Source: Wocania ichthyoenteri Th78 (GTDB taxonomy: Bacteria > Bacteroidota > Bacteroidia > Flavobacteriales > Flavobacteriaceae). Taken from it: 64,000 nucleotides of DNA. The DNA lies in the NCBI RefSeq assembly GCF_000789235.1, contig NZ_KN525716.1, positions 3,516,100 through 3,580,099 of the forward strand. The letters run 5' to 3'. The notes below the pieces were generated by a model, which saw only the letters and a program-made list of their open reading frames with translations, had not been told where the DNA came from and did not search any database. The position numbers and the translations under genes are program-made. Positions 1 to 64,000 of the stretch are shown piece by piece; positions within the stretch are counted from its first letter, which is position 1; each line of letters begins with the position of its first letter.

Positions 1-1
1 G

Positions 2-82
2 ATAAAATACAATTTTTATAGACCAAAAGTGTTTTTTGTAGGATTAAGTTTTGTTTTGTGGGTATTATTTGTTATTTTGTAA
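2..82 (+). CDS. C-terminal end of a membrane protein (partial)
   Basis: An open frame enters from the left edge and stops with TAA at 80-82. It encodes about 26 residues, ending in a hydrophobic stretch (FFVGLSFVLWVLFVIL) that looks like one transmembrane helix at the extreme C-terminus. The frame points the same way as the next gene, 35 bp downstream. Too little is present to name a family, and it could be a chance open frame. Confidence 0.4.
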   Translation: MKYNFYRPKVFFVGLSFVLWVLFVIL

Positions 83-117
83 AAAAAACAGCCCGCTAAG
101 CTAAATAATCTACAGTT

Positions 118-1557
118 ATGAAAAATAGAATTCTCTTTATTTTAACATCATTATTTTTTCTTATATCCATAGTTTCATTTTCTCAAGTTGGCATTGGAAC
201 AACATCTCCAGATGCTTCTTCAGTTTTAGATATTGCATCAACTACGCAAGGTATATTGACACCAAGAATGACAACAGTTCAACGTACTGCAATAACTACT
301 CCAGCTGATGGTTTGTTGGTTTATGATACAGATGAAGGTGCTTTTTATTATTATGAAAGTAGTACATGGAACAAGCTAAAGAAGGAACGAAATAATTATA
401 AACTTATAAAAAATGTTACAGATTTAGCCTCAGAGCTTGCCGCAGGTGGAGGTAGTTCATATTTATTAGATACAGATACCTATTACGAAATTAACGGCAC
501 CATAACTCTAGCGGCACCAATAGATTTAAATGACGCTTATATCTCTGGCTTAGATGCAAACGAGGATATTTTAGTTCGTGTAGGGGGTGTTATGTTTTCT
601 GGCAGTAATGGTGGAAGCATAAGAAGCTTAACCTTAACAGCACCTGGAGGAAGTATATTTGCATTAACAGGAAGCGGCACAGAGACACTGGTGTTTCAAA
701 ATTGTATTGTGGCTAATTCTGGAAGCGTTGGGTCTATTTCAACCTTTGGTGTAGTTTTTAAGAGTATTATTCAATTGGTTAATAATACAACTGGTGTTAC
801 CTACACCAGTATAGGTAATGTATTACTGAGCAATGTGGCTTGGTTTGATACTAATGCTGGTACTTTCGAAACTTATGTGGGTACATTTGATTTAATTGAA
901 AAGGTAACAGGTTTTTGTAAAGTGCCAGCAGGGGCTACTGGTATTGATGTTAGTGCAAACCCTACTGTGGCTCAAGGGTCTTTATTAAACACGCCGTTTT
1001 CTGGAGCAGGAATTTATATTGATGGTTATACGGTTGGATCTTACACAGGGTTTAGCTTTAACAACAATTGGTTTGTAAATTGCCCAGGACTCCCGTTAGA
1101 AGCCGATTGGAATACTACAGGGTATTATTATATGACCGGAAATACCACGGTTACAAATTTTGTAACTGCAAATACTCCTGTTAAAATTGCAGGAACAACT
1201 ACTGCAAGTGATTTGTTTAGGACAACATCACCAATTGATAATAGATTGGTATATGATGGTAAAGAAACTCGTGAGTTTGAAGTAATTTGTACAGGGACTG
1301 TAGATAATGACGCAAATGCTCCAAATGCAAGAATCTATGAGTTTTCTCTAAGAAAAATACCAAGCGTAGGTGCACCTGTTATCTTGCCTGGGATATCTTC
1401 AGAAAGACGATTTTCTAATAATGATATTGGTAATTTTACCTTAATTGGTATTGTGAGTTTAGGTCCTGGAGACGCTATAGAAGTATATGCGTCTGTTAAT
1501 AATGTTGGAGGTACTCTTAATACTATTGTTACACGATTAAGCGTGGTTTTAAAATAA
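118..1557 (+). CDS. Exported fibre-like hypothetical protein
   Basis: The 479-residue product starts with a signal peptide (residues 1-22, hydrophobic core followed by SFSQ) and should be exported. Directly after it comes VGIGTTSPDASSVLDI, then GILTPRMT and a GLLVYDTDEGAFYYYESSTW segment. This N-terminal module is typical of large families of secreted Bacteroidota proteins that resemble phage tail-fibre or adhesin stems. The rest is rich in Gly, Thr, Asn and Val, as in beta-solenoid or beta-sandwich proteins, with no catalytic motif that I recognise. No T9SS C-terminal sorting signal is obvious. A surface or extracellular structural role is likely, but the exact function is unknown. Confidence 0.75.
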   Translation: MKNRILFILTSLFFLISIVSFSQVGIGTTSPDASSVLDIASTTQGILTPRMTTVQRTAITTPADGLLVYDTDEGAFYYYESSTWNKLKKERNNYKLIKNVTDLASELAAGGGSSYLLDTDTYYEINGTITLAAPIDLNDAYISGLDANEDILVRVGGVMFSGSNGGSIRSLTLTAPGGSIFALTGSGTETLVFQNCIVANSGSVGSISTFGVVFKSIIQLVNNTTGVTYTSIGNVLLSNVAWFDTNAGTFETYVGTFDLIEKVTGFCKVPAGATGIDVSANPTVAQGSLLNTPFSGAGIYIDGYTVGSYTGFSFNNNWFVNCPGLPLEADWNTTGYYYMTGNTTVTNFVTANTPVKIAGTTTASDLFRTTSPIDNRLVYDGKETREFEVICTGTVDNDANAPNARIYEFSLRKIPSVGAPVILPGISSERRFSNNDIGNFTLIGIVSLGPGDAIEVYASVNNVGGTLNTIVTRLSVVLK

Positions 1558-1562
1558 TTTAT

Positions 1563-2103
1563 TTAATTTTTATTTTGAATTTTTATTTCATTCAATAAAT
1601 CTCTTATTTCCTCTAATAAAACATTTGTTTTTTCATTTGAAGAAATAGATTGAGAGTTGTTTTTTGTGTTACATTGAATGGCTTCGCGTTGCTTTAACAC
1701 CTGCTCTTTAAAGCCTGAAGAATCAATAATACCAATAAGTTTCATGTCGCTACCTTTGGGATTGCTTTGTCCTGAAGTTTCAATTTTAAGAATACGTAGA
1801 TCGAGATATTTTAATAACGGATTTTCTATAAACGTTAAATCTTGAATATTTTCTAAAGGAATTGTTTTTTCAACCTTAAACAAGTACACCTTTTTTAAAT
1901 TCTAAGTGTCGGTTTGTTAATTGGCATTCTAAATTCTCATAAAAACGTCTGCTCATATATTGACCAAGACCCAGAAACCAAACAATTAAAATAGGGATTC
2001 CAGCAATAGAAATTAATAAGAAAAAAGAAACGACAAAAAGGATGTACGATTTAATTTTTGGATTAAATTCTGCTTTTTTTATAATATTAGTTTCTGCAGT
2101 CAT
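1563..2103 (-). pseudogene. PH-domain (bPH2-type) membrane protein, frameshifted
   Basis: Two overlapping minus-strand frames together give one protein of about 180 residues. The first (1876-2103) has a membrane hairpin (residues 17-50) and ends LTNRHLEFKKGVLV. The second (1563-1889) continues FKVEKTIPLENIQDLTF, then PLLKYLDLRILKIETSG. In intact bacterial PH-domain proteins these segments are contiguous (a TNRxxxxKKGVLFxxEKTIPLxxIQD-like strand pattern). One extra base near 1880 (in the cttGtttaag context on the minus strand) explains the break. The second frame alone has only a GTG start and no membrane anchor. This is either a recent inactivating frameshift or a sequencing error. Confidence 0.7.
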
Positions 2104-2149
2104 TTTGCTTTAAGATTTTAAATTATAAAAATTAAAGCCCGCTAATGGC

Positions 2150-4630
2150 TTAAAATTTCATCGTAGTTCGCACATTAAAAACGCGTGGCGTTAAATAATT
2201 AGGAATAGCATATTGGCGTTTGCTATATACATCTCTCACCCAAGTATTTGTAATGGAGTTTTGCACATCAAAAATATTAAAAATCTCGACTCCAAAAGAT
2301 AGTTCTTTAAAAGGTTTTTTCCAACCGCTGTTAAATTGCTTTTTGTCGTCAACGATAACAAATTGAAAACCAACATCTGCACGTTTGTAAGATGGTAATC
2401 TGTTTTGGTACTCGTAGGGATTGGCATAACTTGGTGAGCCACCAGGTAAACCTGTATTAAATACCAAATTCAAATACATTTTCATACTCGGAATGTTGGG
2501 TACATAATCTTGAAATAAGGCTGCAAACTTTAAACGTTGGTCTGTAGGTCGTGCTATATAACCTCTATTATTTATGTTTTCTTCTGTTTTTAAATACCCA
2601 AAGCTAAACCACGATTCGGTTCCAGGAACAAACTCGCCATTCAATCGCATATCCAACCCATAAGCATACGCTTTCGCGGAATTATTGGCGCGATAACGTA
2701 TACGAACATTCTCTAAAGTATATGGGTTTACATCACTCAAATTTTTATAATAGGCTTCTGTAGTTAACTTAAAAGGTCTATTCCACATTTTAAAACTGTA
2801 ATCATTACCTAAAACTAAATGAAACGATTTTTGCGCTTTAACGTTGGGTTGAACAACACCATTAGCATTCCGTAATTCTCTGTAAAATGGAGGTTGATAA
2901 TATAAACCTCCAGCAATTCTAAAGAGCATATCTTTTTCCCAATACGGTTTTATAGCGAATTGCACACGCGGACTAAATACCGTTTGATTTGACTTCTCGA
3001 CTGTGCTCGAAATGACAGTATTATTATCACTAACCGACCAATTATGAACGCGAATTCCAGCATTATACCAAACATCGCTTGTACCTAAAACGGAACGTTT
3101 GCTCCATTGCGCATAAGCTTGCAATCTACTTATTTTGGTGTTATTTGTAGTACGAACATTTTGAAATGGTTCAATAGGATCTTCAAATGGTGTGTAAGGT
3201 TGCTCGTTAAAGGCATCAACATGTGGTGGACGAATTGAAAATCCAGCAGAATCGATAACTTCCCATTCTACCAAACGATCACGAATATCTTCATTAGTAT
3301 ATTTTACAGACCATTCAATTCGATTGTCATCAATTTTTAAATCACCTTTATGTTCAATCGTTGTAATTAAAGCGTCTAAATCGTTTCGTCCATGATTTAA
3401 TTGCCCGCCAATGCCTTCACTAAATTCTACTTCACCCAAATTTTCATCCCCAATATTTGTATTTACTTCACCCAATCGGTATTGCGCTAAAATATCGAAA
3501 TACTCTTCTTCGGTGGTGTGATAAGTTGATGCAATGGCATGAAGTGTTAAATCATCGTTCGCAAAATATGTGCCTTTAAAAGCGCCAAAAACTGTTTGAT
3601 ACTGGTCTTTTTCTTGGCCTTCGTAAAACACCAATAAAGCTAAAGGATCTGCTAGTGTACCAAAATTGGTTTGTCGCGTTTGCGGTTGGTAACTGTATTT
3701 ATTTAGTGATGCATTTCCTAGAAAACTTAACTGAAATTTATCAGTAAATTTATAAGTTAAATAGGCTTGTGCATCGGCAAAAGCTGCATCGTAATTAGTT
3801 TCAGTTTCTTTAGCGTTTACTAATAAGCCGTTATCTCGATAGCGTAAACCAATAATACTTGAGAATTTGGAATCTTTACTGATATTTTCAACAGAGATAC
3901 TACCACCTAATAAACTTAAATCGGCATTAATTTCGAATTGATATGGATTTTTATAAGTAATATCTAAAACCGAAGAAAGCTTATCGCCATATTTAGCTTG
4001 AAAACCACCAGAAGAAAAATCGATATTCTGAACCAAATCGGTATTTACAAAACTTAAACCTTCCTGTTGCCCCGAGCGAATTAAAAAAGGGCGATAAACT
4101 TCTATACCGTTAACATACACTAAGTTTTCATCGTAATTACCGCCACGAACAGAATATTGTGTACTTAATTCATTGTTATTACTAACTCCAGGGAGTGTTA
4201 ATAGTAAGTTTTCTACACCAGCATTGGCTCCTGGTATTTTTCTAATAGTTTCTGGTTTTAAGGTCGTTATGCCTTCAACGTCTTTTCTGCGTTTTCCAGA
4301 AACTACAACAGTAGCAATTTGCTCAATAGTCGTATTCATTACCGGGTTAAACTCATGAGTTTCCCCGTTTTTAAGATTGAAAGTGATGGTGATTTTTTTA
4401 TATACAAGATGAGAGAACTCTAAGGGAATATCTTGATTTGCAGGAATTTTTAAAGAATAAAATCCGTTTTCATTTGTTTCTGTGCCAACTGAACCAGCCT
4501 TAATGTTTACTTTAGAAATAGGTGTATTTTCATCATTTAAAATAACACCTTTTATAGTTGCCGTTTGCGAATACCCTAAAGAAATAAGTAATAAGAATAG
4601 AATGCCTGTAAGTGAAAATTTTGAATTCAA
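2150..4630 (-). CDS. TonB-dependent outer-membrane receptor with carboxypeptidase-like N-domain
   Basis: The 826-residue product has a signal peptide (residues 1-21), then a CarboxypepD_reg-like beta-sandwich (about 24-110, with VILNDENTPISKVNIKAGSV). A TonB plug follows (about 115-230, with IPGANAGVENLLLTLPGV and YSVRGGNYDENLVYVNGIEV), then a 22-strand-type barrel ending in aromatic-rich VFNVRTTMKF. It should import an unidentified ligand across the outer membrane using TonB energy. No SusD partner is adjacent. It lies 12 bp downstream of the M23 peptidase gene on the same strand, so the two are probably cotranscribed. The coding sequence carries an in-frame copy of a dispersed flavobacterial repeat near 2994-3017. 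Confidence 0.9.
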   Translation of the reverse strand: MNSKFSLTGILFLLLISLGYSQTATIKGVILNDENTPISKVNIKAGSVGTETNENGFYSLKIPANQDIPLEFSHLVYKKITITFNLKNGETHEFNPVMNTTIEQIATVVVSGKRRKDVEGITTLKPETIRKIPGANAGVENLLLTLPGVSNNNELSTQYSVRGGNYDENLVYVNGIEVYRPFLIRSGQQEGLSFVNTDLVQNIDFSSGGFQAKYGDKLSSVLDITYKNPYQFEINADLSLLGGSISVENISKDSKFSSIIGLRYRDNGLLVNAKETETNYDAAFADAQAYLTYKFTDKFQLSFLGNASLNKYSYQPQTRQTNFGTLADPLALLVFYEGQEKDQYQTVFGAFKGTYFANDDLTLHAIASTYHTTEEEYFDILAQYRLGEVNTNIGDENLGEVEFSEGIGGQLNHGRNDLDALITTIEHKGDLKIDDNRIEWSVKYTNEDIRDRLVEWEVIDSAGFSIRPPHVDAFNEQPYTPFEDPIEPFQNVRTTNNTKISRLQAYAQWSKRSVLGTSDVWYNAGIRVHNWSVSDNNTVISSTVEKSNQTVFSPRVQFAIKPYWEKDMLFRIAGGLYYQPPFYRELRNANGVVQPNVKAQKSFHLVLGNDYSFKMWNRPFKLTTEAYYKNLSDVNPYTLENVRIRYRANNSAKAYAYGLDMRLNGEFVPGTESWFSFGYLKTEENINNRGYIARPTDQRLKFAALFQDYVPNIPSMKMYLNLVFNTGLPGGSPSYANPYEYQNRLPSYKRADVGFQFVIVDDKKQFNSGWKKPFKELSFGVEIFNIFDVQNSITNTWVRDVYSKRQYAIPNYLTPRVFNVRTTMKF
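2994..3017 (-). repeat. Dispersed REP-like repeat inside the TonB receptor CDS
   Basis: The minus strand reads tgtcatttcgagcacagtcg followed by agaa, matching from memory the tgtcatttcgagcgcagtcg-type intergenic repeat common in flavobacterial genomes. Here it lies inside coding sequence and is read in frame as VISSTVEK within an extracellular-loop-like part of the barrel. Confidence 0.5.
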
Positions 4631-4642
4631 AAGCGAGAAAAT

Positions 4643-6328
4643 TTATTTTCTATAAAAGACTGTTTCAAAAGTAGAATTATTTCCAACATTATCGGTAACA
4701 ATTAGCTTTAAATTATTTTTTGTTTCTGTAATTAATCCGTCATTAAAATCGTGAATTAGCGTTTTTGTTTTATAATCATACTCCATTAAAATCCATATTC
4801 CATTTACAGTAGCTCTATAATTTGAAATTCCAGAACCTTTATCATCAATTTTAATTTTTAAATATCTAAAATTACTTAACCACTGTCCTTTTTTAAAATT
4901 AATGGGTGTAATGGTTGGTTTGATAGTGTCTGTTGCTAGAGCGAATTCACCTAATGTTCTTGTATAAGTTGTTAATAGATTGCCTTTTCTTTTTGTTGAA
5001 GAATACGCAGGGAATTTTTTGTAACCTAATAATCTAGCTATATATAATTTGCTTTTATCTTTATCTGAATAGGCGCTAACATCATAACTAATCGTGAAGC
5101 TTTTTTTAGTTGGAATAATGTCTTTGTGCAATAATAAAGTGTCGTTTTTTACATCAAAATCTATGTAAAAATTATCATAAAAGGTGTCTTTGTAAAAATC
5201 AACCGAAACTTTTCCTTTTTTTAAATTGGTCGTTTCATTGGTATTAATAAAATAAGGTGTCGTTTTTTTTGGTTCACTTTTAATGGAGTCTATTTTACTT
5301 CCTTTAATAGTTACAGTTGCCCAAGTATTATTGTTTTCAAAATCACCAACTTTTATTTTGTAAACCGAATACGTGCTATCTTTTATATGTAAAATACCAT
5401 CATTTAAAACATCTTTATATAAGCTCAAAGGGTTGTTTTGGTTGAATAGTTTTTGAATACGAGATTTTTTAGTTTTATAATGCTCGTAATCTATAAGTCT
5501 ATTTAGGTGTTTGGTTTCACTAAAGGAAAAACGCCTAAAATCAAGTTCGAAATTTTTATTACCATTAACAAAGGTTTGAATATTATAAACTCCATTTTTA
5601 TTGGCTGTTAAATTTTGTCTATCGATGGTTTCAATGCCGAAACCAATTTTACCGAAGGCTTCTATGTTTTCAACAGCATAATCGCCATTTTTTAAAGGGA
5701 TTAATCGTAGTTCCCTTTTTGAATTTGATTTGTTTATAAAAGAGTTTTCATTTATTGGATAGGCATAAATAGATGATATTATTGGGTTTACAGAATCTTT
5801 TATATCAATACCGAACAGCATAGGATTTATGGGGCGTTCAGCTTTATCACGAATTTCAAAATGTAAATGTGGTCCGCCAGAGCCACCAGTGTTTCCGCTT
5901 AAAGCAACAATAGCACCTTTTTTAATTTTTAAATCTCCAGCATTAGGAAATAATTCAATTTCGAAAGATTCTTTTTCGTATTGATGCTTTTTTACATAAG
6001 CCTCAATATCTGGAGAAAATTTATTCAAATGTGCGTAAACAGTAGTATAACCATTTGGGTGTGTAATGTATAATGCTTTTCCGTAACCGAAATGCGATAT
6101 TTTAATTCTGCTCACAAAACCACTAGCCGATGCATATACATTTAAGCCCACACGTTGCTGCGTTTTTATATCCAATCCAGAATGAAAATGATTTGAACGT
6201 AACTCTGCAAATGTACCAGAGAGCATTAATGTAATATCTAACGGACTTCTAAAATAATCTTGCGGATAGTTATTTTGAGCAATAGAAAAGGATGAGATGA
6301 ATAAAAAAAGAATGGGGATTAATCGCAT
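4643..6328 (-). CDS. M23-family (LytM-type) metallopeptidase
   Basis: The 561-residue protein has a signal peptide (residues 1-17) and an M23 peptidase domain at about 40-180. The metal-binding motifs are visible: HSGLDI (HxxxD) at about residue 48 and HLHFEIR (HxH) at about residue 155. The remaining 380 residues are a beta-rich tail of unknown role. LytM enzymes cleave peptidoglycan cross-bridges or act as activators of amidases in the periplasm. With both H and D motifs present, this one is probably active. It precedes the TonB receptor gene by 12 bp on the same strand. Confidence 0.88.
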   Translation of the reverse strand: MRLIPILFLFISSFSIAQNNYPQDYFRSPLDITLMLSGTFAELRSNHFHSGLDIKTQQRVGLNVYASASGFVSRIKISHFGYGKALYITHPNGYTTVYAHLNKFSPDIEAYVKKHQYEKESFEIELFPNAGDLKIKKGAIVALSGNTGGSGGPHLHFEIRDKAERPINPMLFGIDIKDSVNPIISSIYAYPINENSFINKSNSKRELRLIPLKNGDYAVENIEAFGKIGFGIETIDRQNLTANKNGVYNIQTFVNGNKNFELDFRRFSFSETKHLNRLIDYEHYKTKKSRIQKLFNQNNPLSLYKDVLNDGILHIKDSTYSVYKIKVGDFENNNTWATVTIKGSKIDSIKSEPKKTTPYFINTNETTNLKKGKVSVDFYKDTFYDNFYIDFDVKNDTLLLHKDIIPTKKSFTISYDVSAYSDKDKSKLYIARLLGYKKFPAYSSTKRKGNLLTTYTRTLGEFALATDTIKPTITPINFKKGQWLSNFRYLKIKIDDKGSGISNYRATVNGIWILMEYDYKTKTLIHDFNDGLITETKNNLKLIVTDNVGNNSTFETVFYRK

Positions 6329-6560
6329 AATTTATATGTTACCAATTAAATTTTAAAAATTAGATTTAAGGGTTGTTCTCAATTGTGATTGGTATTAGGC
6401 TAAAATATCAATTTGATGTGAATAAGCAAAGCTTTAAACAAAAATCAAGCCAATTGGTCTTGTTACAAGCAATAAGGAAGAATTTGAAATTTTATGAAAA
6501 AACAATTGTAATTTAACCTTAGGTATGTTAACTTTGTGAGGTAAGTATTGAAATTTGTAA

Positions 6561-6851
6561 ATGAGTAATATTGAAGATATTGTAGATTCTTTAGAAAACA
6601 AAATTAGCAAAGTATTACACAAAGTAGAGCTTTTAAAGCAAGCTAATTTGAAATTGAATGAAGAATTAGAAGCTTCAAAGCAAGAACTTCAAAACCAAAA
6701 ATTGCATATAGCAACCTGGGAAGAAAAGTACGAAGCTCTTAAAATGGCAAACTCAATACTTGGTAGTGACGATAATAAAAGAGAAACAAAGCTTAAAATA
6801 AACGCATTAATTAGAGATATTGACCATTGTATTGCTCAACTTTCAGATTAG
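6561..6851 (+). CDS. Small coiled-coil protein paired with ZapA
   Basis: The 96-residue protein is almost entirely predicted coiled coil from residue 5 to 65 (heptads in ENKISKVLHKVELLKQANLK and NEELEASKQELQNQK). Its gene sits 15 bp upstream of zapA in the same direction. A small coiled-coil protein before zapA is usual in Flavobacteriia, and its shape recalls ZapB, the coiled-coil partner of ZapA at the division ring. A cell-division role is inferred from context, not from a recognised domain. Confidence 0.75.
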   Translation: MSNIEDIVDSLENKISKVLHKVELLKQANLKLNEELEASKQELQNQKLHIATWEEKYEALKMANSILGSDDNKRETKLKINALIRDIDHCIAQLSD

Positions 6852-6866
6852 TGTAACATAGATTAA

Positions 6867-7160
6867 ATGTCAGAAAAGCTTAAAATAAAGCTCTCAATAG
6901 CTAATCGAGTATACCCTTTAACTATTGAAGCTAATCAAGAAGAAGGGTTGCGCAAAGCCGCTAAAAATATTGAGGCTATGATTAAGCAATTTGAACAAAG
7001 CTATTCTGTAAGAGATAAGCAAGATGTATTAGCCATGTGTGCTTTACAGTTTGCCTCTCAAGTAGAACAAAAATCTATTGATAAAGCAAATGTAAGTGAA
7101 CATGTAGAGGAGAAGCTAAAGGCTTTAAATGATTTGCTACAATCGCATTTAATCTCTTAA
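6867..7160 (+). CDS. zapA: Cell division protein ZapA
   Basis: The 97-residue product matches the ZapA family in length and pattern: an N-terminal beta-hairpin (KIKLSIANRVYPLTIEANQE), then KNIEAMIKQFEQSY and the conserved helix QDVLAMCALQFASQVE, ending in a dimerising helix. ZapA is cytoplasmic, binds FtsZ and stabilises the Z-ring. The gene follows the coiled-coil gene by 15 bp. It is followed by a 220-bp gap holding a structured RNA candidate, a neighbourhood that recalls zapA-ssrS of Proteobacteria. Confidence 0.88.
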   Translation: MSEKLKIKLSIANRVYPLTIEANQEEGLRKAAKNIEAMIKQFEQSYSVRDKQDVLAMCALQFASQVEQKSIDKANVSEHVEEKLKALNDLLQSHLIS

Positions 7161-7185
7161 ACGTTCTTTAAAATAAACTAAAAGT

Positions 7186-7357
7186 TACTGCCTACATTGG
7201 TTATTTTTTTTGATAAACTCAACGTTAATTCTTTAAAAAGGGTGAGTTTAAGTTGTAAAAGCATGCTGCCTTAGTCGCAGATCCTTGATCAGCTTGTTAG
7301 CCCTAAACTTGTTTTTAAGGAGTTTATACAAAACTTTATACCGGTGTAGGCTTTTTT
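7186..7357 (+). ncRNA. Probable 6S-like RNA (6S-Flavo type)
   Basis: The gap between zapA and rny contains a long closing stem: gcctacattggt at 7190-7201 pairs over 12 bp (two wobbles) with accggtgtaggc at 7340-7351. A T-run (7352-7357) follows directly, as in an intrinsic terminator. Inside, aaactca near 7215 pairs with tgagttt near 7243, leaving a large unpaired central region. Size (about 170 nt), the extended rod with a central bubble, and the position after zapA fit 6S RNA, which binds RNA polymerase holoenzyme. The covariance model was not run. Confidence 0.55.
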
Positions 7358-7380
7358 ATATATACTAACCAACAAATACA

Positions 7381-8958
7381 ATGGAAATTAATTCGATAAT
7401 ATTAACAGCAGGAGGCATACTATTAGGGCTTATATTAGGGTTTATTATAGCAAAAATGCTTGAAAAAAACAAAGCCTCTAAGCTAATAAGAGATGCTAAG
7501 CGAAGCGCATCTAACATATTAAAAGAAGCCAATACAGAAGGAGAGTCTATTAAAAAAGATAAAATCCTTCAAGCTAAAGAAAAGTTTATAGAACTTAAAT
7601 CTGAACACGAAAAAGTCATTTTATCTCGTGATAAAAAAATGGCCGAAACCGAAAAACGTATTCGTGATAAAGAGTCTCAAATATCTAGCGAACTTTCAAA
7701 AAACAAAAAGCTTAACGAGAATGTTGAAGCTAAACAAAAAGATTACAATCATAGACTTGATGTTTTAGAAAAGAAACAAGTAGAGTTAGATAAACTTCAT
7801 AAAAGCCAGGTGCAGCAATTAGAAGTTATTTCTAGTTTATCGGCTGAAGAAGCTAAGGAGCAATTAGTAGAATCTTTAAAAGGGGAAGCTAAAAATGATG
7901 CTATGGCATACATTCAAAGCTCACTTGAAGAAGCTAAATTAACTGCTGAACAAGATGCTAAGAAAATTATTATAAATACAATACAGCGTATTGGAACTGA
8001 AGAGGCTGTAGATAACTGTGTATCCGTATTTAATATAGAGTCAGACGATGTTAAAGGGCGCATCATTGGACGTGAAGGGCGAAATATTCGTGCTATTGAA
8101 GCAGCAACAGGTGTAGAAATTATTGTTGATGATACGCCAGAAGCCATCATTTTATCATGTTTCGATTCTGTTCGTAGAGAAATTGCAAGATTATCGCTTC
8201 ATAAATTAGTAACCGACGGTAGAATTCACCCAGCAAGAATTGAAGAGGTTGTTAAGAAAACACAAAAGCAAATTGAGCAAGAAATTATTGAAGTGGGTAA
8301 ACGTACGGTTATCGATTTAGGTATTCACAATCTACATCCAGAACTCATAAAAATGGTTGGTAGAATGAAATATCGTTCTTCTTATGGACAAAATCTTTTA
8401 CAGCACTCGCGAGAAGTGGCTAAACTTTGTGGTGTAATGGCTGCAGAATTAGGTTTAAATCCTAAGTTAGCAAAACGTGCAGGATTGTTACACGATATTG
8501 GTAAAGTGCCAGATGCCGAAGCAGATATGGAAACGCCACATGCTATACTTGGTATGCAATGGGCAGAAAAATATGGCGAGAAAGATGAGGTTTGTAATGC
8601 TATTGGTGCTCACCATGATGAGGTAGAAATGAAATCATTAATATCTCCCATTATTCAAGTGTGTGATGCTATTTCTGGTGCACGTCCAGGAGCACGTCGT
8701 CAAGTTTTAGATAGTTATATACAACGTTTAAAAGATTTGGAAGATATCGCCTTTGGTTTTACGGGTGTTAAAAAAGCTTACGCAATACAAGCAGGTAGAG
8801 AACTACGTGTAATTGTTGAAAGTGAAAAAGTAGATGACCAAAAAGCGGCAGATTTATCGTTTAGTATTTCTCAAAAAGTACAGACCGACATGACGTATCC
8901 AGGTCAGGTTAAAGTAACCGTTATTAGAGAAACTAGAGCGGTTAATATTGCTAAGTAG
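7381..8958 (+). CDS. rny: Ribonuclease Y
   Basis: The 525-residue protein has the full RNase Y layout. It has an N-terminal membrane anchor (residues 6-25), a long charged coiled coil (about 30-200), a KH domain with [15 protein letters not shown] (about 222-236) and an HD domain with LLHDIGK (about 369-375). The enzyme is an endoribonuclease that starts mRNA decay at the membrane. It is transcribed with the zapA direction and ends at a strong bidirectional terminator shared with xerD. Length and motifs are normal, and nothing is missing. Confidence 0.96.
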
Positions 8959-8986
8959 CTAATTCCTGTGAAAAACATAGTATTAA

Positions 8987-9012
8987 AAAGTCCAGCAATA
9001 GCTGGATTTTTT
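8987..9012. terminator. Bidirectional terminator between rny and xerD
   Basis: The stem tccagc (8991-8996) and gctgga (9001-9006) encloses aata. An A-run lies on the left and a T-run on the right, so it can serve rny on the plus strand and the convergent xerD on the minus strand. Confidence 0.8.
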
Positions 9013-9033
9013 AGTTTTACCAACAATCAACGG

Positions 9034-9930
9034 TTATTTTCGTGGATGATATTTTTCTACAACTTTAGTTAAATGACTTTTATCTAAATGGACATAGATC
9101 TCGGTAGTTGTAATGCTTTCGTGACCTAGCATTAATTGAATTGAACGTAAATCGGCGTTATTTTGTAATAAATGTGTCGCAAAAGAATGTCTAAATGTAT
9201 GTGGAGAAACACTTTTTTTTAATCCAATTTTTTCAGCTAATTGCTTTATGATGGTAAAAATCATAGCTCGTGTTAATTGTTTTCCTCGTCTATTTAAAAA
9301 CAAGGTGTCTTCAAAACCTGCTTGAATATTAATATGATTACGAACCTCTTTTCTATATAGATTAATATATTTTTGAGTTATAGGAACAATAGGGACAAAC
9401 CTTTGTTTATCGCCTTTACCAGTGACTTTAATAAAACCTTCATCAAAAAACAAATCAGATAATTTAAGGTTAACCAACTCACTAACGCGCAAACCGCAAC
9501 CGTATAAAGTTTCTAAAATCGCTCGATTACGTTCGCCTTGTGGTTTGCTTAAATCGATAGCATTTATAAGTTTGTCTATCTCCTCTTCAGATAAAGTATC
9601 GGGTAGTTTTCTTCCAATTTTTGGAGATTCAATAAGTTCTAAAGGATTTGTTTCTCTATAATCCTCAAAAATCAAATAGTTAAAAAAACTGCGTAATCCT
9701 GAAATTATACGCGATTGAGATCTAGCATTAACAAGTTTTGCTGTTTCATAAATAAACTGCTGAACAACTTCTGAAGTGACAGAAATAGGGGAGAAGCTTA
9801 TATTGTTTTCTTCTAAAAAACTAATCAACTTTTGGATATCAAGTGAATAGCTATTTATTGAATTTTGAGATAACCCGCGTTCAATCTTTAAATATAGTTG
9901 GTAATCTTTAAGTGCGTGTTGCCATTTCAT
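9034..9930 (-). CDS. xerD: Site-specific tyrosine recombinase XerD
   Basis: The 298-residue protein has the size of XerC/XerD, with an N-terminal SAM-like core-binding domain (about 1-85) and a catalytic domain. The catalytic residues are visible: Arg in YGCGLRVSEL (about 150), Lys in TGKGDKQRFVP, HTFRHSFATHLL (HxxR, about 245), GHESITTTEIY (His and the Tyr nucleophile, about 280). XerD resolves chromosome dimers at dif with FtsK. It is a core gene away from the island. XerC is not in the window, so the C/D assignment rests on overall similarity to flavobacterial XerD. Confidence 0.9.
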   Translation of the reverse strand: MKWQHALKDYQLYLKIERGLSQNSINSYSLDIQKLISFLEENNISFSPISVTSEVVQQFIYETAKLVNARSQSRIISGLRSFFNYLIFEDYRETNPLELIESPKIGRKLPDTLSEEEIDKLINAIDLSKPQGERNRAILETLYGCGLRVSELVNLKLSDLFFDEGFIKVTGKGDKQRFVPIVPITQKYINLYRKEVRNHINIQAGFEDTLFLNRRGKQLTRAMIFTIIKQLAEKIGLKKSVSPHTFRHSFATHLLQNNADLRSIQLMLGHESITTTEIYVHLDKSHLTKVVEKYHPRK

Positions 9931-10105
9931 TTGAGGTAAAAATAAGTATAAATATTTATGATAACTTTAAATTAATATTTTTTAATCATTTAATAATCAT
10001 ATCCCTATATGATTATTCTGTTGTTTTTGTAGTTTTTTTCTTGTTTAAAAGATATAGTTATAATATGTTTGTTGATTATTAATCAATTTAAAACTTAAAT
10101 CTATT

Positions 10106-10606
10106 ATGAAAAAATTATTATTATGTGCTGCTATTATAGTTTTTGGATTTTCCAAAATTAATGCTCAAGAAAATGTTGTAAAGTTTAATCCACTTGCTTT
10201 AATTGTTGGCTCGTTTGAAGTCGGTTATGAGAGAGTTTTAAGTGACAATCAGTCTATTCAATTGGATTTAGCTTATGCATCTTTTGATTCTGGTGCTTTT
10301 GACTATACAGGTTTTGGAGCTGGCGTACAATATAGGTTTTATCTTCAAAAAGCAAAAGAAGCACCAGTAGGTTGGTTTGCGGGTCCTGTAGCTAGTTATA
10401 CATCTACTAGTGCTGATAATGATTTTAAAACATCTGTATTTTCAGCTGGAGGAGTAGTTGGGTATCAATGGAATTGGAATCCAATAACATTAGATATTTA
10501 TGGAGGGCCAGCTTATTATAGTGTTAATGCCGATGATCCAACATTTGATTTTGGATTTGACGGCATAGGAGCAAGAATAGGGCTTTCTCTAGGTTTTGCT
10601 TTCTAA
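10106..10606 (+). CDS. Outer-membrane beta-barrel protein (DUF3575-like)
   Basis: The 166-residue protein has a signal peptide (residues 1-20, ending INAQ). Alternating hydrophobic, Gly-rich strands follow, and the C-terminal strand ends in Phe (RIGLSLGFAF), as in small eight-stranded outer-membrane barrels. The FNPLALIVGSFEVGYERVL segment is typical of DUF3575-like flavobacterial proteins. No enzymatic motif is present. It is a single-gene unit closed by a clear terminator and has no functional link to its neighbours. Confidence 0.75.
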   Translation: MKKLLLCAAIIVFGFSKINAQENVVKFNPLALIVGSFEVGYERVLSDNQSIQLDLAYASFDSGAFDYTGFGAGVQYRFYLQKAKEAPVGWFAGPVASYTSTSADNDFKTSVFSAGGVVGYQWNWNPITLDIYGGPAYYSVNADDPTFDFGFDGIGARIGLSLGFAF

Positions 10607-10626
10607 AAATAAAATATTGTAAAAAG

Positions 10627-10654
10627 AACCGAAGTGAAAAGCTTCGGTTTTTTT
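10627..10654 (+). terminator. Intrinsic terminator after the small barrel protein
   Basis: The stem aaccgaag (10627-10634) and cttcggtt (10642-10649) has a 7-base loop and is followed by a T-run to 10654. Confidence 0.85.
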
Positions 10655-10681
10655 ATGTCTAATTTTTAATATATTTACCTT

Positions 10682-11095
10682 ATGAAAAAACTAATCATCA
10701 TTAACGGCCCAAACCTTAATCTTTTAGGAAAAAGAGAACCTAATATTTATGGAAGTTTATCTTTTACTGAATTTTTAGATGAGGTTAAAACAAAATACAC
10801 TAACGTTGAAATTGATTACTTTCAATCGAATATTGAAGGTGAAATAATTGATAAGTTGCACGAAGTAGGTTTTAGTTATAATGGTATTATTTTAAATGCT
10901 GCTGCTTATACACATACCTCTGTAGGTATTGGTGATGCTGTTAAAGCTATTGAAACAGCGGTAGTAGAGGTTCATATTTCTAATACATTTAATAGAGAAG
11001 AATTTAGGCATCAATCGTTTATATCACCAAATGCTAGAGGTGTAATTCTTGGGTTTGGTTTGCAAAGTTATGAATTGGCTATTCAGAGTTTTTAG
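10682..11095 (+). CDS. aroQ: 3-dehydroquinate dehydratase, type II
   Basis: The 137-residue protein is a type II dehydroquinase, which converts 3-dehydroquinate to 3-dehydroshikimate in the shikimate pathway. The signature INGPNLNLLGKREPNIYG is at residues 6-23, with the catalytic Tyr and the Arg of the flexible loop. LNAAAYTHTSVGI lies at about 80, the catalytic His at about 100 in VEVHISNTFNREEFRH, and ISPNARGVILGFG near the end. The length is normal for the dodecameric enzyme. It is a lone gene followed by a palindromic terminator within a repeat element. Confidence 0.96.
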   Translation: MKKLIIINGPNLNLLGKREPNIYGSLSFTEFLDEVKTKYTNVEIDYFQSNIEGEIIDKLHEVGFSYNGIILNAAAYTHTSVGIGDAVKAIETAVVEVHISNTFNREEFRHQSFISPNARGVILGFGLQSYELAIQSF

Positions 11096-11103
11096 AGCTC
11101 CGC

Positions 11104-11235
11104 CTAGCCTCCCCAAATGGGAGAAATGCTTACTTGAATAAATAAAAAATGCGATTCTTAAATATTTAAGAATCGCATTTTTTATAAGAATACTTTTTCA
11201 ACAGAGTGAAAGTTCCTCCCCTTTGGGGAGGCTAG
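11104..11235. repeat. Nested inverted-repeat element between aroQ and lpdA
   Basis: The 14-bp sequence ctagcctccccaaa (11104-11117) is exactly inverted as tttggggaggctag (11222-11235). Inside lies a separate perfect 40-bp palindrome. The cctccccaaa / tttggggagg arms resemble dispersed intergenic repeats common in flavobacteria, so this may be a REP/MITE-like element. Confidence 0.6.
11144..11183. terminator. Perfect palindromic bidirectional terminator
   Basis: The 40-bp segment is a perfect palindrome with half-site aaaaaatgcgattcttaaat. It has A-run and T-run ends and lies between the convergent aroQ (+) and lpdA (-) genes. Confidence 0.85.
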
Positions 11236-11245
11236 AAGGTGCTTT

Positions 11246-12622
11246 TTACAAATGTATCACTTCATCATAGGCATCAGCAACAGCTTCCATAACCGCCTCA
11301 CTCATTGTTGGATGCGGGTGTACTGTTTTTAATACTTCATGTCCTGTAGTTTCAAGTTTTCTACCTAAAACAGCTTCGGCAATCATATCAGTAACACCAG
11401 CGCCAATCATATGGCAACCTAACCATTCGCCATATTTAGCATCAAAAATAACTTTTACAAAACCATCTTTTGCCCCAGAAGCACTTGCTTTTCCAGATGC
11501 CGAGAAAGGAAATTTACCAACTTTAATATCTAAGCCTTTGTCTTTAGCTTGCTTTTCGGTTAAACCAACCGATGCAATTTCTGGAGAGCAATAGGTACAA
11601 CCTGGAATATTTCCGTAATCTAAAGCTTCAACATGTTGCCCTGCAAGTTTTTCAACACATAAAATCCCTTCCGCAGAAGCGACATGTGCTAATGCTTGAC
11701 CTGGAGTAACATCGCCAATAGCATAATACCCTGGAATGTTAGTTTGGTAAAAATCATTCACTAAAATTTTATCTCTATCAACTACAATACCAACATCTTC
11801 TAATCCTATATTTTCAATATTCGATTTAATTCCTACAGCAGAAAGAATAATATCTGCTTCCAGGATGATTTCTTCTCCTTTTTTAGTTTTTACTGTAGCT
11901 TTAACGCCATTACCAGATGTGTCTACTTTTGTAACTTCAGATGAAGTCATAATTTTTATACCGCTCTTTTTAAATGAACGCTCTAATTGTTTCGATACAT
12001 CTTCGTCTTCAACAGGTACTATGTTTGGTAAATATTCAACAATAATTACCTCGGTTCCCATAGAGTTGTAGAAATAAGCAAACTCAACGCCAATAGCACC
12101 AGATCCTACTACAATCATTTTTTTAGGTTGCTTAGCTAAGGTCATCGCTTCTCTATATCCAATTACTTTTTTACCATCTTGAGGCAAACTAGGTAATTCG
12201 CGAGAGCGTGCTCCAGTAGCTATAATAATATTATCTGCGCTATATTCTTTTCCATCAACATCAATCTTTTTTCCAGGTTTTAATTTTCCAAAACCTTCAA
12301 TAACATCAATTTTATTTTTCTTCATTAAAAACTGTACGCCTTTACTCATGCCATCTGCTACACCACGGCTTCGTTTTACTACAGCGTCAAAATCTTTATC
12401 GTAATCCTTAACAGATAATCCGTAATCGCCAGCATGTTTAAGATATTCAAATACCTGAGCAGATTTTAGTAAGGCTTTAGTAGGGATACAACCCCAATTT
12501 AAGCATACACCACCTAAATTTTCTTTTTCAACAATAGCAGTTTTAAAACCCAATTGAGAGGCTCTAATGGCAGTAACATAACCACCAGGACCACTTCCAA
12601 GTACAATAATATCGTATTTCAT
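11246..12622 (-). CDS. lpdA: Dihydrolipoyl dehydrogenase (E3)
   Basis: The 458-residue flavoenzyme reoxidises dihydrolipoamide with NAD+ for the 2-oxoacid dehydrogenase complexes. Visible motifs are the FAD-binding VLGSGPGGYVTAI (residues 6-18), the redox disulfide GGVCLNWGCIPTKAL (about 37-51), the NAD-binding VVGSGAIGVEFA (about 172) and the C-terminal HPHPTMSEAV with the catalytic His-Glu pair. All catalytic residues are present. It stands alone, away from the E1/E2 genes. Confidence 0.95.
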   Translation of the reverse strand: MKYDIIVLGSGPGGYVTAIRASQLGFKTAIVEKENLGGVCLNWGCIPTKALLKSAQVFEYLKHAGDYGLSVKDYDKDFDAVVKRSRGVADGMSKGVQFLMKKNKIDVIEGFGKLKPGKKIDVDGKEYSADNIIIATGARSRELPSLPQDGKKVIGYREAMTLAKQPKKMIVVGSGAIGVEFAYFYNSMGTEVIIVEYLPNIVPVEDEDVSKQLERSFKKSGIKIMTSSEVTKVDTSGNGVKATVKTKKGEEIILEADIILSAVGIKSNIENIGLEDVGIVVDRDKILVNDFYQTNIPGYYAIGDVTPGQALAHVASAEGILCVEKLAGQHVEALDYGNIPGCTYCSPEIASVGLTEKQAKDKGLDIKVGKFPFSASGKASASGAKDGFVKVIFDAKYGEWLGCHMIGAGVTDMIAEAVLGRKLETTGHEVLKTVHPHPTMSEAVMEAVADAYDEVIHL

Positions 12623-12743
12623 CTGTAAAATTTTAAGTCGTTTTTTTGAAGCTACGAATTTACGAAATCGAATTTGAATAAAGAATTTAGAATCCTATAA
12701 ATTTACATCTTTAATAGTACCTTTACGCTGCAAGTTTTATTAT

Positions 12744-14021
12744 ATGAATATACCTAGAACAAGTTTTCCGAGAATTATTATAATTGGTGGAGGTTTTGCA
12801 GGCATTGCATTAGCTAAAAAATTATCAAAACAAGAGGTTCAAGTGGTGTTATTAGATAAGAATAATTATCACAATTTTCAGCCTTTATTATATCAAGTTT
12901 CTACTGGTGGATTAGAGCCAGATTCTATTGCATACCCCATTAGAAAGGTGTTAAAGGACTTTCCTAATTTTCATTTTAGATTAGCTAATGTTGACGAGAT
13001 TGATGCTAAAAATAACACAGTTATTACGAATATTGGTAACTTAAAATTTGATTATTTAGTGGTGGCATCAGGTTCTAAAACTAATTATTTTGGAAATGCC
13101 GAAGTTGAAAAGCATAGTATGGCAATGAAAACCATACCACAATCTTTAAACTTAAGAAGTTTAATACTTGAAAATTTTGAAGATGCTCTGTTAACCTCTA
13201 ATCTTCACGAACGAAATGCGCTAATGAATTTTGTAATTGTTGGTGGTGGACCAACCGGTGTTGAGCTAGCTGGAGCTTTGGCTGAAATAAAAAAAGGCAT
13301 TCTGCCAAAAGATTACCCAGATTTAGATACGCGTTCGGTGCAAATAAATATCATTCAATCAAGTGATTGTATTTTAAAAGGTATGAGCGATAAAGCGTCT
13401 CAAAAGGCTGAAGATTTCTTAGAAAAATTAGGCGTTAATGTATGGAAAAATATAAGAGTTACTAATTATGATGGAAAAACAGTAACTACAAATACCGATT
13501 TAATTTTTGAAACGGCAACTGTTATTTGGGCAGCAGGAGTAAAAGGTGCACTTATAAAAGGGTTGGATGCTGCGGATTTTATAACTAGAAGCAACCGACT
13601 TTTAGTAAACGAATTTAACCAAGTAAAAGACTATAATCACATTTTTGCAATCGGAGATATTGCCTGTATGGTAACTAATGATTTTCCTGACGGATTACCA
13701 ATGATGGCACAACCAGCTATTCAACAAGGTAAACAATTGGGTGATAATATGTTGCAATTACTTGAGGGTAAACCCATGAAATCTTTTGTATATAAAGACA
13801 AGGGTGTTATGGCAACAATTGGTAGAAATAAAGCGGTTGTAGATTTAAAACGATTTAAATTTCAAGGTATTTTTGCATGGTATGTTTGGATGTTTGTGCA
13901 TTTGTTTTTTCTTATAGGTTTTAGAAACCGAATGGTTGTATTTATAAATTGGGTATATAATTATGTGCGTTTTGATAGAGAAGCACGTTTAATTATAAGA
14001 CCTTTTAAAAGAAAGAATTAA
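12744..14021 (+). CDS. ndh: Type II NADH dehydrogenase (NAD(P)/FAD-dependent oxidoreductase)
   Basis: The 425-residue protein has two dinucleotide folds: IIIGGGFAGIALAKKL (about 12-27) for FAD and FVIVGGGPTGVELAGALAE (about 163) for NAD(P)H. The quinone-site-like segment PLLYQVSTGGLEPDSIAYPIR follows the first. The C-terminus (FAWYVWMFVHLFFLIGFRNR) is an amphipathic or membrane-inserting helix typical of NDH-2. It transfers electrons from NADH to quinone at the inner membrane without pumping protons. It stands as a single gene with its own upstream gap. Confidence 0.88.
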   Translation: MNIPRTSFPRIIIIGGGFAGIALAKKLSKQEVQVVLLDKNNYHNFQPLLYQVSTGGLEPDSIAYPIRKVLKDFPNFHFRLANVDEIDAKNNTVITNIGNLKFDYLVVASGSKTNYFGNAEVEKHSMAMKTIPQSLNLRSLILENFEDALLTSNLHERNALMNFVIVGGGPTGVELAGALAEIKKGILPKDYPDLDTRSVQINIIQSSDCILKGMSDKASQKAEDFLEKLGVNVWKNIRVTNYDGKTVTTNTDLIFETATVIWAAGVKGALIKGLDAADFITRSNRLLVNEFNQVKDYNHIFAIGDIACMVTNDFPDGLPMMAQPAIQQGKQLGDNMLQLLEGKPMKSFVYKDKGVMATIGRNKAVVDLKRFKFQGIFAWYVWMFVHLFFLIGFRNRMVVFINWVYNYVRFDREARLIIRPFKRKN

Positions 14022-14127
14022 TTGTATGTAATTAATTTATTAATTTAAATACTATGAAGTAAAGCATTAATTTTCAGTAATTTTAGTTAACTTGTTGAGG
14101 TATTAACCAACTAAAATTTTATTAAAA

Positions 14128-15069
14128 ATGAAAAAACATGCGATTATCTTCGTGATGATGTTCTCTGTCATCATGTACTCTCAAAAGAAAAAAAACGGAA
14201 AAATTTACAATGAACATCCAGCAATTCAAACCGTAGAAGCAATGCAACAAGCTTTTATAAAAGGTGATACTATTGGTCTTAAAAGTTATTTACATGATGA
14301 TTTTAAGGCTTTTAATGGGATGAATTCAAACCCTGATGCTAAAGGTACTTCTAAGTCAGTTTTATTGAGGCAATCCATTTTTTGGGTGAATAACGCATCT
14401 TATTTGAGTATTGAACGAACAAATGGTGCTTATCCTGATGCTTTGGAGTATGAGGATAATGATAACAAAGATATAATGTGGGTTCAAACATGGGATCAAT
14501 TAAAAGGGGTACACAACGAAACAGGTGTTAAGTTAAATATGCCTATTCACAGATTGTTTCGAGTTGATAAGGACAACAAAATTTTAACCATGATAACTTA
14601 TGATGATGGAACTGTTTTTGATGAATTGAGAAGTAGTTTTGTTACCAGAAGTAATGGAACTATATACAATCATCATGACAATATTAACAAGGTAAGGAGG
14701 ATGATGGCAGCGTTAGAACATAGTGATGTTGATAAGGCTTTTAGTTATTTTACCGAAAAGGCTAGATTTACGAATTTAGACATGAAAGATGATGAATTTA
14801 ATACTTTAGAACAAGAAATTGAAGGATTTAAGAAGATGCTTGAAAATTGGACTATTGAAAGTATTGATGTAAATGGATATCCTGATTACTTAGAGTATGA
14901 ATTAGGAGGAGGAAAGCTTGTGCAATCATGGTGGACAGCTAGAATGACTAGAAAATCTGATGGTAAAAAAATTAAACTGCCCCTTATGTTTATTCATGAT
15001 TTTAATGATGAAGGTGAAATAATAAGCGAAGCTGGATATTATACATTGCAAGCGTTGTCTGCAAAATAA
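14128..15069 (+). CDS. Exported protein with two NTF2/SnoaL-like domains
   Basis: The 313-residue product has a short signal peptide (residues 1-18, ending MYSQ). Two similar halves follow, about 30-165 and 178-310, each with the helix-plus-curved-sheet pattern of NTF2/SnoaL-like proteins (HPAIQTVEAMQQAFIKGDTI and NINKVRRMMAALEHSDVDKA start the halves). Such folds bind small ligands or act as ketosteroid isomerase-like enzymes. No catalytic pair can be assigned here. The internal duplication is visible in the spacing of Asp-Tyr-Leu-Glu-Tyr segments in both halves. Confidence 0.7.
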   Translation: MKKHAIIFVMMFSVIMYSQKKKNGKIYNEHPAIQTVEAMQQAFIKGDTIGLKSYLHDDFKAFNGMNSNPDAKGTSKSVLLRQSIFWVNNASYLSIERTNGAYPDALEYEDNDNKDIMWVQTWDQLKGVHNETGVKLNMPIHRLFRVDKDNKILTMITYDDGTVFDELRSSFVTRSNGTIYNHHDNINKVRRMMAALEHSDVDKAFSYFTEKARFTNLDMKDDEFNTLEQEIEGFKKMLENWTIESIDVNGYPDYLEYELGGGKLVQSWWTARMTRKSDGKKIKLPLMFIHDFNDEGEIISEAGYYTLQALSAK

Positions 15070-15135
15070 ATTTTTAAGTTTAATAAAACTAACTCTTCAA
15101 ATTAAATTTTGGAGGGTTTTTACTTTTATAAGAAT

Positions 15136-15690
15136 TTATAAATCATCAGTAAAATGACGTTTTCCTTTTTCTTTAGCAAATTTATCTTCATTATATTTTA
15201 AAGAATTTCCTTTTGGAATAGATAAAGATTGCCAATCATCACCTTTAATGAGTTTACCTAAAAACACCATTTGCCCAATGTGATAGGAGTAGTGTGCCAA
15301 TTGTCTATTAATAGCTTCAGTAATGGTGTGTCCTTGGTTTCTAATATAAATAATGCGTTCCAAGTCATCATTTTTTAAAGGGCTAATTGCGTTAAATAAA
15401 CAAGCCCAACCACTTTCCCATGCAGCTATTAAATCTTCACTGGTTTTAAAAGAATCGATAAATTCTTTATCCCGTTGTCGCCATTCTTTTTCACCATCTT
15501 CACTTAAAAAATTGGTCCATCTGCTCAACATATTGCCTGCAACATGCTTTACAATTATAGCAATACTGTTAGAACCTTCGTTACTCTGCCATTGTATATC
15601 TTCAAACGTAAGTTGATTTAAAGTTTTATCACCAAGACTTTTATAATATTCAAATTGTTTGATGATGCTTGCTAAATAAGAAGTTTCCAT
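15136..15690 (-). CDS. DinB-like / DUF1572 family protein
   Basis: The 184-residue protein matches the DUF1572 branch of the DinB four-helix-bundle superfamily. The pattern is NSIAIIVKHVAGNMLSRWTN (first His), a central Glu/Trp-rich helix, and HYSYHIGQMVFLGKL (second His pair). Members bind a metal with three histidines, and some are thiol-dependent transferases. The substrate is unknown. It is a single gene on the minus strand between two unrelated genes. Confidence 0.8.
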   Translation of the reverse strand: METSYLASIIKQFEYYKSLGDKTLNQLTFEDIQWQSNEGSNSIAIIVKHVAGNMLSRWTNFLSEDGEKEWRQRDKEFIDSFKTSEDLIAAWESGWACLFNAISPLKNDDLERIIYIRNQGHTITEAINRQLAHYSYHIGQMVFLGKLIKGDDWQSLSIPKGNSLKYNEDKFAKEKGKRHFTDDL

Positions 15691-15798
15691 ATTGTAAATG
15701 TAAATTAGAAAAGAAGAAATTCCAAAACAGCAAATCCTAAATTCAAAAAAACTCGAATAACTTTGGAATTTAGTTTTTTGAATAATGATTTTTAAAGC

Positions 15799-16287
15799 TT
15801 AATTATCAGCAACAAACTTTAAAGCAACTCCATTAATACAGTGTCTTTTTCCAGTTGTGTTTTTTGGGCCATCATTAAAAACATGCCCTAAATGTCCGCC
15901 GCAAGTCGCACAATGTGCTTCGGTTCGTGTGTATCCTAAATCATTATCAGTAGAAAAAGCAACATTACCTTTTATTTCTCTATCAAAACTAGGCCAACCT
16001 GTACCGGAATCGAATTTATGTTTACTTTTAAATAAAGGCGTATTACATGCTGCGCAATGGTATGTACCTTCTGAATAATTTTTATTTAAATGACTTGAAA
16101 ATGCACGCTCGGTACCCGCTTCTCGTAAAACATAATATTCCATTTCAGATAATTCAGCTTTCCATTCGCTTTCAGTTTTAGAGACTTTATAAATTTTGGA
16201 TGCTTCTTCTTTTTGCTTTTGAGCAGAAGAATTACAATTGAAAAATAATATTAAAGTAAATAATGGTATTAATTTATTAATGATCAT
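15799..16287 (-). CDS. msrB: Peptide-methionine (R)-S-oxide reductase, lipoprotein form
   Basis: The 162-residue enzyme reduces methionine-R-sulfoxide in proteins. Its core shows the zinc-binding pairs CAAC and CATC, the substrate loop GTGWPSF, and the catalytic Cys in RHCINGVALKF near the C-terminus. The N-terminus (LFTLILFFNCNS) is a lipoprotein signal with Cys18, so the mature enzyme should be membrane-anchored in the periplasm. It is a single gene. Confidence 0.93.
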   Translation of the reverse strand: MIINKLIPLFTLILFFNCNSSAQKQKEEASKIYKVSKTESEWKAELSEMEYYVLREAGTERAFSSHLNKNYSEGTYHCAACNTPLFKSKHKFDSGTGWPSFDREIKGNVAFSTDNDLGYTRTEAHCATCGGHLGHVFNDGPKNTTGKRHCINGVALKFVADN

Positions 16288-16508
16288 AGTAAAAAATTTA
16301 TATGATATGTGTCGGTATCAAACGTTAAACATAACAAATAAAAATAGATTAAAAAGTATAGTATTTAAGGTAAACTTAAAATCAAATGCGTTAATTTTAA
16401 ATTTCATTATAATTTACTTTTACAATAATGTGACATATAATTAAATTCTGTGTCAAAAATTAAAGGTACAATTTTTGTATTTTTATAGAATATTAAAACC
16501 CTATTAAA

Positions 16509-17324
16509 ATGAAACTAAAAAATACTATTATAATATTTGGGATGGCGCTACTAAGTTTTTCATGTGCAGAAAACCCATTTACAGGAAAAAAGACCATGGC
16601 TTTAGTGCCAAATTCTCAATTATTCCCAACAGCTTTTGCACAATACGACCAGTTTTTAACAGAAAATAAAGTTGTTACAGGAACAAAAGATGCAGAAATG
16701 ATAACTCGTGTAGGGCAGCGTATTGCCGTGGCTGCCGAACGTTGGTTAAATGCAAATGGACATCAAGGTTATTTAAAAGATTATAAATGGGAATATAATT
16801 TAGTTGATGATAAAACAGTAAATGCTTGGTGTATGCCTGGTGGTAAGATTGTGTTTTATACAGGAATATTACCAATTGCTAAAGGTGAAACAGGAGTCGC
16901 TGCTATTATGGGTCATGAAGTTGCACATGCATTAGCAAACCACGGACAACAACGTATGAGTGCTGCTTATTTACAGCAAGGTGTTGCATTAGCCGGAAAT
17001 ATAGCGATTAAAGACGAACAATCTAGAAATGCTTTTAATCAATACTATGGTATTGGTTCTCAGGTTGGTGTTATGCTTCCTTTTAGTAGAGCACATGAAA
17101 CTGAAGCTGATAAAATCGGATTATATTTAATGGCAGTTGCTGGTTATAATCCAGATGAAGCTGCTGAATTATGGAAACGTATGAAAGCTAATAGTGGCGG
17201 ACAAGCACCACCAGAGATTTTAAGTACGCACCCATCAAACGATTCTCGTATTGCAAATTTAAAAGCATTAGCACCACAAGCTAAAGCGGAAGCTAAAAAG
17301 TTTGGTGTTACCTCGTTTAGATAA
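16509..17324 (+). CDS. M48-family zinc metallopeptidase, lipoprotein
   Basis: The 271-residue protein has a lipobox-type signal (LLSFSCAEN, Cys19) and an M48 domain. The active-site helix HEVAHALANH (HExxH, about 136-145) is followed by a third zinc ligand region RAHETEADKIGLYLM (about 197). It resembles LoiP/YggG and BepA, periplasmic proteases that help outer-membrane quality control. The catalytic set is complete. It is closed by a terminator directly before the next start codon. Confidence 0.9.
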   Translation: MKLKNTIIIFGMALLSFSCAENPFTGKKTMALVPNSQLFPTAFAQYDQFLTENKVVTGTKDAEMITRVGQRIAVAAERWLNANGHQGYLKDYKWEYNLVDDKTVNAWCMPGGKIVFYTGILPIAKGETGVAAIMGHEVAHALANHGQQRMSAAYLQQGVALAGNIAIKDEQSRNAFNQYYGIGSQVGVMLPFSRAHETEADKIGLYLMAVAGYNPDEAAELWKRMKANSGGQAPPEILSTHPSNDSRIANLKALAPQAKAEAKKFGVTSFR

Positions 17325-17361
17325 AAAATTTATCTTTTTTAAAATATTTGACTATTTTAGG

Positions 17362-17389
17362 AGCTGCTCATAAAAGGGCAGCTTTTTTT
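17362..17389 (+). terminator. Terminator abutting the next start codon
   Basis: The stem agctgc (17362-17367) and gcagct (17377-17382) is followed by seven T residues to 17389. The ATG of the MFS transporter gene begins at 17390, so the hairpin occupies its whole 5' leader. Confidence 0.75.
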
Positions 17390-18748
17390 ATGAATCAACT
17401 AAAAAAAGGAAGTAAAAAACTTCTTAACGCTTGGGCATTTTACGATTGGGCAAATTCTGTCTATACACTTACAATAGCATCATCCATATTTCCTATTTTT
17501 TATTCGGCATTATTTCTTTCCGAAATAAAGAATGTGCAAGCTTTCGGGATGGAGTTTAAAAGCACAGCATTAATAACTTTTGTTACAGCATTTACTTTTT
17601 TAGTGGTAGCTTTTATGTCTCCGATACTATCTGGTATTGCTGATTATGTAGGGAATAAAAAGAGTTTTTTAAAGTTTTTTTGCTACGTAGGAAGTGCTGG
17701 TTGTATAGGTTTATATTGGTTTGATATTTCTCCAGATAGGATTCATTTAAGCTTACTATTCTATTTTATGGGACTTATAGGGTACTGGGGAAGTTTGGTG
17801 TTTTATAATTCGTATTTGCCAGATATTGCTTTTGAAGAGCAGCAAGATGCTATCAGTGCGAAAGGATTTTCAATGGGATATATTGGTAGTGTGTTATTAC
17901 TAATTTTAAATTTAGCTATGACTATGTATCCTGATGTTTTTTCATTAAAGGATAGGCTTGCTGAAAATGGAGAAGTTATAGAGACAGCGGCTCAAGTAGC
18001 TATGAGATATTCATTTGTAACTGTTGGTATTTGGTGGGCTTTATTTAGTCAATATTCATTTTATTATTTACCTAAAGGCACTTCTTCTGGTCATAAAGTA
18101 ACGCGAGCTGTTATTTTTAATGGATTGAAAGAATTGAGATTAGTTTGGAAACAGCTTAAACAAGACTTAAGGTTAAAACGTTATTTGTATGCTTTTTTTG
18201 TATTTAGCATGGCTGTACAAACAATCATGTTAATTGCTGTGTATTTTGGCGAAGAGGAAATAGCATGGGGAGGCGATAGTGAAAAAACAATGGGATTAAT
18301 TGTAAGCATTTTGGTCATACAAATTGTTGCGGTTTTTGGGGCGATATTAACCTCAAGAGCTTCAAAGAAATATGGAAATATTAAAACGCTTATAGCTGTA
18401 AATGGTATTTGGATGTGCCTATGTTTTTATGCTTATTTTATGAAAACACCTATACAGTTTTATATAGCAGCCTCAGTAGTTGGTTTGGTAATGGGAGGTA
18501 TTCAAGCATTAGCAAGATCAACCTATTCTAAGTTTTTGCCAGAAACCGACGATACAACTTCATATTTTAGTTTTTATGATGTTGCTGAAAAAATTGGAAT
18601 TGTTATTGGTATGATTATTTTCGCAACTATTGACCAGATTACAGGTAGCATGCGAAATGCTATTTTGTTTCTATTTATTTTCTTTTTATTTGGAATCGTT
18701 TTATTGTTTAGAGTTCCAAAAGAAGAAACTACTAAAACTGAATCATAA
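17390..18748 (+). CDS. MFS transporter, Atg22/UMF1-like
   Basis: The protein of 452 residues (from the ATG at 17390, starting MNQLKKGSKK) has about 11-12 hydrophobic helices. The early motif AWAFYDWANSVY (here NAWAFYDWANSVYTLTIASS) is the hallmark of the UMF1/Atg22-like MFS branch. The open frame extends 14 codons upstream to 17348, but that part lies inside the terminator hairpin of the preceding gene, so I chose the internal ATG. The substrate is unknown; yeast Atg22 exports amino acids. Confidence 0.85.
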   Translation: MNQLKKGSKKLLNAWAFYDWANSVYTLTIASSIFPIFYSALFLSEIKNVQAFGMEFKSTALITFVTAFTFLVVAFMSPILSGIADYVGNKKSFLKFFCYVGSAGCIGLYWFDISPDRIHLSLLFYFMGLIGYWGSLVFYNSYLPDIAFEEQQDAISAKGFSMGYIGSVLLLILNLAMTMYPDVFSLKDRLAENGEVIETAAQVAMRYSFVTVGIWWALFSQYSFYYLPKGTSSGHKVTRAVIFNGLKELRLVWKQLKQDLRLKRYLYAFFVFSMAVQTIMLIAVYFGEEEIAWGGDSEKTMGLIVSILVIQIVAVFGAILTSRASKKYGNIKTLIAVNGIWMCLCFYAYFMKTPIQFYIAASVVGLVMGGIQALARSTYSKFLPETDDTTSYFSFYDVAEKIGIVIGMIIFATIDQITGSMRNAILFLFIFFLFGIVLLFRVPKEETTKTES

Positions 18749-18750
18749 CA

Positions 18751-18778
18751 AAAAAACCACTCATTGAGTGGCTTTTTT
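18751..18778. terminator. Bidirectional terminator
   Basis: The hairpin ccactc-att-gagtgg (18757-18771) is flanked by an A-run and a T-run. It lies between the convergent MFS gene (+) and the head-GIN gene (-). Confidence 0.8.
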
Positions 18779-18800
18779 GTTTTAAATAAATTACTGAACA

Positions 18801-19532
18801 TTAATTAGTAATACTTCCAGAACCAGCAACCTTAGTATCATTTTTTTCTGGGTTTCCTTTATAGACAATACCACCAGAACCAGCAACTCTAGCTTTTATG
18901 CTTTGGTTACTAACTACTTCAGCATCTCCAGAACCAGCTATAGAAACTTCTGTATTGTTTGCTTGTAAATCAAATCCATGAAAATCTCCAGAGCCAGCAA
19001 CTTTGGCTTCTAAATTATTGGTACTGCCTTTTAATGTAAAATCTCCAGAACCTGCTACAGATCCTTCAATGGATGAAGTTTTAACATTTAACACGATATC
19101 ACCAGAACCAGCTAAAGCCACATTTAAGTTAGTTGCATTTATTACATCTTTATTCCATAAATCACCAGAACCAGAAAGCGAAACTTTATTAATATCTTCA
19201 AACGGAATCGTGATTTTTATGGTTTTGTTTTTACTAAATTTTAAGTTTTTTCCTTTTTTTACCCTTACTTTTAAAACGTTATCTTTTACTTCGGTAACAA
19301 TATATTCAAGTAAATTTTCTTCACCTTCAATGGTAATGTTTCCTTCGGTGCCGCTTACTAAAATAAAATCCATAGAGCCAGCGCATTTTATAGCGTCGTA
19401 ACTATCTGTGGCTCTTATAATGGTGGTCATGTTACCATTACCTTTAACGGCCTTCCATTGTCCGTAAGACGTTGTTGCGAAAAGTAAGCTTACAAAAACT
19501 AGTAGAGTTTGCTTTTTAATTAATGTTTTCAT
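18801..19532 (-). CDS. Head-GIN domain protein (DUF2807), adhesin-like
   Basis: The 243-residue protein has a signal peptide (residues 1-24) and a DUF2807 right-handed beta-helix. The motif AGSGD or a close variant recurs seven times at spacings of about 20 residues (SGSGDLW, LAGSGDI, VAGSGDF, VAGSGDF, IAGSGDA, VAGSGGI, VAGSGSI), one per solenoid turn. It should be exposed in the periplasm or on the surface. It is the last gene of the sigma/anti-sigma operon, 19 bp after the next solenoid gene, so it is a likely target or output of that regulon. Confidence 0.85.
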   Translation of the reverse strand: MKTLIKKQTLLVFVSLLFATTSYGQWKAVKGNGNMTTIIRATDSYDAIKCAGSMDFILVSGTEGNITIEGEENLLEYIVTEVKDNVLKVRVKKGKNLKFSKNKTIKITIPFEDINKVSLSGSGDLWNKDVINATNLNVALAGSGDIVLNVKTSSIEGSVAGSGDFTLKGSTNNLEAKVAGSGDFHGFDLQANNTEVSIAGSGDAEVVSNQSIKARVAGSGGIVYKGNPEKNDTKVAGSGSITN

Positions 19533-19550
19533 CTGTTTGATTTTTGATTG

Positions 19551-20639
19551 TTAATTTTCAGATAATGATACGCTTCCGTAGTCAGATTTAATTTTAATAG
19601 TGTTGCCAGAATTGGTACTTCCGTAATGTCCACTATAATATTTACTTGTGCTATTTTCTTTTTTTGTTGAAAATTCTAAACCTTCACTACTTTTTAAAGA
19701 CGCATAGTCTAAATCAATATCAAAATTAAAATTGTAAGTGGGAGCAAATCCAATTTTAATCCCGGTATAATCTGAATCAATACTTACATTTCCAGCATTT
19801 TGAGTCACGTTATTTATTTTGATAGCTCCGTAATCTGCTTTAAGTGTTACGTTTTTAAAGACATCTCCAATTATGGTGGTTAAATAGTCACCGTTTCCAG
19901 TAATGTTATTTGCTTTATCTATTTTCATGTTACCGTAATCGCAGTTATAATTTACATCTTCAGCAGTTTCAATTTTTGAATTTGTATAGTCTGCATTTAT
20001 ATTTATGCTATTGGTTTTTGATACTGTAAATTCGCTATAATCCGCATTTATTTTTCCGCTCTTTATGTATTCAAAATAGCAGCCTTTACTGTAGTCAAAA
20101 TTTATAGAATTGTTATCTGCAAGTAATTCTTTGGTTGTTATTTTACCATAATCACAGTTTAATTTTGCGTGACCTTTAAGTTTATCAACATTAATATTTC
20201 CGTAGTCATTATTTAATGAAACACTATTAGTAATAGGAATTTTTATAATGTAATTTATTTTCATGCTTACGTTGTTTTTTCCATTCCAATTCCACCACGA
20301 TTTAGATTTATTTTTACTGAATTTAGTTTTTGCCGAAACATTTGTTGATGATGCTTCAAAATCTACAGTTATACCATCAAGTTTTTCTTGTACTTTTTCT
20401 TCGTTGTTACCAGTGGTAGTAATTGTTATTTCGAATACTACTCTGTTTTCATTCCATGTAATAACATCAATGTTTCCATAGCTGTTATCTACACTTAACA
20501 ATGCATTTGATGAAACGGAGTATTTTTTATTAATTGTTTTTTTCTTGGTGTATTTACCATCTTTTTCTGTTGCTGCGGTTATAAAAAGTGGCAACATGAA
20601 TAACACAATTAGTGTTTTAAATTGTAGTACTAGTTTCAT
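19551..20639 (-). CDS. Exported beta-solenoid protein with DY-repeats
   Basis: The 362-residue protein has a signal peptide (residues 1-23). From about residue 40 a repeat of roughly 20 residues follows, centred on an aromatic turn (SYGNIDV, NDYGNINV, CDYGKITT, ADYSEFTV, ADYTNSKI, CDYGNMKI, ADYGAIKI, SDYTGIKI, SDYGSVSL and others, about twelve turns). This is a DUF4097/DUF2807-like beta-helix. Its start overlaps the anti-sigma gene end by 23 bp, indicating translational coupling in one operon. Confidence 0.75.
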   Translation of the reverse strand: MKLVLQFKTLIVLFMLPLFITAATEKDGKYTKKKTINKKYSVSSNALLSVDNSYGNIDVITWNENRVVFEITITTTGNNEEKVQEKLDGITVDFEASSTNVSAKTKFSKNKSKSWWNWNGKNNVSMKINYIIKIPITNSVSLNNDYGNINVDKLKGHAKLNCDYGKITTKELLADNNSINFDYSKGCYFEYIKSGKINADYSEFTVSKTNSININADYTNSKIETAEDVNYNCDYGNMKIDKANNITGNGDYLTTIIGDVFKNVTLKADYGAIKINNVTQNAGNVSIDSDYTGIKIGFAPTYNFNFDIDLDYASLKSSEGLEFSTKKENSTSKYYSGHYGSTNSGNTIKIKSDYGSVSLSEN

Positions 20640-21183
20640 TATTTAAGTTTTTAAATTGTTTAATTGTATTAATTTGTTGTAATGCGTTCTGTAATAAATC
20701 TATTCTATTTTGAAAATTAGAAATCATAGCGTATATAACACGATTATCATCACCGCTTTCTGCCAAATCAATTTTTAACGATTTATATTCGGTTTCTAAA
20801 GCTTTCATTCTTTGCATAGTATCTTCAATTAATGCCCGAGTTTCAGGTGAAGATTCTTTTTCTATTTTGCTTAATTCTTCTGCTATCGTTGTGGCAAAGA
20901 AATCTTGAGTTTCTGCCATTTTTGGTGATACACTGGCTAAATCATTAGACATCTCATTTTGTTGATAACCAATAAAAAGCGTGATTAATAAAGCAAAAGA
21001 AGCGGCTACACCAATTAGCGGTTTTAATAAACGACGCCTTTGTTTACTATCTTTAGTCAGTTGTAGCGCGCCATTTTTATTCAATTTATTAAGAAACTGT
21101 TGCTTGTGATTTGCTGAAGGTTCTTCAACATCAAAATTGTTTTCTAGTCTTTTAAATAATTGATCTAAGCTATCTTTATTCAT
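20617..21183 (-). CDS. Anti-sigma-factor-like membrane protein
   Basis: The 188-residue protein has a soluble N-terminal part (about 1-50), one transmembrane helix (about 51-66, LIGVAASFALLITLFIGY) and a C-terminal helical periplasmic part. It follows an ECF sigma gene by 16 bp on the same strand. This arrangement fits a single-pass anti-sigma factor that holds the sigma at the membrane. No zinc motif (HxxxCxxC) is seen, so the assignment rests mostly on topology and context. Confidence 0.7.
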   Translation of the reverse strand: MNKDSLDQLFKRLENNFDVEEPSANHKQQFLNKLNKNGALQLTKDSKQRRRLLKPLIGVAASFALLITLFIGYQQNEMSNDLASVSPKMAETQDFFATTIAEELSKIEKESSPETRALIEDTMQRMKALETEYKSLKIDLAESGDDNRVIYAMISNFQNRIDLLQNALQQINTIKQFKNLNNETSTTI

Positions 21184-21199
21184 CTTATTTATTTTAGTC

Positions 21200-21757
21200 C
21201 TAAATCGCTACTTGCAATTTTTGTCTTAAACTTGCTTTAGCTCTCGATATAGTTGTGCGACAGTTGGTATTAGAGATACTCATAATTTCACTTATTTCCT
21301 CATAATCATAACCTTCAATAAGGTTTAAGGTTAAAGCAATTCTGTAATTATCTTTTAATGTTTTCATGGTATTTAAAATATCTTGTGCTTTTATGGTTGT
21401 AAACTCATAATTACTATCAATACCATCATTACTATCTTCAACTTTATACAAAATATCATCTAAAGGAACTTCGTGTACTTTGTTATTCTTTTTATAATGA
21501 TAAATGCTATTATTTATTACAATTCGTTTTAACCACGATCCAAATATTTTCACATCTTTAAGACTCTCTAATTTTGTAAACGCCAACAAAAAAGAGTCTT
21601 GCATAATATCTTCTGCTTCAAAATTGTTTTTTACAATTCGTAGTGCTGTGTTATACATAGCTTTGTAGTAGCGGTTATAAATTTCCAATTGTGCGGATTG
21701 GTTTTTAGCTATACAAAGCTTTACAAGCTGTTCAGTATTTAAATTAGTTGGCGTCAA
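21200..21757 (-). CDS. RNA polymerase ECF sigma-70 factor
   Basis: The 185-residue protein has sigma region 2 (about 20-85, with NFEAEDIMQDSFLLAFTKL and GSWLKRIVINNSIYHYKK) and region 4 (about 120-180, with GYDYEEISEIMSISNTNCRTTISRAK split over the HTH). It should direct RNA polymerase to its own operon and other promoters when the downstream membrane anti-sigma releases it. The operon order is sigma, anti-sigma, then two beta-solenoid proteins. Confidence 0.92.
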   Translation of the reverse strand: MTPTNLNTEQLVKLCIAKNQSAQLEIYNRYYKAMYNTALRIVKNNFEAEDIMQDSFLLAFTKLESLKDVKIFGSWLKRIVINNSIYHYKKNNKVHEVPLDDILYKVEDSNDGIDSNYEFTTIKAQDILNTMKTLKDNYRIALTLNLIEGYDYEEISEIMSISNTNCRTTISRAKASLRQKLQVAI

Positions 21758-21813
21758 AAAAACAAATTGTTATAGTATAGATATAATTGTTTTTAGTTTG
21801 TTACAGTTTTTAT

Positions 21814-21848
21814 CAAAAAAAATCCCACACTCATAAGATTGTAGGATT
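21814..21848 (-). terminator. Terminator downstream of clpC
   Basis: On the minus strand aatcctaca pairs with tgtgggatt (one wobble) and is followed by a run of eight T residues. It closes clpC before the sigma-factor operon promoter. Confidence 0.7.
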
Positions 21849-21873
21849 TAATTATGTTAATTCTATTTTGAAA

Positions 21874-24423
21874 CTACGATTCTGTAGGCTTTTCAGCCTT
21901 ATCAATAGTAATTTTAAGTTCTTGTGATTTTTTATCTAAATCGATACTAATTTTATCGCCTTCTTGAACTTGAGAGGATATAATTTCTTCTGCTAAAGCA
22001 TCTTCAATATATTTTTGAATGGCTCTTTTTAAAGGTCTAGCACCATATTGCTTATCGAAACCTTTATCTGCTATATAATCTTTAGCGCTTTTACTAAGTT
22101 TTAAGATATATCCTAAATCTTTAATTCTTAATAGCAGTTTATCTAATTCAATATCAATGATTTTATTGATATCTTCTTTTTCTAAGGCGTTAAAAACTAC
22201 TACATCGTCAATTCTATTTAAAAATTCAGGAGCGAATGATTTTTTAAGCGCATTTTCAATAATTTTAACTGCATTAGCATCTTCTTGTGCTTTTTGCGAA
22301 GCGGTTCCAAAGCCAATACCAGTACCAAAATCTTTAAGTTTACGAGCTCCAATATTAGAAGTCATTATAATAATGGTGTTTCTAAAATCAATTTTTCTGC
22401 CTAAGCTATCGGTTAAATAACCATCGTCAAGTACTTGAAGTAGCATGTTAAATACATCTGGATGCGCCTTTTCAATTTCATCTAAAAGAATAACAGCATA
22501 CGGCTTGCGTCTTACTTTTTCAGTTAATTGTCCACCTTCTTCGTAACCAACGTATCCTGGAGGCGCTCCAATTAATCTCGAAATAGCAAATTTTTCCATG
22601 TATTCACTCATGTCTATTCTAACAAGTGAATCTTCACTATCGAATAACTCACGCGACAACACTTTGGCTAACTGTGTTTTACCAACACCAGTTTGACCTA
22701 AAAATATAAATGAACCAATTGGTTTATTAGGGTCTTTAAGTCCAGCACGATTACGCTGTATGGCTTTAACCACTTTGGCAACCGCTTCATCTTGACCGAT
22801 AACCTTACCTTTTATTAGGTTAGGTAGTTCGGCAAGTTTATTAATTTCGGTTTGCGCAATTCTATTTACTGGAATGCCTGTCATCATTGAAACCACATCG
22901 GCTACATTGTCTTCTGTAACAATTTCACGGTTTTGCTTGGTTTCTTCTTCCCACTTTTCTTGCGCAACAGCCAATTCTTTTTCTATGCGTTTTTCGTCAT
23001 CCCTAAGTTTAGCTGCTTCCTCATATTTTTGTTTTTTAACAACAGAATTTTTAGTCTCTTTAACAGTCTCAAGTTGTTTTTCTAGCTCTATGATTTGTTT
23101 GGGAACATCAATATTAGTAATATGTACACGCGATCCAGCTTCGTCAAGGGCATCAATAGCTTTGTCTGGTAAGAAACGTTCTGTCATATACCTGTTAGTT
23201 AATTTCACACAAGCTTCTATAGCTTCTGGAGTATAATCAACATTATGGTGTTCTTCGTATTTTCCTTTAATATTATTTAAAATTTCTATAGTTTCTTCAA
23301 CCGTAGTTGGCTCCACTATAACCTTTTGAAAACGACGTTCTAAAGCACCATCTTTTTCGATATACTGTCTGTATTCATCTAAAGTTGTTGCACCAATACA
23401 CTGAATTTCGCCACGTGCCAACGCTGGTTTAAACATGTTTGAAGCATCTAAGCTACCCGTGGCGCCACCTGCACCAACAATGGTATGAATTTCGTCAATA
23501 AAAAGAATGACATCGTCATTTTTTTCAAGCTCGTTCATTACGGCTTTCATACGCTCTTCAAACTGTCCACGATATTTTGTGCCAGCAACCAAGCTTGCTA
23601 AATCTAAAGTAACGACGCGTTTATTAAATAAAATACGCGATACTTTTCGTTTTACAATTCTAAGAGCTAGACCTTCTGCAATAGCCGATTTACCAACTCC
23701 AGGTTCACCAATTAAAAGCGGATTGTTTTTCTTTCTTCTACTTAATACTTGAGATACGCGTTGTATTTCTTTTTCACGTCCAACAACTGGGTCTAATTTA
23801 CCCTCGTCTGCCATGGCTGTTAAATCGCGACCAAAATTATCTAGAACAGGTGTTTTAGATTTTTTGTTTGCTTTTCCAGATGGTGCATTAAAAATATTAT
23901 CCTTTGATGTGTCCTCTGGTGAACCTGTATCATCATCTTGAAAAGATTCAGATTTTGGTTCTATATAATCATTATCGTTAGTAATCATAAGTTTAAATTG
24001 TTCTTTAACATTATCGTAATCGACTTTAAGCTTATTTAAAAGCTTAGTAGTAGGGTCGTTCTCATTTCTTAAGATACATAAAAGTAAATGAGCAGTATTT
24101 ATTGAGGTGCTTTGAAATAGTTTAGCTTCTAAAAACGTGGTCTTTAAAGCACGTTCTGCTTGCCTTGTAAGGTGTAAGTTCTTTTTTTGATTAGAAGCAA
24201 TATTAATATTGGGGTTTGCAGGACTTAAAATTTCTACTTTACGCCTCAAATGATTCAAATCAACTTCTAAGGCATTTAAAATGTTGATGGCTTTACCATC
24301 TCCATCACGCAAAAGCCCAAGCATTAAGTGTTCGGTACCAATAAAATCGTGCCCTAACCTTAGCGCTTCTTCTTTGCTATATGCAATTACATCTTTTACT
24401 CTTGGTGAAAAATTATCATCCAT
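21874..24423 (-). CDS. clpC: ATP-dependent Clp protease ATP-binding subunit ClpC
   Basis: The 849-residue AAA+ unfoldase has a double Clp_N domain (about 1-145), the first AAA module with Walker A GEPGVGKSA and Walker B VILFIDEIH, a UVR-like linker motif (QKYEEAAKLRDDEK) and the second AAA module with Walker A GQTGVGKTQ. The C-terminal ClpB_D2-small domain follows. It delivers proteins to ClpP in the cytosol. The UVR motif and the lack of a ClpB middle domain separate it from ClpB. It is divergent from gyrA with a 250-bp gap. Confidence 0.95.
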   Translation of the reverse strand: MDDNFSPRVKDVIAYSKEEALRLGHDFIGTEHLMLGLLRDGDGKAINILNALEVDLNHLRRKVEILSPANPNINIASNQKKNLHLTRQAERALKTTFLEAKLFQSTSINTAHLLLCILRNENDPTTKLLNKLKVDYDNVKEQFKLMITNDNDYIEPKSESFQDDDTGSPEDTSKDNIFNAPSGKANKKSKTPVLDNFGRDLTAMADEGKLDPVVGREKEIQRVSQVLSRRKKNNPLLIGEPGVGKSAIAEGLALRIVKRKVSRILFNKRVVTLDLASLVAGTKYRGQFEERMKAVMNELEKNDDVILFIDEIHTIVGAGGATGSLDASNMFKPALARGEIQCIGATTLDEYRQYIEKDGALERRFQKVIVEPTTVEETIEILNNIKGKYEEHHNVDYTPEAIEACVKLTNRYMTERFLPDKAIDALDEAGSRVHITNIDVPKQIIELEKQLETVKETKNSVVKKQKYEEAAKLRDDEKRIEKELAVAQEKWEEETKQNREIVTEDNVADVVSMMTGIPVNRIAQTEINKLAELPNLIKGKVIGQDEAVAKVVKAIQRNRAGLKDPNKPIGSFIFLGQTGVGKTQLAKVLSRELFDSEDSLVRIDMSEYMEKFAISRLIGAPPGYVGYEEGGQLTEKVRRKPYAVILLDEIEKAHPDVFNMLLQVLDDGYLTDSLGRKIDFRNTIIIMTSNIGARKLKDFGTGIGFGTASQKAQEDANAVKIIENALKKSFAPEFLNRIDDVVVFNALEKEDINKIIDIELDKLLLRIKDLGYILKLSKSAKDYIADKGFDKQYGARPLKRAIQKYIEDALAEEIISSQVQEGDKISIDLDKKSQELKITIDKAEKPTES

Positions 24424-24673
24424 AAATAGTTTCCTTTCTGCATTAAAAATACTAAAACATTTTACTTAAGGCAAAAACTGTACCTTAAAATGCTAATTGA
24501 CGAAAAAAACTTTATAAAATCAAAATTTTAACCCGCATAGTTATTAACTAAAAAAGGATGTGAAATTGTTAATAAAAAACACGAAAAAACATGATTGAAA
24601 GCCCTACTATGACTATTGAAAGTTTTATATTAGCATGTTTTGAAAAACTCATAAAAACTTAATTAAAATATTT

Positions 24674-27214
24674 ATGGCAGAAGGAGAAAAGTTGATCCCT
24701 ATTAATATTGAAGATGAGATGAAATCGGCTTACATTGATTATTCAATGTCGGTCATTGTGTCACGTGCTTTACCAGATGTAAGAGATGGTTTAAAGCCAG
24801 TTCACAGACGTGTACTTTATGGTATGCATGAACTAGGTGTTAGAGCAAATACAGCGCATAAAAAATCAGCAAGAATAGTTGGAGAAGTTTTAGGTAAATA
24901 TCATCCGCATGGAGATACATCTGTTTATGATGCCATGGTACGTATGGCTCAAGAATGGAGTTTGCGTTACATGCTTGTAGATGGACAGGGTAACTTTGGT
25001 TCAATTGATGGGGACAGTCCTGCAGCAATGCGTTATACAGAAGCACGTATGCGTAAAATATCTGAGGATATGTTGGCAGATATTGACAAGGAAACTGTAG
25101 ACCATAAATTGAATTTTGATGATACTCTTCAAGAACCAACAGTTTTACCAACACGTATTCCAGGGCTTTTGGTAAACGGAGCTTCGGGTATTGCAGTAGG
25201 AATGGCAACTAATATGCCGCCACATAATTTAACTGAAGTTGTAAACGGAACGATTGCTTATATTGAAAATACCGATATTGAGATTGACGAATTAATACAA
25301 CATGTTAAAGCTCCAGATTTTCCAACAGGTGGAACTATTTATGGTTACGACGGTGTAAAAGAAGCATTTCATACAGGTCGCGGACGTATTGTAATGCGTG
25401 CAAAAGCCATTATTGAAGAAGTACAGGGTAGAGAATGTATCATTGTAACTGAGATTCCGTACCAAGTAAATAAGGCAGACATGATTAAAAAAACTGCCGA
25501 TTTAGTTAACGAAAAGAAAATGGATGGCATAGCAACCATTCGTGACGAATCTGATAGAAACGGCATGCGCATTGTTTACGTTTTAAAACGTGATGCAATT
25601 CCAAATATCGTTCTAAATAAATTATATAAATACACCGCATTACAATCATCTTTTAGTGTCAATAATATTGCATTAGTAAATGGTCGTCCACAATTATTAA
25701 ACTTAAAAGAACTAATTCATTATTTCGTTGAACATAGACACGAAGTAGTGGTGCGTCGTACAACTTATGAATTACGCAAAGCGGAAGAACGTGCACATAT
25801 TTTAGAAGGATTAATTATTGCCTCGGATAATATAGACGAAGTTATTGCAATTATTAGAGCATCTTCGAATGCCGATGAAGCTCGCGAAAACTTAATAAAA
25901 CGTTTCAAACTTTCTGAAATTCAAGCCAAAGCCATAGTTGAAATGCGTTTGCGTCAATTAACAGGTTTAGAGCAAGATAAATTACGTTCTGAGTATGAAG
26001 AAATAATGAAAACCATTATCGACTTAAAAGATATTTTAGACAAGAAAGAGCGTCGTATGAATATCATTAAAGGCGAATTGGAAGTGGTTCGAGATAAATA
26101 TGGTGATGAGCGTCGTTCAATTATTGAATATGCTGGTGGTGATTTAAGTATAGAAGATATGATTCCTAATGAAAAAGTAGTTATTACTATTTCTCATGCA
26201 GGATATATTAAACGTACGTCTTTAACAGAATATAAAACACAAAATAGAGGCGGTGTTGGTCAAAAAGCATCAACCACTCGTAACGAAGATTTCTTAGAGC
26301 ATTTATTTGTTGGTACAAACCACCAATACATGTTATTCTTTACTCAAAAAGGAAAATGTTTCTGGATGCGTGTGTACGAAATACCAGAAGGTAGTAAAAC
26401 TTCGAAAGGTAGAGCCATTCAAAATCTAATAAATATTGAGCAAGATGATAAAGTGATGGCTTTTATTTGTACTCAAGATTTAAAAGATGAAGATTATATA
26501 AATAGTCACTACGTGATTATGGCTACTAAAAAAGGGCAAGTTAAAAAAACGGCTTTAGAGCAATACTCTCGTCCTAGAACAAACGGAATTAATGCTATTA
26601 CCATTAAAGAAGATGATGTTTTACTAGAAGCCAAGTTAACTACAGGCGAAAGTCAAGTTATGTTGGCATTAAAATCTGGTAAAGCTATCCGTTTTGAAGA
26701 AGCTAAAACAAGACCAATGGGTCGTGGAGCATCTGGTGTTCGTGGCATTCGTTTACAAGATGAAAAAACTGATGAAGTTATTGGTATGATAGCAGTTGAT
26801 GATATGGAAAGCGATATCCTTGTAGTTTCAGAAAATGGTTATGGTAAACGCTCAAGTTTAGAAGATTACAGAATTACCAACAGAGGAGGGAAAGGTGTAA
26901 AAACAATTTCTATTACAGAAAAAACTGGTAACTTAGTATCTATAAAAAATGTAACGGATGAAGACGATTTAATGATTATTAACAAATCTGGAATAGCTAT
27001 TCGTATGGCAGTTCAAGATTTAAGAGTTATGGGAAGAGCTACTCAAGGTGTTAAGTTAATTAACCTAAAAGGAAGTGATTCTATTGCTGCTGTAGCAAAA
27101 GTGATGCATGATGATGAAGAGGTAGAAGATGTTGAAACTATTGAAAACATTGGTGATTCTGAAGATGGCACAACTCTTGATAATAATCTAAACGAAAACA
27201 ATATTGACAATTAA
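24674..27214 (+). CDS. gyrA: DNA gyrase subunit A
   Basis: The 846-residue protein is GyrA: an N-terminal breakage-reunion domain with [20 protein letters not shown] (about 32-51) and the quinolone-resistance region [20 protein letters not shown]. The catalytic Tyr lies in [10 protein letters not shown] (about 122). The C-terminal beta-pinwheel starts near residue 510, with the GyrA-box-like element QNRGGVGQ. The tail is acidic. With GyrB it introduces negative supercoils. The TPR gene starts 16 bp after it and is probably cotranscribed. Confidence 0.97.
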
Positions 27215-27229
27215 CTAAATATTATTAAA

Positions 27230-28480
27230 ATGAAAAAACAATTAATTATAGCTTTGGCTTTTTCAATAAGTGCATTTTCATTTGCACAAAAGAAAGAATT
27301 GAAATCTGCAGAGAAAGCTATTAAAGGAAACAACTTTGCAGAAGCAAAAGCGTCTCTAAATCAAGCTAAAGCTTTAATGGCTTCTATGGATGAAAAAAAC
27401 AAAGCCAAATATTATTATTTATTAGGTCAAGCATTATATGCAAATGGTGCTGGAACTAATCAAGATATTGATAAGGCTTTAGAAAGCTTAGAGAATGTTA
27501 AAGGAGCTTATGGGGCAGAAGTTACAGAGTTAAAGCAAACCATGACTAATGATATTTTAACCAAGGGAAATAAAGCCTATGAGGATAAAGATTATTCTTC
27601 AGCTTCAAAATATTTTGAACATGCTTACAGAACTTCTACTCAAGACACGTTATTCCTTTATTATGCAGCTGCTACAGCTGTAAATGTTCAAGAATTTGAT
27701 AGAGCTTTAAAATTATATGAAGAGCTTAAGCAATTAGGGTATACAGGAATACAAAAAGAGTATTTTGCTACTAATGTGGAAACTGGAGAAGAAGAGGTTT
27801 TAGACGAAAGTACACGTAATTTATATGTAAAAGCTAAAAGCCATATTAAACCAGGAGAACGATTAACAGAATCTAAGAAAGCTGAAATTGTTAAAAATGT
27901 AGCACTTATTTATGTAAGTAATGGTGATAATGAAAAAGCACTAGCCGCTATGAAAGATGCCAGAGCAGAAAGTCCAGACGATATTAATTTATTGCTTTCT
28001 GAGGCTAATGTGCATTTTAAAATGGGTAATAAAGATGAGTTTAAAAGGCTATTAGAATTGGCAACTCAAAAGGATCCAAATAATGCTGAATTACAATATA
28101 ACTTAGGAGTAATTGCTTCTGAATCTGATGATATTGAAGCAGCAAAAAAATATTATGATAAAGCTATAGAATTAGATCCTAGTTATATAAATGCATACAT
28201 AAATATGGCAGCTTTAATCTTAAACGGAGAACAAGCACTTATTGAAGAAATGAATGGTTTAGGAAGTTCTAAAAAAGATGATTTGCGTTATGATGAATTA
28301 AGAGAGCAACGTCAAAATATTTATAGAAGTGCGATACCGTATTTAGATAAAGCACTTGATATTAACTCGAAAAATATTAATGCAGCCAAAACATTAATGA
28401 ATATTTATAGTGTTTTAGGTGAAACAGATAAATTTAAAGCTATAAAAGAAAAAGTTGACGCTATTGAAGCAGGAAACTAA
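27230..28480 (+). CDS. Exported tetratricopeptide-repeat protein
   Basis: The 416-residue protein has a signal peptide (residues 1-19) and TPR helices along its length. Clear units include NKAYEDKDYSSASKYFEHAY (about 125), NAELQYNLGVIASESDDIEA (about 290) and the next unit AKKYYDKAIELDPSYINAY. It likely acts as a periplasmic or surface scaffold. It follows gyrA by 16 bp and ends at a hairpin shared with the convergent NlpC gene. No enzymatic domain is present. Confidence 0.85.
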   Translation: MKKQLIIALAFSISAFSFAQKKELKSAEKAIKGNNFAEAKASLNQAKALMASMDEKNKAKYYYLLGQALYANGAGTNQDIDKALESLENVKGAYGAEVTELKQTMTNDILTKGNKAYEDKDYSSASKYFEHAYRTSTQDTLFLYYAAATAVNVQEFDRALKLYEELKQLGYTGIQKEYFATNVETGEEEVLDESTRNLYVKAKSHIKPGERLTESKKAEIVKNVALIYVSNGDNEKALAAMKDARAESPDDINLLLSEANVHFKMGNKDEFKRLLELATQKDPNNAELQYNLGVIASESDDIEAAKKYYDKAIELDPSYINAYINMAALILNGEQALIEEMNGLGSSKKDDLRYDELREQRQNIYRSAIPYLDKALDINSKNINAAKTLMNIYSVLGETDKFKAIKEKVDAIEAGN

Positions 28481-28501
28481 ATTCTATTAGTTAAGAGTAT
28501 A

Positions 28502-28528
28502 AAAAAGTCGCTTATAGCGGCTTTTTTT
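28502..28528. terminator. Terminator between the TPR gene and the convergent NlpC gene
   Basis: The stem gtcgc (28507-28511) and gcggc (28517-28521) has a 5-base loop, an A-run before it and a T-run after it. It can act on both strands and reaches the last base of the NlpC/P60 gene. Confidence 0.75.
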
Positions 28529-29276
28529 ATATCACTTTTTTAATAACTCTTAGTTTATGCGTATGCACTTTTTTATCTACATTATAAATGCCAGAATGAT
28601 CTAATCTATCAATTCGTACTTTACCATACGCATGTATTATATAATTATCTTTCATTATAATTCCAACATGAGTAATTATACCTTCATTATTATCAAAAAA
28701 TGCTAAATCTCCTGGTTCACTTTCTTCAATAAAACTTAAAGCTTCACCTTGTGTGGCTTGTTGCGATGCTTCTCTTAATAATTTATAACCATTTAATTTA
28801 TAAACCATTTGCGTAAATCCAGAGCAATCAATTCCAAATGGTGTTTTTCCTCCCCATAAAAATGGAGCATTTAAATATAAAAATGCGATTTTTATAATGT
28901 TGCTTTTTGATAAAATATCTGTAATGAAGTTGCCATCAAACCGATGATTCAAAATTGATAAGCCATTGAGTGAAGACCCTAATGAAATTGAATGTAATTG
29001 CTCGTCTTTATCTTGAATAAATTCAACTAAATCTACTAAAAATTTTGGAGTTTCTTGGTTTAAAACTTTGTATTGTTCTTCTGTAATTTCAATGTATTGT
29101 TTATTATCTAACCAACCTTCATAATTATCAAATGCAAGTCGAATTTTACTCCAAGATTTGCGCTGTTCTATAATCTTAAAATAATCGCCATATAAAACTT
29201 GAGAAGTAAGTTCACTTTTATCAGACGGTTCAAACCTTAAGGAGACAATGCTTAAATTACAAATTCCGTATTGCAT
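28527..29276 (-). CDS. NlpC/P60-family (C40) peptidoglycan hydrolase with SH3 domain
   Basis: The 249-residue protein has an N-terminal bacterial SH3-like domain (about 1-60, with SKIRLAFDNYEGWLDNKQY) and a C-terminal NlpC/P60 domain. The catalytic Cys lies in PFGIDCSGFTQMVYK (about 150), the His in THVGIIM (about 203) and the third residue in IIHAYGKVRID. Such enzymes cleave gamma-D-Glu-mDAP peptides. No signal peptide is visible, so a cytosolic muropeptide-recycling role, as for YkfC, is plausible. It follows the thiolase by 6 bp. Confidence 0.88.
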   Translation of the reverse strand: MQYGICNLSIVSLRFEPSDKSELTSQVLYGDYFKIIEQRKSWSKIRLAFDNYEGWLDNKQYIEITEEQYKVLNQETPKFLVDLVEFIQDKDEQLHSISLGSSLNGLSILNHRFDGNFITDILSKSNIIKIAFLYLNAPFLWGGKTPFGIDCSGFTQMVYKLNGYKLLREASQQATQGEALSFIEESEPGDLAFFDNNEGIITHVGIIMKDNYIIHAYGKVRIDRLDHSGIYNVDKKVHTHKLRVIKKVI

Positions 29277-29282
29277 TCAAAA

Positions 29283-30461
29283 TTAATTACGTTCAATAAC
29301 AACAGCAGATGCGCCACCACCACCATTACATATAGCTGCAGCACCAATTTTAGCATTATTTTGTTCTAATACGTTTAATAATGTAATAAGGATTCTAACG
29401 CCAGAACAACCAAGCGGATGACCAAGAGAAACTGCGCCACCATTAACATTTACATTGCTATCGTTTAGTCCGAGAATTTTCATATTAGCTAGACCAACAA
29501 CCGAAAAAGCTTCGTTAAATTCAAAATAATCTACATCATCAATTGTAATTCCAGCTTTATTTAATGCCTTAGGTAAAGCTTTGGCAGGAGCAGTTGTAAA
29601 CCACTCAGGTTCGTGTGCTGCATCAGCATAACCTGTTATAGTAGCTAAAGGTTTTAATCCTAATTCTTCAGCTTTTTCTTTACTCATTAAAACCATCGCA
29701 CCAGCACCATCATTTATGGTTGAAGCATTGGCAGCGGTTACTGTGCCTTCTTTTGTAAAAGCAGGTCGTAGCTGTGGTATTTTTTCCATTTTTACATTAG
29801 TAAATTCTTCATCTTTACTAACTATTATAGGTTCACCTCTGCGCTGTGGCACTTCAACAGGTATAATTTCATTATCAAACTTCCCAGCTTCCCAAGCTGC
29901 TGCAGATCTTGTGTAAGATTGTATGGCAAAAGCATCTTGGTCTTCTCTAGTAAATTTATATTCATTAGCACAAGCATCTGCACAAACACCCATGGCATTT
30001 TGGTCGTAAGCATCAACTAATCCATCTTTTTGCATACCATCTATTAGAGAGGTTGGTCCAAATTTTGTACCCGTCCTTGCATATAAATAATGAGGAATTA
30101 AACTCATGTTTTCCATTCCGCCAGCAACAATAATATTAGCATCACCAAGGGCAATAGATTGAGCAGCTTGTATAACGGTTTTCATACCAGAAGCACATAC
30201 TTTATTTATGGTTGTACATGGTACGGTATTAGGTATGCCTGCGTGAATTGCAGCTTGTCTAGCCGGTGCTTGTCCTGTCCCAGCTTGAATCACGTTACCC
30301 ATTAAAACTTCTTCTACTAGCTCAGGTTTAAGGTTTATTTTGTTTAACGCACCTTTAATGGCAATAGCTCCTAGTTTGGTTGCAGGAATTGTAGATAAAG
30401 AACCTAAAAAACTGCCTATTGGTGTTCTAGCAGCCGATACAATAACAACTTCTTTACTCAT
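29283..30461 (-). CDS. Acetyl-CoA C-acyltransferase (thiolase)
   Basis: The 392-residue enzyme has all thiolase motifs: the nucleophilic Cys in INKVCASGMKTV (about 89), the NEAF motif in YFEFNEAFSVV, GGAVSLGHPLGCSGVR (His, about 348), and the C-terminal acid/base Cys in AICNGGGGASA (about 378). It condenses or cleaves acyl-CoA and is probably acetyl-CoA acetyltransferase in the cytosol. It lies 6 bp upstream of the NlpC gene on the same strand, though the two functions are unrelated. Confidence 0.92.
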   Translation of the reverse strand: MSKEVVIVSAARTPIGSFLGSLSTIPATKLGAIAIKGALNKINLKPELVEEVLMGNVIQAGTGQAPARQAAIHAGIPNTVPCTTINKVCASGMKTVIQAAQSIALGDANIIVAGGMENMSLIPHYLYARTGTKFGPTSLIDGMQKDGLVDAYDQNAMGVCADACANEYKFTREDQDAFAIQSYTRSAAAWEAGKFDNEIIPVEVPQRRGEPIIVSKDEEFTNVKMEKIPQLRPAFTKEGTVTAANASTINDGAGAMVLMSKEKAEELGLKPLATITGYADAAHEPEWFTTAPAKALPKALNKAGITIDDVDYFEFNEAFSVVGLANMKILGLNDSNVNVNGGAVSLGHPLGCSGVRILITLLNVLEQNNAKIGAAAICNGGGGASAVVIERN

Positions 30462-30591
30462 TTTTTTTATGCTTAAATTTTAATGCAACGAAAATAATCA
30501 ATTTTTAGTAGAACTTAACAATGATTACTATATTATAAAAAGCAGAAAAAGGCATATAATTTTGTTACATTTGAAAATATTAAAGTGCTAA

Positions 30592-32640
30592 ATGAAAGAT
30601 TTTATAAATAAGTTTTACCGAAACCATTCTTTAATTTACAAAGGACTATTGTTTATATGCACTACGGTTTTAATCGTGTATTTATTCCCAAAAAGCGGAA
30701 AATTTAAATATAATTTTGAAAAAGGGAAACCCTGGCAATCCGAAAATTTATATGCGCCTTTTAATTTTGCCATTAAAAAAACTGATGAAGAAATTGCTAC
30801 TGAAAAGAAATTAGTTAGAGACAATTCGATATTATATTTTAACCTAGATAATGCTATTGAATCTGAAGTTAAGGATCAATTTGAAACTCAATTTAAAAAC
30901 TCTTTTTCTGATTCTATTCCAGAATTTGATTTAGATAACTTGTTTAAAACTGGAAATTTAATCATCAAAGAATTATATCGATTTGGTATTTTGAATGAAG
31001 ATTATAATTTTTCTGATAATAAGGTTATAGCTTTGCTTGATGACCGTGTAGAGAAAGAAAAGGTGTTATTCTCTAATTTAATTAAGCAAGATGAGGTTGT
31101 ATTGGTTATTGAAAAAGTGCTTTCAAATCAAAATTTGTCTAACTATAAAAACAGCTTCATATCACTTTTTTTCGATTTAGTTGAGCCAAATCTTGTTTTC
31201 GATAAATCTACAACCGATAAGGTTTTACAAGAGGAATTTGATAAAATAGCCTATGTAAGAGGTAGTGTTGAAAAAGGAACTTTAATTATTTCTAAAGGAG
31301 AAGTTATTGAAGGTGATAAATATCAAAAATTAAAATCGTTACAATCTGAATACGAATCGCAGGTTTGGAATAAATCAAACTATAATTGGATATTGTTTGC
31401 TTACACATTGTTGGTTGCTTTAGCCTTATTAATGTTGTTATTATTTCTTCGAAAATATAGACCTGATGTGTTTGAAAACAATACTAAAGTCACCTTTATT
31501 TTTTTCAATATTTTTTTAATGGTTTTTATAACAACGTTGGTTGTAAATTACAATTCTAAATATATTTACGTGGTGCCAATTTGTATTCTACCATTAGTTT
31601 TTAAAGCCTTTTTCGATGCTCGTTTAGGACTATTTGCACATGTAATTACGGTGTTGTTATTAGGATTTATAGTGCCTAATAGTTATGAGTATATGTTTCT
31701 TCAAATAATTGCAGGAATTGTAACTATTTTAACGGTTTCAGAATTGTATAAAAGGGCGAATTTATTTATTTCTGTAGGTCAAATTACTCTAATTTATATC
31801 GTGGCATATTTTGCTTTTTTTGTAATACATGAGGGTACTGTTGAAACGATTAAATGGGAAACCTTTATTTGGTTTATACTTTGCGGACTTGCCACTTTAT
31901 TTGTACAACCATTAATTTATGCTTACGAAAAACTTTTTGGATTAGTATCAGACGTGTCGCTTTTAGAATTGTCTGATACCAATTCAAAATTGCTTAAAGA
32001 ACTTTCTAATAAAGCACCAGGAACATTTCATCATTCATTAAATGTTGCTAATCTTGCTGAAGCATCTGCTAATGAAATAGGAGCAAATGCCATGTTAATT
32101 AGAGTAGGTGCTTTATATCATGATATTGGTAAAATGAAAAACCCGACGTATTTTACCGAAAATCAATCTACAGGAATTAATCCACACGATGAATTATCAG
32201 CAAAAGAAAGCGCGAAAATTATAACTGATCACGTTATAAATGGAATTGAAATTGCTAGAAAAAATAATTTACCAGATCGTGTAATAGATTTTATTAGAAC
32301 ACATCATGGGACAAGCGTAGTCTACTATTTTTATAGGAAAGAAAAAGAACTACAAAAAGAAGTCGATAAGTTGGGTTTTAGCTATTCTGGGCCAAAGCCT
32401 TTTAGTAAAGAAACGGCTATTTTAATGATGTGTGATAGTGTAGAAGCGGCATCTAAAAGTTTAAAAGAACCAACATCTACAAAGATTGATGCTTTTGTTG
32501 AAAATATTATAAACAAACAAATAGAAGAAGAGCAATTTTTAAATGCCAATATTACATTTAAAGAAATTCAGTCGATAAAAAAAGTGCTAAAACACAAGCT
32601 TGCAAATATTTACCATTTGCGAATTGAATACCCTGAATAA
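30592..32640 (+). CDS. 7TM-HD (PgpH-like) probable cyclic-di-AMP phosphodiesterase
   Basis: The 682-residue protein has one N-terminal transmembrane helix (about 18-33), a large extracytoplasmic 7TMR-HDED-type domain (about 40-265), seven helices (about 270-450) and a cytosolic HD domain. The HD residues are visible: HHSLNVANLAE (about 481) and LYHDIGKMKNP (about 508), then IRTHHGT (about 568). The family member PgpH hydrolyses c-di-AMP. The layout here is complete. It stands alone before two tRNA genes. Confidence 0.88.
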   Translation: MKDFINKFYRNHSLIYKGLLFICTTVLIVYLFPKSGKFKYNFEKGKPWQSENLYAPFNFAIKKTDEEIATEKKLVRDNSILYFNLDNAIESEVKDQFETQFKNSFSDSIPEFDLDNLFKTGNLIIKELYRFGILNEDYNFSDNKVIALLDDRVEKEKVLFSNLIKQDEVVLVIEKVLSNQNLSNYKNSFISLFFDLVEPNLVFDKSTTDKVLQEEFDKIAYVRGSVEKGTLIISKGEVIEGDKYQKLKSLQSEYESQVWNKSNYNWILFAYTLLVALALLMLLLFLRKYRPDVFENNTKVTFIFFNIFLMVFITTLVVNYNSKYIYVVPICILPLVFKAFFDARLGLFAHVITVLLLGFIVPNSYEYMFLQIIAGIVTILTVSELYKRANLFISVGQITLIYIVAYFAFFVIHEGTVETIKWETFIWFILCGLATLFVQPLIYAYEKLFGLVSDVSLLELSDTNSKLLKELSNKAPGTFHHSLNVANLAEASANEIGANAMLIRVGALYHDIGKMKNPTYFTENQSTGINPHDELSAKESAKIITDHVINGIEIARKNNLPDRVIDFIRTHHGTSVVYYFYRKEKELQKEVDKLGFSYSGPKPFSKETAILMMCDSVEAASKSLKEPTSTKIDAFVENIINKQIEEEQFLNANITFKEIQSIKKVLKHKLANIYHLRIEYPE

Positions 32641-32730
32641 ATTTTACAAAATATTAAATAAAATAGTTGCGTTCTTACAGATGATATGTTACATTTGCAT
32701 CCGCAATTTTATTGCAAAGTTCATAAAAAA

Positions 32731-32818
32731 GGAGAGGTGCCTGAGTGGCCGAAAGGAGCGGTTTGCTAAATCGTCGTACCCCAAAAGGGTACCCGGGGTT
32801 CGAATCCCCGTCTCTCCG
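32731..32818 (+). tRNA. tRNA-Ser (GCT)
   Basis: The 88-nt gene has acceptor arms ggagagg and tctctcc with a G discriminator. It has a D-loop, an anticodon loop ttGCTaa, a long variable arm (gtaccccaaaagggtac) typical of class II Ser tRNAs, and a T-arm with ggggttcgaatcccc. The anticodon GCT reads AGC/AGT. No CCA is encoded. The next tRNA begins 19 bp downstream. Confidence 0.95.
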
Positions 32819-32837
32819 CAATAATAGATAACCAAAT

Positions 32838-32912
32838 CGGGGTGTAGCGTAGCCCGGTTATCGCGCCGCGTTTGGGACGCGGAGGTCGCAGGTTCGAATC
32901 CTGCCACCCCGA
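32838..32912 (+). tRNA. tRNA-Pro (TGG), island integration target
   Basis: The 75-nt gene has acceptor arms cggggtg and caccccg with discriminator A, an anticodon loop ttTGGga and a T-arm with gcaggttcgaatcctgc. The anticodon TGG reads CCN proline codons. Its last 12 bases plus one are repeated at 61014-61026, marking it as the attachment site of the 28-kb island. The tRNA stays intact on the left side. Confidence 0.95.
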
Positions 32913-32913
32913 C
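32901..32913 (+). other. attL: left attachment repeat of the genomic island
   Basis: The sequence ctgccaccccgac covers the 3' end of tRNA-Pro and recurs exactly at 61014-61026. The integrase gene lies 225 bp inside this repeat, as expected for a tRNA-targeted element. Confidence 0.8.
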
Positions 32914-32935
32914 GAACCTAGTAATAGGTAGCATC

Positions 32936-32973
32936 AAAACACTGTTAATCGTATGATTATCAGTGTTTTTTGT
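32936..32973 (+). terminator. Terminator after tRNA-Pro
   Basis: The arms aaaacactg (32936-32944) and cagtgtttt (32961-32969) pair perfectly and run into further T residues. It would end the tRNA-Ser/tRNA-Pro transcript. Confidence 0.75.
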
Positions 32974-33024
32974 TTTTACACATTTTATTTGATATTAAAT
33001 AAAAGCATCTAATCTCAATAAAAA

Positions 33025-33045
33025 GGTGTGCAAATCGGTGTGCAA
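33025..33045 (+). repeat. Putative integrase arm-type sites, left end
   Basis: The 9-mer ggtgtgcaa occurs twice in tandem (33025-33033 and 33037-33045). The composite gtgtgcaaatcggtgtgca (33026-33044) recurs with one mismatch at 60936-60954 near the right end, in the same orientation. Short tandem sites near both ends fit binding sites for the arm domain of the integrase. Confidence 0.5.
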
Positions 33046-33137
33046 TTGTTCACTGAAAATGTAGTAACTTTAAAGAACTTTAAGACATAATTTGACTTTC
33101 GTATTTACAAATTAATGTTTAATTAAAGTCATTTAAA

Positions 33138-34382
33138 ATGAAAACAAAAAGCACCTTCACGATTATTTTCTTTACAAGAAAATCAAGAAGTAATCCCAAT
33201 CAAATTTCCATCTATATCCGTATTACCGTAAACGGCAAACGTTCAGAAATGAGTTTAAAACGAAGTATTGAACAAAACCAGTGGGACAATACTAAAAATA
33301 GGGGCAGAGGCAATTCAGAAAACGCTAGAATACTAAATGCCTATTTAGATGGGGTTTATAACAAACTACTTCAATGCCATAAAGAACTTATAGAAGAAGA
33401 TAAGGTGTTGTCCTCCGATGCCATCAAATCCCGATATTTGGGAGAAGATGACAATAGTAAAACCTTAAAAGAACTCATCGCTTATCACAATGGCAATATG
33501 GTTCATGTCCTGAAAGCGGGAACAATGAAGAACTATTATACAACGGAGCGCTATTTACAGAAGTTTTTAAGGAAGAAAAAAAGATTAAAAGACATCTATT
33601 TGAAACAATTGAACTTTAGGTTCATTACAGACTTTGAACACTACCTAAGAACCTACAAGAACAAGAAAAAGCAATTGATGCTATCCAATAATGGGGTGAT
33701 GAAACATTTGGAGCGATTCAAAAAAATGATAAACCTAGCCATAAAACTGGAATGGATGCATAAAAATCCATTCAGTCAATTTCAACTAAAATATGATAAA
33801 TACGATAGAGCGTATTTAAACGAAAGAGAACTGGAATTGTTAGAAAACACAGAATTTAAAATCGAACGCTTACAGAAAATAAAAGATTGCTTTGTGTTTT
33901 CGTGTTATACAGGACTATCCTACATTGATGTAAAAGAACTGGCCGAAAGCCATATCATAAAAGGCATAGACAATAATAATTGGATTTACACAAAACGAGA
34001 AAAAACAAATGAACAGGTAAAAGTGCCCATACTCCCAAAAGCTTGGGCAATATTAGAAAAGTATAGGGTCGACACAGAACAGAATATTACAATGAATTTG
34101 TTGCCCATAAGTTCCAACCAAAAGACTAATGCTTATTTAAAGGAAATTACAAAAGCTTGTGGTATTTATAAAAATATTTCTTTTCATGTCGCTAGGCATA
34201 CGTTTGCAACAACTGTGATGCTGTCCAATGGCGTGCCTATAGAGACCGTGTCTAAATTGTTAGGACATGCTAAATTATCCACTACACAAATTTACGCTAG
34301 GGTAGTGGAAACTAAAATTAGTGAAGATATCAGCAATCTTCTAGAACGCTTTAAACAAAAAGAAGAAAATAAAAGTGCTTAA
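33138..34382 (+). CDS. Tyrosine integrase of the genomic island (IntDOT-like)
   Basis: The 414-residue protein is a Bacteroidota-type mobile-element integrase with an Arm-DNA-binding domain (about 5-95, with YIRITVNGKRSEMSL), a SAM-like core-binding domain (about 105-205) and a catalytic domain. Catalytic residues H350, R353 (HVARHTFA), H377 (LLGHAKLSTTQIY) and nucleophile Y386 are present. The first catalytic Arg is replaced by Ser261 (CYTGLSYIDV), as is known for IntDOT-type enzymes. It would recombine the tRNA-Pro 3' end with the circular island. It is closed by a strong hairpin at 34408-34462. Confidence 0.93.
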   Translation: MKTKSTFTIIFFTRKSRSNPNQISIYIRITVNGKRSEMSLKRSIEQNQWDNTKNRGRGNSENARILNAYLDGVYNKLLQCHKELIEEDKVLSSDAIKSRYLGEDDNSKTLKELIAYHNGNMVHVLKAGTMKNYYTTERYLQKFLRKKKRLKDIYLKQLNFRFITDFEHYLRTYKNKKKQLMLSNNGVMKHLERFKKMINLAIKLEWMHKNPFSQFQLKYDKYDRAYLNERELELLENTEFKIERLQKIKDCFVFSCYTGLSYIDVKELAESHIIKGIDNNNWIYTKREKTNEQVKVPILPKAWAILEKYRVDTEQNITMNLLPISSNQKTNAYLKEITKACGIYKNISFHVARHTFATTVMLSNGVPIETVSKLLGHAKLSTTQIYARVVETKISEDISNLLERFKQKEENKSA

Positions 34383-34407
34383 AAAAACAATTTTAAAGCC
34401 TAAAAAG

Positions 34408-34462
34408 AATTTCCTTTCCATACGCTCCTCAAAAATGACAGGAGTGTATGGAAAGGAAATTT
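34408..34462. terminator. Long hairpin after the integrase
   Basis: The arms aatttcctttccatacgctc with ct (34408-34429) and ag with gagtgtatggaaaggaaatt (34440-34462) pair over about 22 bp with one wobble. They close a 10-base loop. It can terminate the integrase transcript and also the oppositely directed dCas12f/guide-RNA transcript. Confidence 0.8.
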
Positions 34463-34494
34463 TAAAATTAAAAAACCATGAATACCAATTTTAT

Positions 34495-34618
34495 AGGAAT
34501 AATTTAGAGCAATCAAAAAAATAAGAGAGCCCACGCGTTGTATATGCTGTTCACATTCAGTGAGTGTTATTATCAACCTCACCTTGCGGGTGTACAAGCA
34601 CCCTCGTAACCAAATTGG
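34495..34618 (-). ncRNA. Putative guide RNA A downstream of dCas12f
   Basis: Directly after the dCas12f stop codon, the minus strand has a structured stretch: a gggtg-caccc hairpin (34586-34601 region), then ctcac pairing with gtggg. It ends in gtgggctctcttatt, the reverse complement of aataagagagcccac at 34520-34534. The same 15-bp end occurs at 36684-36698 with a different following sequence. In TnpB/Cas12f guide RNAs the scaffold overlaps or follows the gene and the guide lies 3' of a fixed scaffold end. By that logic the guide here would start at 34519 (tttttgattgctctaaatt). Boundaries and expression are inferred. Confidence 0.45.
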
Positions 34619-35716
34619 TTAATCTATAATAATTTCAATGCCTGCTTTCTCGGCTTTGTATTTTATTTTGGTCATTAACTCATAATAGCCCCAGTTCCTT
34701 AATACAAACGCCTCTTCTTTGGCTATCCCAATCTTGTCTTCCTGATTTAATAGAATGAGTGTTCCTGCCTGATGTTTAATGCAAAAATCGATTAATCTTC
34801 TGCTATATACATGAATACGATGGGATACATAATTATTTTCGACTTTGCTGAGTTTGTTCACTGCCTTTAATTTTCTTTTGACTCCTTTGCCCGATTTGGA
34901 ATAGGTAGCCCCTACCTGTGCTCTTTTAAGGGCTGCCTGTATAGCTAATCTTCTGTGGAGAAACTCTTCCCTGGTGCCGATAGTGAGTCTGGCATTAACG
35001 GTTTTAACTACGATGGGATATTCAATAGACAGGGATGCCTCTGCAATCACTTCTGGTCTTAAGGATTGCTTTTCTTTTTCAATTTCAAATATCGGTAGCC
35101 AGAATATTTTGCCGTCCTTTAATTTAATATGGGAGGTACATAGCCTGGTTTCTCCCTTTATTACGCGCTCCAATAGTATTCTTTTGTCGGTATAGTCCTT
35201 TCCTAAATACGTCTTAAAAGGAATTTGAAATAAACGAAAGCAAAAAGCCCTTTTCTCGTCATTATAAGATAATCCGCTTATGCCCTCCAAACCAAATGGA
35301 AAAGCCATATCTCTCCTGAAGTTTTTAAGGGAACGTTCACCTTTCCAGTATTCTGGGCTGTTTTTCTTAAAAGAAGTGATTAAGGTATTATTCAAACTGG
35401 ACAATATGTTTGTAGGGATTTCACCTTTAAAGCGATTTGATACCACGCGATAAGTGGTATTGATACGGGAGCGCTGCAATATTCCGTGCTCATCTTTTTT
35501 TTCATCAGCTAATTTATACTTTATCCCCTCTGACAGATAAAAGAATTCCTTGATCATTTCCTGTACGTAGAGATGGGAAACGATAAGATTGGCAGCTCTA
35601 AAACATCGGTTTTGCCACTGATAAAGTTTGTCCAAGGCTTCCTTGCGTTCTTCTTGGGTAGGAAGGTCGACCAATAGCTGAACCTTTCGGGTTAGTTTGA
35701 GTGTTGGCTTTTCCAT
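34619..35716 (-). CDS. Nuclease-dead Cas12f/TnpB-like protein (dCas12f)
   Basis: The 365-residue protein has the N-terminal helical/WED layout and a degenerate RuvC domain of the Cas12f/TnpB family. The RuvC-I strand (residues 222-236, VIAEASLSIEYPIVV) has Ser228 where the catalytic Asp of a GxDLGxxYP motif belongs. The bridge segment NNYVSHRIHVYSRRLIDF (294-311) and WGYYELMTKIKYKAEKAGI (342-360) are clearly family-like. In RuvC-II (GTLILLNQ, 318-325) the catalytic Glu is replaced by Leu323. The protein stops at Asp365, before the zinc ribbon and RuvC-III, so it cannot cut DNA. It starts 1 bp after the stop of a sigma-factor gene (TGATATG), so the two are translationally coupled. I infer RNA-guided recruitment of that sigma factor, as reported for dCas12f-sigmaE systems of Bacteroidota. 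Confidence 0.85.
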   Translation of the reverse strand: MEKPTLKLTRKVQLLVDLPTQEERKEALDKLYQWQNRCFRAANLIVSHLYVQEMIKEFFYLSEGIKYKLADEKKDEHGILQRSRINTTYRVVSNRFKGEIPTNILSSLNNTLITSFKKNSPEYWKGERSLKNFRRDMAFPFGLEGISGLSYNDEKRAFCFRLFQIPFKTYLGKDYTDKRILLERVIKGETRLCTSHIKLKDGKIFWLPIFEIEKEKQSLRPEVIAEASLSIEYPIVVKTVNARLTIGTREEFLHRRLAIQAALKRAQVGATYSKSGKGVKRKLKAVNKLSKVENNYVSHRIHVYSRRLIDFCIKHQAGTLILLNQEDKIGIAKEEAFVLRNWGYYELMTKIKYKAEKAGIEIIID

Positions 35717-35717
35717 A

Positions 35718-36503
35718 TCAAGCGGATTCTAATTGCTGCCCATGTTTCTGCTGTATGAGTTTATGGGCTATCATAAATTCTTTGTGAACTTCCTTTTCGG
35801 AGAGGTTAAGTGCTTTGGCGATGGACGTAAAGGAATATTTCTTTTCACATCGGAGCTTTAATACTCTTGCTTGTTCCTTGGTCATAACATCTTGAACCTT
35901 AATTTTAATAGCGGGCGTTTGTTCAGTTTCAAGCGCACTTCCTTGATTAATAATTGTTTTAATATCCTCAATAGCTCGTTTCACTTCATTACTGGTTTCA
36001 TTAATACTTGTTCCCATAACCTCGGCAATAGCCTTATATTGAAAACCATATTTTAAACAGAGATCAATTAAATGCCTTCTTTCAGCGTTCAATAGAGGTA
36101 ATACACTTTTGATTCGATTGAAGGTTTTTTGTTCCGATTCCTGATCTTTTAGAGTTTCAGACGCATTTACGGGATCATACCCCACCATATAGTCTTGGTA
36201 ATTGTCGTAATCTTCTAACGAATGGACATGCCTAAAGAACTTATTTTTAGGTTTACTATAGTATGAAATACACTCTCTTTTCATCACAAACCTTAAAAAA
36301 TAGAAAATATGCTTAGGTGATTCTACCCTGTCCCTATGAATCCATAATTTTAAAAAAGTATCTTGAACCAAGGATTCAATTACAAAAGGATCTTTGATAA
36401 GTTGCTTACCAACCCAAAAGATACGTCTGCTGTATTCAGAATGAATCTGTTCTAAAGCAGAGGGGTCACCATTTTTTAATAATTTAAAGTTACTGTGTGG
36501 CAT
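35718..36503 (-). CDS. ECF-like sigma factor coupled to dCas12f
   Basis: The 261-residue protein has sigma region 2 (about 14-82: [35 protein letters not shown]) and region 4 (about 132-185: [28 protein letters not shown]). After a linker (186-205) comes a second HTH-like segment (about 206-252: [37 protein letters not shown]). Typical ECF sigmas are 160-200 residues, so the extra C-terminal HTH is unusual. No anti-sigma gene is nearby. The gene is coupled to the dCas12f gene with a 1-bp gap, which suggests that the protein is recruited to promoters by dCas12f and a guide RNA. Confidence 0.85.
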
Positions 36504-36615
36504 AACAGACCTCGTTTAAATTGATGATAGTTTTCACCATAATGATATTAAATAGCTGATACGAGTTCTTACAGTTTATAAAGAGAAGCTAGCTTTGAAA
36601 CAGGTTGAGAAGAAT

Positions 36616-36637
36616 GCCTTTTTCTACAAAAAAAGGC
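36616..36637 (-). terminator. Hairpin downstream of putative guide RNA B
   Basis: The minus strand has gcc plus a T-run, a short loop, then an A-run plus ggc (36616-36637), a stem of at least eight pairs. It could end a short transcript that starts near 36815, before the sigma-factor gene. Confidence 0.4.
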
Positions 36638-36639
36638 GT

Positions 36640-36816
36640 GGAACTCAACTTACTGCATCAGAGGTACTGGTATACCGAGGAACAATAAGAGAGCCCACAC
36701 CCATAGGCGTGAGCATCTTACTTATCATCTCGTTCCTTTAAATTACCAGTTTTCTGATACGAGATTCAAAGCGAATGCTTCAAATATTTTATATGAAGAA
36801 TCGCAAAAATATGTAA
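36640..36816 (-). ncRNA. Putative guide RNA B upstream of the sigma factor gene
   Basis: On the minus strand atctcgt pairs with acgagat (around 36763 and 36730). Next, gctcacgcc pairs over nine pairs with the gggtgtgggc side around 36695-36714. The segment then ends in gtgggctctcttatt (complement of 36684-36698), identical over 15 bases to the end of locus A. The sequence after it differs from A, starting gttcctcggtataccagtac, so this would be the guide. A TATATTTG box (36824-36831) upstream and a hairpin (36616-36637) downstream fit an independent small RNA of about 150-180 nt. It is inferred from repetition and folding only. Confidence 0.45.
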
Positions 36817-36823
36817 TCTAAAT

Positions 36824-36831
36824 CAAATATA
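36824..36831 (-). promoter_or_regulatory. TATATTTG -7 box for guide RNA B / sigma operon
   Basis: The minus strand reads TATATTTG, a perfect match to the Bacteroidota -7 consensus TANNTTTG. A TTG lies about 14 bases upstream, shorter than the usual 17-23 spacing, so the -33 part is uncertain. Confidence 0.4.
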
Positions 36832-36846
36832 GTAAAAAGCATTCAA

Positions 36847-36864
36847 TTGGAAATATATTTCCAA
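36847..36864. promoter_or_regulatory. 18-bp perfect palindrome, candidate XRE operator
   Basis: TTGGAAATATATTTCCAA is a perfect inverted repeat in the gap between the divergent sigma-dCas12f operon and the XRE regulator gene, 43 bp before the regulator start. Position and symmetry fit an operator that controls both directions. Confidence 0.5.
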
Positions 36865-36906
36865 AGAATATTCTTGAATAAATGCAACCTTGTCCAAAAC
36901 AAGTAA

Positions 36907-37176
36907 ATGAATCCAAAGAAAATAAATATCACTTTAAAAGAAATATTGTTAACCATAGGTAGTAAAATTAAAGAAGAAAGAGAAAGACAAGGATATATAT
37001 TGGAAGATATGGATGCCTTATGTGATATTGATCCAAGTGCGTTTAGCAAAATTGAAAGAGGAGTTTATGATAACATGACTCTAAAGACACTGATTAGAAT
37101 ATCTATTGCATTAAAATTGAAATCTTTTGATGTATTTGGTTTTGAATTTTCTTTAGAACAATTTATTGAAGACTAA
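36907..37176 (+). CDS. XRE-family helix-turn-helix regulator
   Basis: The 89-residue protein has one HTH_3 domain (about 13-70) with the pattern IGSKIKEERERQGYILEDMD, then DIDPSAFSKIERG, where the recognition helix sits. It should bind DNA as a dimer. It is divergently placed to the sigma/dCas12f operon across a 403-bp gap with a perfect palindrome and the guide-RNA B candidate. It is therefore a plausible autoregulator and repressor of that system. Confidence 0.85.
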   Translation: MNPKKINITLKEILLTIGSKIKEERERQGYILEDMDALCDIDPSAFSKIERGVYDNMTLKTLIRISIALKLKSFDVFGFEFSLEQFIED

Positions 37177-37655
37177 TATTTCTAATCAAATATTTTATGA
37201 GCTTCTGCGGTACTATCTAGAAATTATCCTGTTTTTCTGTTAAAATCATTTTTTATTTTTTATCTCAAACACAAATATCAAATAAATTCCATTCCAGCCC
37301 ATTCCCACTACATTCCGTAAGCACTACATTTCGGGAAAAGCGCTTCATTAAAAAGGTCTTGAACATGAGTCCAAAATGCAAAAAAACATTTTAGACTAAA
37401 GTTCGCTTGATGCAGAATTTCAGTTCCAAATTTTTTGTAATTTCATATTAGACGTTCAAATTCTACTTACTTAAAAAAGCAATACAATAATATATTCATC
37501 AATATTCCCGAAATATAAACGTCGCAAAATATTTCTCGAAAAAGGGACGGCATAAAGCCGTTCGTGCCTCACTTTTTATACGTTTCCTTTTCACTCCAAA
37601 ATTTTGTCTTCCGTTTGGTGTGTGCTCAAATATTGTTTAACTAAAAATTTTAATT
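37177..37655. other. Intergenic region, 479 bp
   Basis: I find no convincing gene. A short tandem resemblance (cactacattccg near 37307 and cactacatttcg near 37323) and a small hairpin (acggcataaagccgt, near 37546) are present. The end holds the leader of the 132-residue protein gene. The function of the two near-repeats is unknown. Confidence 0.4.
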
Positions 37656-38054
37656 ATGGAAACAAAATCCAACGGAACAGCAAAAAAAGAAACAGCAACC
37701 GTTAAAAAAGACGTTCAAAAGCAATTAACGAAAGAAGCGATTGGACAAACGCAACAAGTCAAACAAGCCATTGTAAGCAAAGCGACCATTGATTTGGTAG
37801 AACGCATGCAAAGGTTTGAGAAGTTACGAGGACTGGCAACCCAACGGGAACGTTTGGTGCAGACCTTAAACGAACTCACCAAGTTCAATTACAACCAAGG
37901 TGATTCGGCTTCGTTTTACATTCGGGATTCTCATAATTTAGAGTTTAAAACGACCAATACCAATTTGATTAAGTTGGTAACCACGCATTTACAATCGACT
38001 TTAGAAGCTCGTAAGCAAGAAATTGAAAATGCTATTATACAGTTTGAACTGTAA
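37656..38054 (+). CDS. Conserved mobile-element hypothetical protein
   Basis: The 132-residue protein has a Lys/Thr/Gln-rich, low-complexity N-terminus (1-40). A helical region with LVERMQRFEKLRGLATQRER (about 48-67) and ASFYIRDSHNLEFKTTNTNL follow. It has no known domain that I recognise. It is the kind of short protein found next to mobilization genes in Bacteroidota islands, and here it precedes the oriT-like region. It ends at a terminator at 38079-38105. Confidence 0.6.
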   Translation: METKSNGTAKKETATVKKDVQKQLTKEAIGQTQQVKQAIVSKATIDLVERMQRFEKLRGLATQRERLVQTLNELTKFNYNQGDSASFYIRDSHNLEFKTTNTNLIKLVTTHLQSTLEARKQEIENAIIQFEL

Positions 38055-38078
38055 CCAGATTTTTCAATGAATCATCAA

Positions 38079-38105
38079 AACCTATTCGAAAGAGTAGGTT
38101 TTTTT
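38079..38105 (+). terminator. Terminator after the 132-aa gene
   Basis: The stem cctattc (38081-38087) and gagtagg (38092-38098), with one wobble, has a 4-base loop and a T-run after it. Confidence 0.75.
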
Positions 38106-38399
38106 ATGTTTTAATTTTATTGTTGAAATAGAACAACTCTCCAGATGTCGAGTTGTTTCCAGTTCAACAATCCATCATGTCTTTTTTTAATCAATTTTTA
38201 AAAAAAACAAAAATGATTAAGCCAAAAAATCAACAATAAAAAATTTATGAATTATTGTATCGGTATATTTCGAATCTGACGCTTCTTTTTTCAATATTTC
38301 CAAAAACTATGATTTTTAGCATCAAATTACATCATTTGATACCAAAGGATATTTTTGATTTACTCATAAAATTCATACATTAATAGGACTAGTAATCTA

Positions 38400-38560
38400 G
38401 TAAATAAGCAACTGATTTTTTATCAGTTGTTGGAGGATTTTGTCAGCCTTTTGCTGACAAGATTTGATAAGCAAGAGGGTAACACGCAGAGCGATGTTAC
38501 GTAATTCATTTGCTCCGCAAGGCCCTGTATTTAAAGGGTTTTGGAAGTTTTAAGATTTGG
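38400..38560. other. oriT-like region upstream of the mobilization gene
   Basis: The region carries three close hairpins: caactgat...atcagttg (38409-38429), ttgtcagc-ctttt-gctgacaa (38440-38460) and gtaaca...tgttac (near 38479-38500). A less AT-rich stretch with ccctgtatttaaaggg follows. Hairpin clusters just upstream of BfmA/BtgA-type genes are where transfer origins lie in mobilizable elements. No nick site can be assigned from sequence alone. Confidence 0.4.
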
Positions 38561-38627
38561 AGCGTTTTTAAGTTTTTACTAAAAAATGCAGCTAGCCCAG
38601 TAAAACCAATAAAATTTTTACTAAAAA

Positions 38628-39182
38628 ATGGATAAAGGACATGAAAAAGAAGCGTTTGTAACTGTAAAAATTAAAGCTGCAACAGCTCAGAAATTTAGAA
38701 TATTTTGCAAGAACAATGCAGCATCTCAATCTATGAGCTTGCATCAAATGATCCAGTTCTTTGAGATTAATGGGATTGCGCCCGCAGATAATTTGGGAGA
38801 TTCCATTGCCAAATTGGAGGGTAAAATAAATAAAAGGACCAATGCTATAATTGCAATTATCAAGGACATTGAAAAAAATCAGACCAAACCAACTACTGCC
38901 ATGTTGTTATCCCTATTCGAAGAAAAAGTAAAACAGGAAAAACCCACATTGGTGGAAAAGAAATTTGCAAAGGTGCAAACTGATAAAGAATTTATAGAGG
39001 TCACCGTACCTAAAATTAGATATGAACGATTAGAGTACAACATGAAATCGGTTAAAAAAGATTTTATTTATGTGCTGGATAATGTCAAGGTTGTAAAGAG
39101 CAGTTTCGGGAAGGGATATCTAAAATTGGAACTTACTGAGAGTGAACTTGTAAAATTTAGAAGAAGCATAAATAATTATTAA
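38628..39182 (+). CDS. BfmA/BtgA-family mobilization accessory protein
   Basis: The 184-residue protein resembles the BfmA/BtgA auxiliary mobilization family. It has an N-terminal ribbon/HTH-like part with VTVKIKAATAQKFRIFCKNN, then SMSLHQMIQFFEINGIAP and KRTNAIIAIIKDIEKNQTKP, where the IEKxQxKPT segment is characteristic. These proteins bind oriT and assist a relaxase. No relaxase gene follows. The next 300 bp hold nothing convincing, then an unrelated copper module begins on the minus strand, so the transfer module is incomplete. Confidence 0.8.
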   Translation: MDKGHEKEAFVTVKIKAATAQKFRIFCKNNAASQSMSLHQMIQFFEINGIAPADNLGDSIAKLEGKINKRTNAIIAIIKDIEKNQTKPTTAMLLSLFEEKVKQEKPTLVEKKFAKVQTDKEFIEVTVPKIRYERLEYNMKSVKKDFIYVLDNVKVVKSSFGKGYLKLELTESELVKFRRSINNY

Positions 39183-39473
39183 ATAAAAAACACCATTTTA
39201 ATAAGTAGACTGATATTATATGATTCTCAAAATTAAAAGTTAAAGTTGCTCAAGGATAGGTATAGTTACTCCACTACACTTTCGAATATCTTGAAAAGGC
39301 ACATATTAATTTGCTATTACTTTTCATACAGCATATATGTAATAAAAAAGCACAAGTTAGATAACTTATGCTTAAAACTGCTATTTTTTAATTCAGTTCT
39401 TTTTAAGGCAAAAGCGGCTCAAGTTAGTACTTATACCGCTATTACTTATATAGTATGCTACATTCGGTGATTA
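39183..39473. other. Region after the mobilization gene, no supported gene
   Basis: Where a relaxase gene would be expected, this stretch holds only a short frame (39246-39470) of atypical composition, rich in Tyr, Ile and Lys, with no recognisable domain. I do not call it a gene. A deletion of the relaxase at this point would explain the arrangement. Confidence 0.4.
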
Positions 39474-39683
39474 TCACACTTTTTCAATTTTAAACCCCAT
39501 TTTTTTTACGGCATTAACAATGTCTTCTTCTGAAGTAGACCTAGATTTAACTGAAAGAAATTTTTCAGTACTCTCCAAATCCACATTCCATTTTTCAATT
39601 CCTTTTTCATTGTTTAGTTGTGGGCTAACCTTTGACAAGCATCCTGTACAATTAATGTTTGTTTTAAATTTTAAATTTTCCAT
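39474..39683 (-). CDS. HMA-domain copper chaperone-like protein
   Basis: The 69-residue protein is a single heavy-metal-associated domain with the metal site NCTGCLSKV (Cys12 and Cys15), the secondary-structure pattern of CopZ/Atx1 and the typical ending IVNAVKKMGFKIEKV. It should bind Cu(I) in the cytosol and pass it to the CopA ATPase. It belongs to the copper module on the same strand but is separated from it by an IS982-family element. Confidence 0.85.
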   Translation of the reverse strand: MENLKFKTNINCTGCLSKVSPQLNNEKGIEKWNVDLESTEKFLSVKSRSTSEEDIVNAVKKMGFKIEKV

Positions 39684-39708
39684 ATGACGTGATTTCTATT
39701 TTAATTAA

Positions 39709-40692
39709 TTAACCCGTTGTGCATTATGATTTAAAAGAAAAAAGTTGTCCATCTTACTGATAATCAGTAACTTGTTTTAGCGATAAAACATTAATTATGA
39801 ACAACTTAAATGCAAATTACGAAAGAATATTGGAAGTATTAAGAAAAATATCAAAAGAGCAGCTTTTAGCTTATCAAAGACGACAACCCAAACTGAGTGA
39901 TTTGGAGTTGGTAAGCCTAAGCCTTACATCAGAATATATGGGTATAGATAGCGAGAGTAACCTATTTAGACAACTTCCTGATATCATTTCATCAAAAATT
40001 AACCGCAGTGTTTATAATCGTAGAAGAAGAAAGTTAGCAAATCATATTGATGCAATACGTTTAAAATTGGCTACTCATTTTAATGAATTTGAAGACTATT
40101 TCATTGTAGATAGTATGCCTTTAGAGGTTTGTAAGCTATCAAGAAGTTCTCGTTCAAGAATATGTAAAGAAGCTACTTATGTCTTTCCAGACAAAGGTTA
40201 TTGTGCTTCTCAAAGTGCTAATTATTATGGGTATAAATTACATGCTATTTGTTCTGTTAGCGGTATTTTTCAGAGTATAGATTTGAGTCCGGCATCTGTT
40301 CATGATGTGAATTATCTTAAAGATATTAAAGCACAAATTAGCAATTGCACTTTAATTGGTGATAGAGGTTATTTATCCGCAGAAATTCAACTTAACTTGT
40401 TTGATACTTGTAACATAAAGCTAAATACACCGATGAGAAATAATCAAAACAATTACAAAAAACAACCGTACATTTTTAGAAAATCGAGAAAGAGGATAGA
40501 AACTTTATTTTCTCAACTGTGTGACCAATTCATGATAAGACGCAACTACGCTAAGTCTTTTGAAGGCTTTAAGACCAGAATAATATCTAAAATAACTTCG
40601 CTAACTGTAATTCAATACATTAACAAATTTGTCTTTGATAGAAAAATAAACAATATAAAAATCAGCATTATTTAAAATGCACAACGGGTTAA
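39709..40692. mobile_element. IS982-family insertion sequence
   Basis: Perfect 17-bp terminal inverted repeats (ttaacccgttgtgcatt at 39709-39725 and its complement at 40676-40692) enclose one full-length transposase gene. The element is about 0.98 kb, the usual size for the family. No clear target duplication is seen. It lies between the chaperone gene and the DoxX gene of the copper module. Confidence 0.88.
39797..40675 (+). CDS. IS982-family transposase
   Basis: The 292-residue DDE transposase has the IS982 layout: an N-terminal region with LSDLELVSLSLTSEYMGIDS, the first catalytic Asp in FIVDSMPLEVCK (about 104), NYYGYKLHAICSVSG, the second Asp in LIGDRGYLSAEIQ (about 190), and the Glu in SRKRIETLFSQL (about 235). 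It appears intact. The gene fills the element between the inverted repeats, and its stop is 1 bp before the right repeat. Confidence 0.93.
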   Translation: MNNLNANYERILEVLRKISKEQLLAYQRRQPKLSDLELVSLSLTSEYMGIDSESNLFRQLPDIISSKINRSVYNRRRRKLANHIDAIRLKLATHFNEFEDYFIVDSMPLEVCKLSRSSRSRICKEATYVFPDKGYCASQSANYYGYKLHAICSVSGIFQSIDLSPASVHDVNYLKDIKAQISNCTLIGDRGYLSAEIQLNLFDTCNIKLNTPMRNNQNNYKKQPYIFRKSRKRIETLFSQLCDQFMIRRNYAKSFEGFKTRIISKITSLTVIQYINKFVFDRKINNIKISII

Positions 40693-40699
40693 ATGAAGA

Positions 40700-41080
40700 T
40701 TATTGTATAACTAAGTTTGTTAGAGCTTTCCTTTTTGATGAAAGCAAATAAATATGCATTAAAGCCACTAAAAGGCCCGGTACAATACCTGCGAGATCAA
40801 CTGCTAAATGAAATGCGATTATGCCATAGGTAACAGGAACCATCAGTAATAATCCTATAAGACTATACTTTCGAGTTAGTAACAACAGACCTGAAATTAC
40901 TTCTACAACTCCAACAGTTGGTAATATGAACTTATTTGCCATCAAACCGGTAAAGGCAGCTATTAAATCTTCATCCATGACATGGTTATGAGGAACAAAT
41001 TCAAAAAATTTATCCAAGCCAAATATTAAGAGACCAATGCCTAATATTAATCTTATTGTGGTATTAATTTTTGTTTTCAT
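40700..41080 (-). CDS. DoxX-like small membrane protein
   Basis: The 126-residue protein has four hydrophobic helices (about 8-25, 42-62, 68-88, 95-115) and the DoxX-type pattern LILGIGLLIFGLDKFFEFVP near the start. A conserved glutamate lies in VGVVEVISGLLLL. Such proteins are often found near redox or metal genes, but their biochemical role is not established. It is 95 bp downstream of copA on the same strand, within the copper module. Confidence 0.8.
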   Translation of the reverse strand: MKTKINTTIRLILGIGLLIFGLDKFFEFVPHNHVMDEDLIAAFTGLMANKFILPTVGVVEVISGLLLLTRKYSLIGLLLMVPVTYGIIAFHLAVDLAGIVPGLLVALMHIYLLSSKRKALTNLVIQ

Positions 41081-41174
41081 GAGTAAAATGTTTTAAGAAT
41101 TAATAAGCGCAAAGATATTTTGAGATAAAGATGTATCTCTTATGCTTTTTTGTAAATCTTTTGTGATATTTCGC

Positions 41175-43412
41175 TTAAAGTTTGCTTGATTTTAATCTTA
41201 AACTATTTGCGACAACAGAAACAGAACTAAATGCCATAGCGGCACCTGCAATCATAGGATCCAATAGAAATCCGTTAAAAGGATAGAGTATTCCAGCAGC
41301 TATTGGAATACCAATTAAATTATAAATAAATGCCCAAAACAGATTCTGACGAATACCTTTAACTGTTTGGGAAGATAGGTTGAACGCTTTTGGAATAGAT
41401 TCTAAATCTGATGTCATAAGTGTAATTTTGGCAACATCCATTGCAATATCAGATCCGTGCCCCATTGCTATGCTAATATCGGCTTGCGCCAATGCTTGGG
41501 AATCATTTATACCATCTCCAACCATAGCGACAATTTGACCTTGGTTCTGTAGGTTTTTAACAAAATTAGCTTTATCAGAAGGTAAAACTTCTCCTTTGTA
41601 ATCTGTTAACCCAACTTCTTTTGCAATCGATTTAGCAGTTTGGTTGTTATCACCTGTGAGCATATAAACTTTAATGCCTCTATTTAATAATTTGCTGATT
41701 GCAGATTTTGATGAAGCTTTTACTTTATCACCAATGGCAATAACAGCGAGAAATTGTTTGTCAGAAGCAAAAAATATAACTGTCTTTGATTTTTCTTGCC
41801 ATAATTTTGATTTTGCAATTAAAGTCTTGTTAAGTGCTATATTTTTTTCCTGCATTAATTTGAAGTTTCCCACATAGAATTTTTGTTTTTTAAAATCAGT
41901 AGCTTCAACCCCCTTTCCTGTAATACTTTCAAAATTATAAAGTTCAATAGGTGAAGTCCCCTTTTCTTTAAATTTTTTCACTACAGCATTTGCTAAAGGG
42001 TGTTCAGATTTGGCTTCAATAGACATTAAAATACTGGATAGTTCGTTATGATTTGTATTGTTAGCCCAAGAGAAGTTCGTAATAGTAGGTTTGCCTTCAG
42101 TAATAGTTCCTGTTTTGTCTAAAACAAGAGCATTAACCTTATGTCCCAATTCTAAACTTTCTGCATCTTTAATTAAAATATTGTTCTCAGCTCCTTTACC
42201 AACTCCAACCATAATTGCAGTTGGTGTAGCTAGTCCAAGGGCACAGGGGCATGCAATTACTAATACCGCAACCGATGTTAGTAAAGCATGTGTAAATGCA
42301 TCTTCACCGCCATTTATCATCCAAACTGTAAATGTTAAAATGGAGATGCTAATAACTATAGGTACAAAAATTCCAGCTATTTTATCTACTAATTTTTGAA
42401 CAGGAGCTTTACTGCTTTGCGCTTCTTGTACCATTTTGATAATTTGGGACAGTAAGGTTTCACTACCCACTTTTAGAGCTTCAAATTGAAAATTTCCTTT
42501 TTGATTAAGAGTTCCGGCAAATACTTTTTCTCCTTCATTTTTAGCAACAGCAACTGGTTCACCAGTAATCATACTTTCATCTACATACGAATGGCCTGAT
42601 GTAACTATCCCATCAACCGGAATTTTTTCACCAGGACGAACAACAATAATGTTACCTTTTTGCACAGATGTAATGCGTATTTCTTGCTCTTTGCCATTAA
42701 CAATAACCTTTAGTGTTTTAGGTTGAAGTCCCATAAGTTTTTTAATAGCTGAAGACGTGTTGGACTTGGCCTTTTCTTCCATTAATTTTCCTAAAGAAAT
42801 GAAAGTAATAATTACTGTAGCTGCTTCATAATAAACATGAGGATAAATACCTCTAGCATACCAAAAGTCAGAAAAAAGTGTGTTAAATAAACTAAATAAA
42901 AAAGCAATACCAGTACTTAAAGCCACTAAGGTATCCATATTAGCTTTTTTATGTTTAGCCTGCTTCCATGCATTTACATAAAAACCTTGACCAAAATAAA
43001 ATAGAATTGGTAATGATAAGCCTAATGAAATCCATTTACCAGGTATCCATTCCATAAAAAACATTCCAATGATGAATATGGGAAGTGTTAAAATTGCTGA
43101 CCAAATTGTCCTCAACTTTATATCTTGATAGTGTTTCTGTTGTAATTCAGCTTGTACATGTAGCGGATCATCTACATCTAATATAAGATCATAACCAACA
43201 CTTTGTAAACTGCTCTGTAAATCTGTCTTTTTTATTGAATTATCATATTCTACTAAAACAGAATTTGATGCAAAATTCACACTTGCTTTTGTAACTCCAT
43301 TTGTATTTGTCAAAATAGACTCTACACTAGACGCACAGGTAGCACAAGTCATTCCAGTTACAGGATAGGTTTCTATATGTACTTTTTTGCTTTCAGAGAC
43401 TACTGTATTCAT
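41175..43412 (-). CDS. copA: Copper-translocating P-type ATPase CopA
   Basis: The P1B-ATPase of about 745 residues has an N-terminal HMA domain with [11 protein letters not shown] (Cys23/Cys26), the A-domain TGEPVAV motif, the transmembrane [12 protein letters not shown] metal site, the phosphorylation site [11 protein letters not shown], the HP motif SEHPLA and the hinge [12 protein letters not shown]. The CPC motif and Cys pair indicate Cu(I) export. The open frame continues ten codons upstream (to 43442), but homologues start near [10 protein letters not shown], so I chose that Met. It lies next to an AraC-type regulator with a metal-binding N-terminus. Confidence 0.93.
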
Positions 43413-43504
43413 AATTATTATACTATTTAAATTATGATACAAAAGTCGGTAGGTAAGATTAATTATCTGTTATGATTTTCTGTATTGATTTTATAAGATT
43501 ATGA

Positions 43505-44074
43505 CTAAAGATTGTCCAAATGGTTATGACCTGGTTTTTTTTGTTTCTTAAATTGGGTTGGAGTCATTCCTGTTTCTTTTTTGAATTGAGAAGAAAGATA
43601 TGCTACACTACTGTAATCCATTTGGAATGCTATTCCTGATAAAGTAAGTTCATCATAAAATATTAACTCCTTTACCTTCTCAATCTTCTGGGATAACACG
43701 AATTTTTCAATAGTGACTCCCACTACAGATGAAAATAAACGACTCAAGGAACCATAGTCTTGATGTAATTGGTCACTTAAATAAGATGAATAGTTAATAT
43801 TTATAGGTTCTTTAGAATAGTGAATGGAATTAATAATTAGGGTTTTTATTTTACCAATTAACTTAGATTTATTGTCCTCTAACAACTCGAATCCTTTTTT
43901 AGAAAGTCTTTTATTAAGTTCAACTTTTTGCTCTTTGTTAACTTCTTTTTCAGTAATTACTTCGCCTAATCTAATTGAGCTAATATCTAGATTTAATTTT
44001 GTAAAAATATCTTCAACCGACTCAATGCAACGAGGGCAAACCATGTTTTTTATATTGATTGTCTTATTTTTCAT
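43505..44074 (-). CDS. AraC-family regulator with HMA-like N-terminus
   Basis: The 189-residue protein begins with an HMA-like segment (NIKNMVCPRCIESVEDIF, Cys13/Cys16). An AraC DNA-binding domain fills about 85-180 (LSRLFSSVVGVTIEKFVLSQ, the AraC signature at MDYSSVAYLSSQFKKETGMT and PTQFKK). It lies 62 bp upstream of the copA open frame on the same strand. It probably senses Cu(I) through the CxxC pair and activates the copper genes. AraC proteins with an HMA-type sensor are not the classic CueR/CopY type. Confidence 0.85.
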   Translation of the reverse strand: MKNKTINIKNMVCPRCIESVEDIFTKLNLDISSIRLGEVITEKEVNKEQKVELNKRLSKKGFELLEDNKSKLIGKIKTLIINSIHYSKEPININYSSYLSDQLHQDYGSLSRLFSSVVGVTIEKFVLSQKIEKVKELIFYDELTLSGIAFQMDYSSVAYLSSQFKKETGMTPTQFKKQKKPGHNHLDNL

Positions 44075-44241
44075 TTTCTTTTTATACTTATGTACAAAAC
44101 TTTTTATTTTGCTTTAAAGATTATTAATATTTTTTAACTCACAAAGGCTCTTTTTGTATTTGTTTTTACTGAGGTGAGTTTTTTAATTTTATAAAATTAG
44201 ATTTTACGCTCATCCGTCAATAAAATTGAACGATATTAATA

Positions 44242-44421
44242 ACGATTCTAATCCTAAAAGCATTAAAAACACAAGCTAAACATCCTTGGTATTTATCAAA
44301 TTTAGTCGCCTTTATTAGACTTAATCTTTTTGTTAAAGTATATCTACACAAATGGCTCGATAATCCTTTTGCAAAGGAACAACCACTACCAAATAAAAAT
44401 ACACAAGGGGTTCTTTTTTAA
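44242..44421 (+). pseudogene. C-terminal remnant of an IS4-like transposase
   Basis: A plus-strand frame without a start codon encodes KALKTQAKHPWYLSNLVAF, IRLNLFVKVYLHKWLDNPFA and KEQPLPNK and then stops. The RLNLFxxxxLxxWLDNPF pattern is typical of the C-terminus of IS4-superfamily transposases. The rest of the element is gone, so this is a relic marking an older insertion at the border of the copper module. Confidence 0.55.
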
Positions 44422-44443
44422 AATTCGAAAATCTAACCACGCC

Positions 44444-44635
44444 TTATTGTAAACTATATGATCCTATTTTTTTCGACGACGCACCCTGTGTATAGTGAAG
44501 TAAGTTGCGCTGAAAGTAAGCGATGAGTTCTTGGTTATCATCATTGTTTATATTATTAAATGCGCTATGGTATTCTTTAGTTAAGGGGGGGTGAAAATAT
44601 TCTCTTGTTTTCCCTAGCTCATCATAAGTAATCAT
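44444..44635 (-). CDS. Doubtful short ORF overlapping a cassette-like repeat
   Basis: The 63-residue frame has no recognisable domain. Its C-terminal part runs through a sequence (cactatacacagggtgcg on the minus strand) that closely matches the left arm of the fold-back element at 50279-50438. It is probably the decayed end of a former gene unit read into its 3' repeat, not an independent gene. Confidence 0.25.
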   Translation of the reverse strand: MITYDELGKTREYFHPPLTKEYHSAFNNINNDDNQELIAYFQRNLLHYTQGASSKKIGSYSLQ

Positions 44636-44711
44636 TTCTACAATTGCAGGAACATCGTTTTTTTTTTTGCTTTTCTAAATTCCATATATCATATTTCTAG
44701 GTTAAACTCTG

Positions 44712-45203
44712 CTAATTATGGTGCCTTCTTAAATGTTTTATTAATCCATTTTGGTCGTACTCAATTGACATTATTTGACTTGAGGTGTTTTCAATAACTT
44801 TATCCATGTGAAACGGCTTAACTTTGGCTTTAATGGTAATCTTTATAAAAGCTACATTTTTTCCTAGCATAATGTCATCAATAGATACTATATGATAATA
44901 TACCTTATTTTGAAGTTTGTCGATCATTCCCTTTCTAAATATTTCTTTATCGGTTATGATTACATTATACTTAATATGCTCATCAATAAAATCATCTGCA
45001 AAAAAGGATAAGAAGTAATCTATATCTTTTAAGCCACTGTGTGGTTGTTGCTTTGCACTATAAGCTTTAATAAAAGACTCGGTTTTTTTATGTAAATGAG
45101 GGTCTGTGCCATCTTGTGAGGATATACTATTAAGTTCTTTTTTTTGTCCAATTGCATGAAAGCTTATAATTAATGCAGAAACGAGTATTAATGTGTTTTT
45201 CAT
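44712..45203 (-). CDS. Exported NTF2/SnoaL-like protein
   Basis: The 163-residue protein has a signal peptide (MKNTLILVSALIISFHAIGQ) and a SnoaL/NTF2-type domain (about 38-163: FIKAYSAKQQPHSGLKDIDY, FLSFFADDFIDEH, and closing strands). The ligand is unknown. Its first 25 residues are nearly identical to those of the unrelated VOC-domain protein at 54205-54705, which suggests exchange of a signal-peptide module. It is one of the minus-strand single-gene units of the island. Confidence 0.75.
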   Translation of the reverse strand: MKNTLILVSALIISFHAIGQKKELNSISSQDGTDPHLHKKTESFIKAYSAKQQPHSGLKDIDYFLSFFADDFIDEHIKYNVIITDKEIFRKGMIDKLQNKVYYHIVSIDDIMLGKNVAFIKITIKAKVKPFHMDKVIENTSSQIMSIEYDQNGLIKHLRRHHN

Positions 45204-45262
45204 TTAGTTTTTTTATATATGGTGTTAGCAATATGTTTGGTTTCTATAAAACGGATCTTATA

Positions 45263-46177
45263 CTAATTACAAATTGTATTTAATTCCTGATAATCAGATA
45301 TTGACACGGTTGGGATTTCCTGACTACTTAAAATTTTAATACAGGTTAAATCTGGATTTCTATCCACCCTTAAATCTATTAATTCTTGATTGTTACTTAC
45401 ATCGAGACTGGTAAGCAAATTACTTGAACTATATAGATGTGTTAAACTAGTATTATTTTCAAGATTTATGTTTTGAAGCTTGTTGCCAGAGATTACCAAG
45501 GTCTCTAACAATGTATTAGAGCTGAAGTCTACTGTTGTAAGTTGATTAAGTATTATTAGTACATTCTTTAGGTTTAAAGCATCTTTAGTGTTAATAGATT
45601 TCAAAAGGTTATGACTAATGAGTAACTCTTCAATAGATTCATTTTTAATACTAATTTCTTCAAAGTTATTAAAGGATAAATTCACCTTTTTCAAATTTGT
45701 CGATTTTGATAGCCCATTAATTGAACTAAGTTCATTTGACTGAATATCCAATAAAATCAGGTTTGGGTTGTTGTTAATGTCAATATTGGTAAGATGATTT
45801 CCATTAAGAAATAAAGTATCTAACTTAGTGTTAAAGCTTAAATCAACATTTTTAATTTCCTGTCTAGCCGCGGACAATAATGTTATGTTTACAAAGCCCT
45901 CAATTCCTGTCAAATCGCTTATTTCACCAAAATTGGCAGAAAGGTTTAAATCCAATAGGCTTACTGCCTCAGCATCTGACTTTAACATTTGTTGGTTAAC
46001 GATACCGTCTGAATCTATGCCTTGCTCTATTAATTTTGCTTCAAAATGAATATCTGGAATACTCAAATAAATATCATTTATTGGGTTTGGAGTTTCATCG
46101 TCACTTGAACATGATACAATGTGAAACAATGCTAGAATAAAAATTGTGTAGGCTTTGTTATTATAGGTAATTTTCAT
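45263..46177 (-). CDS. Leucine-rich-repeat lipoprotein
   Basis: The 304-residue protein has a lipoprotein signal (ALFHIVSCSSDDE, Cys23) and then about nine leucine-rich repeats of 20-21 residues (for example NTKLDTLFLNGNHLTNIDIN, NPNLILLDIQSNELSSI, NTLLETLVISGNKLQNINLE). The SSDDETPN linker after the lipid anchor is typical of surface-exposed Bacteroidota lipoproteins. It likely mediates protein binding at the cell surface. No catalytic domain is present. Confidence 0.85.
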   Translation of the reverse strand: MKITYNNKAYTIFILALFHIVSCSSDDETPNPINDIYLSIPDIHFEAKLIEQGIDSDGIVNQQMLKSDAEAVSLLDLNLSANFGEISDLTGIEGFVNITLLSAARQEIKNVDLSFNTKLDTLFLNGNHLTNIDINNNPNLILLDIQSNELSSINGLSKSTNLKKVNLSFNNFEEISIKNESIEELLISHNLLKSINTKDALNLKNVLIILNQLTTVDFSSNTLLETLVISGNKLQNINLENNTSLTHLYSSSNLLTSLDVSNNQELIDLRVDRNPDLTCIKILSSQEIPTVSISDYQELNTICN

Positions 46178-46395
46178 TTTAATGTTTTAATAAGAATATA
46201 TAAGACGATTTTATAGTTAGAATGTTACAGAAGAATATTAGATTCAATGTTTTCTTTAAAATTATTACTAACGTTTGGTATGTGGAATTCAAAATTATCA
46301 GTTTATTACTAAATTTTATGCGAGCTATAATGCTCATGTTTACTACTAATTTGGCTATTTTTTTATACAGTGCTATGCCTTTTTTTAGTTTTTAT

Positions 46396-46828
46396 TTATT
46401 CAATTTCTTTAGAATTTATTTCCGCAGAGGAAAAATCTTCCCGTTCAATTGGATTACCGTTTAGCCTTGACATCATTGATATTTGACCAATATGTGTTAA
46501 AAAATCTGATAAAGGACCTTGTAATAATTTTTTTGAATAATTCATACTTAATTCATTTTCTAAAAGCACTTTATCCAAGCTTTTTAATTCCGCATTTAAT
46601 CTGTCAACTTCTAAATTCAAATTTAGTTTTTCAGGCAACCCTTTTTGTGCTCTTTACTCCAAAATAAAAATTGTTGTAGAGCTTAGAACGAAATATTTAT
46701 AATTTCATTAATACTTCTACTTCCTTTCCCAAGATTAAAATATCCAAAGTAGTCTTTGCATTTTTTATAGATTTTTGAAATCTATAATCTATTGTGGCTA
46801 TTGTATGTCTTAAATATTCGTTTTTCAT
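46396..46828 (-). pseudogene. DinB-family gene, frameshifted remnant
   Basis: Two pieces of one DinB-like gene lie in different frames. The start (46828 leftwards) reads MKNEYLRHTIATIDYRFQKS and soon meets a stop. The end (46396-46638) reads LLQGPLSDFLTHIGQISMMS and RLNGNPIERED, the usual C-terminal helix with the metal-ligand His. The middle, near WSKEHKKGLPEKL, needs at least one more frameshift. The gene is dead as read here. Confidence 0.6.
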
Positions 46829-47293
46829 TTTTTAAATTTTCACAGCTTTTTCAAAATGGTCTAAGTTGATGCGCCATTATCCAACATTTAGTTATTTCCA
46901 TTAATAATTCTGGATTGTCGTTTTTATTAGCAAAAAAAGCATAAAATTATAATCCAACGTACTATCTTTTTTTCTCTATTTTGCTTTGACAGACTTCAAT
47001 AATTTTTTGTTCCATAATCGTTGTGTCTTTCCAAGGCATAGCAATCTGAATTTGGTTCAAATTGCAAGTTAAAAAAGTGTAAACGATGTATCTATAACTC
47101 TGTAAAGGATGTTTGTATAACGTACCTAATTAGGCATAACGGCTTGTGGATGAGGCGTAGCGCATTTAAATACGTTGTAGTTTTGGAATATGTACTTAGC
47201 CAAATATAAATATTTTGTTTTTTTTTATTTTAAACCCCAAACTTTATATTTGGAGAAACTTTGTAAATGAGCTATAATTTTATTTAGCACTTA
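46829..47293. other. Intergenic region with decayed coding traces
   Basis: No intact gene is visible. On the minus strand near 47040 a short frame reads MPWKDTTIMEQKIIEVCQSK before a stop, which recalls the first residues of IS481/IS3-type transposases but is too short to be sure. A small inverted repeat (tataacgta at 47116-47124 and tacgttgta at 47171-47179) lies 3' of the GNAT gene and resembles the other cassette-end elements of this island. Confidence 0.4.
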
Positions 47294-48037
47294 TTAGCTA
47301 TGTTCTATACACGTATGTAAGGCGTAATTTTTTATCGTGAATTGTTCTTCAAACCCCAATTTTAAATATAATCCTTTTCCCATATCAGATGATTGTAAGG
47401 TAATATAATCACTATTGATTTTAATTGATTTATTTATTAAAAGTTTCATTATTTGTTCAGCATAACCTTTTCTCCTTTGTTCAGGCACAATACCAACAGA
47501 GTGAATGCCAGTAACATTATTTGTCGTGTGTAAAATACCTGTTCCAACAGCTTCATTTTGATGATAAGCAATATAATAGTCAGTATTTTTTTGAGATTTG
47601 GTTAGCAATACTGGATTGGTGAAATACCCAAAAGATTTAGAAAAAAGGATAGACCATAGTTTTGCGTCCTTTTCAGTAGACACTTTTTTTAAACTTAAAG
47701 TTTTTATTTCAGTAAATATGTGAGGTGCTTTTAATGACATTCCTATTTGTTCAAACTTAAGGTTAAATCCATTTTCATCTAACATTTCAAAAGAATTACT
47801 ATTGTAAATATCCCAATATGGTATAGTTAGGTTTGTAGAAATAGATAATAATTTTTCTTTAGCTAATGCTATTCCGTCTTTGTTAATTTCTTGATTAAAC
47901 CACAATCTATTGGGCCATTCTGAATGTTCAATTAAACTAAAACTAAAATCCGTTTCAATAAAATATGAATTGAGTGGTTCACTTACTGTTTGCCAAAGAG
48001 ATGTCAAATTTTGGATATTTGATTTTATACTGTTCAT
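47294..48037 (-). CDS. GNAT-family N-acetyltransferase
   Basis: The 247-residue protein (from the ATG at 48037) has a C-terminal GNAT fold with the acetyl-CoA loop GIVPEQRRKGYAEQIMKLL (about 190-208) and the closing GLYLKLGFEE. The N-terminal half (about 1-110) is not a clear domain. The open frame extends 44 codons upstream, but that part overlaps the preceding transporter gene. The start at 48037 overlaps that gene's stop by ATGA, a normal coupled arrangement. The substrate is unknown. Confidence 0.82.
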   Translation of the reverse strand: MNSIKSNIQNLTSLWQTVSEPLNSYFIETDFSFSLIEHSEWPNRLWFNQEINKDGIALAKEKLLSISTNLTIPYWDIYNSNSFEMLDENGFNLKFEQIGMSLKAPHIFTEIKTLSLKKVSTEKDAKLWSILFSKSFGYFTNPVLLTKSQKNTDYYIAYHQNEAVGTGILHTTNNVTGIHSVGIVPEQRRKGYAEQIMKLLINKSIKINSDYITLQSSDMGKGLYLKLGFEEQFTIKNYALHTCIEHS

Positions 48038-48483
48038 TTTATATTGATTAATACGATTCCTAGAATCATTGATGCTATTCCTATTGTTTTTTTTAACGTT
48101 ATAGGTTCTAAAGGTAAATTTAACCAACCATAACTTCCTGCAATCACAGCAAAAATTAATTGACCACAAAGCCCAATTGAAATCATCGTAGAAATCCCTA
48201 ATTTAGGAATGGTATAGTAGTATAAACTTATTCCTATTACACTAAAAAAACCACCCGTAAACCAGAGATAAAAAGGTATCGTTTTTATTTGAAAATTTGT
48301 TGGTAGCGATTTGAAATTAAATAGTATAAAAATTAAAGCAAATATAGTACTGCTAAAAAATGCAACCAAACTTGCCAATAAAGGGTTTCTTAATAAAACG
48401 CCTAACTGTGCGTTTAACCCTCCCTGCAAAGCTAAAAATACACCACCAATAAAAGCTAAAATTAATAAGCCATAATTATTCAT
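48034..48483 (-). CDS. DMT-superfamily transporter (YdcZ/DUF606)
   Basis: The 149-residue protein has five hydrophobic helices and the DUF606 start GLLILAFIGGVFLALQGGLN and AQLG. It is one half-size EamA-like unit, the usual form of this family. The substrate is unknown. It is translationally coupled to the GNAT gene by an ATGA overlap and follows the DUF1097 gene by 14 bp in a minus-strand cluster. Confidence 0.82.
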   Translation of the reverse strand: MNNYGLLILAFIGGVFLALQGGLNAQLGVLLRNPLLASLVAFFSSTIFALIFILFNFKSLPTNFQIKTIPFYLWFTGGFFSVIGISLYYYTIPKLGISTMISIGLCGQLIFAVIAGSYGWLNLPLEPITLKKTIGIASMILGIVLINIK

Positions 48484-48497
48484 ATGTTCACAATTAT

Positions 48498-48962
48498 TTA
48501 GGTTTTTGATTCTATTTGTTCATTTATGGTTACGTTTATCCAAGCAAAAGTATAGCCAGTAAATAAGGTAATTCCTAATAATGAAAGTATATTTATATCT
48601 ATCTTTGAATTTGAACCAAACCAAATAATCATTCCTAAAAAGTAAGCTGGAATATTATTCAAATATTTTAACTTTGAGATATAAAATACACCAATCATAA
48701 CAAGAAAAACTATGATAGGAAACCCGAATGAAGCTGAAATTTCTGAAAGATAGGTGCCTAGATATTGAATGACCATAGCTATTAAAATTCCAAATATTTG
48801 CTGAATAAGGATTATAAATGCAGTTTTAGTTTTTGTGCCAAATAAATAATAGCTTACCCAAGCCATAAATAAAACCCAAGTTGGTAGTCCAAAGTAAGAG
48901 GCTATAAAAACGGCTATAGCACCAGTCAAACCCATTGTGAATGCTTGTTTTAATGATTTCAT
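48498..48962 (-). CDS. DUF1097 membrane protein
   Basis: The 154-residue protein has five hydrophobic helices and the DUF1097 pattern (SYFGLPTWVLFMAWVSYYLF, then IPAYFLGMIIWFGS). The family's role is unknown. Its start codon overlaps the stop codon of the upstream nitroreductase by one base (TAATG), so the genes form an operon: nitroreductase, DUF1097, YdcZ-like, GNAT. Confidence 0.82.
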   Translation of the reverse strand: MKSLKQAFTMGLTGAIAVFIASYFGLPTWVLFMAWVSYYLFGTKTKTAFIILIQQIFGILIAMVIQYLGTYLSEISASFGFPIIVFLVMIGVFYISKLKYLNNIPAYFLGMIIWFGSNSKIDINILSLLGITLFTGYTFAWINVTINEQIESKT

Positions 48963-49585
48963 TACGCAAATAGGTTATTGGTGGACTTTCTGACTTTTTT
49001 TGTGTTTTGAGAAGAGTCATCATCTGAACGATAACCAATAGTTGCAATTACAGAAGCATTTAGTCCTTGTTTATCGAGGTTTAATATTTTGTTGTATTCT
49101 TTAGTTTCAAAACCTTCCATTGGACAAGCATCTATTTTGAGTTCTGCACAAGCGTTCAATAAATTTCCTAAAGCTAGATAGGTTTGATTAGAAGTCCATT
49201 TATCTTTTTCAATTTGAGATTTATTTCTAACATCTGCTTTAATAAAATCTGAATAACCTTTTAAGTCAAGAATATTAACTTGTTCTGTTTGAGATTTTAA
49301 GACGAAGTATTCGTCTATATGATTTTCTGTAACGACTGAATAATTACAAAAGACAATTAAATGAGAAGCCTCTGTTATTTGATTTTGGCCATAAGAAACT
49401 GATTTTAATTTTTCTCTTAATTCTTTATTATCAAGAATAATTACTTTATACAATTGAAGACCATAAGATGATGCCGATAATTGAATAGCCTTCTTTATTT
49501 GTTCTAGGTTTTCTAGGGAAACTTTTTTAGAAGGGTTAAATTTTTTAGTAGCGTATCTCCACTCTAAGTTTTCTATTAAATTCAT
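48962..49585 (-). CDS. NAD(P)H-dependent nitroreductase-family oxidoreductase
   Basis: The 207-residue FMN protein has the NfsB/nitroreductase layout: the early FMN loop LEWRYATKKFNPSKKVSLEN (RxAxKxF, about 8-27), IQLSASSYGLQLYKVII (about 32-48), and the C-terminal CPMEGFETKEYNKIL and IGYRSDDD, where the last Arg binds FMN phosphate. It reduces quinones, nitro compounds or similar substrates in the cytosol. It is the first gene of a four-gene operon with a Crp-type regulator just upstream. Confidence 0.9.
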   Translation of the reverse strand: MNLIENLEWRYATKKFNPSKKVSLENLEQIKKAIQLSASSYGLQLYKVIILDNKELREKLKSVSYGQNQITEASHLIVFCNYSVVTENHIDEYFVLKSQTEQVNILDLKGYSDFIKADVRNKSQIEKDKWTSNQTYLALGNLLNACAELKIDACPMEGFETKEYNKILNLDKQGLNASVIATIGYRSDDDSSQNTKKVRKSTNNLFA

Positions 49586-49658
49586 AATATCTTTTTTATA
49601 TTAATTAATAGTACAAAGATAAATTGAGAAATAGAGTTATGCCTTTACATATGTTGAT

Positions 49659-50327
49659 TTAGGGATTTTTCTTTAGGAGTTTCCTTATTCTACTCAATTG
49701 AGTCGGTGTAATTCCTAAATGAGATGCTATATGTAGCTTTTGTATACGTTGGTCAATATTTGGATGTTTTTGAAGTAATTTCAGATATCTTTCCGTAGCG
49801 TTTTCCATTACTAAAGAAACTTCTCTTTGTTCTTTTTCAACAATCCAATTATTTTCTAAATAGGCGATATAGAAGTTTTTTAAATCAATATTTTGTTCAA
49901 TAAACTGTCTGTATTTTTTATAATCAAGGTTTATTAGAGTAGTTTCTTCAAGAGCTTCTAGTGTGAAATTTGAAGAAATATCTAATAGGTATGAAACTGT
50001 TGAACCAGCAAAATCTGTTTCGAGGAAAATATTTTTATTGTAGATATTACCATCATAATCAGTTACAAATGCTCTTAAAGCACCTTTACAAACAAAATGT
50101 ATGCTTTTTGCAATTTGTCCATTTCTTAGTAATATTTCATCTTTTTCTAATTTCTGAAACGTTACTATAGATTCAATTAATGCCCAAGATTCGTTTGAAA
50201 TTGGAGCATAACTTTCAAATTTTAACTTTAATTCTGAAATGTATTTTTCTTTTGTCAATTGTGAGTTTTTATGCCTTACAACGCTCCCTGTGTATGGCGT
50301 AGTGAGGTGCGCCTCACGAAGAGCCAT
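49659..50327 (-). CDS. Crp/Fnr-family transcriptional regulator
   Basis: The protein has a cyclic-nucleotide-binding-like beta-barrel (about 40-135, with NGQIAKSIHFVCKGALRAFV) and a C-terminal helical part with a shortened HTH (about 185-217: LHIASHLGITPTQLSRIRKL). The frame begins at 50327, but its first 20 or so residues lie in a cassette-end repeat. A TTG at 50258 (LTKEKYISEL) matches the usual start of this family better. It lies 74 bp upstream of the nitroreductase operon and may regulate it. Confidence 0.85.
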   Translation of the reverse strand: MALREAHLTTPYTGSVVRHKNSQLTKEKYISELKLKFESYAPISNESWALIESIVTFQKLEKDEILLRNGQIAKSIHFVCKGALRAFVTDYDGNIYNKNIFLETDFAGSTVSYLLDISSNFTLEALEETTLINLDYKKYRQFIEQNIDLKNFYIAYLENNWIVEKEQREVSLVMENATERYLKLLQKHPNIDQRIQKLHIASHLGITPTQLSRIRKLLKKNP

Positions 50328-50573
50328 GTTCGCACCTCATTCGCTATACATTATGTTGTGTGTAGTTGCGTGAGGAGTTCACAAAGAACCCTATAAATAT
50401 ACTATAAATTAGCGAGGTGCAATCAACAGGGAGCGTTGAGGGTAATTAGTAGGAAAAGGAGCGTTTGCAAAACGCGGTTTCTACGTACCGCAGGCAATTT
50501 CCCTCAACGGTTTGTATATGGTTTGTTGCGAGGATTTTCGTAAGTTGGCTAGAATTAGCAATAAATTATATAC
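50279..50573. repeat. Three consecutive fold-back (attC-like) elements
   Basis: Three inverted-repeat units follow each other 3' of the serine hydrolase gene. The first is caacgctccctgt (50279-50291) with acagggagcgttg (50426-50438). The second is cgttgaggg (50434-50442) with ccctcaacg (50501-50509). The third is gtatatggtttgttgc (50514-50529) with gcaataaattatatac (50558-50573). Each can fold back as single-stranded DNA, as integron attC sites do. The region has no supported gene beyond the N-terminal extension of the Crp frame. Confidence 0.55.
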
Positions 50574-50595
50574 GGCTTGGCAACAGTTTTTTACT

Positions 50596-52071
50596 CTAGT
50601 CTTTTTTTAACAGCTCATTCAATGTTTTCTTTGAGTCTTCACTACCTAATTCCACTGCTTTTGTGTAACTCATTAAGGCTTCTTCTTTTTTGTCATATTT
50701 TAAGTAAGCTTCACCCAGTGAATCCCATAAATTGCCGTCTTCAGGGAATAACTTTACATTAAGTTTAAATAATTCTAACGCCCAATCAGGTTTGTCCTCT
50801 TTTTTTAATCTGCTATATCCTAGTTGGTTAAGAATTGTATTATTACTAAAATCGTAATTAAGATTCATGTTTAAATAAGCTGGTAATTTTTCTGCATTTG
50901 AAGATGGATTCGTTTTCATAAATTCATGAATTAATTCATAAATGTTCTTGGAAATTGGTGTTGTGTTATAATTTGAATCAAAAGTCATTTTACCTATTTC
51001 TCGGGCAACGTTTTCTGATTCACTTCCTAAAAACGCATTTGTTATATATATAACAACCACATCATCATCTATAAATCTAACAAAATCTGCAAAATACAGC
51101 CCATTACTACCATTATGAGCAACGATTTTAGTGTCTCTATTACTTTGAGATATTGCCCAACCATATCCATAAAAAGATGTCATTTTATCATTTTCGGCTA
51201 CATACGGTGTTTCTTGAACTAGTCTTGTTTTTAATGCTAAAACTACATTGTTTTTTAAAGCAATATGCCATTTATATAAATCTTCAATTGTAGAATGAAT
51301 GTCACCTTTACCTATGCTATACCAATGTTTATCATTGTAAGGTAGGTGTTGTTGGGTTGTTCCCCAATCTTCCCATTTCTCATCATTTCTATTATAGTAA
51401 TAGCCATGTGCAATTCTTTCTGTGTTAAAGTTGATGCTTTTATATCCTGTACTTTTCATTTGAGAAGGCACAAACAAATAATCATTTAGAAAAGAACTAT
51501 ACGTTTGTCCTGAAACAGATTCTATTATTGCGGTGAGTATAATATAGTTAGCATTTGCATATTGGTACTTTGTTCCTGGTTTAGATTGTAATTCTGATTC
51601 AAAAAATTCTTTTAAAAACTGTTCTTTACTTGCTTCATTGTATCTAAATCCTCCAGTCCTATTAGAAATTCCTGACGTATGCGTTAATAATTGATGAATA
51701 GTTATATCCCTTTTGTCAATAGATGCTTGAACAAAATATGAGCCTATTTTATCTGATGTGTTAATTTTTCCTTGTTCTACCAGTTTTAAAATAGCTGATG
51801 CTGTAAATTGTTTAGTTACAGAACCAATATTAAAAACTGTTGATGGCGAGTTGGGTATTTTATTTTCCCTATCTGCCCATCCATATCCTTTAGATAAAAT
51901 AATTTCTCCCTTTTTAGAAACTAAAACAGCTCCAGAAAAGCCATTTGTTACGCTTGACTCCAAATATGAATCAATTTTATTGAAGAGCTCATTATTAGTA
52001 TTTTGAGAAAAAGAGCTTAATGTTGTAAAAGTTATGCAAGTGAAAAATAATGCTTTAATAGATAAATTCAT
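50596..52071 (-). CDS. Serine hydrolase (class C beta-lactamase fold) with TPR tail
   Basis: The 491-residue protein has a signal peptide (1-22), a class C beta-lactamase/PBP-like domain with SVTK (in IGSVTKQFTASAI, about 85) as the SxxK nucleophile motif, YAN (about 169) and HNGSNG as the third motif. C-terminal TPR helices follow (about 425-485, KEEALMSYTKAVELGS). It is probably a periplasmic esterase or D-amino-acid peptidase, not necessarily a beta-lactamase. A second protein of the same layout lies at 56006-57451. Confidence 0.87.
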   Translation of the reverse strand: MNLSIKALFFTCITFTTLSSFSQNTNNELFNKIDSYLESSVTNGFSGAVLVSKKGEIILSKGYGWADRENKIPNSPSTVFNIGSVTKQFTASAILKLVEQGKINTSDKIGSYFVQASIDKRDITIHQLLTHTSGISNRTGGFRYNEASKEQFLKEFFESELQSKPGTKYQYANANYIILTAIIESVSGQTYSSFLNDYLFVPSQMKSTGYKSINFNTERIAHGYYYNRNDEKWEDWGTTQQHLPYNDKHWYSIGKGDIHSTIEDLYKWHIALKNNVVLALKTRLVQETPYVAENDKMTSFYGYGWAISQSNRDTKIVAHNGSNGLYFADFVRFIDDDVVVIYITNAFLGSESENVAREIGKMTFDSNYNTTPISKNIYELIHEFMKTNPSSNAEKLPAYLNMNLNYDFSNNTILNQLGYSRLKKEDKPDWALELFKLNVKLFPEDGNLWDSLGEAYLKYDKKEEALMSYTKAVELGSEDSKKTLNELLKKD

Positions 52072-52155
52072 TTTATGATTGTTTGATTGATGATGAATAA
52101 GTCAACTTATTTGCTATAATGTTACAATTTTTTTCAAATTGTTGCCATCTACCTG

Positions 52156-52181
52156 CTAAACTGCGTTTTAATGCAGTTTAG
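52156..52181. terminator. Hairpin spanning the stop codon of the alcohol dehydrogenase-like gene
   Basis: The arms ctaaactgc (52156-52164) and gcagtttag (52173-52181) pair perfectly. The stop codon of the minus-strand gene lies in the loop. It probably acts as a terminator or 3'-end stabiliser, or as another cassette-end structure. Confidence 0.5.
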
Positions 52182-53154
52182 GTGATGTTGTACTCTCGTT
52201 CTTTAAATTAATTAAAACGTTTCCTGTTTTCTGTCCTTTAATTACATATTCGTATGCTTTGGATATATCGTCTAAGAAATATTCTCGGTCAATTACTGGC
52301 CTGAATATTTCTGTCCTCAAATGATTACTGATATAAGGTATTGTTTTCTGCTTGTTATAAGGTATAGGAAATATTACTTTCTTACTTAAAATTGAAGTCA
52401 ATAGTGGATAAAAAATATTTTGGGAATAAGGCCCTAACTCAGAAGAAATATAAATACCTTTTTCTTTCAATATTAATTTACACTTTCCAAATGTGCTTTT
52501 CCCAACCGTATCAAACACAAAATCATATTTATCATTGCTATCTGTAAAGTCTTCTTTGGTATAGTCATAAATCTTGTCAGCGCCTAAAGATTGCATTAGT
52601 TTTGTGTTTTTAGTATTACAGGTCACTGTTATTTTGACATCATATTGTCTTGCAAATTGTAGGAGAGCAGAACCAATCCCCCCAGTAGCACCATTTATTA
52701 GAATACTCTGTCCTGATTCGATATTTACTTTATGAATGAAAGAGTATGCGTAATGTGCCCCTTCCAAACTTGCAGCTGCTTGTTTATAATCAATGTTTTC
52801 TGGAATAGGGAACACGTTTTCTACTGTTGTTGTTAAATATTCGGCTTGGGAATCGGCTCCTGTGTCGATAAAACCAAATACCTTATCTCCAACATTAAAT
52901 GATTTTACATTCTTTCCTGTTGTTATCACTTCTCCTGCAAAATCTGTCCCCAGTATAGTTTTTCTTGGTCTTAATAACCCTAAGACAAAACGCATAATAA
53001 ATGGTTTGGCTGTAAGGTTTGCACAATCTGTCCTGTTGACAGTAGTAGCATAAACTCTAATTAATACTTCATCGCCTTTAGGAATTGGCTCTTTAATCTG
53101 CTCAATTTTGATTTGACTAGGTGAACCATATTTTATTCGTATTGAGGCTTTCAT
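52168..53154 (-). CDS. Medium-chain dehydrogenase, quinone-oxidoreductase-like
   Basis: The 328-residue protein has the GroES-like N-domain (about 20-120, with VYATTVNRTDCANL and GTDFAGEVITTGKNVKSFNV, then GDKVFGF) and a Rossmann domain with ILINGATGGIGSALLQFARQ (about 150). Catalytic zinc ligands are not obvious, so it groups with zinc-independent NADPH:quinone reductase-like enzymes. It should use NADPH to reduce an unknown carbonyl or quinone. Its stop lies within a hairpin, and the 5' side is next to a fold-back element. Confidence 0.88.
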   Translation of the reverse strand: MKASIRIKYGSPSQIKIEQIKEPIPKGDEVLIRVYATTVNRTDCANLTAKPFIMRFVLGLLRPRKTILGTDFAGEVITTGKNVKSFNVGDKVFGFIDTGADSQAEYLTTTVENVFPIPENIDYKQAAASLEGAHYAYSFIHKVNIESGQSILINGATGGIGSALLQFARQYDVKITVTCNTKNTKLMQSLGADKIYDYTKEDFTDSNDKYDFVFDTVGKSTFGKCKLILKEKGIYISSELGPYSQNIFYPLLTSILSKKVIFPIPYNKQKTIPYISNHLRTEIFRPVIDREYFLDDISKAYEYVIKGQKTGNVLINLKNESTTSPKLH

Positions 53155-53181
53155 TTTTTAATGTTCATTTTACAATGGAGT

Positions 53182-53308
53182 ACAATGTTCGCGTATGATT
53201 TGTGCGACCTAGAATCCGCAGGATTTTTGATTGCTGCAAATCAGATGATTAAAGATATAAATTTTAATTTAAGTAGGAGGTTAGCATTAATTATACACGT
53301 CTTGTTGT
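53182..53308. repeat. Fold-back (attC-like) element at the 3' end of the DoxX-like gene
   Basis: The left arm acaatgttcgcgtatgatt starts at 53182. The right arm aattatacacgtcttgttgt ends at 53308 and pairs with it imperfectly. The right arm includes the stop codon of the gene at 53287-53928. The same right arm recurs in the elements ending at 54177 and 59576. Confidence 0.5.
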
Positions 53309-53928
53309 AGGTAGTTTTTTCTTTTCTTCTTTCGATATAATCCAATTATTAATCCAATGAGTCCAATTAAAAGACACGATACACCCCAAAATATAATATC
53401 ATATTTGTCAATTAATAATCTGTAAGTAAATGTGAAAAGGAATAGAATTAACCCAATTATTTGCCAAAAGCAATCTTTTTCTAACCTAATACTTTTATCA
53501 ATATTTGGTGTTAAATTGAATAGGATTTTAATTTCGTTCCATTCCCAAATAATGAGCATTAAATTTGCTATTAACATAAGCCCAGTTACAACTGGTGTAT
53601 AAGCAAAATAATAGGACAAAGTTATTATGAAAATATTTATAATAATTGGAAGGTTCATTAATGCTCCAAGTTTAGAAAACTTTTGAGTCATTAAGAAAAA
53701 GCCTGCTATTAATTGACCTATTCCAATGAATTCCCAATACAATCCAGATTGGTACATAGTTTCAAAAAAATGCAAAGCACTATTTATTGGGCTTAATTCA
53801 CCACTTTCAGATGTAAAACGTTTTCCTTTTATTTTTATTAAACTAGCAAATACAAATGCTCCTCCAATTAAATATCTTGTGTAAATGATGAAAATTTGAG
53901 GTAAGACTTTTTCTTTAATTCTATTCAT
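53287..53928 (-). CDS. DoxX-like integral membrane protein
   Basis: The 213-residue protein has about six hydrophobic helices. The first block (IFIIYTRYLIGGAFVFASLI, then ETMYQSGLYWEFIGIGQLIA and GFFLM) matches DoxX-like/MauE-like proteins. A C-terminal two-helix extension (about 150-200) is added. The function is unknown. Its last codons (QDVYN) are encoded by the right arm of a fold-back repeat, which means the C-terminus is shaped by the repeat. Confidence 0.7.
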   Translation of the reverse strand: MNRIKEKVLPQIFIIYTRYLIGGAFVFASLIKIKGKRFTSESGELSPINSALHFFETMYQSGLYWEFIGIGQLIAGFFLMTQKFSKLGALMNLPIIINIFIITLSYYFAYTPVVTGLMLIANLMLIIWEWNEIKILFNLTPNIDKSIRLEKDCFWQIIGLILFLFTFTYRLLIDKYDIIFWGVSCLLIGLIGLIIGLYRKKKRKNYLQQDVYN

Positions 53929-54044
53929 TAGGGTTGTTCTTTTAGTTTTACAAAAAGATAGACATAATTAAAGATTTATAATATCTCGTGTAATTCTATT
54001 TTATGTAGACGAATAGAACTGAATTTTGTTACTTAAAATTACCT

Positions 54045-54177
54045 ACAACATGTGTTCGTGTATGATTATGTTGCGGGAAATCGGCTACGATTTCCAGAAG
54101 AAATACTAAATTAATTAATTCCGAGGGATTTCCGATGAGGAAATTCAGAAGTAATTAATTATACACGTCTTTGTTGT
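54045..54177. repeat. Fold-back (attC-like) element 3' of the VOC gene
   Basis: The left arm acaacatgtgttcgtgtatg (from 54045) pairs imperfectly with the right arm aattatacacgtctttgttg plus t (ending 54177). An internal hairpin ggaaatcg-gcta-cgatttcc lies between them. The layout of about 133 bp, with terminal arms and inner stems, recalls large attC sites such as VCR. Confidence 0.5.
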
Positions 54178-54204
54178 ACTTAGTTATTCTATAGAACCGA
54201 GAGC

Positions 54205-54705
54205 TTATTTCTTATGTCTACTAATAATTTCAACAATATTTCCTTCGGGATCTATAACTTGTAATAAATCAACTCCAAGATTATCATCTTTAAATATTCT
54301 GCCTGCATTTATATTTTTACTCTTTAAACAAGCTTTTAATGTTACTAGGTTTGCATCTGTATAGAATCCAAATTTCATGAAACCACTCCATTGTTCAGAG
54401 TTAGAACCTTGCTTAAGTTCACTTTTTGTAAGTACATCATTTCTGAAAAATATTTCAACAACAAATTCACCTTTTTTCATCAAAACACCTGTTGCACTTC
54501 CGTCAGAGAATGCAAATTCTTTAACAATTTCTAACCCAAAAGTATTTTTATACCAATTTCCAAGTTCGCTATTTTTATGTGTGGTAAAAGCGATAAAGCT
54601 TGGTTCAAGGTGAACTTTGTCCAAGCAATTATTGAGCTCCTTTTTTTGTCCAGTTACATTAAAACTAATAATTAATGCAGAAATGAGTATTAGTGTGTTT
54701 TTCAT
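54205..54705 (-). CDS. Exported VOC-family (glyoxalase-like) protein
   Basis: The 166-residue protein has a signal peptide (MKNTLILISALIISFNVTGQ) and one VOC domain (about 35-163) with the closing strands DNLGVDLLQVIDPEGNIVEI, typical of glyoxalase/dioxygenase-like proteins. Metal ligands cannot be assigned with confidence. The first 25 residues are almost the same as those of the NTF2-like protein at 44712-45203, although the mature domains are unrelated. Confidence 0.8.
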   Translation of the reverse strand: MKNTLILISALIISFNVTGQKKELNNCLDKVHLEPSFIAFTTHKNSELGNWYKNTFGLEIVKEFAFSDGSATGVLMKKGEFVVEIFFRNDVLTKSELKQGSNSEQWSGFMKFGFYTDANLVTLKACLKSKNINAGRIFKDDNLGVDLLQVIDPEGNIVEIISRHKK

Positions 54706-54716
54706 TTTTTTTTTAA

Positions 54717-55313
54717 TTAAAAAGTATAACCTATATGAAATGTTGCGAACATTGTAATGGGAGCAATATCATACTCAAAGGTTCCCAAAATATTATTGCC
54801 TGATATTTTTGAGTAATAGCCTATTCCTGCCCAAGGTTTAATATATAGGCTGTTCTTAAATGGCTTTATGGTATAACCAAAATATCCCATAGCAAGAATA
54901 TTGGTGAATTTTTCGCTCCCAACAAGGTTGTCGTTCTGAATTTTAAATTCTTGAATTCCAATTTGAGTTCCTATAAACCATTTATGATTAACTTCCGTGA
55001 AATGGTGTTCTCCAAACAAACTATATCCTTTATTTATTCTAACATCCCATCCCTTATTTTTGTTATTGTTGTTAAAATTTACAAGAGCATCTGGCATATT
55101 CATAGCGTATGTTCCAAAACCGACTAAAAGATGTTCACAACCCTTTGGTTGTAATCGAAAGTGTACACCATATCCATTAAATGCAAAAGTAGCTGGGTCA
55201 ATTTCGATACTAAATTGTGTTTTATCATTTGTACTTACATCTTGTGCTGATGATTGAAGGTTAAAGGCAATAGCCAAAATAGTTGTTAAGATTATTGTTT
55301 TTAAATGTTTCAT
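54717..55313 (-). CDS. Exported barrel-like hypothetical protein
   Basis: The 198-residue protein has a signal peptide (1-23, ending SSAQ). Amphipathic beta-strands with Tyr/Phe/Gly follow, and the C-terminus (MTMFATFHIGYTF, read here as ITMFATFHIGYTF) ends in Phe, as in outer-membrane barrels. No catalytic motif is seen. It is 11 bp upstream of the VOC gene and probably cotranscribed with it. Confidence 0.7.
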   Translation of the reverse strand: MKHLKTIILTTILAIAFNLQSSAQDVSTNDKTQFSIEIDPATFAFNGYGVHFRLQPKGCEHLLVGFGTYAMNMPDALVNFNNNNKNKGWDVRINKGYSLFGEHHFTEVNHKWFIGTQIGIQEFKIQNDNLVGSEKFTNILAMGYFGYTIKPFKNSLYIKPWAGIGYYSKISGNNILGTFEYDIAPITMFATFHIGYTF

Positions 55314-55367
55314 TTTTTTTTAATTGCTATACAGTATATTTATTATATTTAGTTTCGATAAAAAAAA

Positions 55368-55796
55368 TTAATTGTCCATTTCAATTAACACTTCATTTAT
55401 CGTTTTTTGATTCAATATGTTTTTCATTTGTTTTTCTGCATTATCTAATAAATTTGAAATTGATTTTTGCGCATTGTTAGGTCTTTTCCCTTCTGCCATA
55501 ATGTTAAATGAAGTTTGAAATAAAGGTTTTCCTGTTTCCATCGCATTTAGAACATCCAGTATGGTTATTTGTGAAGGTTTTTTCATTAACCTAATGCCAC
55601 CTTGTTTTCCTTCTTTGGTTTCAATGATTCCAACAATTGAAAGGTTCTGTAAAATTTTTACTAATGTTGGTTTTGGAATATTAAGTATTTCTGATATGGA
55701 TTTTGTTGAAAGAAATTCATATTGCCCTTGTCTAATTTTATCAGATATAAAAATAACAACTAGAACTGCTTTAGAAAATGACAATGAATAACTCAT
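55368..55796 (-). CDS. Rrf2-family transcriptional regulator
   Basis: The 142-residue protein has the Rrf2 winged HTH (about 5-80: FLSTKSISEILNIPKPTLVK, ILQNLSIVGIIETKEGKQGG, IRLMKKPSQITILDVLNAME). The usual Cys cluster of iron-sulfur Rrf2 members is absent, so it is more like the redox-insensitive or YwgB-type group. It lies upstream of the barrel/VOC pair on the same strand, with a 54-bp gap, and may regulate it. Confidence 0.88.
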   Translation of the reverse strand: MSYSLSFSKAVLVVIFISDKIRQGQYEFLSTKSISEILNIPKPTLVKILQNLSIVGIIETKEGKQGGIRLMKKPSQITILDVLNAMETGKPLFQTSFNIMAEGKRPNNAQKSISNLLDNAEKQMKNILNQKTINEVLIEMDN

Positions 55797-56005
55797 ACTT
55801 GATATACTTTATATTTCGTATACAAATGTATGGAAGTTTTTTCATTACTGCAATTATTTTAAAAAAAAATCGAAATGTAGGTTATGTTTTTTTCATAAAT
55901 TTTAATGGTTTTGAGAATAAAAAAGTTCAAATGTATGTTAAAACTTTGAATTACAACTTTATACATTTGAACTTTTTCACTATCTATTCAACAATGCATC
56001 CTGTA

Positions 56006-57451
56006 TTATTCTTTCTTCAGTTTAGATAAAACTTCTTCTGCATTTTTATTCTTATAATCTAATTCCAAGGCTTTTTTATATGCTTTTATTGCCTGTTCTT
56101 TAAAGCTCATTTTCAATAAACATTCTCCAAGACTATCAAACGCATTAGTGCTTTTAGGGTAGGACATTGTAATATATTTGAAGACCTTTAGTGCATCCTC
56201 ATTTTTATCTTGTTTTAAGAGCTGATATCCGAATGTTGTTATGCTATTTTCATAAAAATCATCTATCAAATATTTTGAAGTAGGATTCTCGAGTAGCGCA
56301 ATTATTTCATCAACGTTTTTGCCTTCGATATATAGTTGTTTCATTGTTTTTGGTAGAGGCATTCCATAAAGTATGTTTCTAATTTCTTGTTTTGGCATTG
56401 TTCTGTTATAATGATTTTGTAATATGATTACGGTTTTATCATTATCTAAATTTCTTTCAATGTAAGAGACGTAACCAGGCCAACCACCACTATGTCTTGC
56501 GATTTTACCAAAAGGCTCTGTTTCTAATACACGCCAACCAAAAGCGTGTTTTGTTAAAGTTCCATCATTTAAAGTTCCGTTATTAAAAATGTCTTCCATG
56601 CTTTTTTTAGATACTAATGTATTGGAATATAGTGCTCTATCCCATTTTAATAAGTCAATTGTTGTAGAATTTATACTTCCGTCACCTACAATACCATCTA
56701 ACCATATTACAAATTTCGTTCTATCAAAATCATTTGGTAATATATATTTACCATCTACATAAATATAACCCGAAGCATAATTGTTGATTTTTCGAGGCGA
56801 AAGAATTCGGTTATACACAAAAGTTCTAGTCATTTTGAGTGGTTTAAAAATAGTAGCGTCCAAAAAGTTGGCATAAGTTTGTCCCGATGCTCTTTCAATA
56901 ATTGTAGCGAGTAATACATAACCTGTATTACTATATTCTACCTTTGTGTTTGGCTCAAAAAGACCATTTGGATTTAGTTCTTTTAGTGTTTTGATTACAT
57001 CCTTGTTAGTAGCAATTTTGTTTTTATTCCAAGTAGTATTCATTAACGACATATAATCCGGAAGACCTCCTGTATGGTTTATTAAATTCCTAATTGTTAT
57101 ATTATCATAATTGGATAATTCAGGGAGGTGTTTTGTTATTTTATCATCAATCTTCAATTTTCCTTGTTCCTTCAATATCATTATTGCCATTGCTGTAAAA
57201 GGTTTGGTACTAGATGCTAATTCAAATATTGAATTCTCATTCAGTTTTTCTTTGCTATCTTCATTGGCAAGCCCGAATGATTTCTTGTAAATGATATTAC
57301 CTTTTTCTGCTATGAGTATATTTCCATTAAATTTATTTGTACTATATAGATTTGAAAAGATGCTATCTATTTTTTGAATTCTATCTTGGCTGAAAACTGC
57401 TAAGGAAAGCATTAATAGAAGTAAGGTCGTTGTTGATTTAATTGATTTCAT
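56006..57451 (-). CDS. Serine hydrolase (class C beta-lactamase fold) with TPR tail, second copy
   Basis: The 481-residue protein has a signal peptide (1-21), the SxxK motif in ELASSTKPFTAMA (about 82), YSN (in KVEYSNTGYV, about 165) and a third motif HSGGWPG (about 318). C-terminal TPR helices follow (about 405-475: DALKVFKYITMSYPKSTNAF, KEQAIKAYKKALELD). It has the same domain order as the 50596-52071 product but is clearly divergent in sequence. It is probably a periplasmic esterase or peptidase of unknown substrate. Confidence 0.87.
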   Translation of the reverse strand: MKSIKSTTTLLLLMLSLAVFSQDRIQKIDSIFSNLYSTNKFNGNILIAEKGNIIYKKSFGLANEDSKEKLNENSIFELASSTKPFTAMAIMILKEQGKLKIDDKITKHLPELSNYDNITIRNLINHTGGLPDYMSLMNTTWNKNKIATNKDVIKTLKELNPNGLFEPNTKVEYSNTGYVLLATIIERASGQTYANFLDATIFKPLKMTRTFVYNRILSPRKINNYASGYIYVDGKYILPNDFDRTKFVIWLDGIVGDGSINSTTIDLLKWDRALYSNTLVSKKSMEDIFNNGTLNDGTLTKHAFGWRVLETEPFGKIARHSGGWPGYVSYIERNLDNDKTVIILQNHYNRTMPKQEIRNILYGMPLPKTMKQLYIEGKNVDEIIALLENPTSKYLIDDFYENSITTFGYQLLKQDKNEDALKVFKYITMSYPKSTNAFDSLGECLLKMSFKEQAIKAYKKALELDYKNKNAEEVLSKLKKE

Positions 57452-57717
57452 AATATTTATTTTTTTAAGTTTTTGATTTAATTATAATTTGTGTATTGTT
57501 TAATGTACTCATTGCTTTTAATTTTATATTCGATGCAAACATATAGTTACTCTTTCTGCTACTCAATTAAAGATGACAAAGGGGGTGAAAATGATGTTAC
57601 ATTATCAAATAATTGTACTCAACTGTGTTTGTCCAAAAAAAGAGTTTGTTTGTGTGAATTTTCATAGTGTATATCCAATTAGTTGCGAATACCAGATAAC
57701 ATATATATTTTTGAAGT

Positions 57718-58677
57718 ATGATTCAGGTTTTAAAAAAAAGAAAGAAAATAGCATTTAGAGTATTAATCTTAATGGTGTTTTTTTATGTTACGTTATTAGT
57801 AGACGGTTTAATGAATCTTCTAGATAACCCAATAACATTGATTCTTTTAATGATATTTTGGATTGGTCTTATCTTTGTCTTGATTCCTTCTTTTATTAAA
57901 AAGTATTGGAAATTAGTTGTATTTATTTATGGTCCAATTCTTTTATATTTTCTTTATTTAAGGCTGTTTTCAGGGGGATTAGAAGCTTATTTGAAGATTA
58001 GAGGAGACTTTCCTTTTTATTTATTCCTTTTACCAATTCCTCCATTGTTTTTGGTTTGGGCTTTTGAGCAATGGAAATGGCTTCAAAACTTAAAAGCCGA
58101 AAAGTCTAAAACAGAATTGTCATTATTAAAATCTCAGATAAATCCACATTTTTTCTTTAACACATTAAATAATCTATACGCGCTGACAATTAAAAATTCT
58201 AAGCATGCGCCAGAAGTTATTTTAAAACTGTCCGATATGATGCGCTATGCTATTTATGAAGGAAAAAAAGAGTTCGTTCTATTAAAAGATGAAGTTACTT
58301 ATTTAGAAAGTTATATAGAATTGCACAGAATAAGGTATCATAAAAGCGTATCCATAAAATTTGATTATTGCATTGAGGATGGAGATACAATTGCACCTTT
58401 ATTATTTATAATTTTATTAGAAAATGCTTTAAAACATGGTGTTGAAAAACTGACTGAAGATGCTTTTGTAAAGATGAATTTGAAAAGTTCAGAATCCGAA
58501 ATACATTTTTCAATTGAAAATAATTTTGATCCAAAAGAAATAAGCTTGGAAAAAGGAATTGGATTAACTAATTTGAAGCAGCGTTTGTCTTTAACTTATC
58601 CAAAGAGACACCAATTAGTTATAAATGAAAATACTAACACCTATAGAGTTGATTTAAAAATCACGAGATATGTTTAA
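57718..58677 (+). CDS. LytS-type sensor histidine kinase
   Basis: The 319-residue protein has four membrane helices (about 11-28, 35-54, 62-80, 98-118) and a His_kinase (PF06580) domain. The phospho-accepting His lies in QINPHFFFNTLNNLYALT (about 144), the N-box in LLENALKHG and the G-box in KGIGLTNLKQRLSLTYP. It probably phosphorylates the adjacent LytTR regulator. Its end overlaps the regulator start by 8 bp. It is the only plus-strand operon in the right half of the island. Confidence 0.92.
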   Translation: MIQVLKKRKKIAFRVLILMVFFYVTLLVDGLMNLLDNPITLILLMIFWIGLIFVLIPSFIKKYWKLVVFIYGPILLYFLYLRLFSGGLEAYLKIRGDFPFYLFLLPIPPLFLVWAFEQWKWLQNLKAEKSKTELSLLKSQINPHFFFNTLNNLYALTIKNSKHAPEVILKLSDMMRYAIYEGKKEFVLLKDEVTYLESYIELHRIRYHKSVSIKFDYCIEDGDTIAPLLFIILLENALKHGVEKLTEDAFVKMNLKSSESEIHFSIENNFDPKEISLEKGIGLTNLKQRLSLTYPKRHQLVINENTNTYRVDLKITRYV

Positions 58678-59371
58678 ATATATTATTATTGATGATGAGC
58701 CTTTAGCACATGATATTATTCAAGAATTTTGTAGTTTGTTGCCTCATTTACAGCTAGAAAAAAGTTGCTACAACGCCATGGAGGCTCTGCAGTTTTTAAA
58801 TGAAAACACAATAGATTTCATGTTTTTAGATATTAATATGCCTAAACTTAAAGGTTTAGATTTTCTAAAAACATTAACAAATCCACCCAAAACTATTATT
58901 ACAACTGCTTATAGAGAACATGCATTAGAAGGTTATGAATTAAGCGTTTCTGACTATTTATTAAAACCATTCAGTTTTGATCGTTTGGTTAAAGCAGTGA
59001 ATAAAGTTACAGAAACAACAGCTATTCAAAACAATAAAATCGAAACAGCTCCTAATTCAAATTCAGTTTCAAAGCGTTTTTTTTTAAAAGGAGATAAAAA
59101 ATACCATCAAATAGATACTGAAGGTATTTTATTTATTGAGGCTTATGGCAACTATGCAAAAGTGTATTTAAAAGGTGAGATGATTTTAAGTCATGAAAAA
59201 ATCTCATTTTTTGAAGAGTTCCTTCCACAAATTAATTTTTTAAGAGTGCACAAATCATTTATAGTTGCTAAAAACAAAATCAAACAAATTGAGGGTAATC
59301 GAATTTTAATTAACGAGCATAAAATACCGATTGGTCAAACCTATAAAGGAAATGTAAACAAACTGTTCTAG
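58670..59371 (+). CDS. LytTR-family response regulator
   Basis: The 233-residue protein has a receiver domain (about 1-115) with the acidic pair DDEP, the phosphorylated Asp in FMFLDINMPKLKG (about 54) and the Lys in DYLLKPFSFDRL. A LytTR DNA-binding domain (about 135-230: GDKKYHQIDTEGILFIEAYG and NYAKVYL) follows. It pairs with the overlapping kinase gene. The target genes are unknown. The gene is followed by a fold-back element and a convergent epimerase gene. Confidence 0.93.
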   Translation: MFKYIIIDDEPLAHDIIQEFCSLLPHLQLEKSCYNAMEALQFLNENTIDFMFLDINMPKLKGLDFLKTLTNPPKTIITTAYREHALEGYELSVSDYLLKPFSFDRLVKAVNKVTETTAIQNNKIETAPNSNSVSKRFFLKGDKKYHQIDTEGILFIEAYGNYAKVYLKGEMILSHEKISFFEEFLPQINFLRVHKSFIVAKNKIKQIEGNRILINEHKIPIGQTYKGNVNKLF

Positions 59372-59450
59372 TATTGAATCATCCGTTTTTATAAAATTCT
59401 GATTTCTCGAACTATAAATTATATAGGTTTTTTTGTTCAAAATGTTTTAG

Positions 59451-59576
59451 AACGTGTTTGTATGATTTATGTGGTTAAAAGTGCTATTCACTCTCCACCG
59501 TTGCGGAAAGGTAATTAGTTCGCGTGAATTTCCGTGGGGAAATTCCGCAAGCAATTTTATACACGTCTTTGTTAGC
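59451..59576. repeat. Fold-back (attC-like) element 3' of the epimerase gene
   Basis: The left arm aacgtgtttgtatgattt (from 59451) pairs imperfectly with the right arm aattttatacacgtctttgt plus ta (ending 59576). The right arm is nearly the same as those at 53289-53308 and 54158-54177. An internal stem (ggaaattccgc-type) is present. Confidence 0.5.
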
Positions 59577-59587
59577 CTTTGTTTTTT

Positions 59588-60526
59588 CTATTTACTAAAT
59601 TCAGTCAGCGGAATAATAGCAGGATTAAATTCAATTCCTAAATCTCTTATTGCAGCATCGTTTTTATAGGTTATACGAGCATTTCCATTTGGTTTTTCGT
59701 TATTCAGCATTCTGGAAATATCAGAGACTTTCCAACTTTCGCTACTTAATAAATAATTTTTTCCGTGTAAGCCTTTTTTGGTACAAGCACTATAAATTCC
59801 ATTAGCTACGTCTTTAACATCCACCATAGCAAATTCAATGTCATTGTCATAAAACATTTGTATAAATGGATTGGGAGCTATTTTATTCTTAAATAAGAAC
59901 TGTAAACCTGAAGAAGTTGAATCTTCTCTATTGGATAAGGATTTTCCCATTACTCCAGTAGGTGAAACAGTTGTTATTTCAAAATCTATATTCGGATATT
60001 CGTTTATAAACTTTTCTACTGTCTGGTTTGCAATAAATTTGGCTTGTGCATAAGGATGACTTTCTTCACTCATAAATGGAGCATCATTTTCATCTATTGA
60101 ATCTTTAGGACTCTTATTGCCAGGAGGTAATGGAAAATTTGTATTGAATGCAGCAACAGATGCAATAAAAACTACTTTTTCAATCGTTGGTATTTCATTA
60201 ATTACTTCAATAAAGTTCTCTGTTCCTTTAATCGTTGGGTCAAATAATTCAGTTTTTGGGTCTTTAACATCTAATTGAAAAGGTGTTCCACCATGAACAA
60301 CTATATCACATCCTTTAATGAATTCTTTTAGTTGATTTTTGTTTTCTACTTTTAGAGGAAGAATTTCTAGATTTTGAGAATTCTGTAATTCTTTCAAATG
60401 GTTATATTTCTCTGTCTTGGAAATATCAGTAGCAGATACTTTAACCTTAAATCCTTCTTGTAAAAATTTCTTTGTGGTATGACTTCCAATGAAGCCTGAG
60501 CCACCAATAATTCCAACTGTTTTCAT
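59588..60526 (-). CDS. NAD-dependent epimerase/dehydratase family protein (extended SDR)
   Basis: The 312-residue protein has the Rossmann start TVGIIGGSGFIGSHTTKKFL (about 2-21), VVHGGTPFQLDVKDP (about 75) and the active-site YxxxK in HPYAQAKFIAN (about 166). It resembles dihydroflavonol-reductase-like extended SDRs, which reduce a carbonyl with NAD(P)H. The substrate is unknown. It is the rightmost gene of the island and ends next to a fold-back element. Confidence 0.88.
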   Translation of the reverse strand: MKTVGIIGGSGFIGSHTTKKFLQEGFKVKVSATDISKTEKYNHLKELQNSQNLEILPLKVENKNQLKEFIKGCDIVVHGGTPFQLDVKDPKTELFDPTIKGTENFIEVINEIPTIEKVVFIASVAAFNTNFPLPPGNKSPKDSIDENDAPFMSEESHPYAQAKFIANQTVEKFINEYPNIDFEITTVSPTGVMGKSLSNREDSTSSGLQFLFKNKIAPNPFIQMFYDNDIEFAMVDVKDVANGIYSACTKKGLHGKNYLLSSESWKVSDISRMLNNEKPNGNARITYKNDAAIRDLGIEFNPAIIPLTEFSK

Positions 60527-60935
60527 ATTTTCTATTTTTTGATTAGTTATGTTTTTCTAAATAAAGGCTAACTTAGTTATATGGATTATTGAATAATCTA
60601 TAATGTTCTAAAATAGATGAATAACAATACTTTTTACCATGCATTACATTCTTATTATTTCGATTGTAAGGTACATGAGCTAATATACTTAACTTTCCTA
60701 TAAACTGCCAAAAGGATTTTTAATATCTATTAAATTAGCAGATAAGACATGAGTGTAAGTTATACTTGTTTTTGGGCTGATATGCACTAATAGGAGTTTA
60801 AACGGAGAATGTTAGTAAAACACAATTATTCTAGAACAATGCATAATGTAATTTTCATTAATATTTATATAATTTGTATCTTTATAATATCAAAGAAGAG
60901 CAAATTATATCTTTGAAGTTCTTATAATGATTTTA

Positions 60936-60954
60936 GTGTGCAAATAGGTGTGCA
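60936..60954 (+). repeat. Putative integrase arm-type sites, right end
   Basis: gtgtgcaaataggtgtgca matches the left copy at 33026-33044 with one mismatch and the same orientation. It lies 60 bp inside the right attachment repeat. Confidence 0.5.
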
Positions 60955-61013
60955 TAATTATAGAAATAGCTTAATCGACTGTTTATCAGTGTTATAAAAA
61001 AAGGTAGTTAAGT

Positions 61014-61026
61014 CTGCCACCCCGAC
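61014..61026 (+). other. attR: right attachment repeat of the genomic island
   Basis: The sequence ctgccaccccgac is identical to the 3' end of tRNA-Pro at 32901-32913. It is not part of a tRNA here. It marks the right boundary of the 28-kb element. Confidence 0.8.
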
Positions 61027-61160
61027 AAAAATTAATACAAAAGAAAACTAAAACCTTGTAAATTGTATGATTTATAAGGTTTTATGGTTTTTTGACTATC
61101 ATAATGATTGAATTAATATAGTTTAATTCGGTTTACAGTTTTAAAACACAAAAAGTGTGA

Positions 61161-61262
61161 ACTAATATTTCAGTTTTTGCCAGAGTGACCGTAAACGGCA
61201 AATGCTCAGAAATGAATTTAAAATGAGTTGTCCATAATAAGAAAATAGGAAGAACATGGACT
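61161..61262 (+). pseudogene. Relic of a second, related integrase gene
   Basis: The plus strand encodes NISVFARVTVNGKCSEMNLK before a stop. It aligns with NQISIYIRITVNGKRSEMSL of the intact island integrase. The DNA match is visible in accgtaaacggcaaa and cagaaatga. The bases after the stop still resemble the next residues (HNKKIGRTW versus DNTKNRGRG). Only the N-terminal part survives, so a former neighbouring element has been lost here. Confidence 0.65.
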
Positions 61263-61520
61263 TTCATATAAAACTAGCCTAAACGTTTTTATACCTTTTT
61301 GATTACACAGAGGAAATGGAGTAACTATATTTGATTGGACAGAATTTTAAGATTATAAATTTTGATTGTATATTTCTAATTCAACAATTATTTTGAATAA
61401 TAACTTGAAATTATCCAATAATTATTGATATTTACCATATGTTCTATTCTATAATATAAGAATATAAAAACTGACTTTGCATAATAAACAAATTATAATA
61501 GTTGTAAAACATATAATTCA

Positions 61521-61763
61521 TTGAACATTTTTCAAATTATCGGGTGGTTTGGTGCTGCGTCATATTTAATATCATATTTTTTATTAAGTATTAATAAGCT
61601 TAAGGCAAACAGTATCACATATCAACTTATGAATGTAATAGGAGGAATATGTCTTGTTATTAGTGCATATGATACGAAAGATAAACCTAATTTATTTACC
61701 AATTTTGTTTGGATGTGTATTGGTTTAGCAACAATAATTTCAATTTTAAAAAGAAGAAGATAA
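61521..61763 (+). CDS. Small membrane protein (CBU_0592-like)
   Basis: The 80-residue protein starts with TTG at 61521 and has three hydrophobic helices (about 4-22, 33-50, 58-75), with the pattern IIGWFGAASYLISYFLLS and LMNVIGGICLVISAY. This matches small CBU_0592-type membrane proteins of unknown function. No ATG fits the conserved start better. It is convergent with the TetR gene, with 5 bp between them. Confidence 0.7.
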   Translation: MNIFQIIGWFGAASYLISYFLLSINKLKANSITYQLMNVIGGICLVISAYDTKDKPNLFTNFVWMCIGLATIISILKRRR

Positions 61764-61768
61764 TTTTT

Positions 61769-62365
61769 TTAGATTTTAAAATTCAGCATATTTATAGCTG
61801 CTTTTTTATAGTGTGTTATTTTATTAGTATATTCAATATCAGTAACATCAAAAAGGGATAAATAGTAATAAGCGCCTTCAACCAACACAAAAATAAGTTC
61901 TGCTGTTTCTTTTGGGTCTTTTACATCTACAACGTTGTCTCTTTTCGCATTTGCTATTACTTCTGTTAAAAAGAACCTTAAAGAGTCATGTAAATCTTTA
62001 AAGGCTTTTTTTATTTTTTCATCTCTAAAAATTAGTGTGAAACTACTATAAAAAACACCATCGTCAATTAAATTATTCCAATCTCTTGAAAATAAATTAT
62101 CTATTGTTTTTTTAAGTTTAATTTCACTATTATTAATATCGTTAGTTATGTATAGAGATTTATAATTCTCTAGAATATAGTTTATAAGACCAAATATTAA
62201 TTCATCTTTAGATTCAAAATAGTGTAGTATTAAGCTAGTGTTAATACTCATGTGTTTTGCTACTTTTGCTATAGAGGTATTCTCTAAACCTTCTTGTTTT
62301 GCTACCACATAAAAGGCTTCTATAATTTCTTTTTGTCTAACTGTTTTTAAACTTTTTCTACCCAT
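61769..62365 (-). CDS. TetR/AcrR-family transcriptional regulator
   Basis: The 198-residue protein has a TetR HTH at about 10-56 (EIIEAFYVVAKQEGLENTSI, AKVAKHMSINTSLILHYFES), followed by a ligand-binding helical domain. It is divergent from the SusC-type receptor gene across a 136-bp gap and is therefore a candidate regulator of that receptor operon. Confidence 0.9.
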   Translation of the reverse strand: MGRKSLKTVRQKEIIEAFYVVAKQEGLENTSIAKVAKHMSINTSLILHYFESKDELIFGLINYILENYKSLYITNDINNSEIKLKKTIDNLFSRDWNNLIDDGVFYSSFTLIFRDEKIKKAFKDLHDSLRFFLTEVIANAKRDNVVDVKDPKETAELIFVLVEGAYYYLSLFDVTDIEYTNKITHYKKAAINMLNFKI

Positions 62366-62501
62366 AATGCAAACATAGTTAATAATTATTTAACAAAAAT
62401 AAGACATTAATTTTAAATTGACTGCTTGTTCAATCAAAATATTTTTATACTTTAGCACCAACTAATTAACTCAGTCTAAAATTAATTTTAAAAGAAAGCG
62501 A

Positions 62502-64000
62502 ATGAAAACATTAAACTTTTTGACTTTTGTGTGTAAAAGAACAAAGGGTTACATCGTAAAGAGAGAACAGTATTCTGGTAATTTTTTACTATTACTGCTG
62601 ATATTTATGATTAATCAAAGTGTATTTGCACAAGAAAGTATTGTAACAGGAACTGTTGTTGATACGGAAACACAACAACCACTTCCGGGAGCAACAGTAT
62701 TATTAAAAGGAACATCAAATGGGGTATCTACCGATTTTGATGGAAAATTCTCTTTAAAAATTACATCACCTGATGCCGTATTAGTGGTATCATATGTTGG
62801 TTATCAAACTAAAGAGGTTCAAGTTGGAAATCAAGAAAAAATTGTTATCAATTTAGAGATTGATTCAAGCACATTAGATGAAGTTGTTGTTATAGGCTAT
62901 GGTACTCAAAAAAAAGTAAACTTAAGTGGGGCTGTAGAAGTTGTTGATATGGATATTATAGAAGATAGGCCTATAGCTAATGTTTCACAAGGTCTTCAAG
63001 GTGCAGTTTCTAACTTAAACATCACATTTGGAAATGGAGCTCCTGGCGGCACTGCAAATGTTAATATTCGAGGGATAACATCTTTAAACGGAGGGTCTCC
63101 TTTAATATTAATAGACGGTGTTCCTTCATCTTCTAGTGATCTTACGCGTATGAATCCTAATGATATAGCCTCCATATCTATATTAAAAGATGCGTCTTCT
63201 GCAGCTATTTATGGAGCAAGAGCTGCTTTTGGTGTGGTATTGGTAACCACAAAAGAAGGTGGTAGAAATAAAATTCAATATTCGAATACTTTTATTTGGG
63301 GGACACCTACAGTCACTCCAAAACCTATTACTGATCCCTATATTTTTTCAAGATTATTAGATATTTCAACAAGTAATACACCATGGAATTATGTAAGCTA
63401 TAATGACGATTGGTATGCTTGGGCAAAAGCAAGATCAGAAGATTCTTCTGTACCAAGTGTTCGACTAGATCCTAATAACCCAAATAGGTATCAATATATG
63501 GGTAATACTAACTGGAATGACTATTTTTTTAATAAATATTCGTTTTCACAAAATCACAATATATCTATTAGCGGAAAAAGAGCGTTTGGAACCACTAATG
63601 CTGGTGATGAAACCTTAATTGATCAAGGCATTAGTTATTATCTTTCAGCTAGTCATACTTTAGAAAATGGATTAAATAGGTTAGTGACTGATAATTGGGA
63701 ACGTAATACTTTAAGATCAAAGATTACAGTGGAGCCTTATGCTTGGATGGATTTTGAGAACAACACCTTCTTAACATTATCAAATAGAAAGAATCCACGA
63801 TATAGCTTGACTAATGTATACAATTTGAGACCAACTGAGGTTGTGAAAAATCCAGACGGTTCTTGGGCCGATAACCCTGCAGGTAGAGCAGCTGCAGAAA
63901 TGATAGATGGGGGTAAACAGCGTTTTAAACAAACGGGAATACAAACCACAAATAGATTACATTTTTATCTTTTAGATAAAGATTTAACAATTACTGCAGA
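62502..64000 (+). CDS. SusC/RagA-family TonB-linked outer-membrane protein (partial)
   Basis: The frame opens with ATG at 62502 and stays open to the window edge, giving about 500 residues. It has a signal peptide (about 22-44, FLLLLLLIFMINQSVFAQ), a CarboxypepD_reg-like domain (GTVVDTETQQPLPGATVLLK, GTSNGVSTDFDGKFSL) and a TonB-box-like segment LDEVVVIGYGTQKK. The plug follows, with VNIRGITSLNGGSPLILIDG and DIASISILKDASSAAIYGAR. These are the hallmarks of SusC, the glycan- or peptide-importing receptor that pairs with a SusD lipoprotein. The partner should lie beyond the window. Confidence 0.95.
   Translation, partial: MKTLNFLTFVCKRTKGYIVKREQYSGNFLLLLLIFMINQSVFAQESIVTGTVVDTETQQPLPGATVLLKGTSNGVSTDFDGKFSLKITSPDAVLVVSYVGYQTKEVQVGNQEKIVINLEIDSSTLDEVVVIGYGTQKKVNLSGAVEVVDMDIIEDRPIANVSQGLQGAVSNLNITFGNGAPGGTANVNIRGITSLNGGSPLILIDGVPSSSSDLTRMNPNDIASISILKDASSAAIYGARAAFGVVLVTTKEGGRNKIQYSNTFIWGTPTVTPKPITDPYIFSRLLDISTSNTPWNYVSYNDDWYAWAKARSEDSSVPSVRLDPNNPNRYQYMGNTNWNDYFFNKYSFSQNHNISISGKRAFGTTNAGDETLIDQGISYYLSASHTLENGLNRLVTDNWERNTLRSKITVEPYAWMDFENNTFLTLSNRKNPRYSLTNVYNLRPTEVVKNPDGSWADNPAGRAAAEMIDGGKQRFKQTGIQTTNRLHFYLLDKDLTITA

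What the first reader, a model, noticed from the sequence alone, without database searches (positions are those of the whole stretch)
34619..36503. Coupled sigma factor and nuclease-dead Cas12f: a probable RNA-guided transcription system
Seen: a Cas12f/TnpB-like protein whose RuvC Asp is Ser228, whose RuvC-II Glu is Leu323 and which stops before the zinc ribbon and RuvC-III. Its gene starts 1 bp after the stop of an ECF-like sigma-factor gene. Known: exapted dCas12f proteins genetically linked to sigmaE factors were recently reported in Bacteroidota to recruit RNA polymerase by guide RNA. Inferred: this pair does the same, carried on a tRNA-Pro island.
Basis: partly seen in the sequence, partly recalled or inferred. 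Interest (0 to 1): 0.95.

Follow-up and report, generated by a model that had tools for sequence, protein, structure and literature searches.

The report
RNA-guided sigma factor on mobile island
This is a member of a recently solved bacterial system in which a dead CRISPR-like protein and its guide RNA bring RNA polymerase to chosen genes; here the guide appears to aim at a folded on/off RNA switch in front of its own genes and of related nutrient-uptake genes.

Summary
34619-35716 (-) encodes a Cas12f-like protein with RuvC Asp->Ser228 and Glu->Leu323 that ends before RuvC-III. It starts 1 bp after an ECF sigma gene, near tRNA-Pro and an integrase. I added three things. (1) A guide RNA lies just downstream (scaffold 34536-34608, guide 34520-34535); 46 related units show covariation. 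(2) The guide matches, after a G, a segment inside a conserved leader upstream of the sigma gene and of SusC-like genes elsewhere. In 299 family genomes the leader occurs in 13 of 13 with dCas12f hits (away from dCas12f in 10) and 44 of 286 without. (3) That leader looks like a bistable attenuator: two exclusive conserved folds, one a terminator, share the segment that the guide copies. Best reading: transcription is started inside the attenuator, without the terminator's 5' arm, activating its own operon and the cargo of sister islands. The complex type is known. The attenuator target, not in Rfam, may be new. No binding or transcription was tested.

The parts
32838..32913 (+). tRNA-Pro(TGG), likely integration site of the island
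   Evidence: ARAGORN; a second tRNA-Pro with the same 22-nt end carries the sister island in the same genome
33138..34382 (+). tyrosine integrase of the island
   Evidence: Pfam Arm-DNA-bind_5, SAM_5, Phage_integrase; the stretch 32837-34463 is 90% identical to the sister island
34536..34608 (-). guide RNA scaffold, three covarying stems
   Evidence: alignment A6, 46 of 52 extracted units; 96.1% of cells paired, 10 of 18 pairs with double changes
34520..34535 (-). guide region CGTGGGCTCTCTTATT
   Evidence: variable across units; matches the leader segment
34619..35716 (-). nuclease-dead Cas12f (dCas12f), 365 aa
   Evidence: PDB 9n9c E=2.8e-195; Asp->Ser228, Glu->Leu323; Foldseek top hits 9n9c, 9n9m
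35718..36503 (-). ECF sigma factor partner, 261 aa, two sigma-4-like regions
   Evidence: PDB 9n9q_C E=9.3e-114, 66% identity, entry titled RNA-guided transcription complex; Pfam
36626..36781 (-). leader element, putative bistable attenuator; guide target site inside
   Evidence: 59-copy alignment A2, both folds conserved; covariance model hit 36633-36781; no Rfam family at gathering threshold, only sub-threshold matches
36684..36700 (-). guide target segment (1 mismatch in 17), used by both folds
36628..36702 (-). terminator fold (stem 36634-36702) with T-run 36628-36634
   Evidence: -31.4 kcal/mol, z -5.23; at least 4 T in the 8 bases after the stem in 56 of 59 copies, the other three cut by the alignment
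36655..36760 (-). antiterminator-type fold
   Evidence: centroid fold; 18 of 31 pairs with double changes
36804..36811 (-). TAnnTTTG-like promoter motif of Bacteroidota (motif recalled)
   Evidence: conserved TATTTTTG / TATATTTG stretch in A2
36907..37176 (+). divergent Cro/C1-type HTH regulator
   Evidence: Pfam HTH_3 1.1e-07; a small ORF at the same place and strand in 17 of 21 listed copies
37656..39182 (+). two small island genes (132 and 184 aa) with counterparts in the sister island
   Evidence: 89% and 34% identity to the sister's 134- and 177-aa proteins

Best explanation
An integrase island in tRNA-Pro carries a sigma - dCas12f - guide RNA operon of the known RNA-guided transcription type. 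dCas12f plus guide RNA should open an R-loop at a 16-17 nt site after a G and hold the sigma factor, which brings RNA polymerase that starts a fixed distance downstream. The site is the shared segment of a leader RNA that can fold as a terminator or as an antiterminator. Polymerase that starts there makes RNA without the terminator's 5' arm, so it reads through. Effect: positive autoregulation plus activation of SusC-like cargo behind the same leader on sister islands. Shown by sequence: proteins, guide RNA, matching sites, two conserved folds, co-occurrence. Inferred: binding, start site, read-through, sign of regulation. My estimates: member of the known complex type 0.95; guide aims at the leader 0.85; attenuator bypass 0.5.
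For: Orthology to 9n9c/9n9m/9n9q. Guide RNA units in 32 of 33 loci with full-length dCas12f; L025 ends 14 nt after the gene. Scaffold covariation. Own genome: besides the guide RNA itself only two sites with up to 2 mismatches in 17, both in leader copies; the other four have 3 mismatches, and the reversed pattern gives 3 matches in all. 27 dCas12f genomes: 78 sites against 8 for the reversed pattern; of 77 classified, all 46 with 0-1 mismatch are guide RNAs (21) or leaders (25). Leader in 13 of 13 genomes with a dCas12f hit, 44 of 286 without, p=1.3e-10; counting only leaders away from the dCas12f gene, 10 of 13, p=3.2e-6. Leader in 24 of 27 dCas12f genomes reached through other loci. Guides fit leaders of their own genome better than those of other genomes, 13.74 against 13.15+-0.17 of 16, 0 of 5000 shuffles. 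G before the site in 59 of 59; median 46 nt from it to the terminator 3' arm. Both folds conserved, median energies near equal; minimum-energy fold = terminator, centroid = antiterminator. Sister island has SusC-like cargo where this one has sigma-dCas12f.
Against: The leader also occurs in 44 of 286 genomes without dCas12f, so it does not depend on it, and the G is held by a stem as well. In 3 of the 13 genomes (G033, G186, G214) the only leader is the one in front of the operon itself. The covariance model and the profile were built partly from genomes in that sample. Three dCas12f genomes (G069, G085, G086) have no leader. Two array guides tested found no target: one only guide-RNA units, one only control-level sites besides them. 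The guide-leader fit is not corrected for relatedness, four leader rows without a clear segment were dropped, and some genomes fit poorly (G033, G053, G066). The window's own site has a mismatch near the guide's 5' end. The SusC in the own-genome target is cut short at 288 aa. Start-site distance is recalled, not read. The dCas12f model is of middling confidence (pLDDT 74, pTM 0.50). With the named pairs alone the window's copy favours the antiterminator (-30.9 against -25.0 kcal/mol).
Confidence: 0.78

Rival explanations
1. The guide RNA acts on RNA: it imitates the terminator's 5' arm and pairs with the 3' arm of the nascent leader, preventing termination in trans; dCas12f is an RNA carrier.
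For: The guide equals the terminator 5' arm, which pairs with ATAAG..GAG..CCACGCC.
Against: The solved relatives bind DNA in an R-loop (9n9m) and sit with sigma in a transcription complex (9n9q); a sigma partner makes little sense for this; guide pairing with the 3' arm is interrupted by loops while pairing with the DNA strand is nearly complete.
Confidence: 0.1
2. The system represses: an R-loop in the leader blocks polymerase from the upstream promoter (as TldR does), and the sigma link is for something else.
For: The site lies downstream of a TAnnTTTG-like promoter motif (motif recalled); nuclease-dead TnpB relatives are repressors (TldR; passages of PMC13418256).
Against: The sigma is beside dCas12f in 32 of 33 loci and is a chain of the solved complex.
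Confidence: 0.12
3. The guide-leader match is homology only: guide and leader share an ancestor or a structural motif and the leader is not a working target.
For: The leader exists without dCas12f; several guides differ from it.
Against: The guide slot is replaceable; a divergent leader in G084 (GCGTGTCATCCGACTT) has a matching divergent guide (GCGTGTCATCCCACTT) in the same genome; co-occurrence, also for leaders away from dCas12f.
Confidence: 0.1
4. A relic: the dead protein and sigma are a decaying cargo.
For: The own-genome SusC target is cut short; G317 has a broken dCas12f and G023 only a fragment.
Against: Open frames in the 32 aligned sequences (the window and 31 relatives), mean column identity 81%, conserved guide RNA structure.
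Confidence: 0.04

Closest known systems
dCas12f - sigmaE RNA-guided transcription complex (PDB 9n9c, 9n9m, 9n9q; released 2025-12-24)
   Same: Dead Cas12f of 365 aa at 73-78% identity, 261-aa sigma at 66% identity; guide RNA
   Different: Nothing seen in protein layout. Whether its natural targets include the bistable leader found here is not known to me: the paper itself was not available
TldR, nuclease-dead TnpB RNA-guided repressors
   Same: Dead RuvC protein with a linked guide RNA
   Different: Repression instead of activation (passages of PMC13418256); no sigma partner (recalled); the protein here is nearest to dCas12f and Cas12f
CRISPR-Cas12f nucleases (9nzr Al3Cas12f, 8hr5 CnCas12f1, 7wju AsCas12f1)
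   Same: Fold and part of the sequence
   Different: Catalytic residues lost, C-terminus missing; no CRISPR array among the repeats shown for the locus
Transcription attenuators (trp, T-box type leaders; recalled)
   Same: Two exclusive folds, one an intrinsic terminator
   Different: No Rfam family at gathering threshold; signal unknown; the switch segment is also the matching site of an RNA-guided sigma factor

Membership tests
dCas12f-sigmaE RNA-guided transcription system | Cas12f-like protein with inactivated RuvC, truncated C-terminus | tested here: met
dCas12f-sigmaE RNA-guided transcription system | Adjacent ECF sigma related to the RpoE chain of 9n9q | tested here: met
   32 of 33 loci; 9.3e-114
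dCas12f-sigmaE RNA-guided transcription system | Linked guide RNA with conserved scaffold and variable guide | tested here: met
dCas12f-sigmaE RNA-guided transcription system | Genomic site matching the guide after a 5'-G (motif recalled) | tested here: met
   with 1 and 2 mismatches in 17; G in 59 of 59 leaders
dCas12f-sigmaE RNA-guided transcription system | RNA-dependent DNA binding and start of transcription at a fixed distance | not testable with these tools
   needs RIP-, ChIP- and RNA-seq
CRISPR-Cas12f nuclease | RuvC catalytic triad and CRISPR array | tested here: not met
   Ser228, Leu323, no RuvC-III; no array among the 20 direct-repeat families shown of 27 in 32600-40000
TldR | Dead TnpB with guide RNA, repressor, no sigma partner | tested here: not met
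   nearest chains are dCas12f and Cas12f; sigma linked; repression not tested
Transcription attenuator leader | Two mutually exclusive conserved folds, one a terminator with T-run, upstream of an operon | tested here: met
   of 74 distinct copies read, 22 before sigma-dCas12f and 28 before SusC-like genes
Transcription attenuator leader | Signal-dependent switch between the folds | not testable with these tools
   no ligand or protein known

The most novel reading that the evidence does not exclude
An RNA-guided sigma factor serves as trans-activator of a family of integrase islands: its guide is a copy of the switch segment of an apparently undescribed bistable attenuator in front of the islands' cargo (SusC-like genes, small-protein operons and the sigma-dCas12f operon itself), so that transcription starts inside the terminator hairpin and the attenuator is skipped.
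Probability: 0.5. Interest if true: 0.82.

Novelty: new member of a known kind. Interest (0 to 1): 0.64.

Why it matters
It ties a known but young activation mechanism to a natural regulon and a concrete target structure. If the bypass is right, it is a natural case of RNA-guided start-site placement overriding RNA-based attenuation, and a way for mobile islands to switch on the cargo of their sisters. The leader would be an RNA family not in Rfam, about 150 nt, in 57 of 299 sampled genomes of the family, with a test that needs only a reporter.

Tried and rejected
Paper searches did not find the paper on the dCas12f-sigma system; nothing is claimed from its text except as recalled. One search for attenuation at SusC leaders gave 33 papers, 20 listed; I saw the listing only and opened none, so whether the leader is in print is open. 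The leader was first suspected to be 6S RNA: Rfam puts 6S-Flavo at 7217-7325 and has no family at gathering threshold at the leader; with a lax limit three sub-threshold matches appear there, all far below their cut-offs, and two at the guide RNA. A role of the conserved guide start (CGTGGG) as part of the scaffold was considered and rejected, because units with other starts exist. Targets of two array guides were sought: GCCTTCCCCTATTAACC matched guide-RNA units only; GCGTGACATCTGACTT gave, besides guide-RNA units, two sites with 2 mismatches against 4 for the reversed pattern. A repeat of the tRNA-Pro end closing the island was not found: no second match in the window with up to 3 mismatches, longest exact match 10 nt in 34500-46000; the far end of the island is open. 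Single-sequence folding of the guide RNA is not remarkable (z -0.60 and -1.31); only the alignment supports its structure. The window's HTH protein and the sister island's 117-aa protein in the same place do not align (E=48). Phage and plasmid collections hold only relatives under 30% identity.

Full report
WHAT IS THERE. Against Cas12f proteins of known structure the first RuvC Asp is Ser228 and the RuvC-II Glu is Leu323, and the chain ends before the zinc ribbon and RuvC-III; the relatives read with it stop within two codons of the same place. The sigma has two region-4-like stretches; the best matches are at 130-179 and 206-239. An integrase (33138-34382) and tRNA-Pro (32838-32913) lie next to them.

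IT IS A KNOWN SYSTEM. The protein matches PDB 9n9c/9n9m/9n9o/9n9q, "Nuclease-deactivated Cas12f", over residues 1-364 (E=2.8e-195). Foldseek with the predicted model ranks 9n9c (dCas12f-gRNA complex, 73% identity) and 9n9m (dCas12f-gRNA-DNA, partial R-loop, 78%) first (model pLDDT 74, pTM 0.50). The sigma matches 9n9q chain C, RpoE (E=9.3e-114; 66% identity), in an entry titled "Cryo-EM structure of the RNA-guided transcription complex", released 2025-12-24. From memory, not from any call: a report on exapted Cas12f homologues that drive RNA-guided transcription in Bacteroidota, with a minimal 5'-G motif and start sites set by distance from the R-loop. My searches of the held library did not find it. 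Of the two papers opened I saw passages only: PMC12908284 and PMC13418256; others were seen as search listings.

SPREAD. The sigma is adjacent in 32 of 33 loci with a full-length dCas12f.

GUIDE RNA. After dCas12f stands a conserved unit, in the window at 34536-34608 (-). It is seen in 32 of 33 such loci (L025 ends 14 nt after the gene), within about 20 nt of the gene in 28 and further off in L021, L024, L027 and L031. On 46 distinct units (of 52 extracted) three stems are paired in 96.1% of cells, 10 of 18 pairs show changes on both sides, and sliding the partners drops pairing to 53% or less. After ..ATACAAC(G) comes a variable stretch. Five Leeuwenhoekiella loci carry 2-6 units with differing guides. 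Remnants of the dCas12f 3' end precede some extra units.

TARGET. The window's guide is CGTGGGCTCTCTTATT. In its own genome the pattern with its leading G has seven matches with up to 3 mismatches: the guide RNA (0), a site 180-200 nt upstream of the sigma start (1), a second site 296 kb away (2), and four with 3 mismatches; the reversed control gives 3. Both near sites lie in copies of one element. In 27 genomes with dCas12f the pattern with up to 2 mismatches gave 78 sites against 8 for the control. I classified 77: 29 guide RNAs, 36 leader elements, 12 other (one of them a guide RNA by inspection). All 46 with 0-1 mismatch are guide RNAs (21) or elements (25); the "other" all have 2.

THE ELEMENT. 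It is about 150 nt, has a TAnnTTTG-like motif upstream (motif recalled), and in 17 of 21 listed copies a small divergent ORF starts 87-130 nt away. I ran Pfam on five proteins in that place: four gave an HTH domain, L002 did not. Of 74 distinct copies (80 rows less six duplicates; most were fetched because they match the guide or the model) 22 stand before sigma-dCas12f, 28 have a SusC-like gene within 2.6 kb, 4 stand before a protein of about 110 aa, 3 before a 186-aa protein, 4 at a contig end, 10 before none of these, and 3 are ambiguous (sorted by hand). The covariance model found it in 57 of 299 family genomes: 13 of 13 with a dCas12f hit and 44 of 286 without (p=1.3e-10; without the two broken ones 11 of 11, p=5.2e-9). 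Part of this is linkage, since the leader often sits in front of the operon itself. Counting only leaders away from dCas12f it is 10 of 13 (p=3.2e-6), or 8 of 11 without the broken ones (p=7.6e-5). None of these figures allows for relatedness, and the models were built partly from genomes in the sample. Of 27 dCas12f genomes reached through other loci 24 have the leader, linked copies included; some of them (G146, G196 and others of the family sample) appear to be the same genomes by their coordinates. Guides fit elements of their own genome better than those of others: mean 13.74 of 16 against 13.15+-0.17, 0 of 5000 shuffles, 27 genomes, 65 elements, again not corrected for relatedness. In G084 a divergent element (GCGTGTCATCCGACTT) has a divergent matching guide (GCGTGTCATCCCACTT).

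TWO FOLDS. On 59 copies an antiterminator-type fold is paired in 92.9% of cells with 18 of 31 pairs changed on both sides (slid: 43% at most). A second, incompatible fold, an upstream hairpin plus a terminator, is paired in 96.4% with 10 of 29 pairs changed on both sides (slid: 54% at most). Both were written from the window's copy, which favours them over slid versions; the double changes are the better evidence and are stronger for the first fold. Both use the guide-matching segment. At least 4 T in 8 bases follow in 56 of 59 copies, the other three being cut by the alignment; the base before the segment is G in 59 of 59; the median distance from it to the terminator's 3' arm is 46 nt. Median energies of the named pairs are -22.6 and -23.4 kcal/mol, the window's copy -30.9 and -25.0. 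Folded freely, the window's copy has the terminator form as minimum-energy fold and the antiterminator form as centroid (z -4.44; terminator alone z -5.23). No Rfam family reaches its gathering score in the window's leader or, tRNAs apart, anywhere in the 13 loci scanned.

ISLANDS. The same genome has a second tRNA-Pro with a 90% identical integrase stretch, an element copy and counterparts of the two small genes (89% and 34% identity), but with a truncated SusC-like gene (288 aa), a 466-aa and a 505-aa protein in the cargo place. The divergent ORFs of the two islands do not align. So sigma-dCas12f-gRNA sits in the cargo slot of an integrase island whose sister carries SusC-like cargo. In the other loci read a related integrase lies directly downstream only in L005, L006 and L007, and 4-7 kb away in L011, L022 and L034 (L002-L004 have 1.5 kb flanks), so the island setting is not shown to be general.

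MECHANISM. Shown: proteins, guide RNA, target sites, folds, co-occurrence. Inferred: dCas12f-gRNA opens the shared segment; sigma-RNA polymerase starts downstream, near the terminator's 3' arm; the new RNA lacks the 5' arm and cannot terminate; the operon activates itself and the leaders of sister islands. Against: leaders without dCas12f, three dCas12f genomes without leaders, array guides without targets, a mismatch at the window's own site, and a start-site distance that I only recall.

VERDICT. Observation confirmed; interpretation supported and already known as a kind. The likely new part is the target: a bistable leader whose switch segment is the guide sequence. Interest 0.64.

Noticed in passing
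7217-7325 (+): 6S-Flavo RNA (Rfam RF01685, 112.6 bits).
   Followed up: no
L118, L119 (G062); L065 (G021): The leader also precedes operons of a 108-122 aa protein followed by a short ECF sigma gene and no dCas12f seen (175-185 aa in G062, an 83-aa piece in G021); two relatives of the small protein had no Pfam match: perhaps a second sigma partner in the same slot.
   Followed up: partly
L070, L073, L074 (G053): A 186-aa protein without a convincing Pfam match (DUF1803, E=0.044, under cut-off) follows the leader in three copies.
   Followed up: no
L275 and L057 / own genome C1:3249622-3259147: Sister island in a second tRNA-Pro; SusC-like gene cut short at 288 aa, next to a 466-aa protein that looks thioredoxin-like and a 505-aa membrane protein (by eye).
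   Followed up: partly
L004 (G023): A dCas12f C-terminal fragment followed by a lone guide-RNA-like unit with an unrelated guide; no target sought.
   Followed up: no
L023, L032, L026-L031: Guide RNA arrays with guides unlike the leader (AAGCCTTCCCC.., GCGTGACATC..); no genomic target above control for the two tested.
   Followed up: partly
L127 (G074): A second dCas12f copy (65% identity) followed by four guide RNA units, all with the same guide GCGTGGGCTCTCTTATT.
   Followed up: no
34408-34461: 22-nt arm inverted repeat, 95% complementary, between the convergent integrase and guide RNA, perhaps a shared terminator.
   Followed up: no
39797-40675 (+) and 41175-43442 (-): Transposase-like ORF and a metal-transporting P-type ATPase-like ORF beyond the island genes (by eye).
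   Followed up: no
phage record MT835745.1, 339-1448 (-): Distant relative, 27% identity over 99% of the protein, in an unannotated faecal phage record.
   Followed up: no
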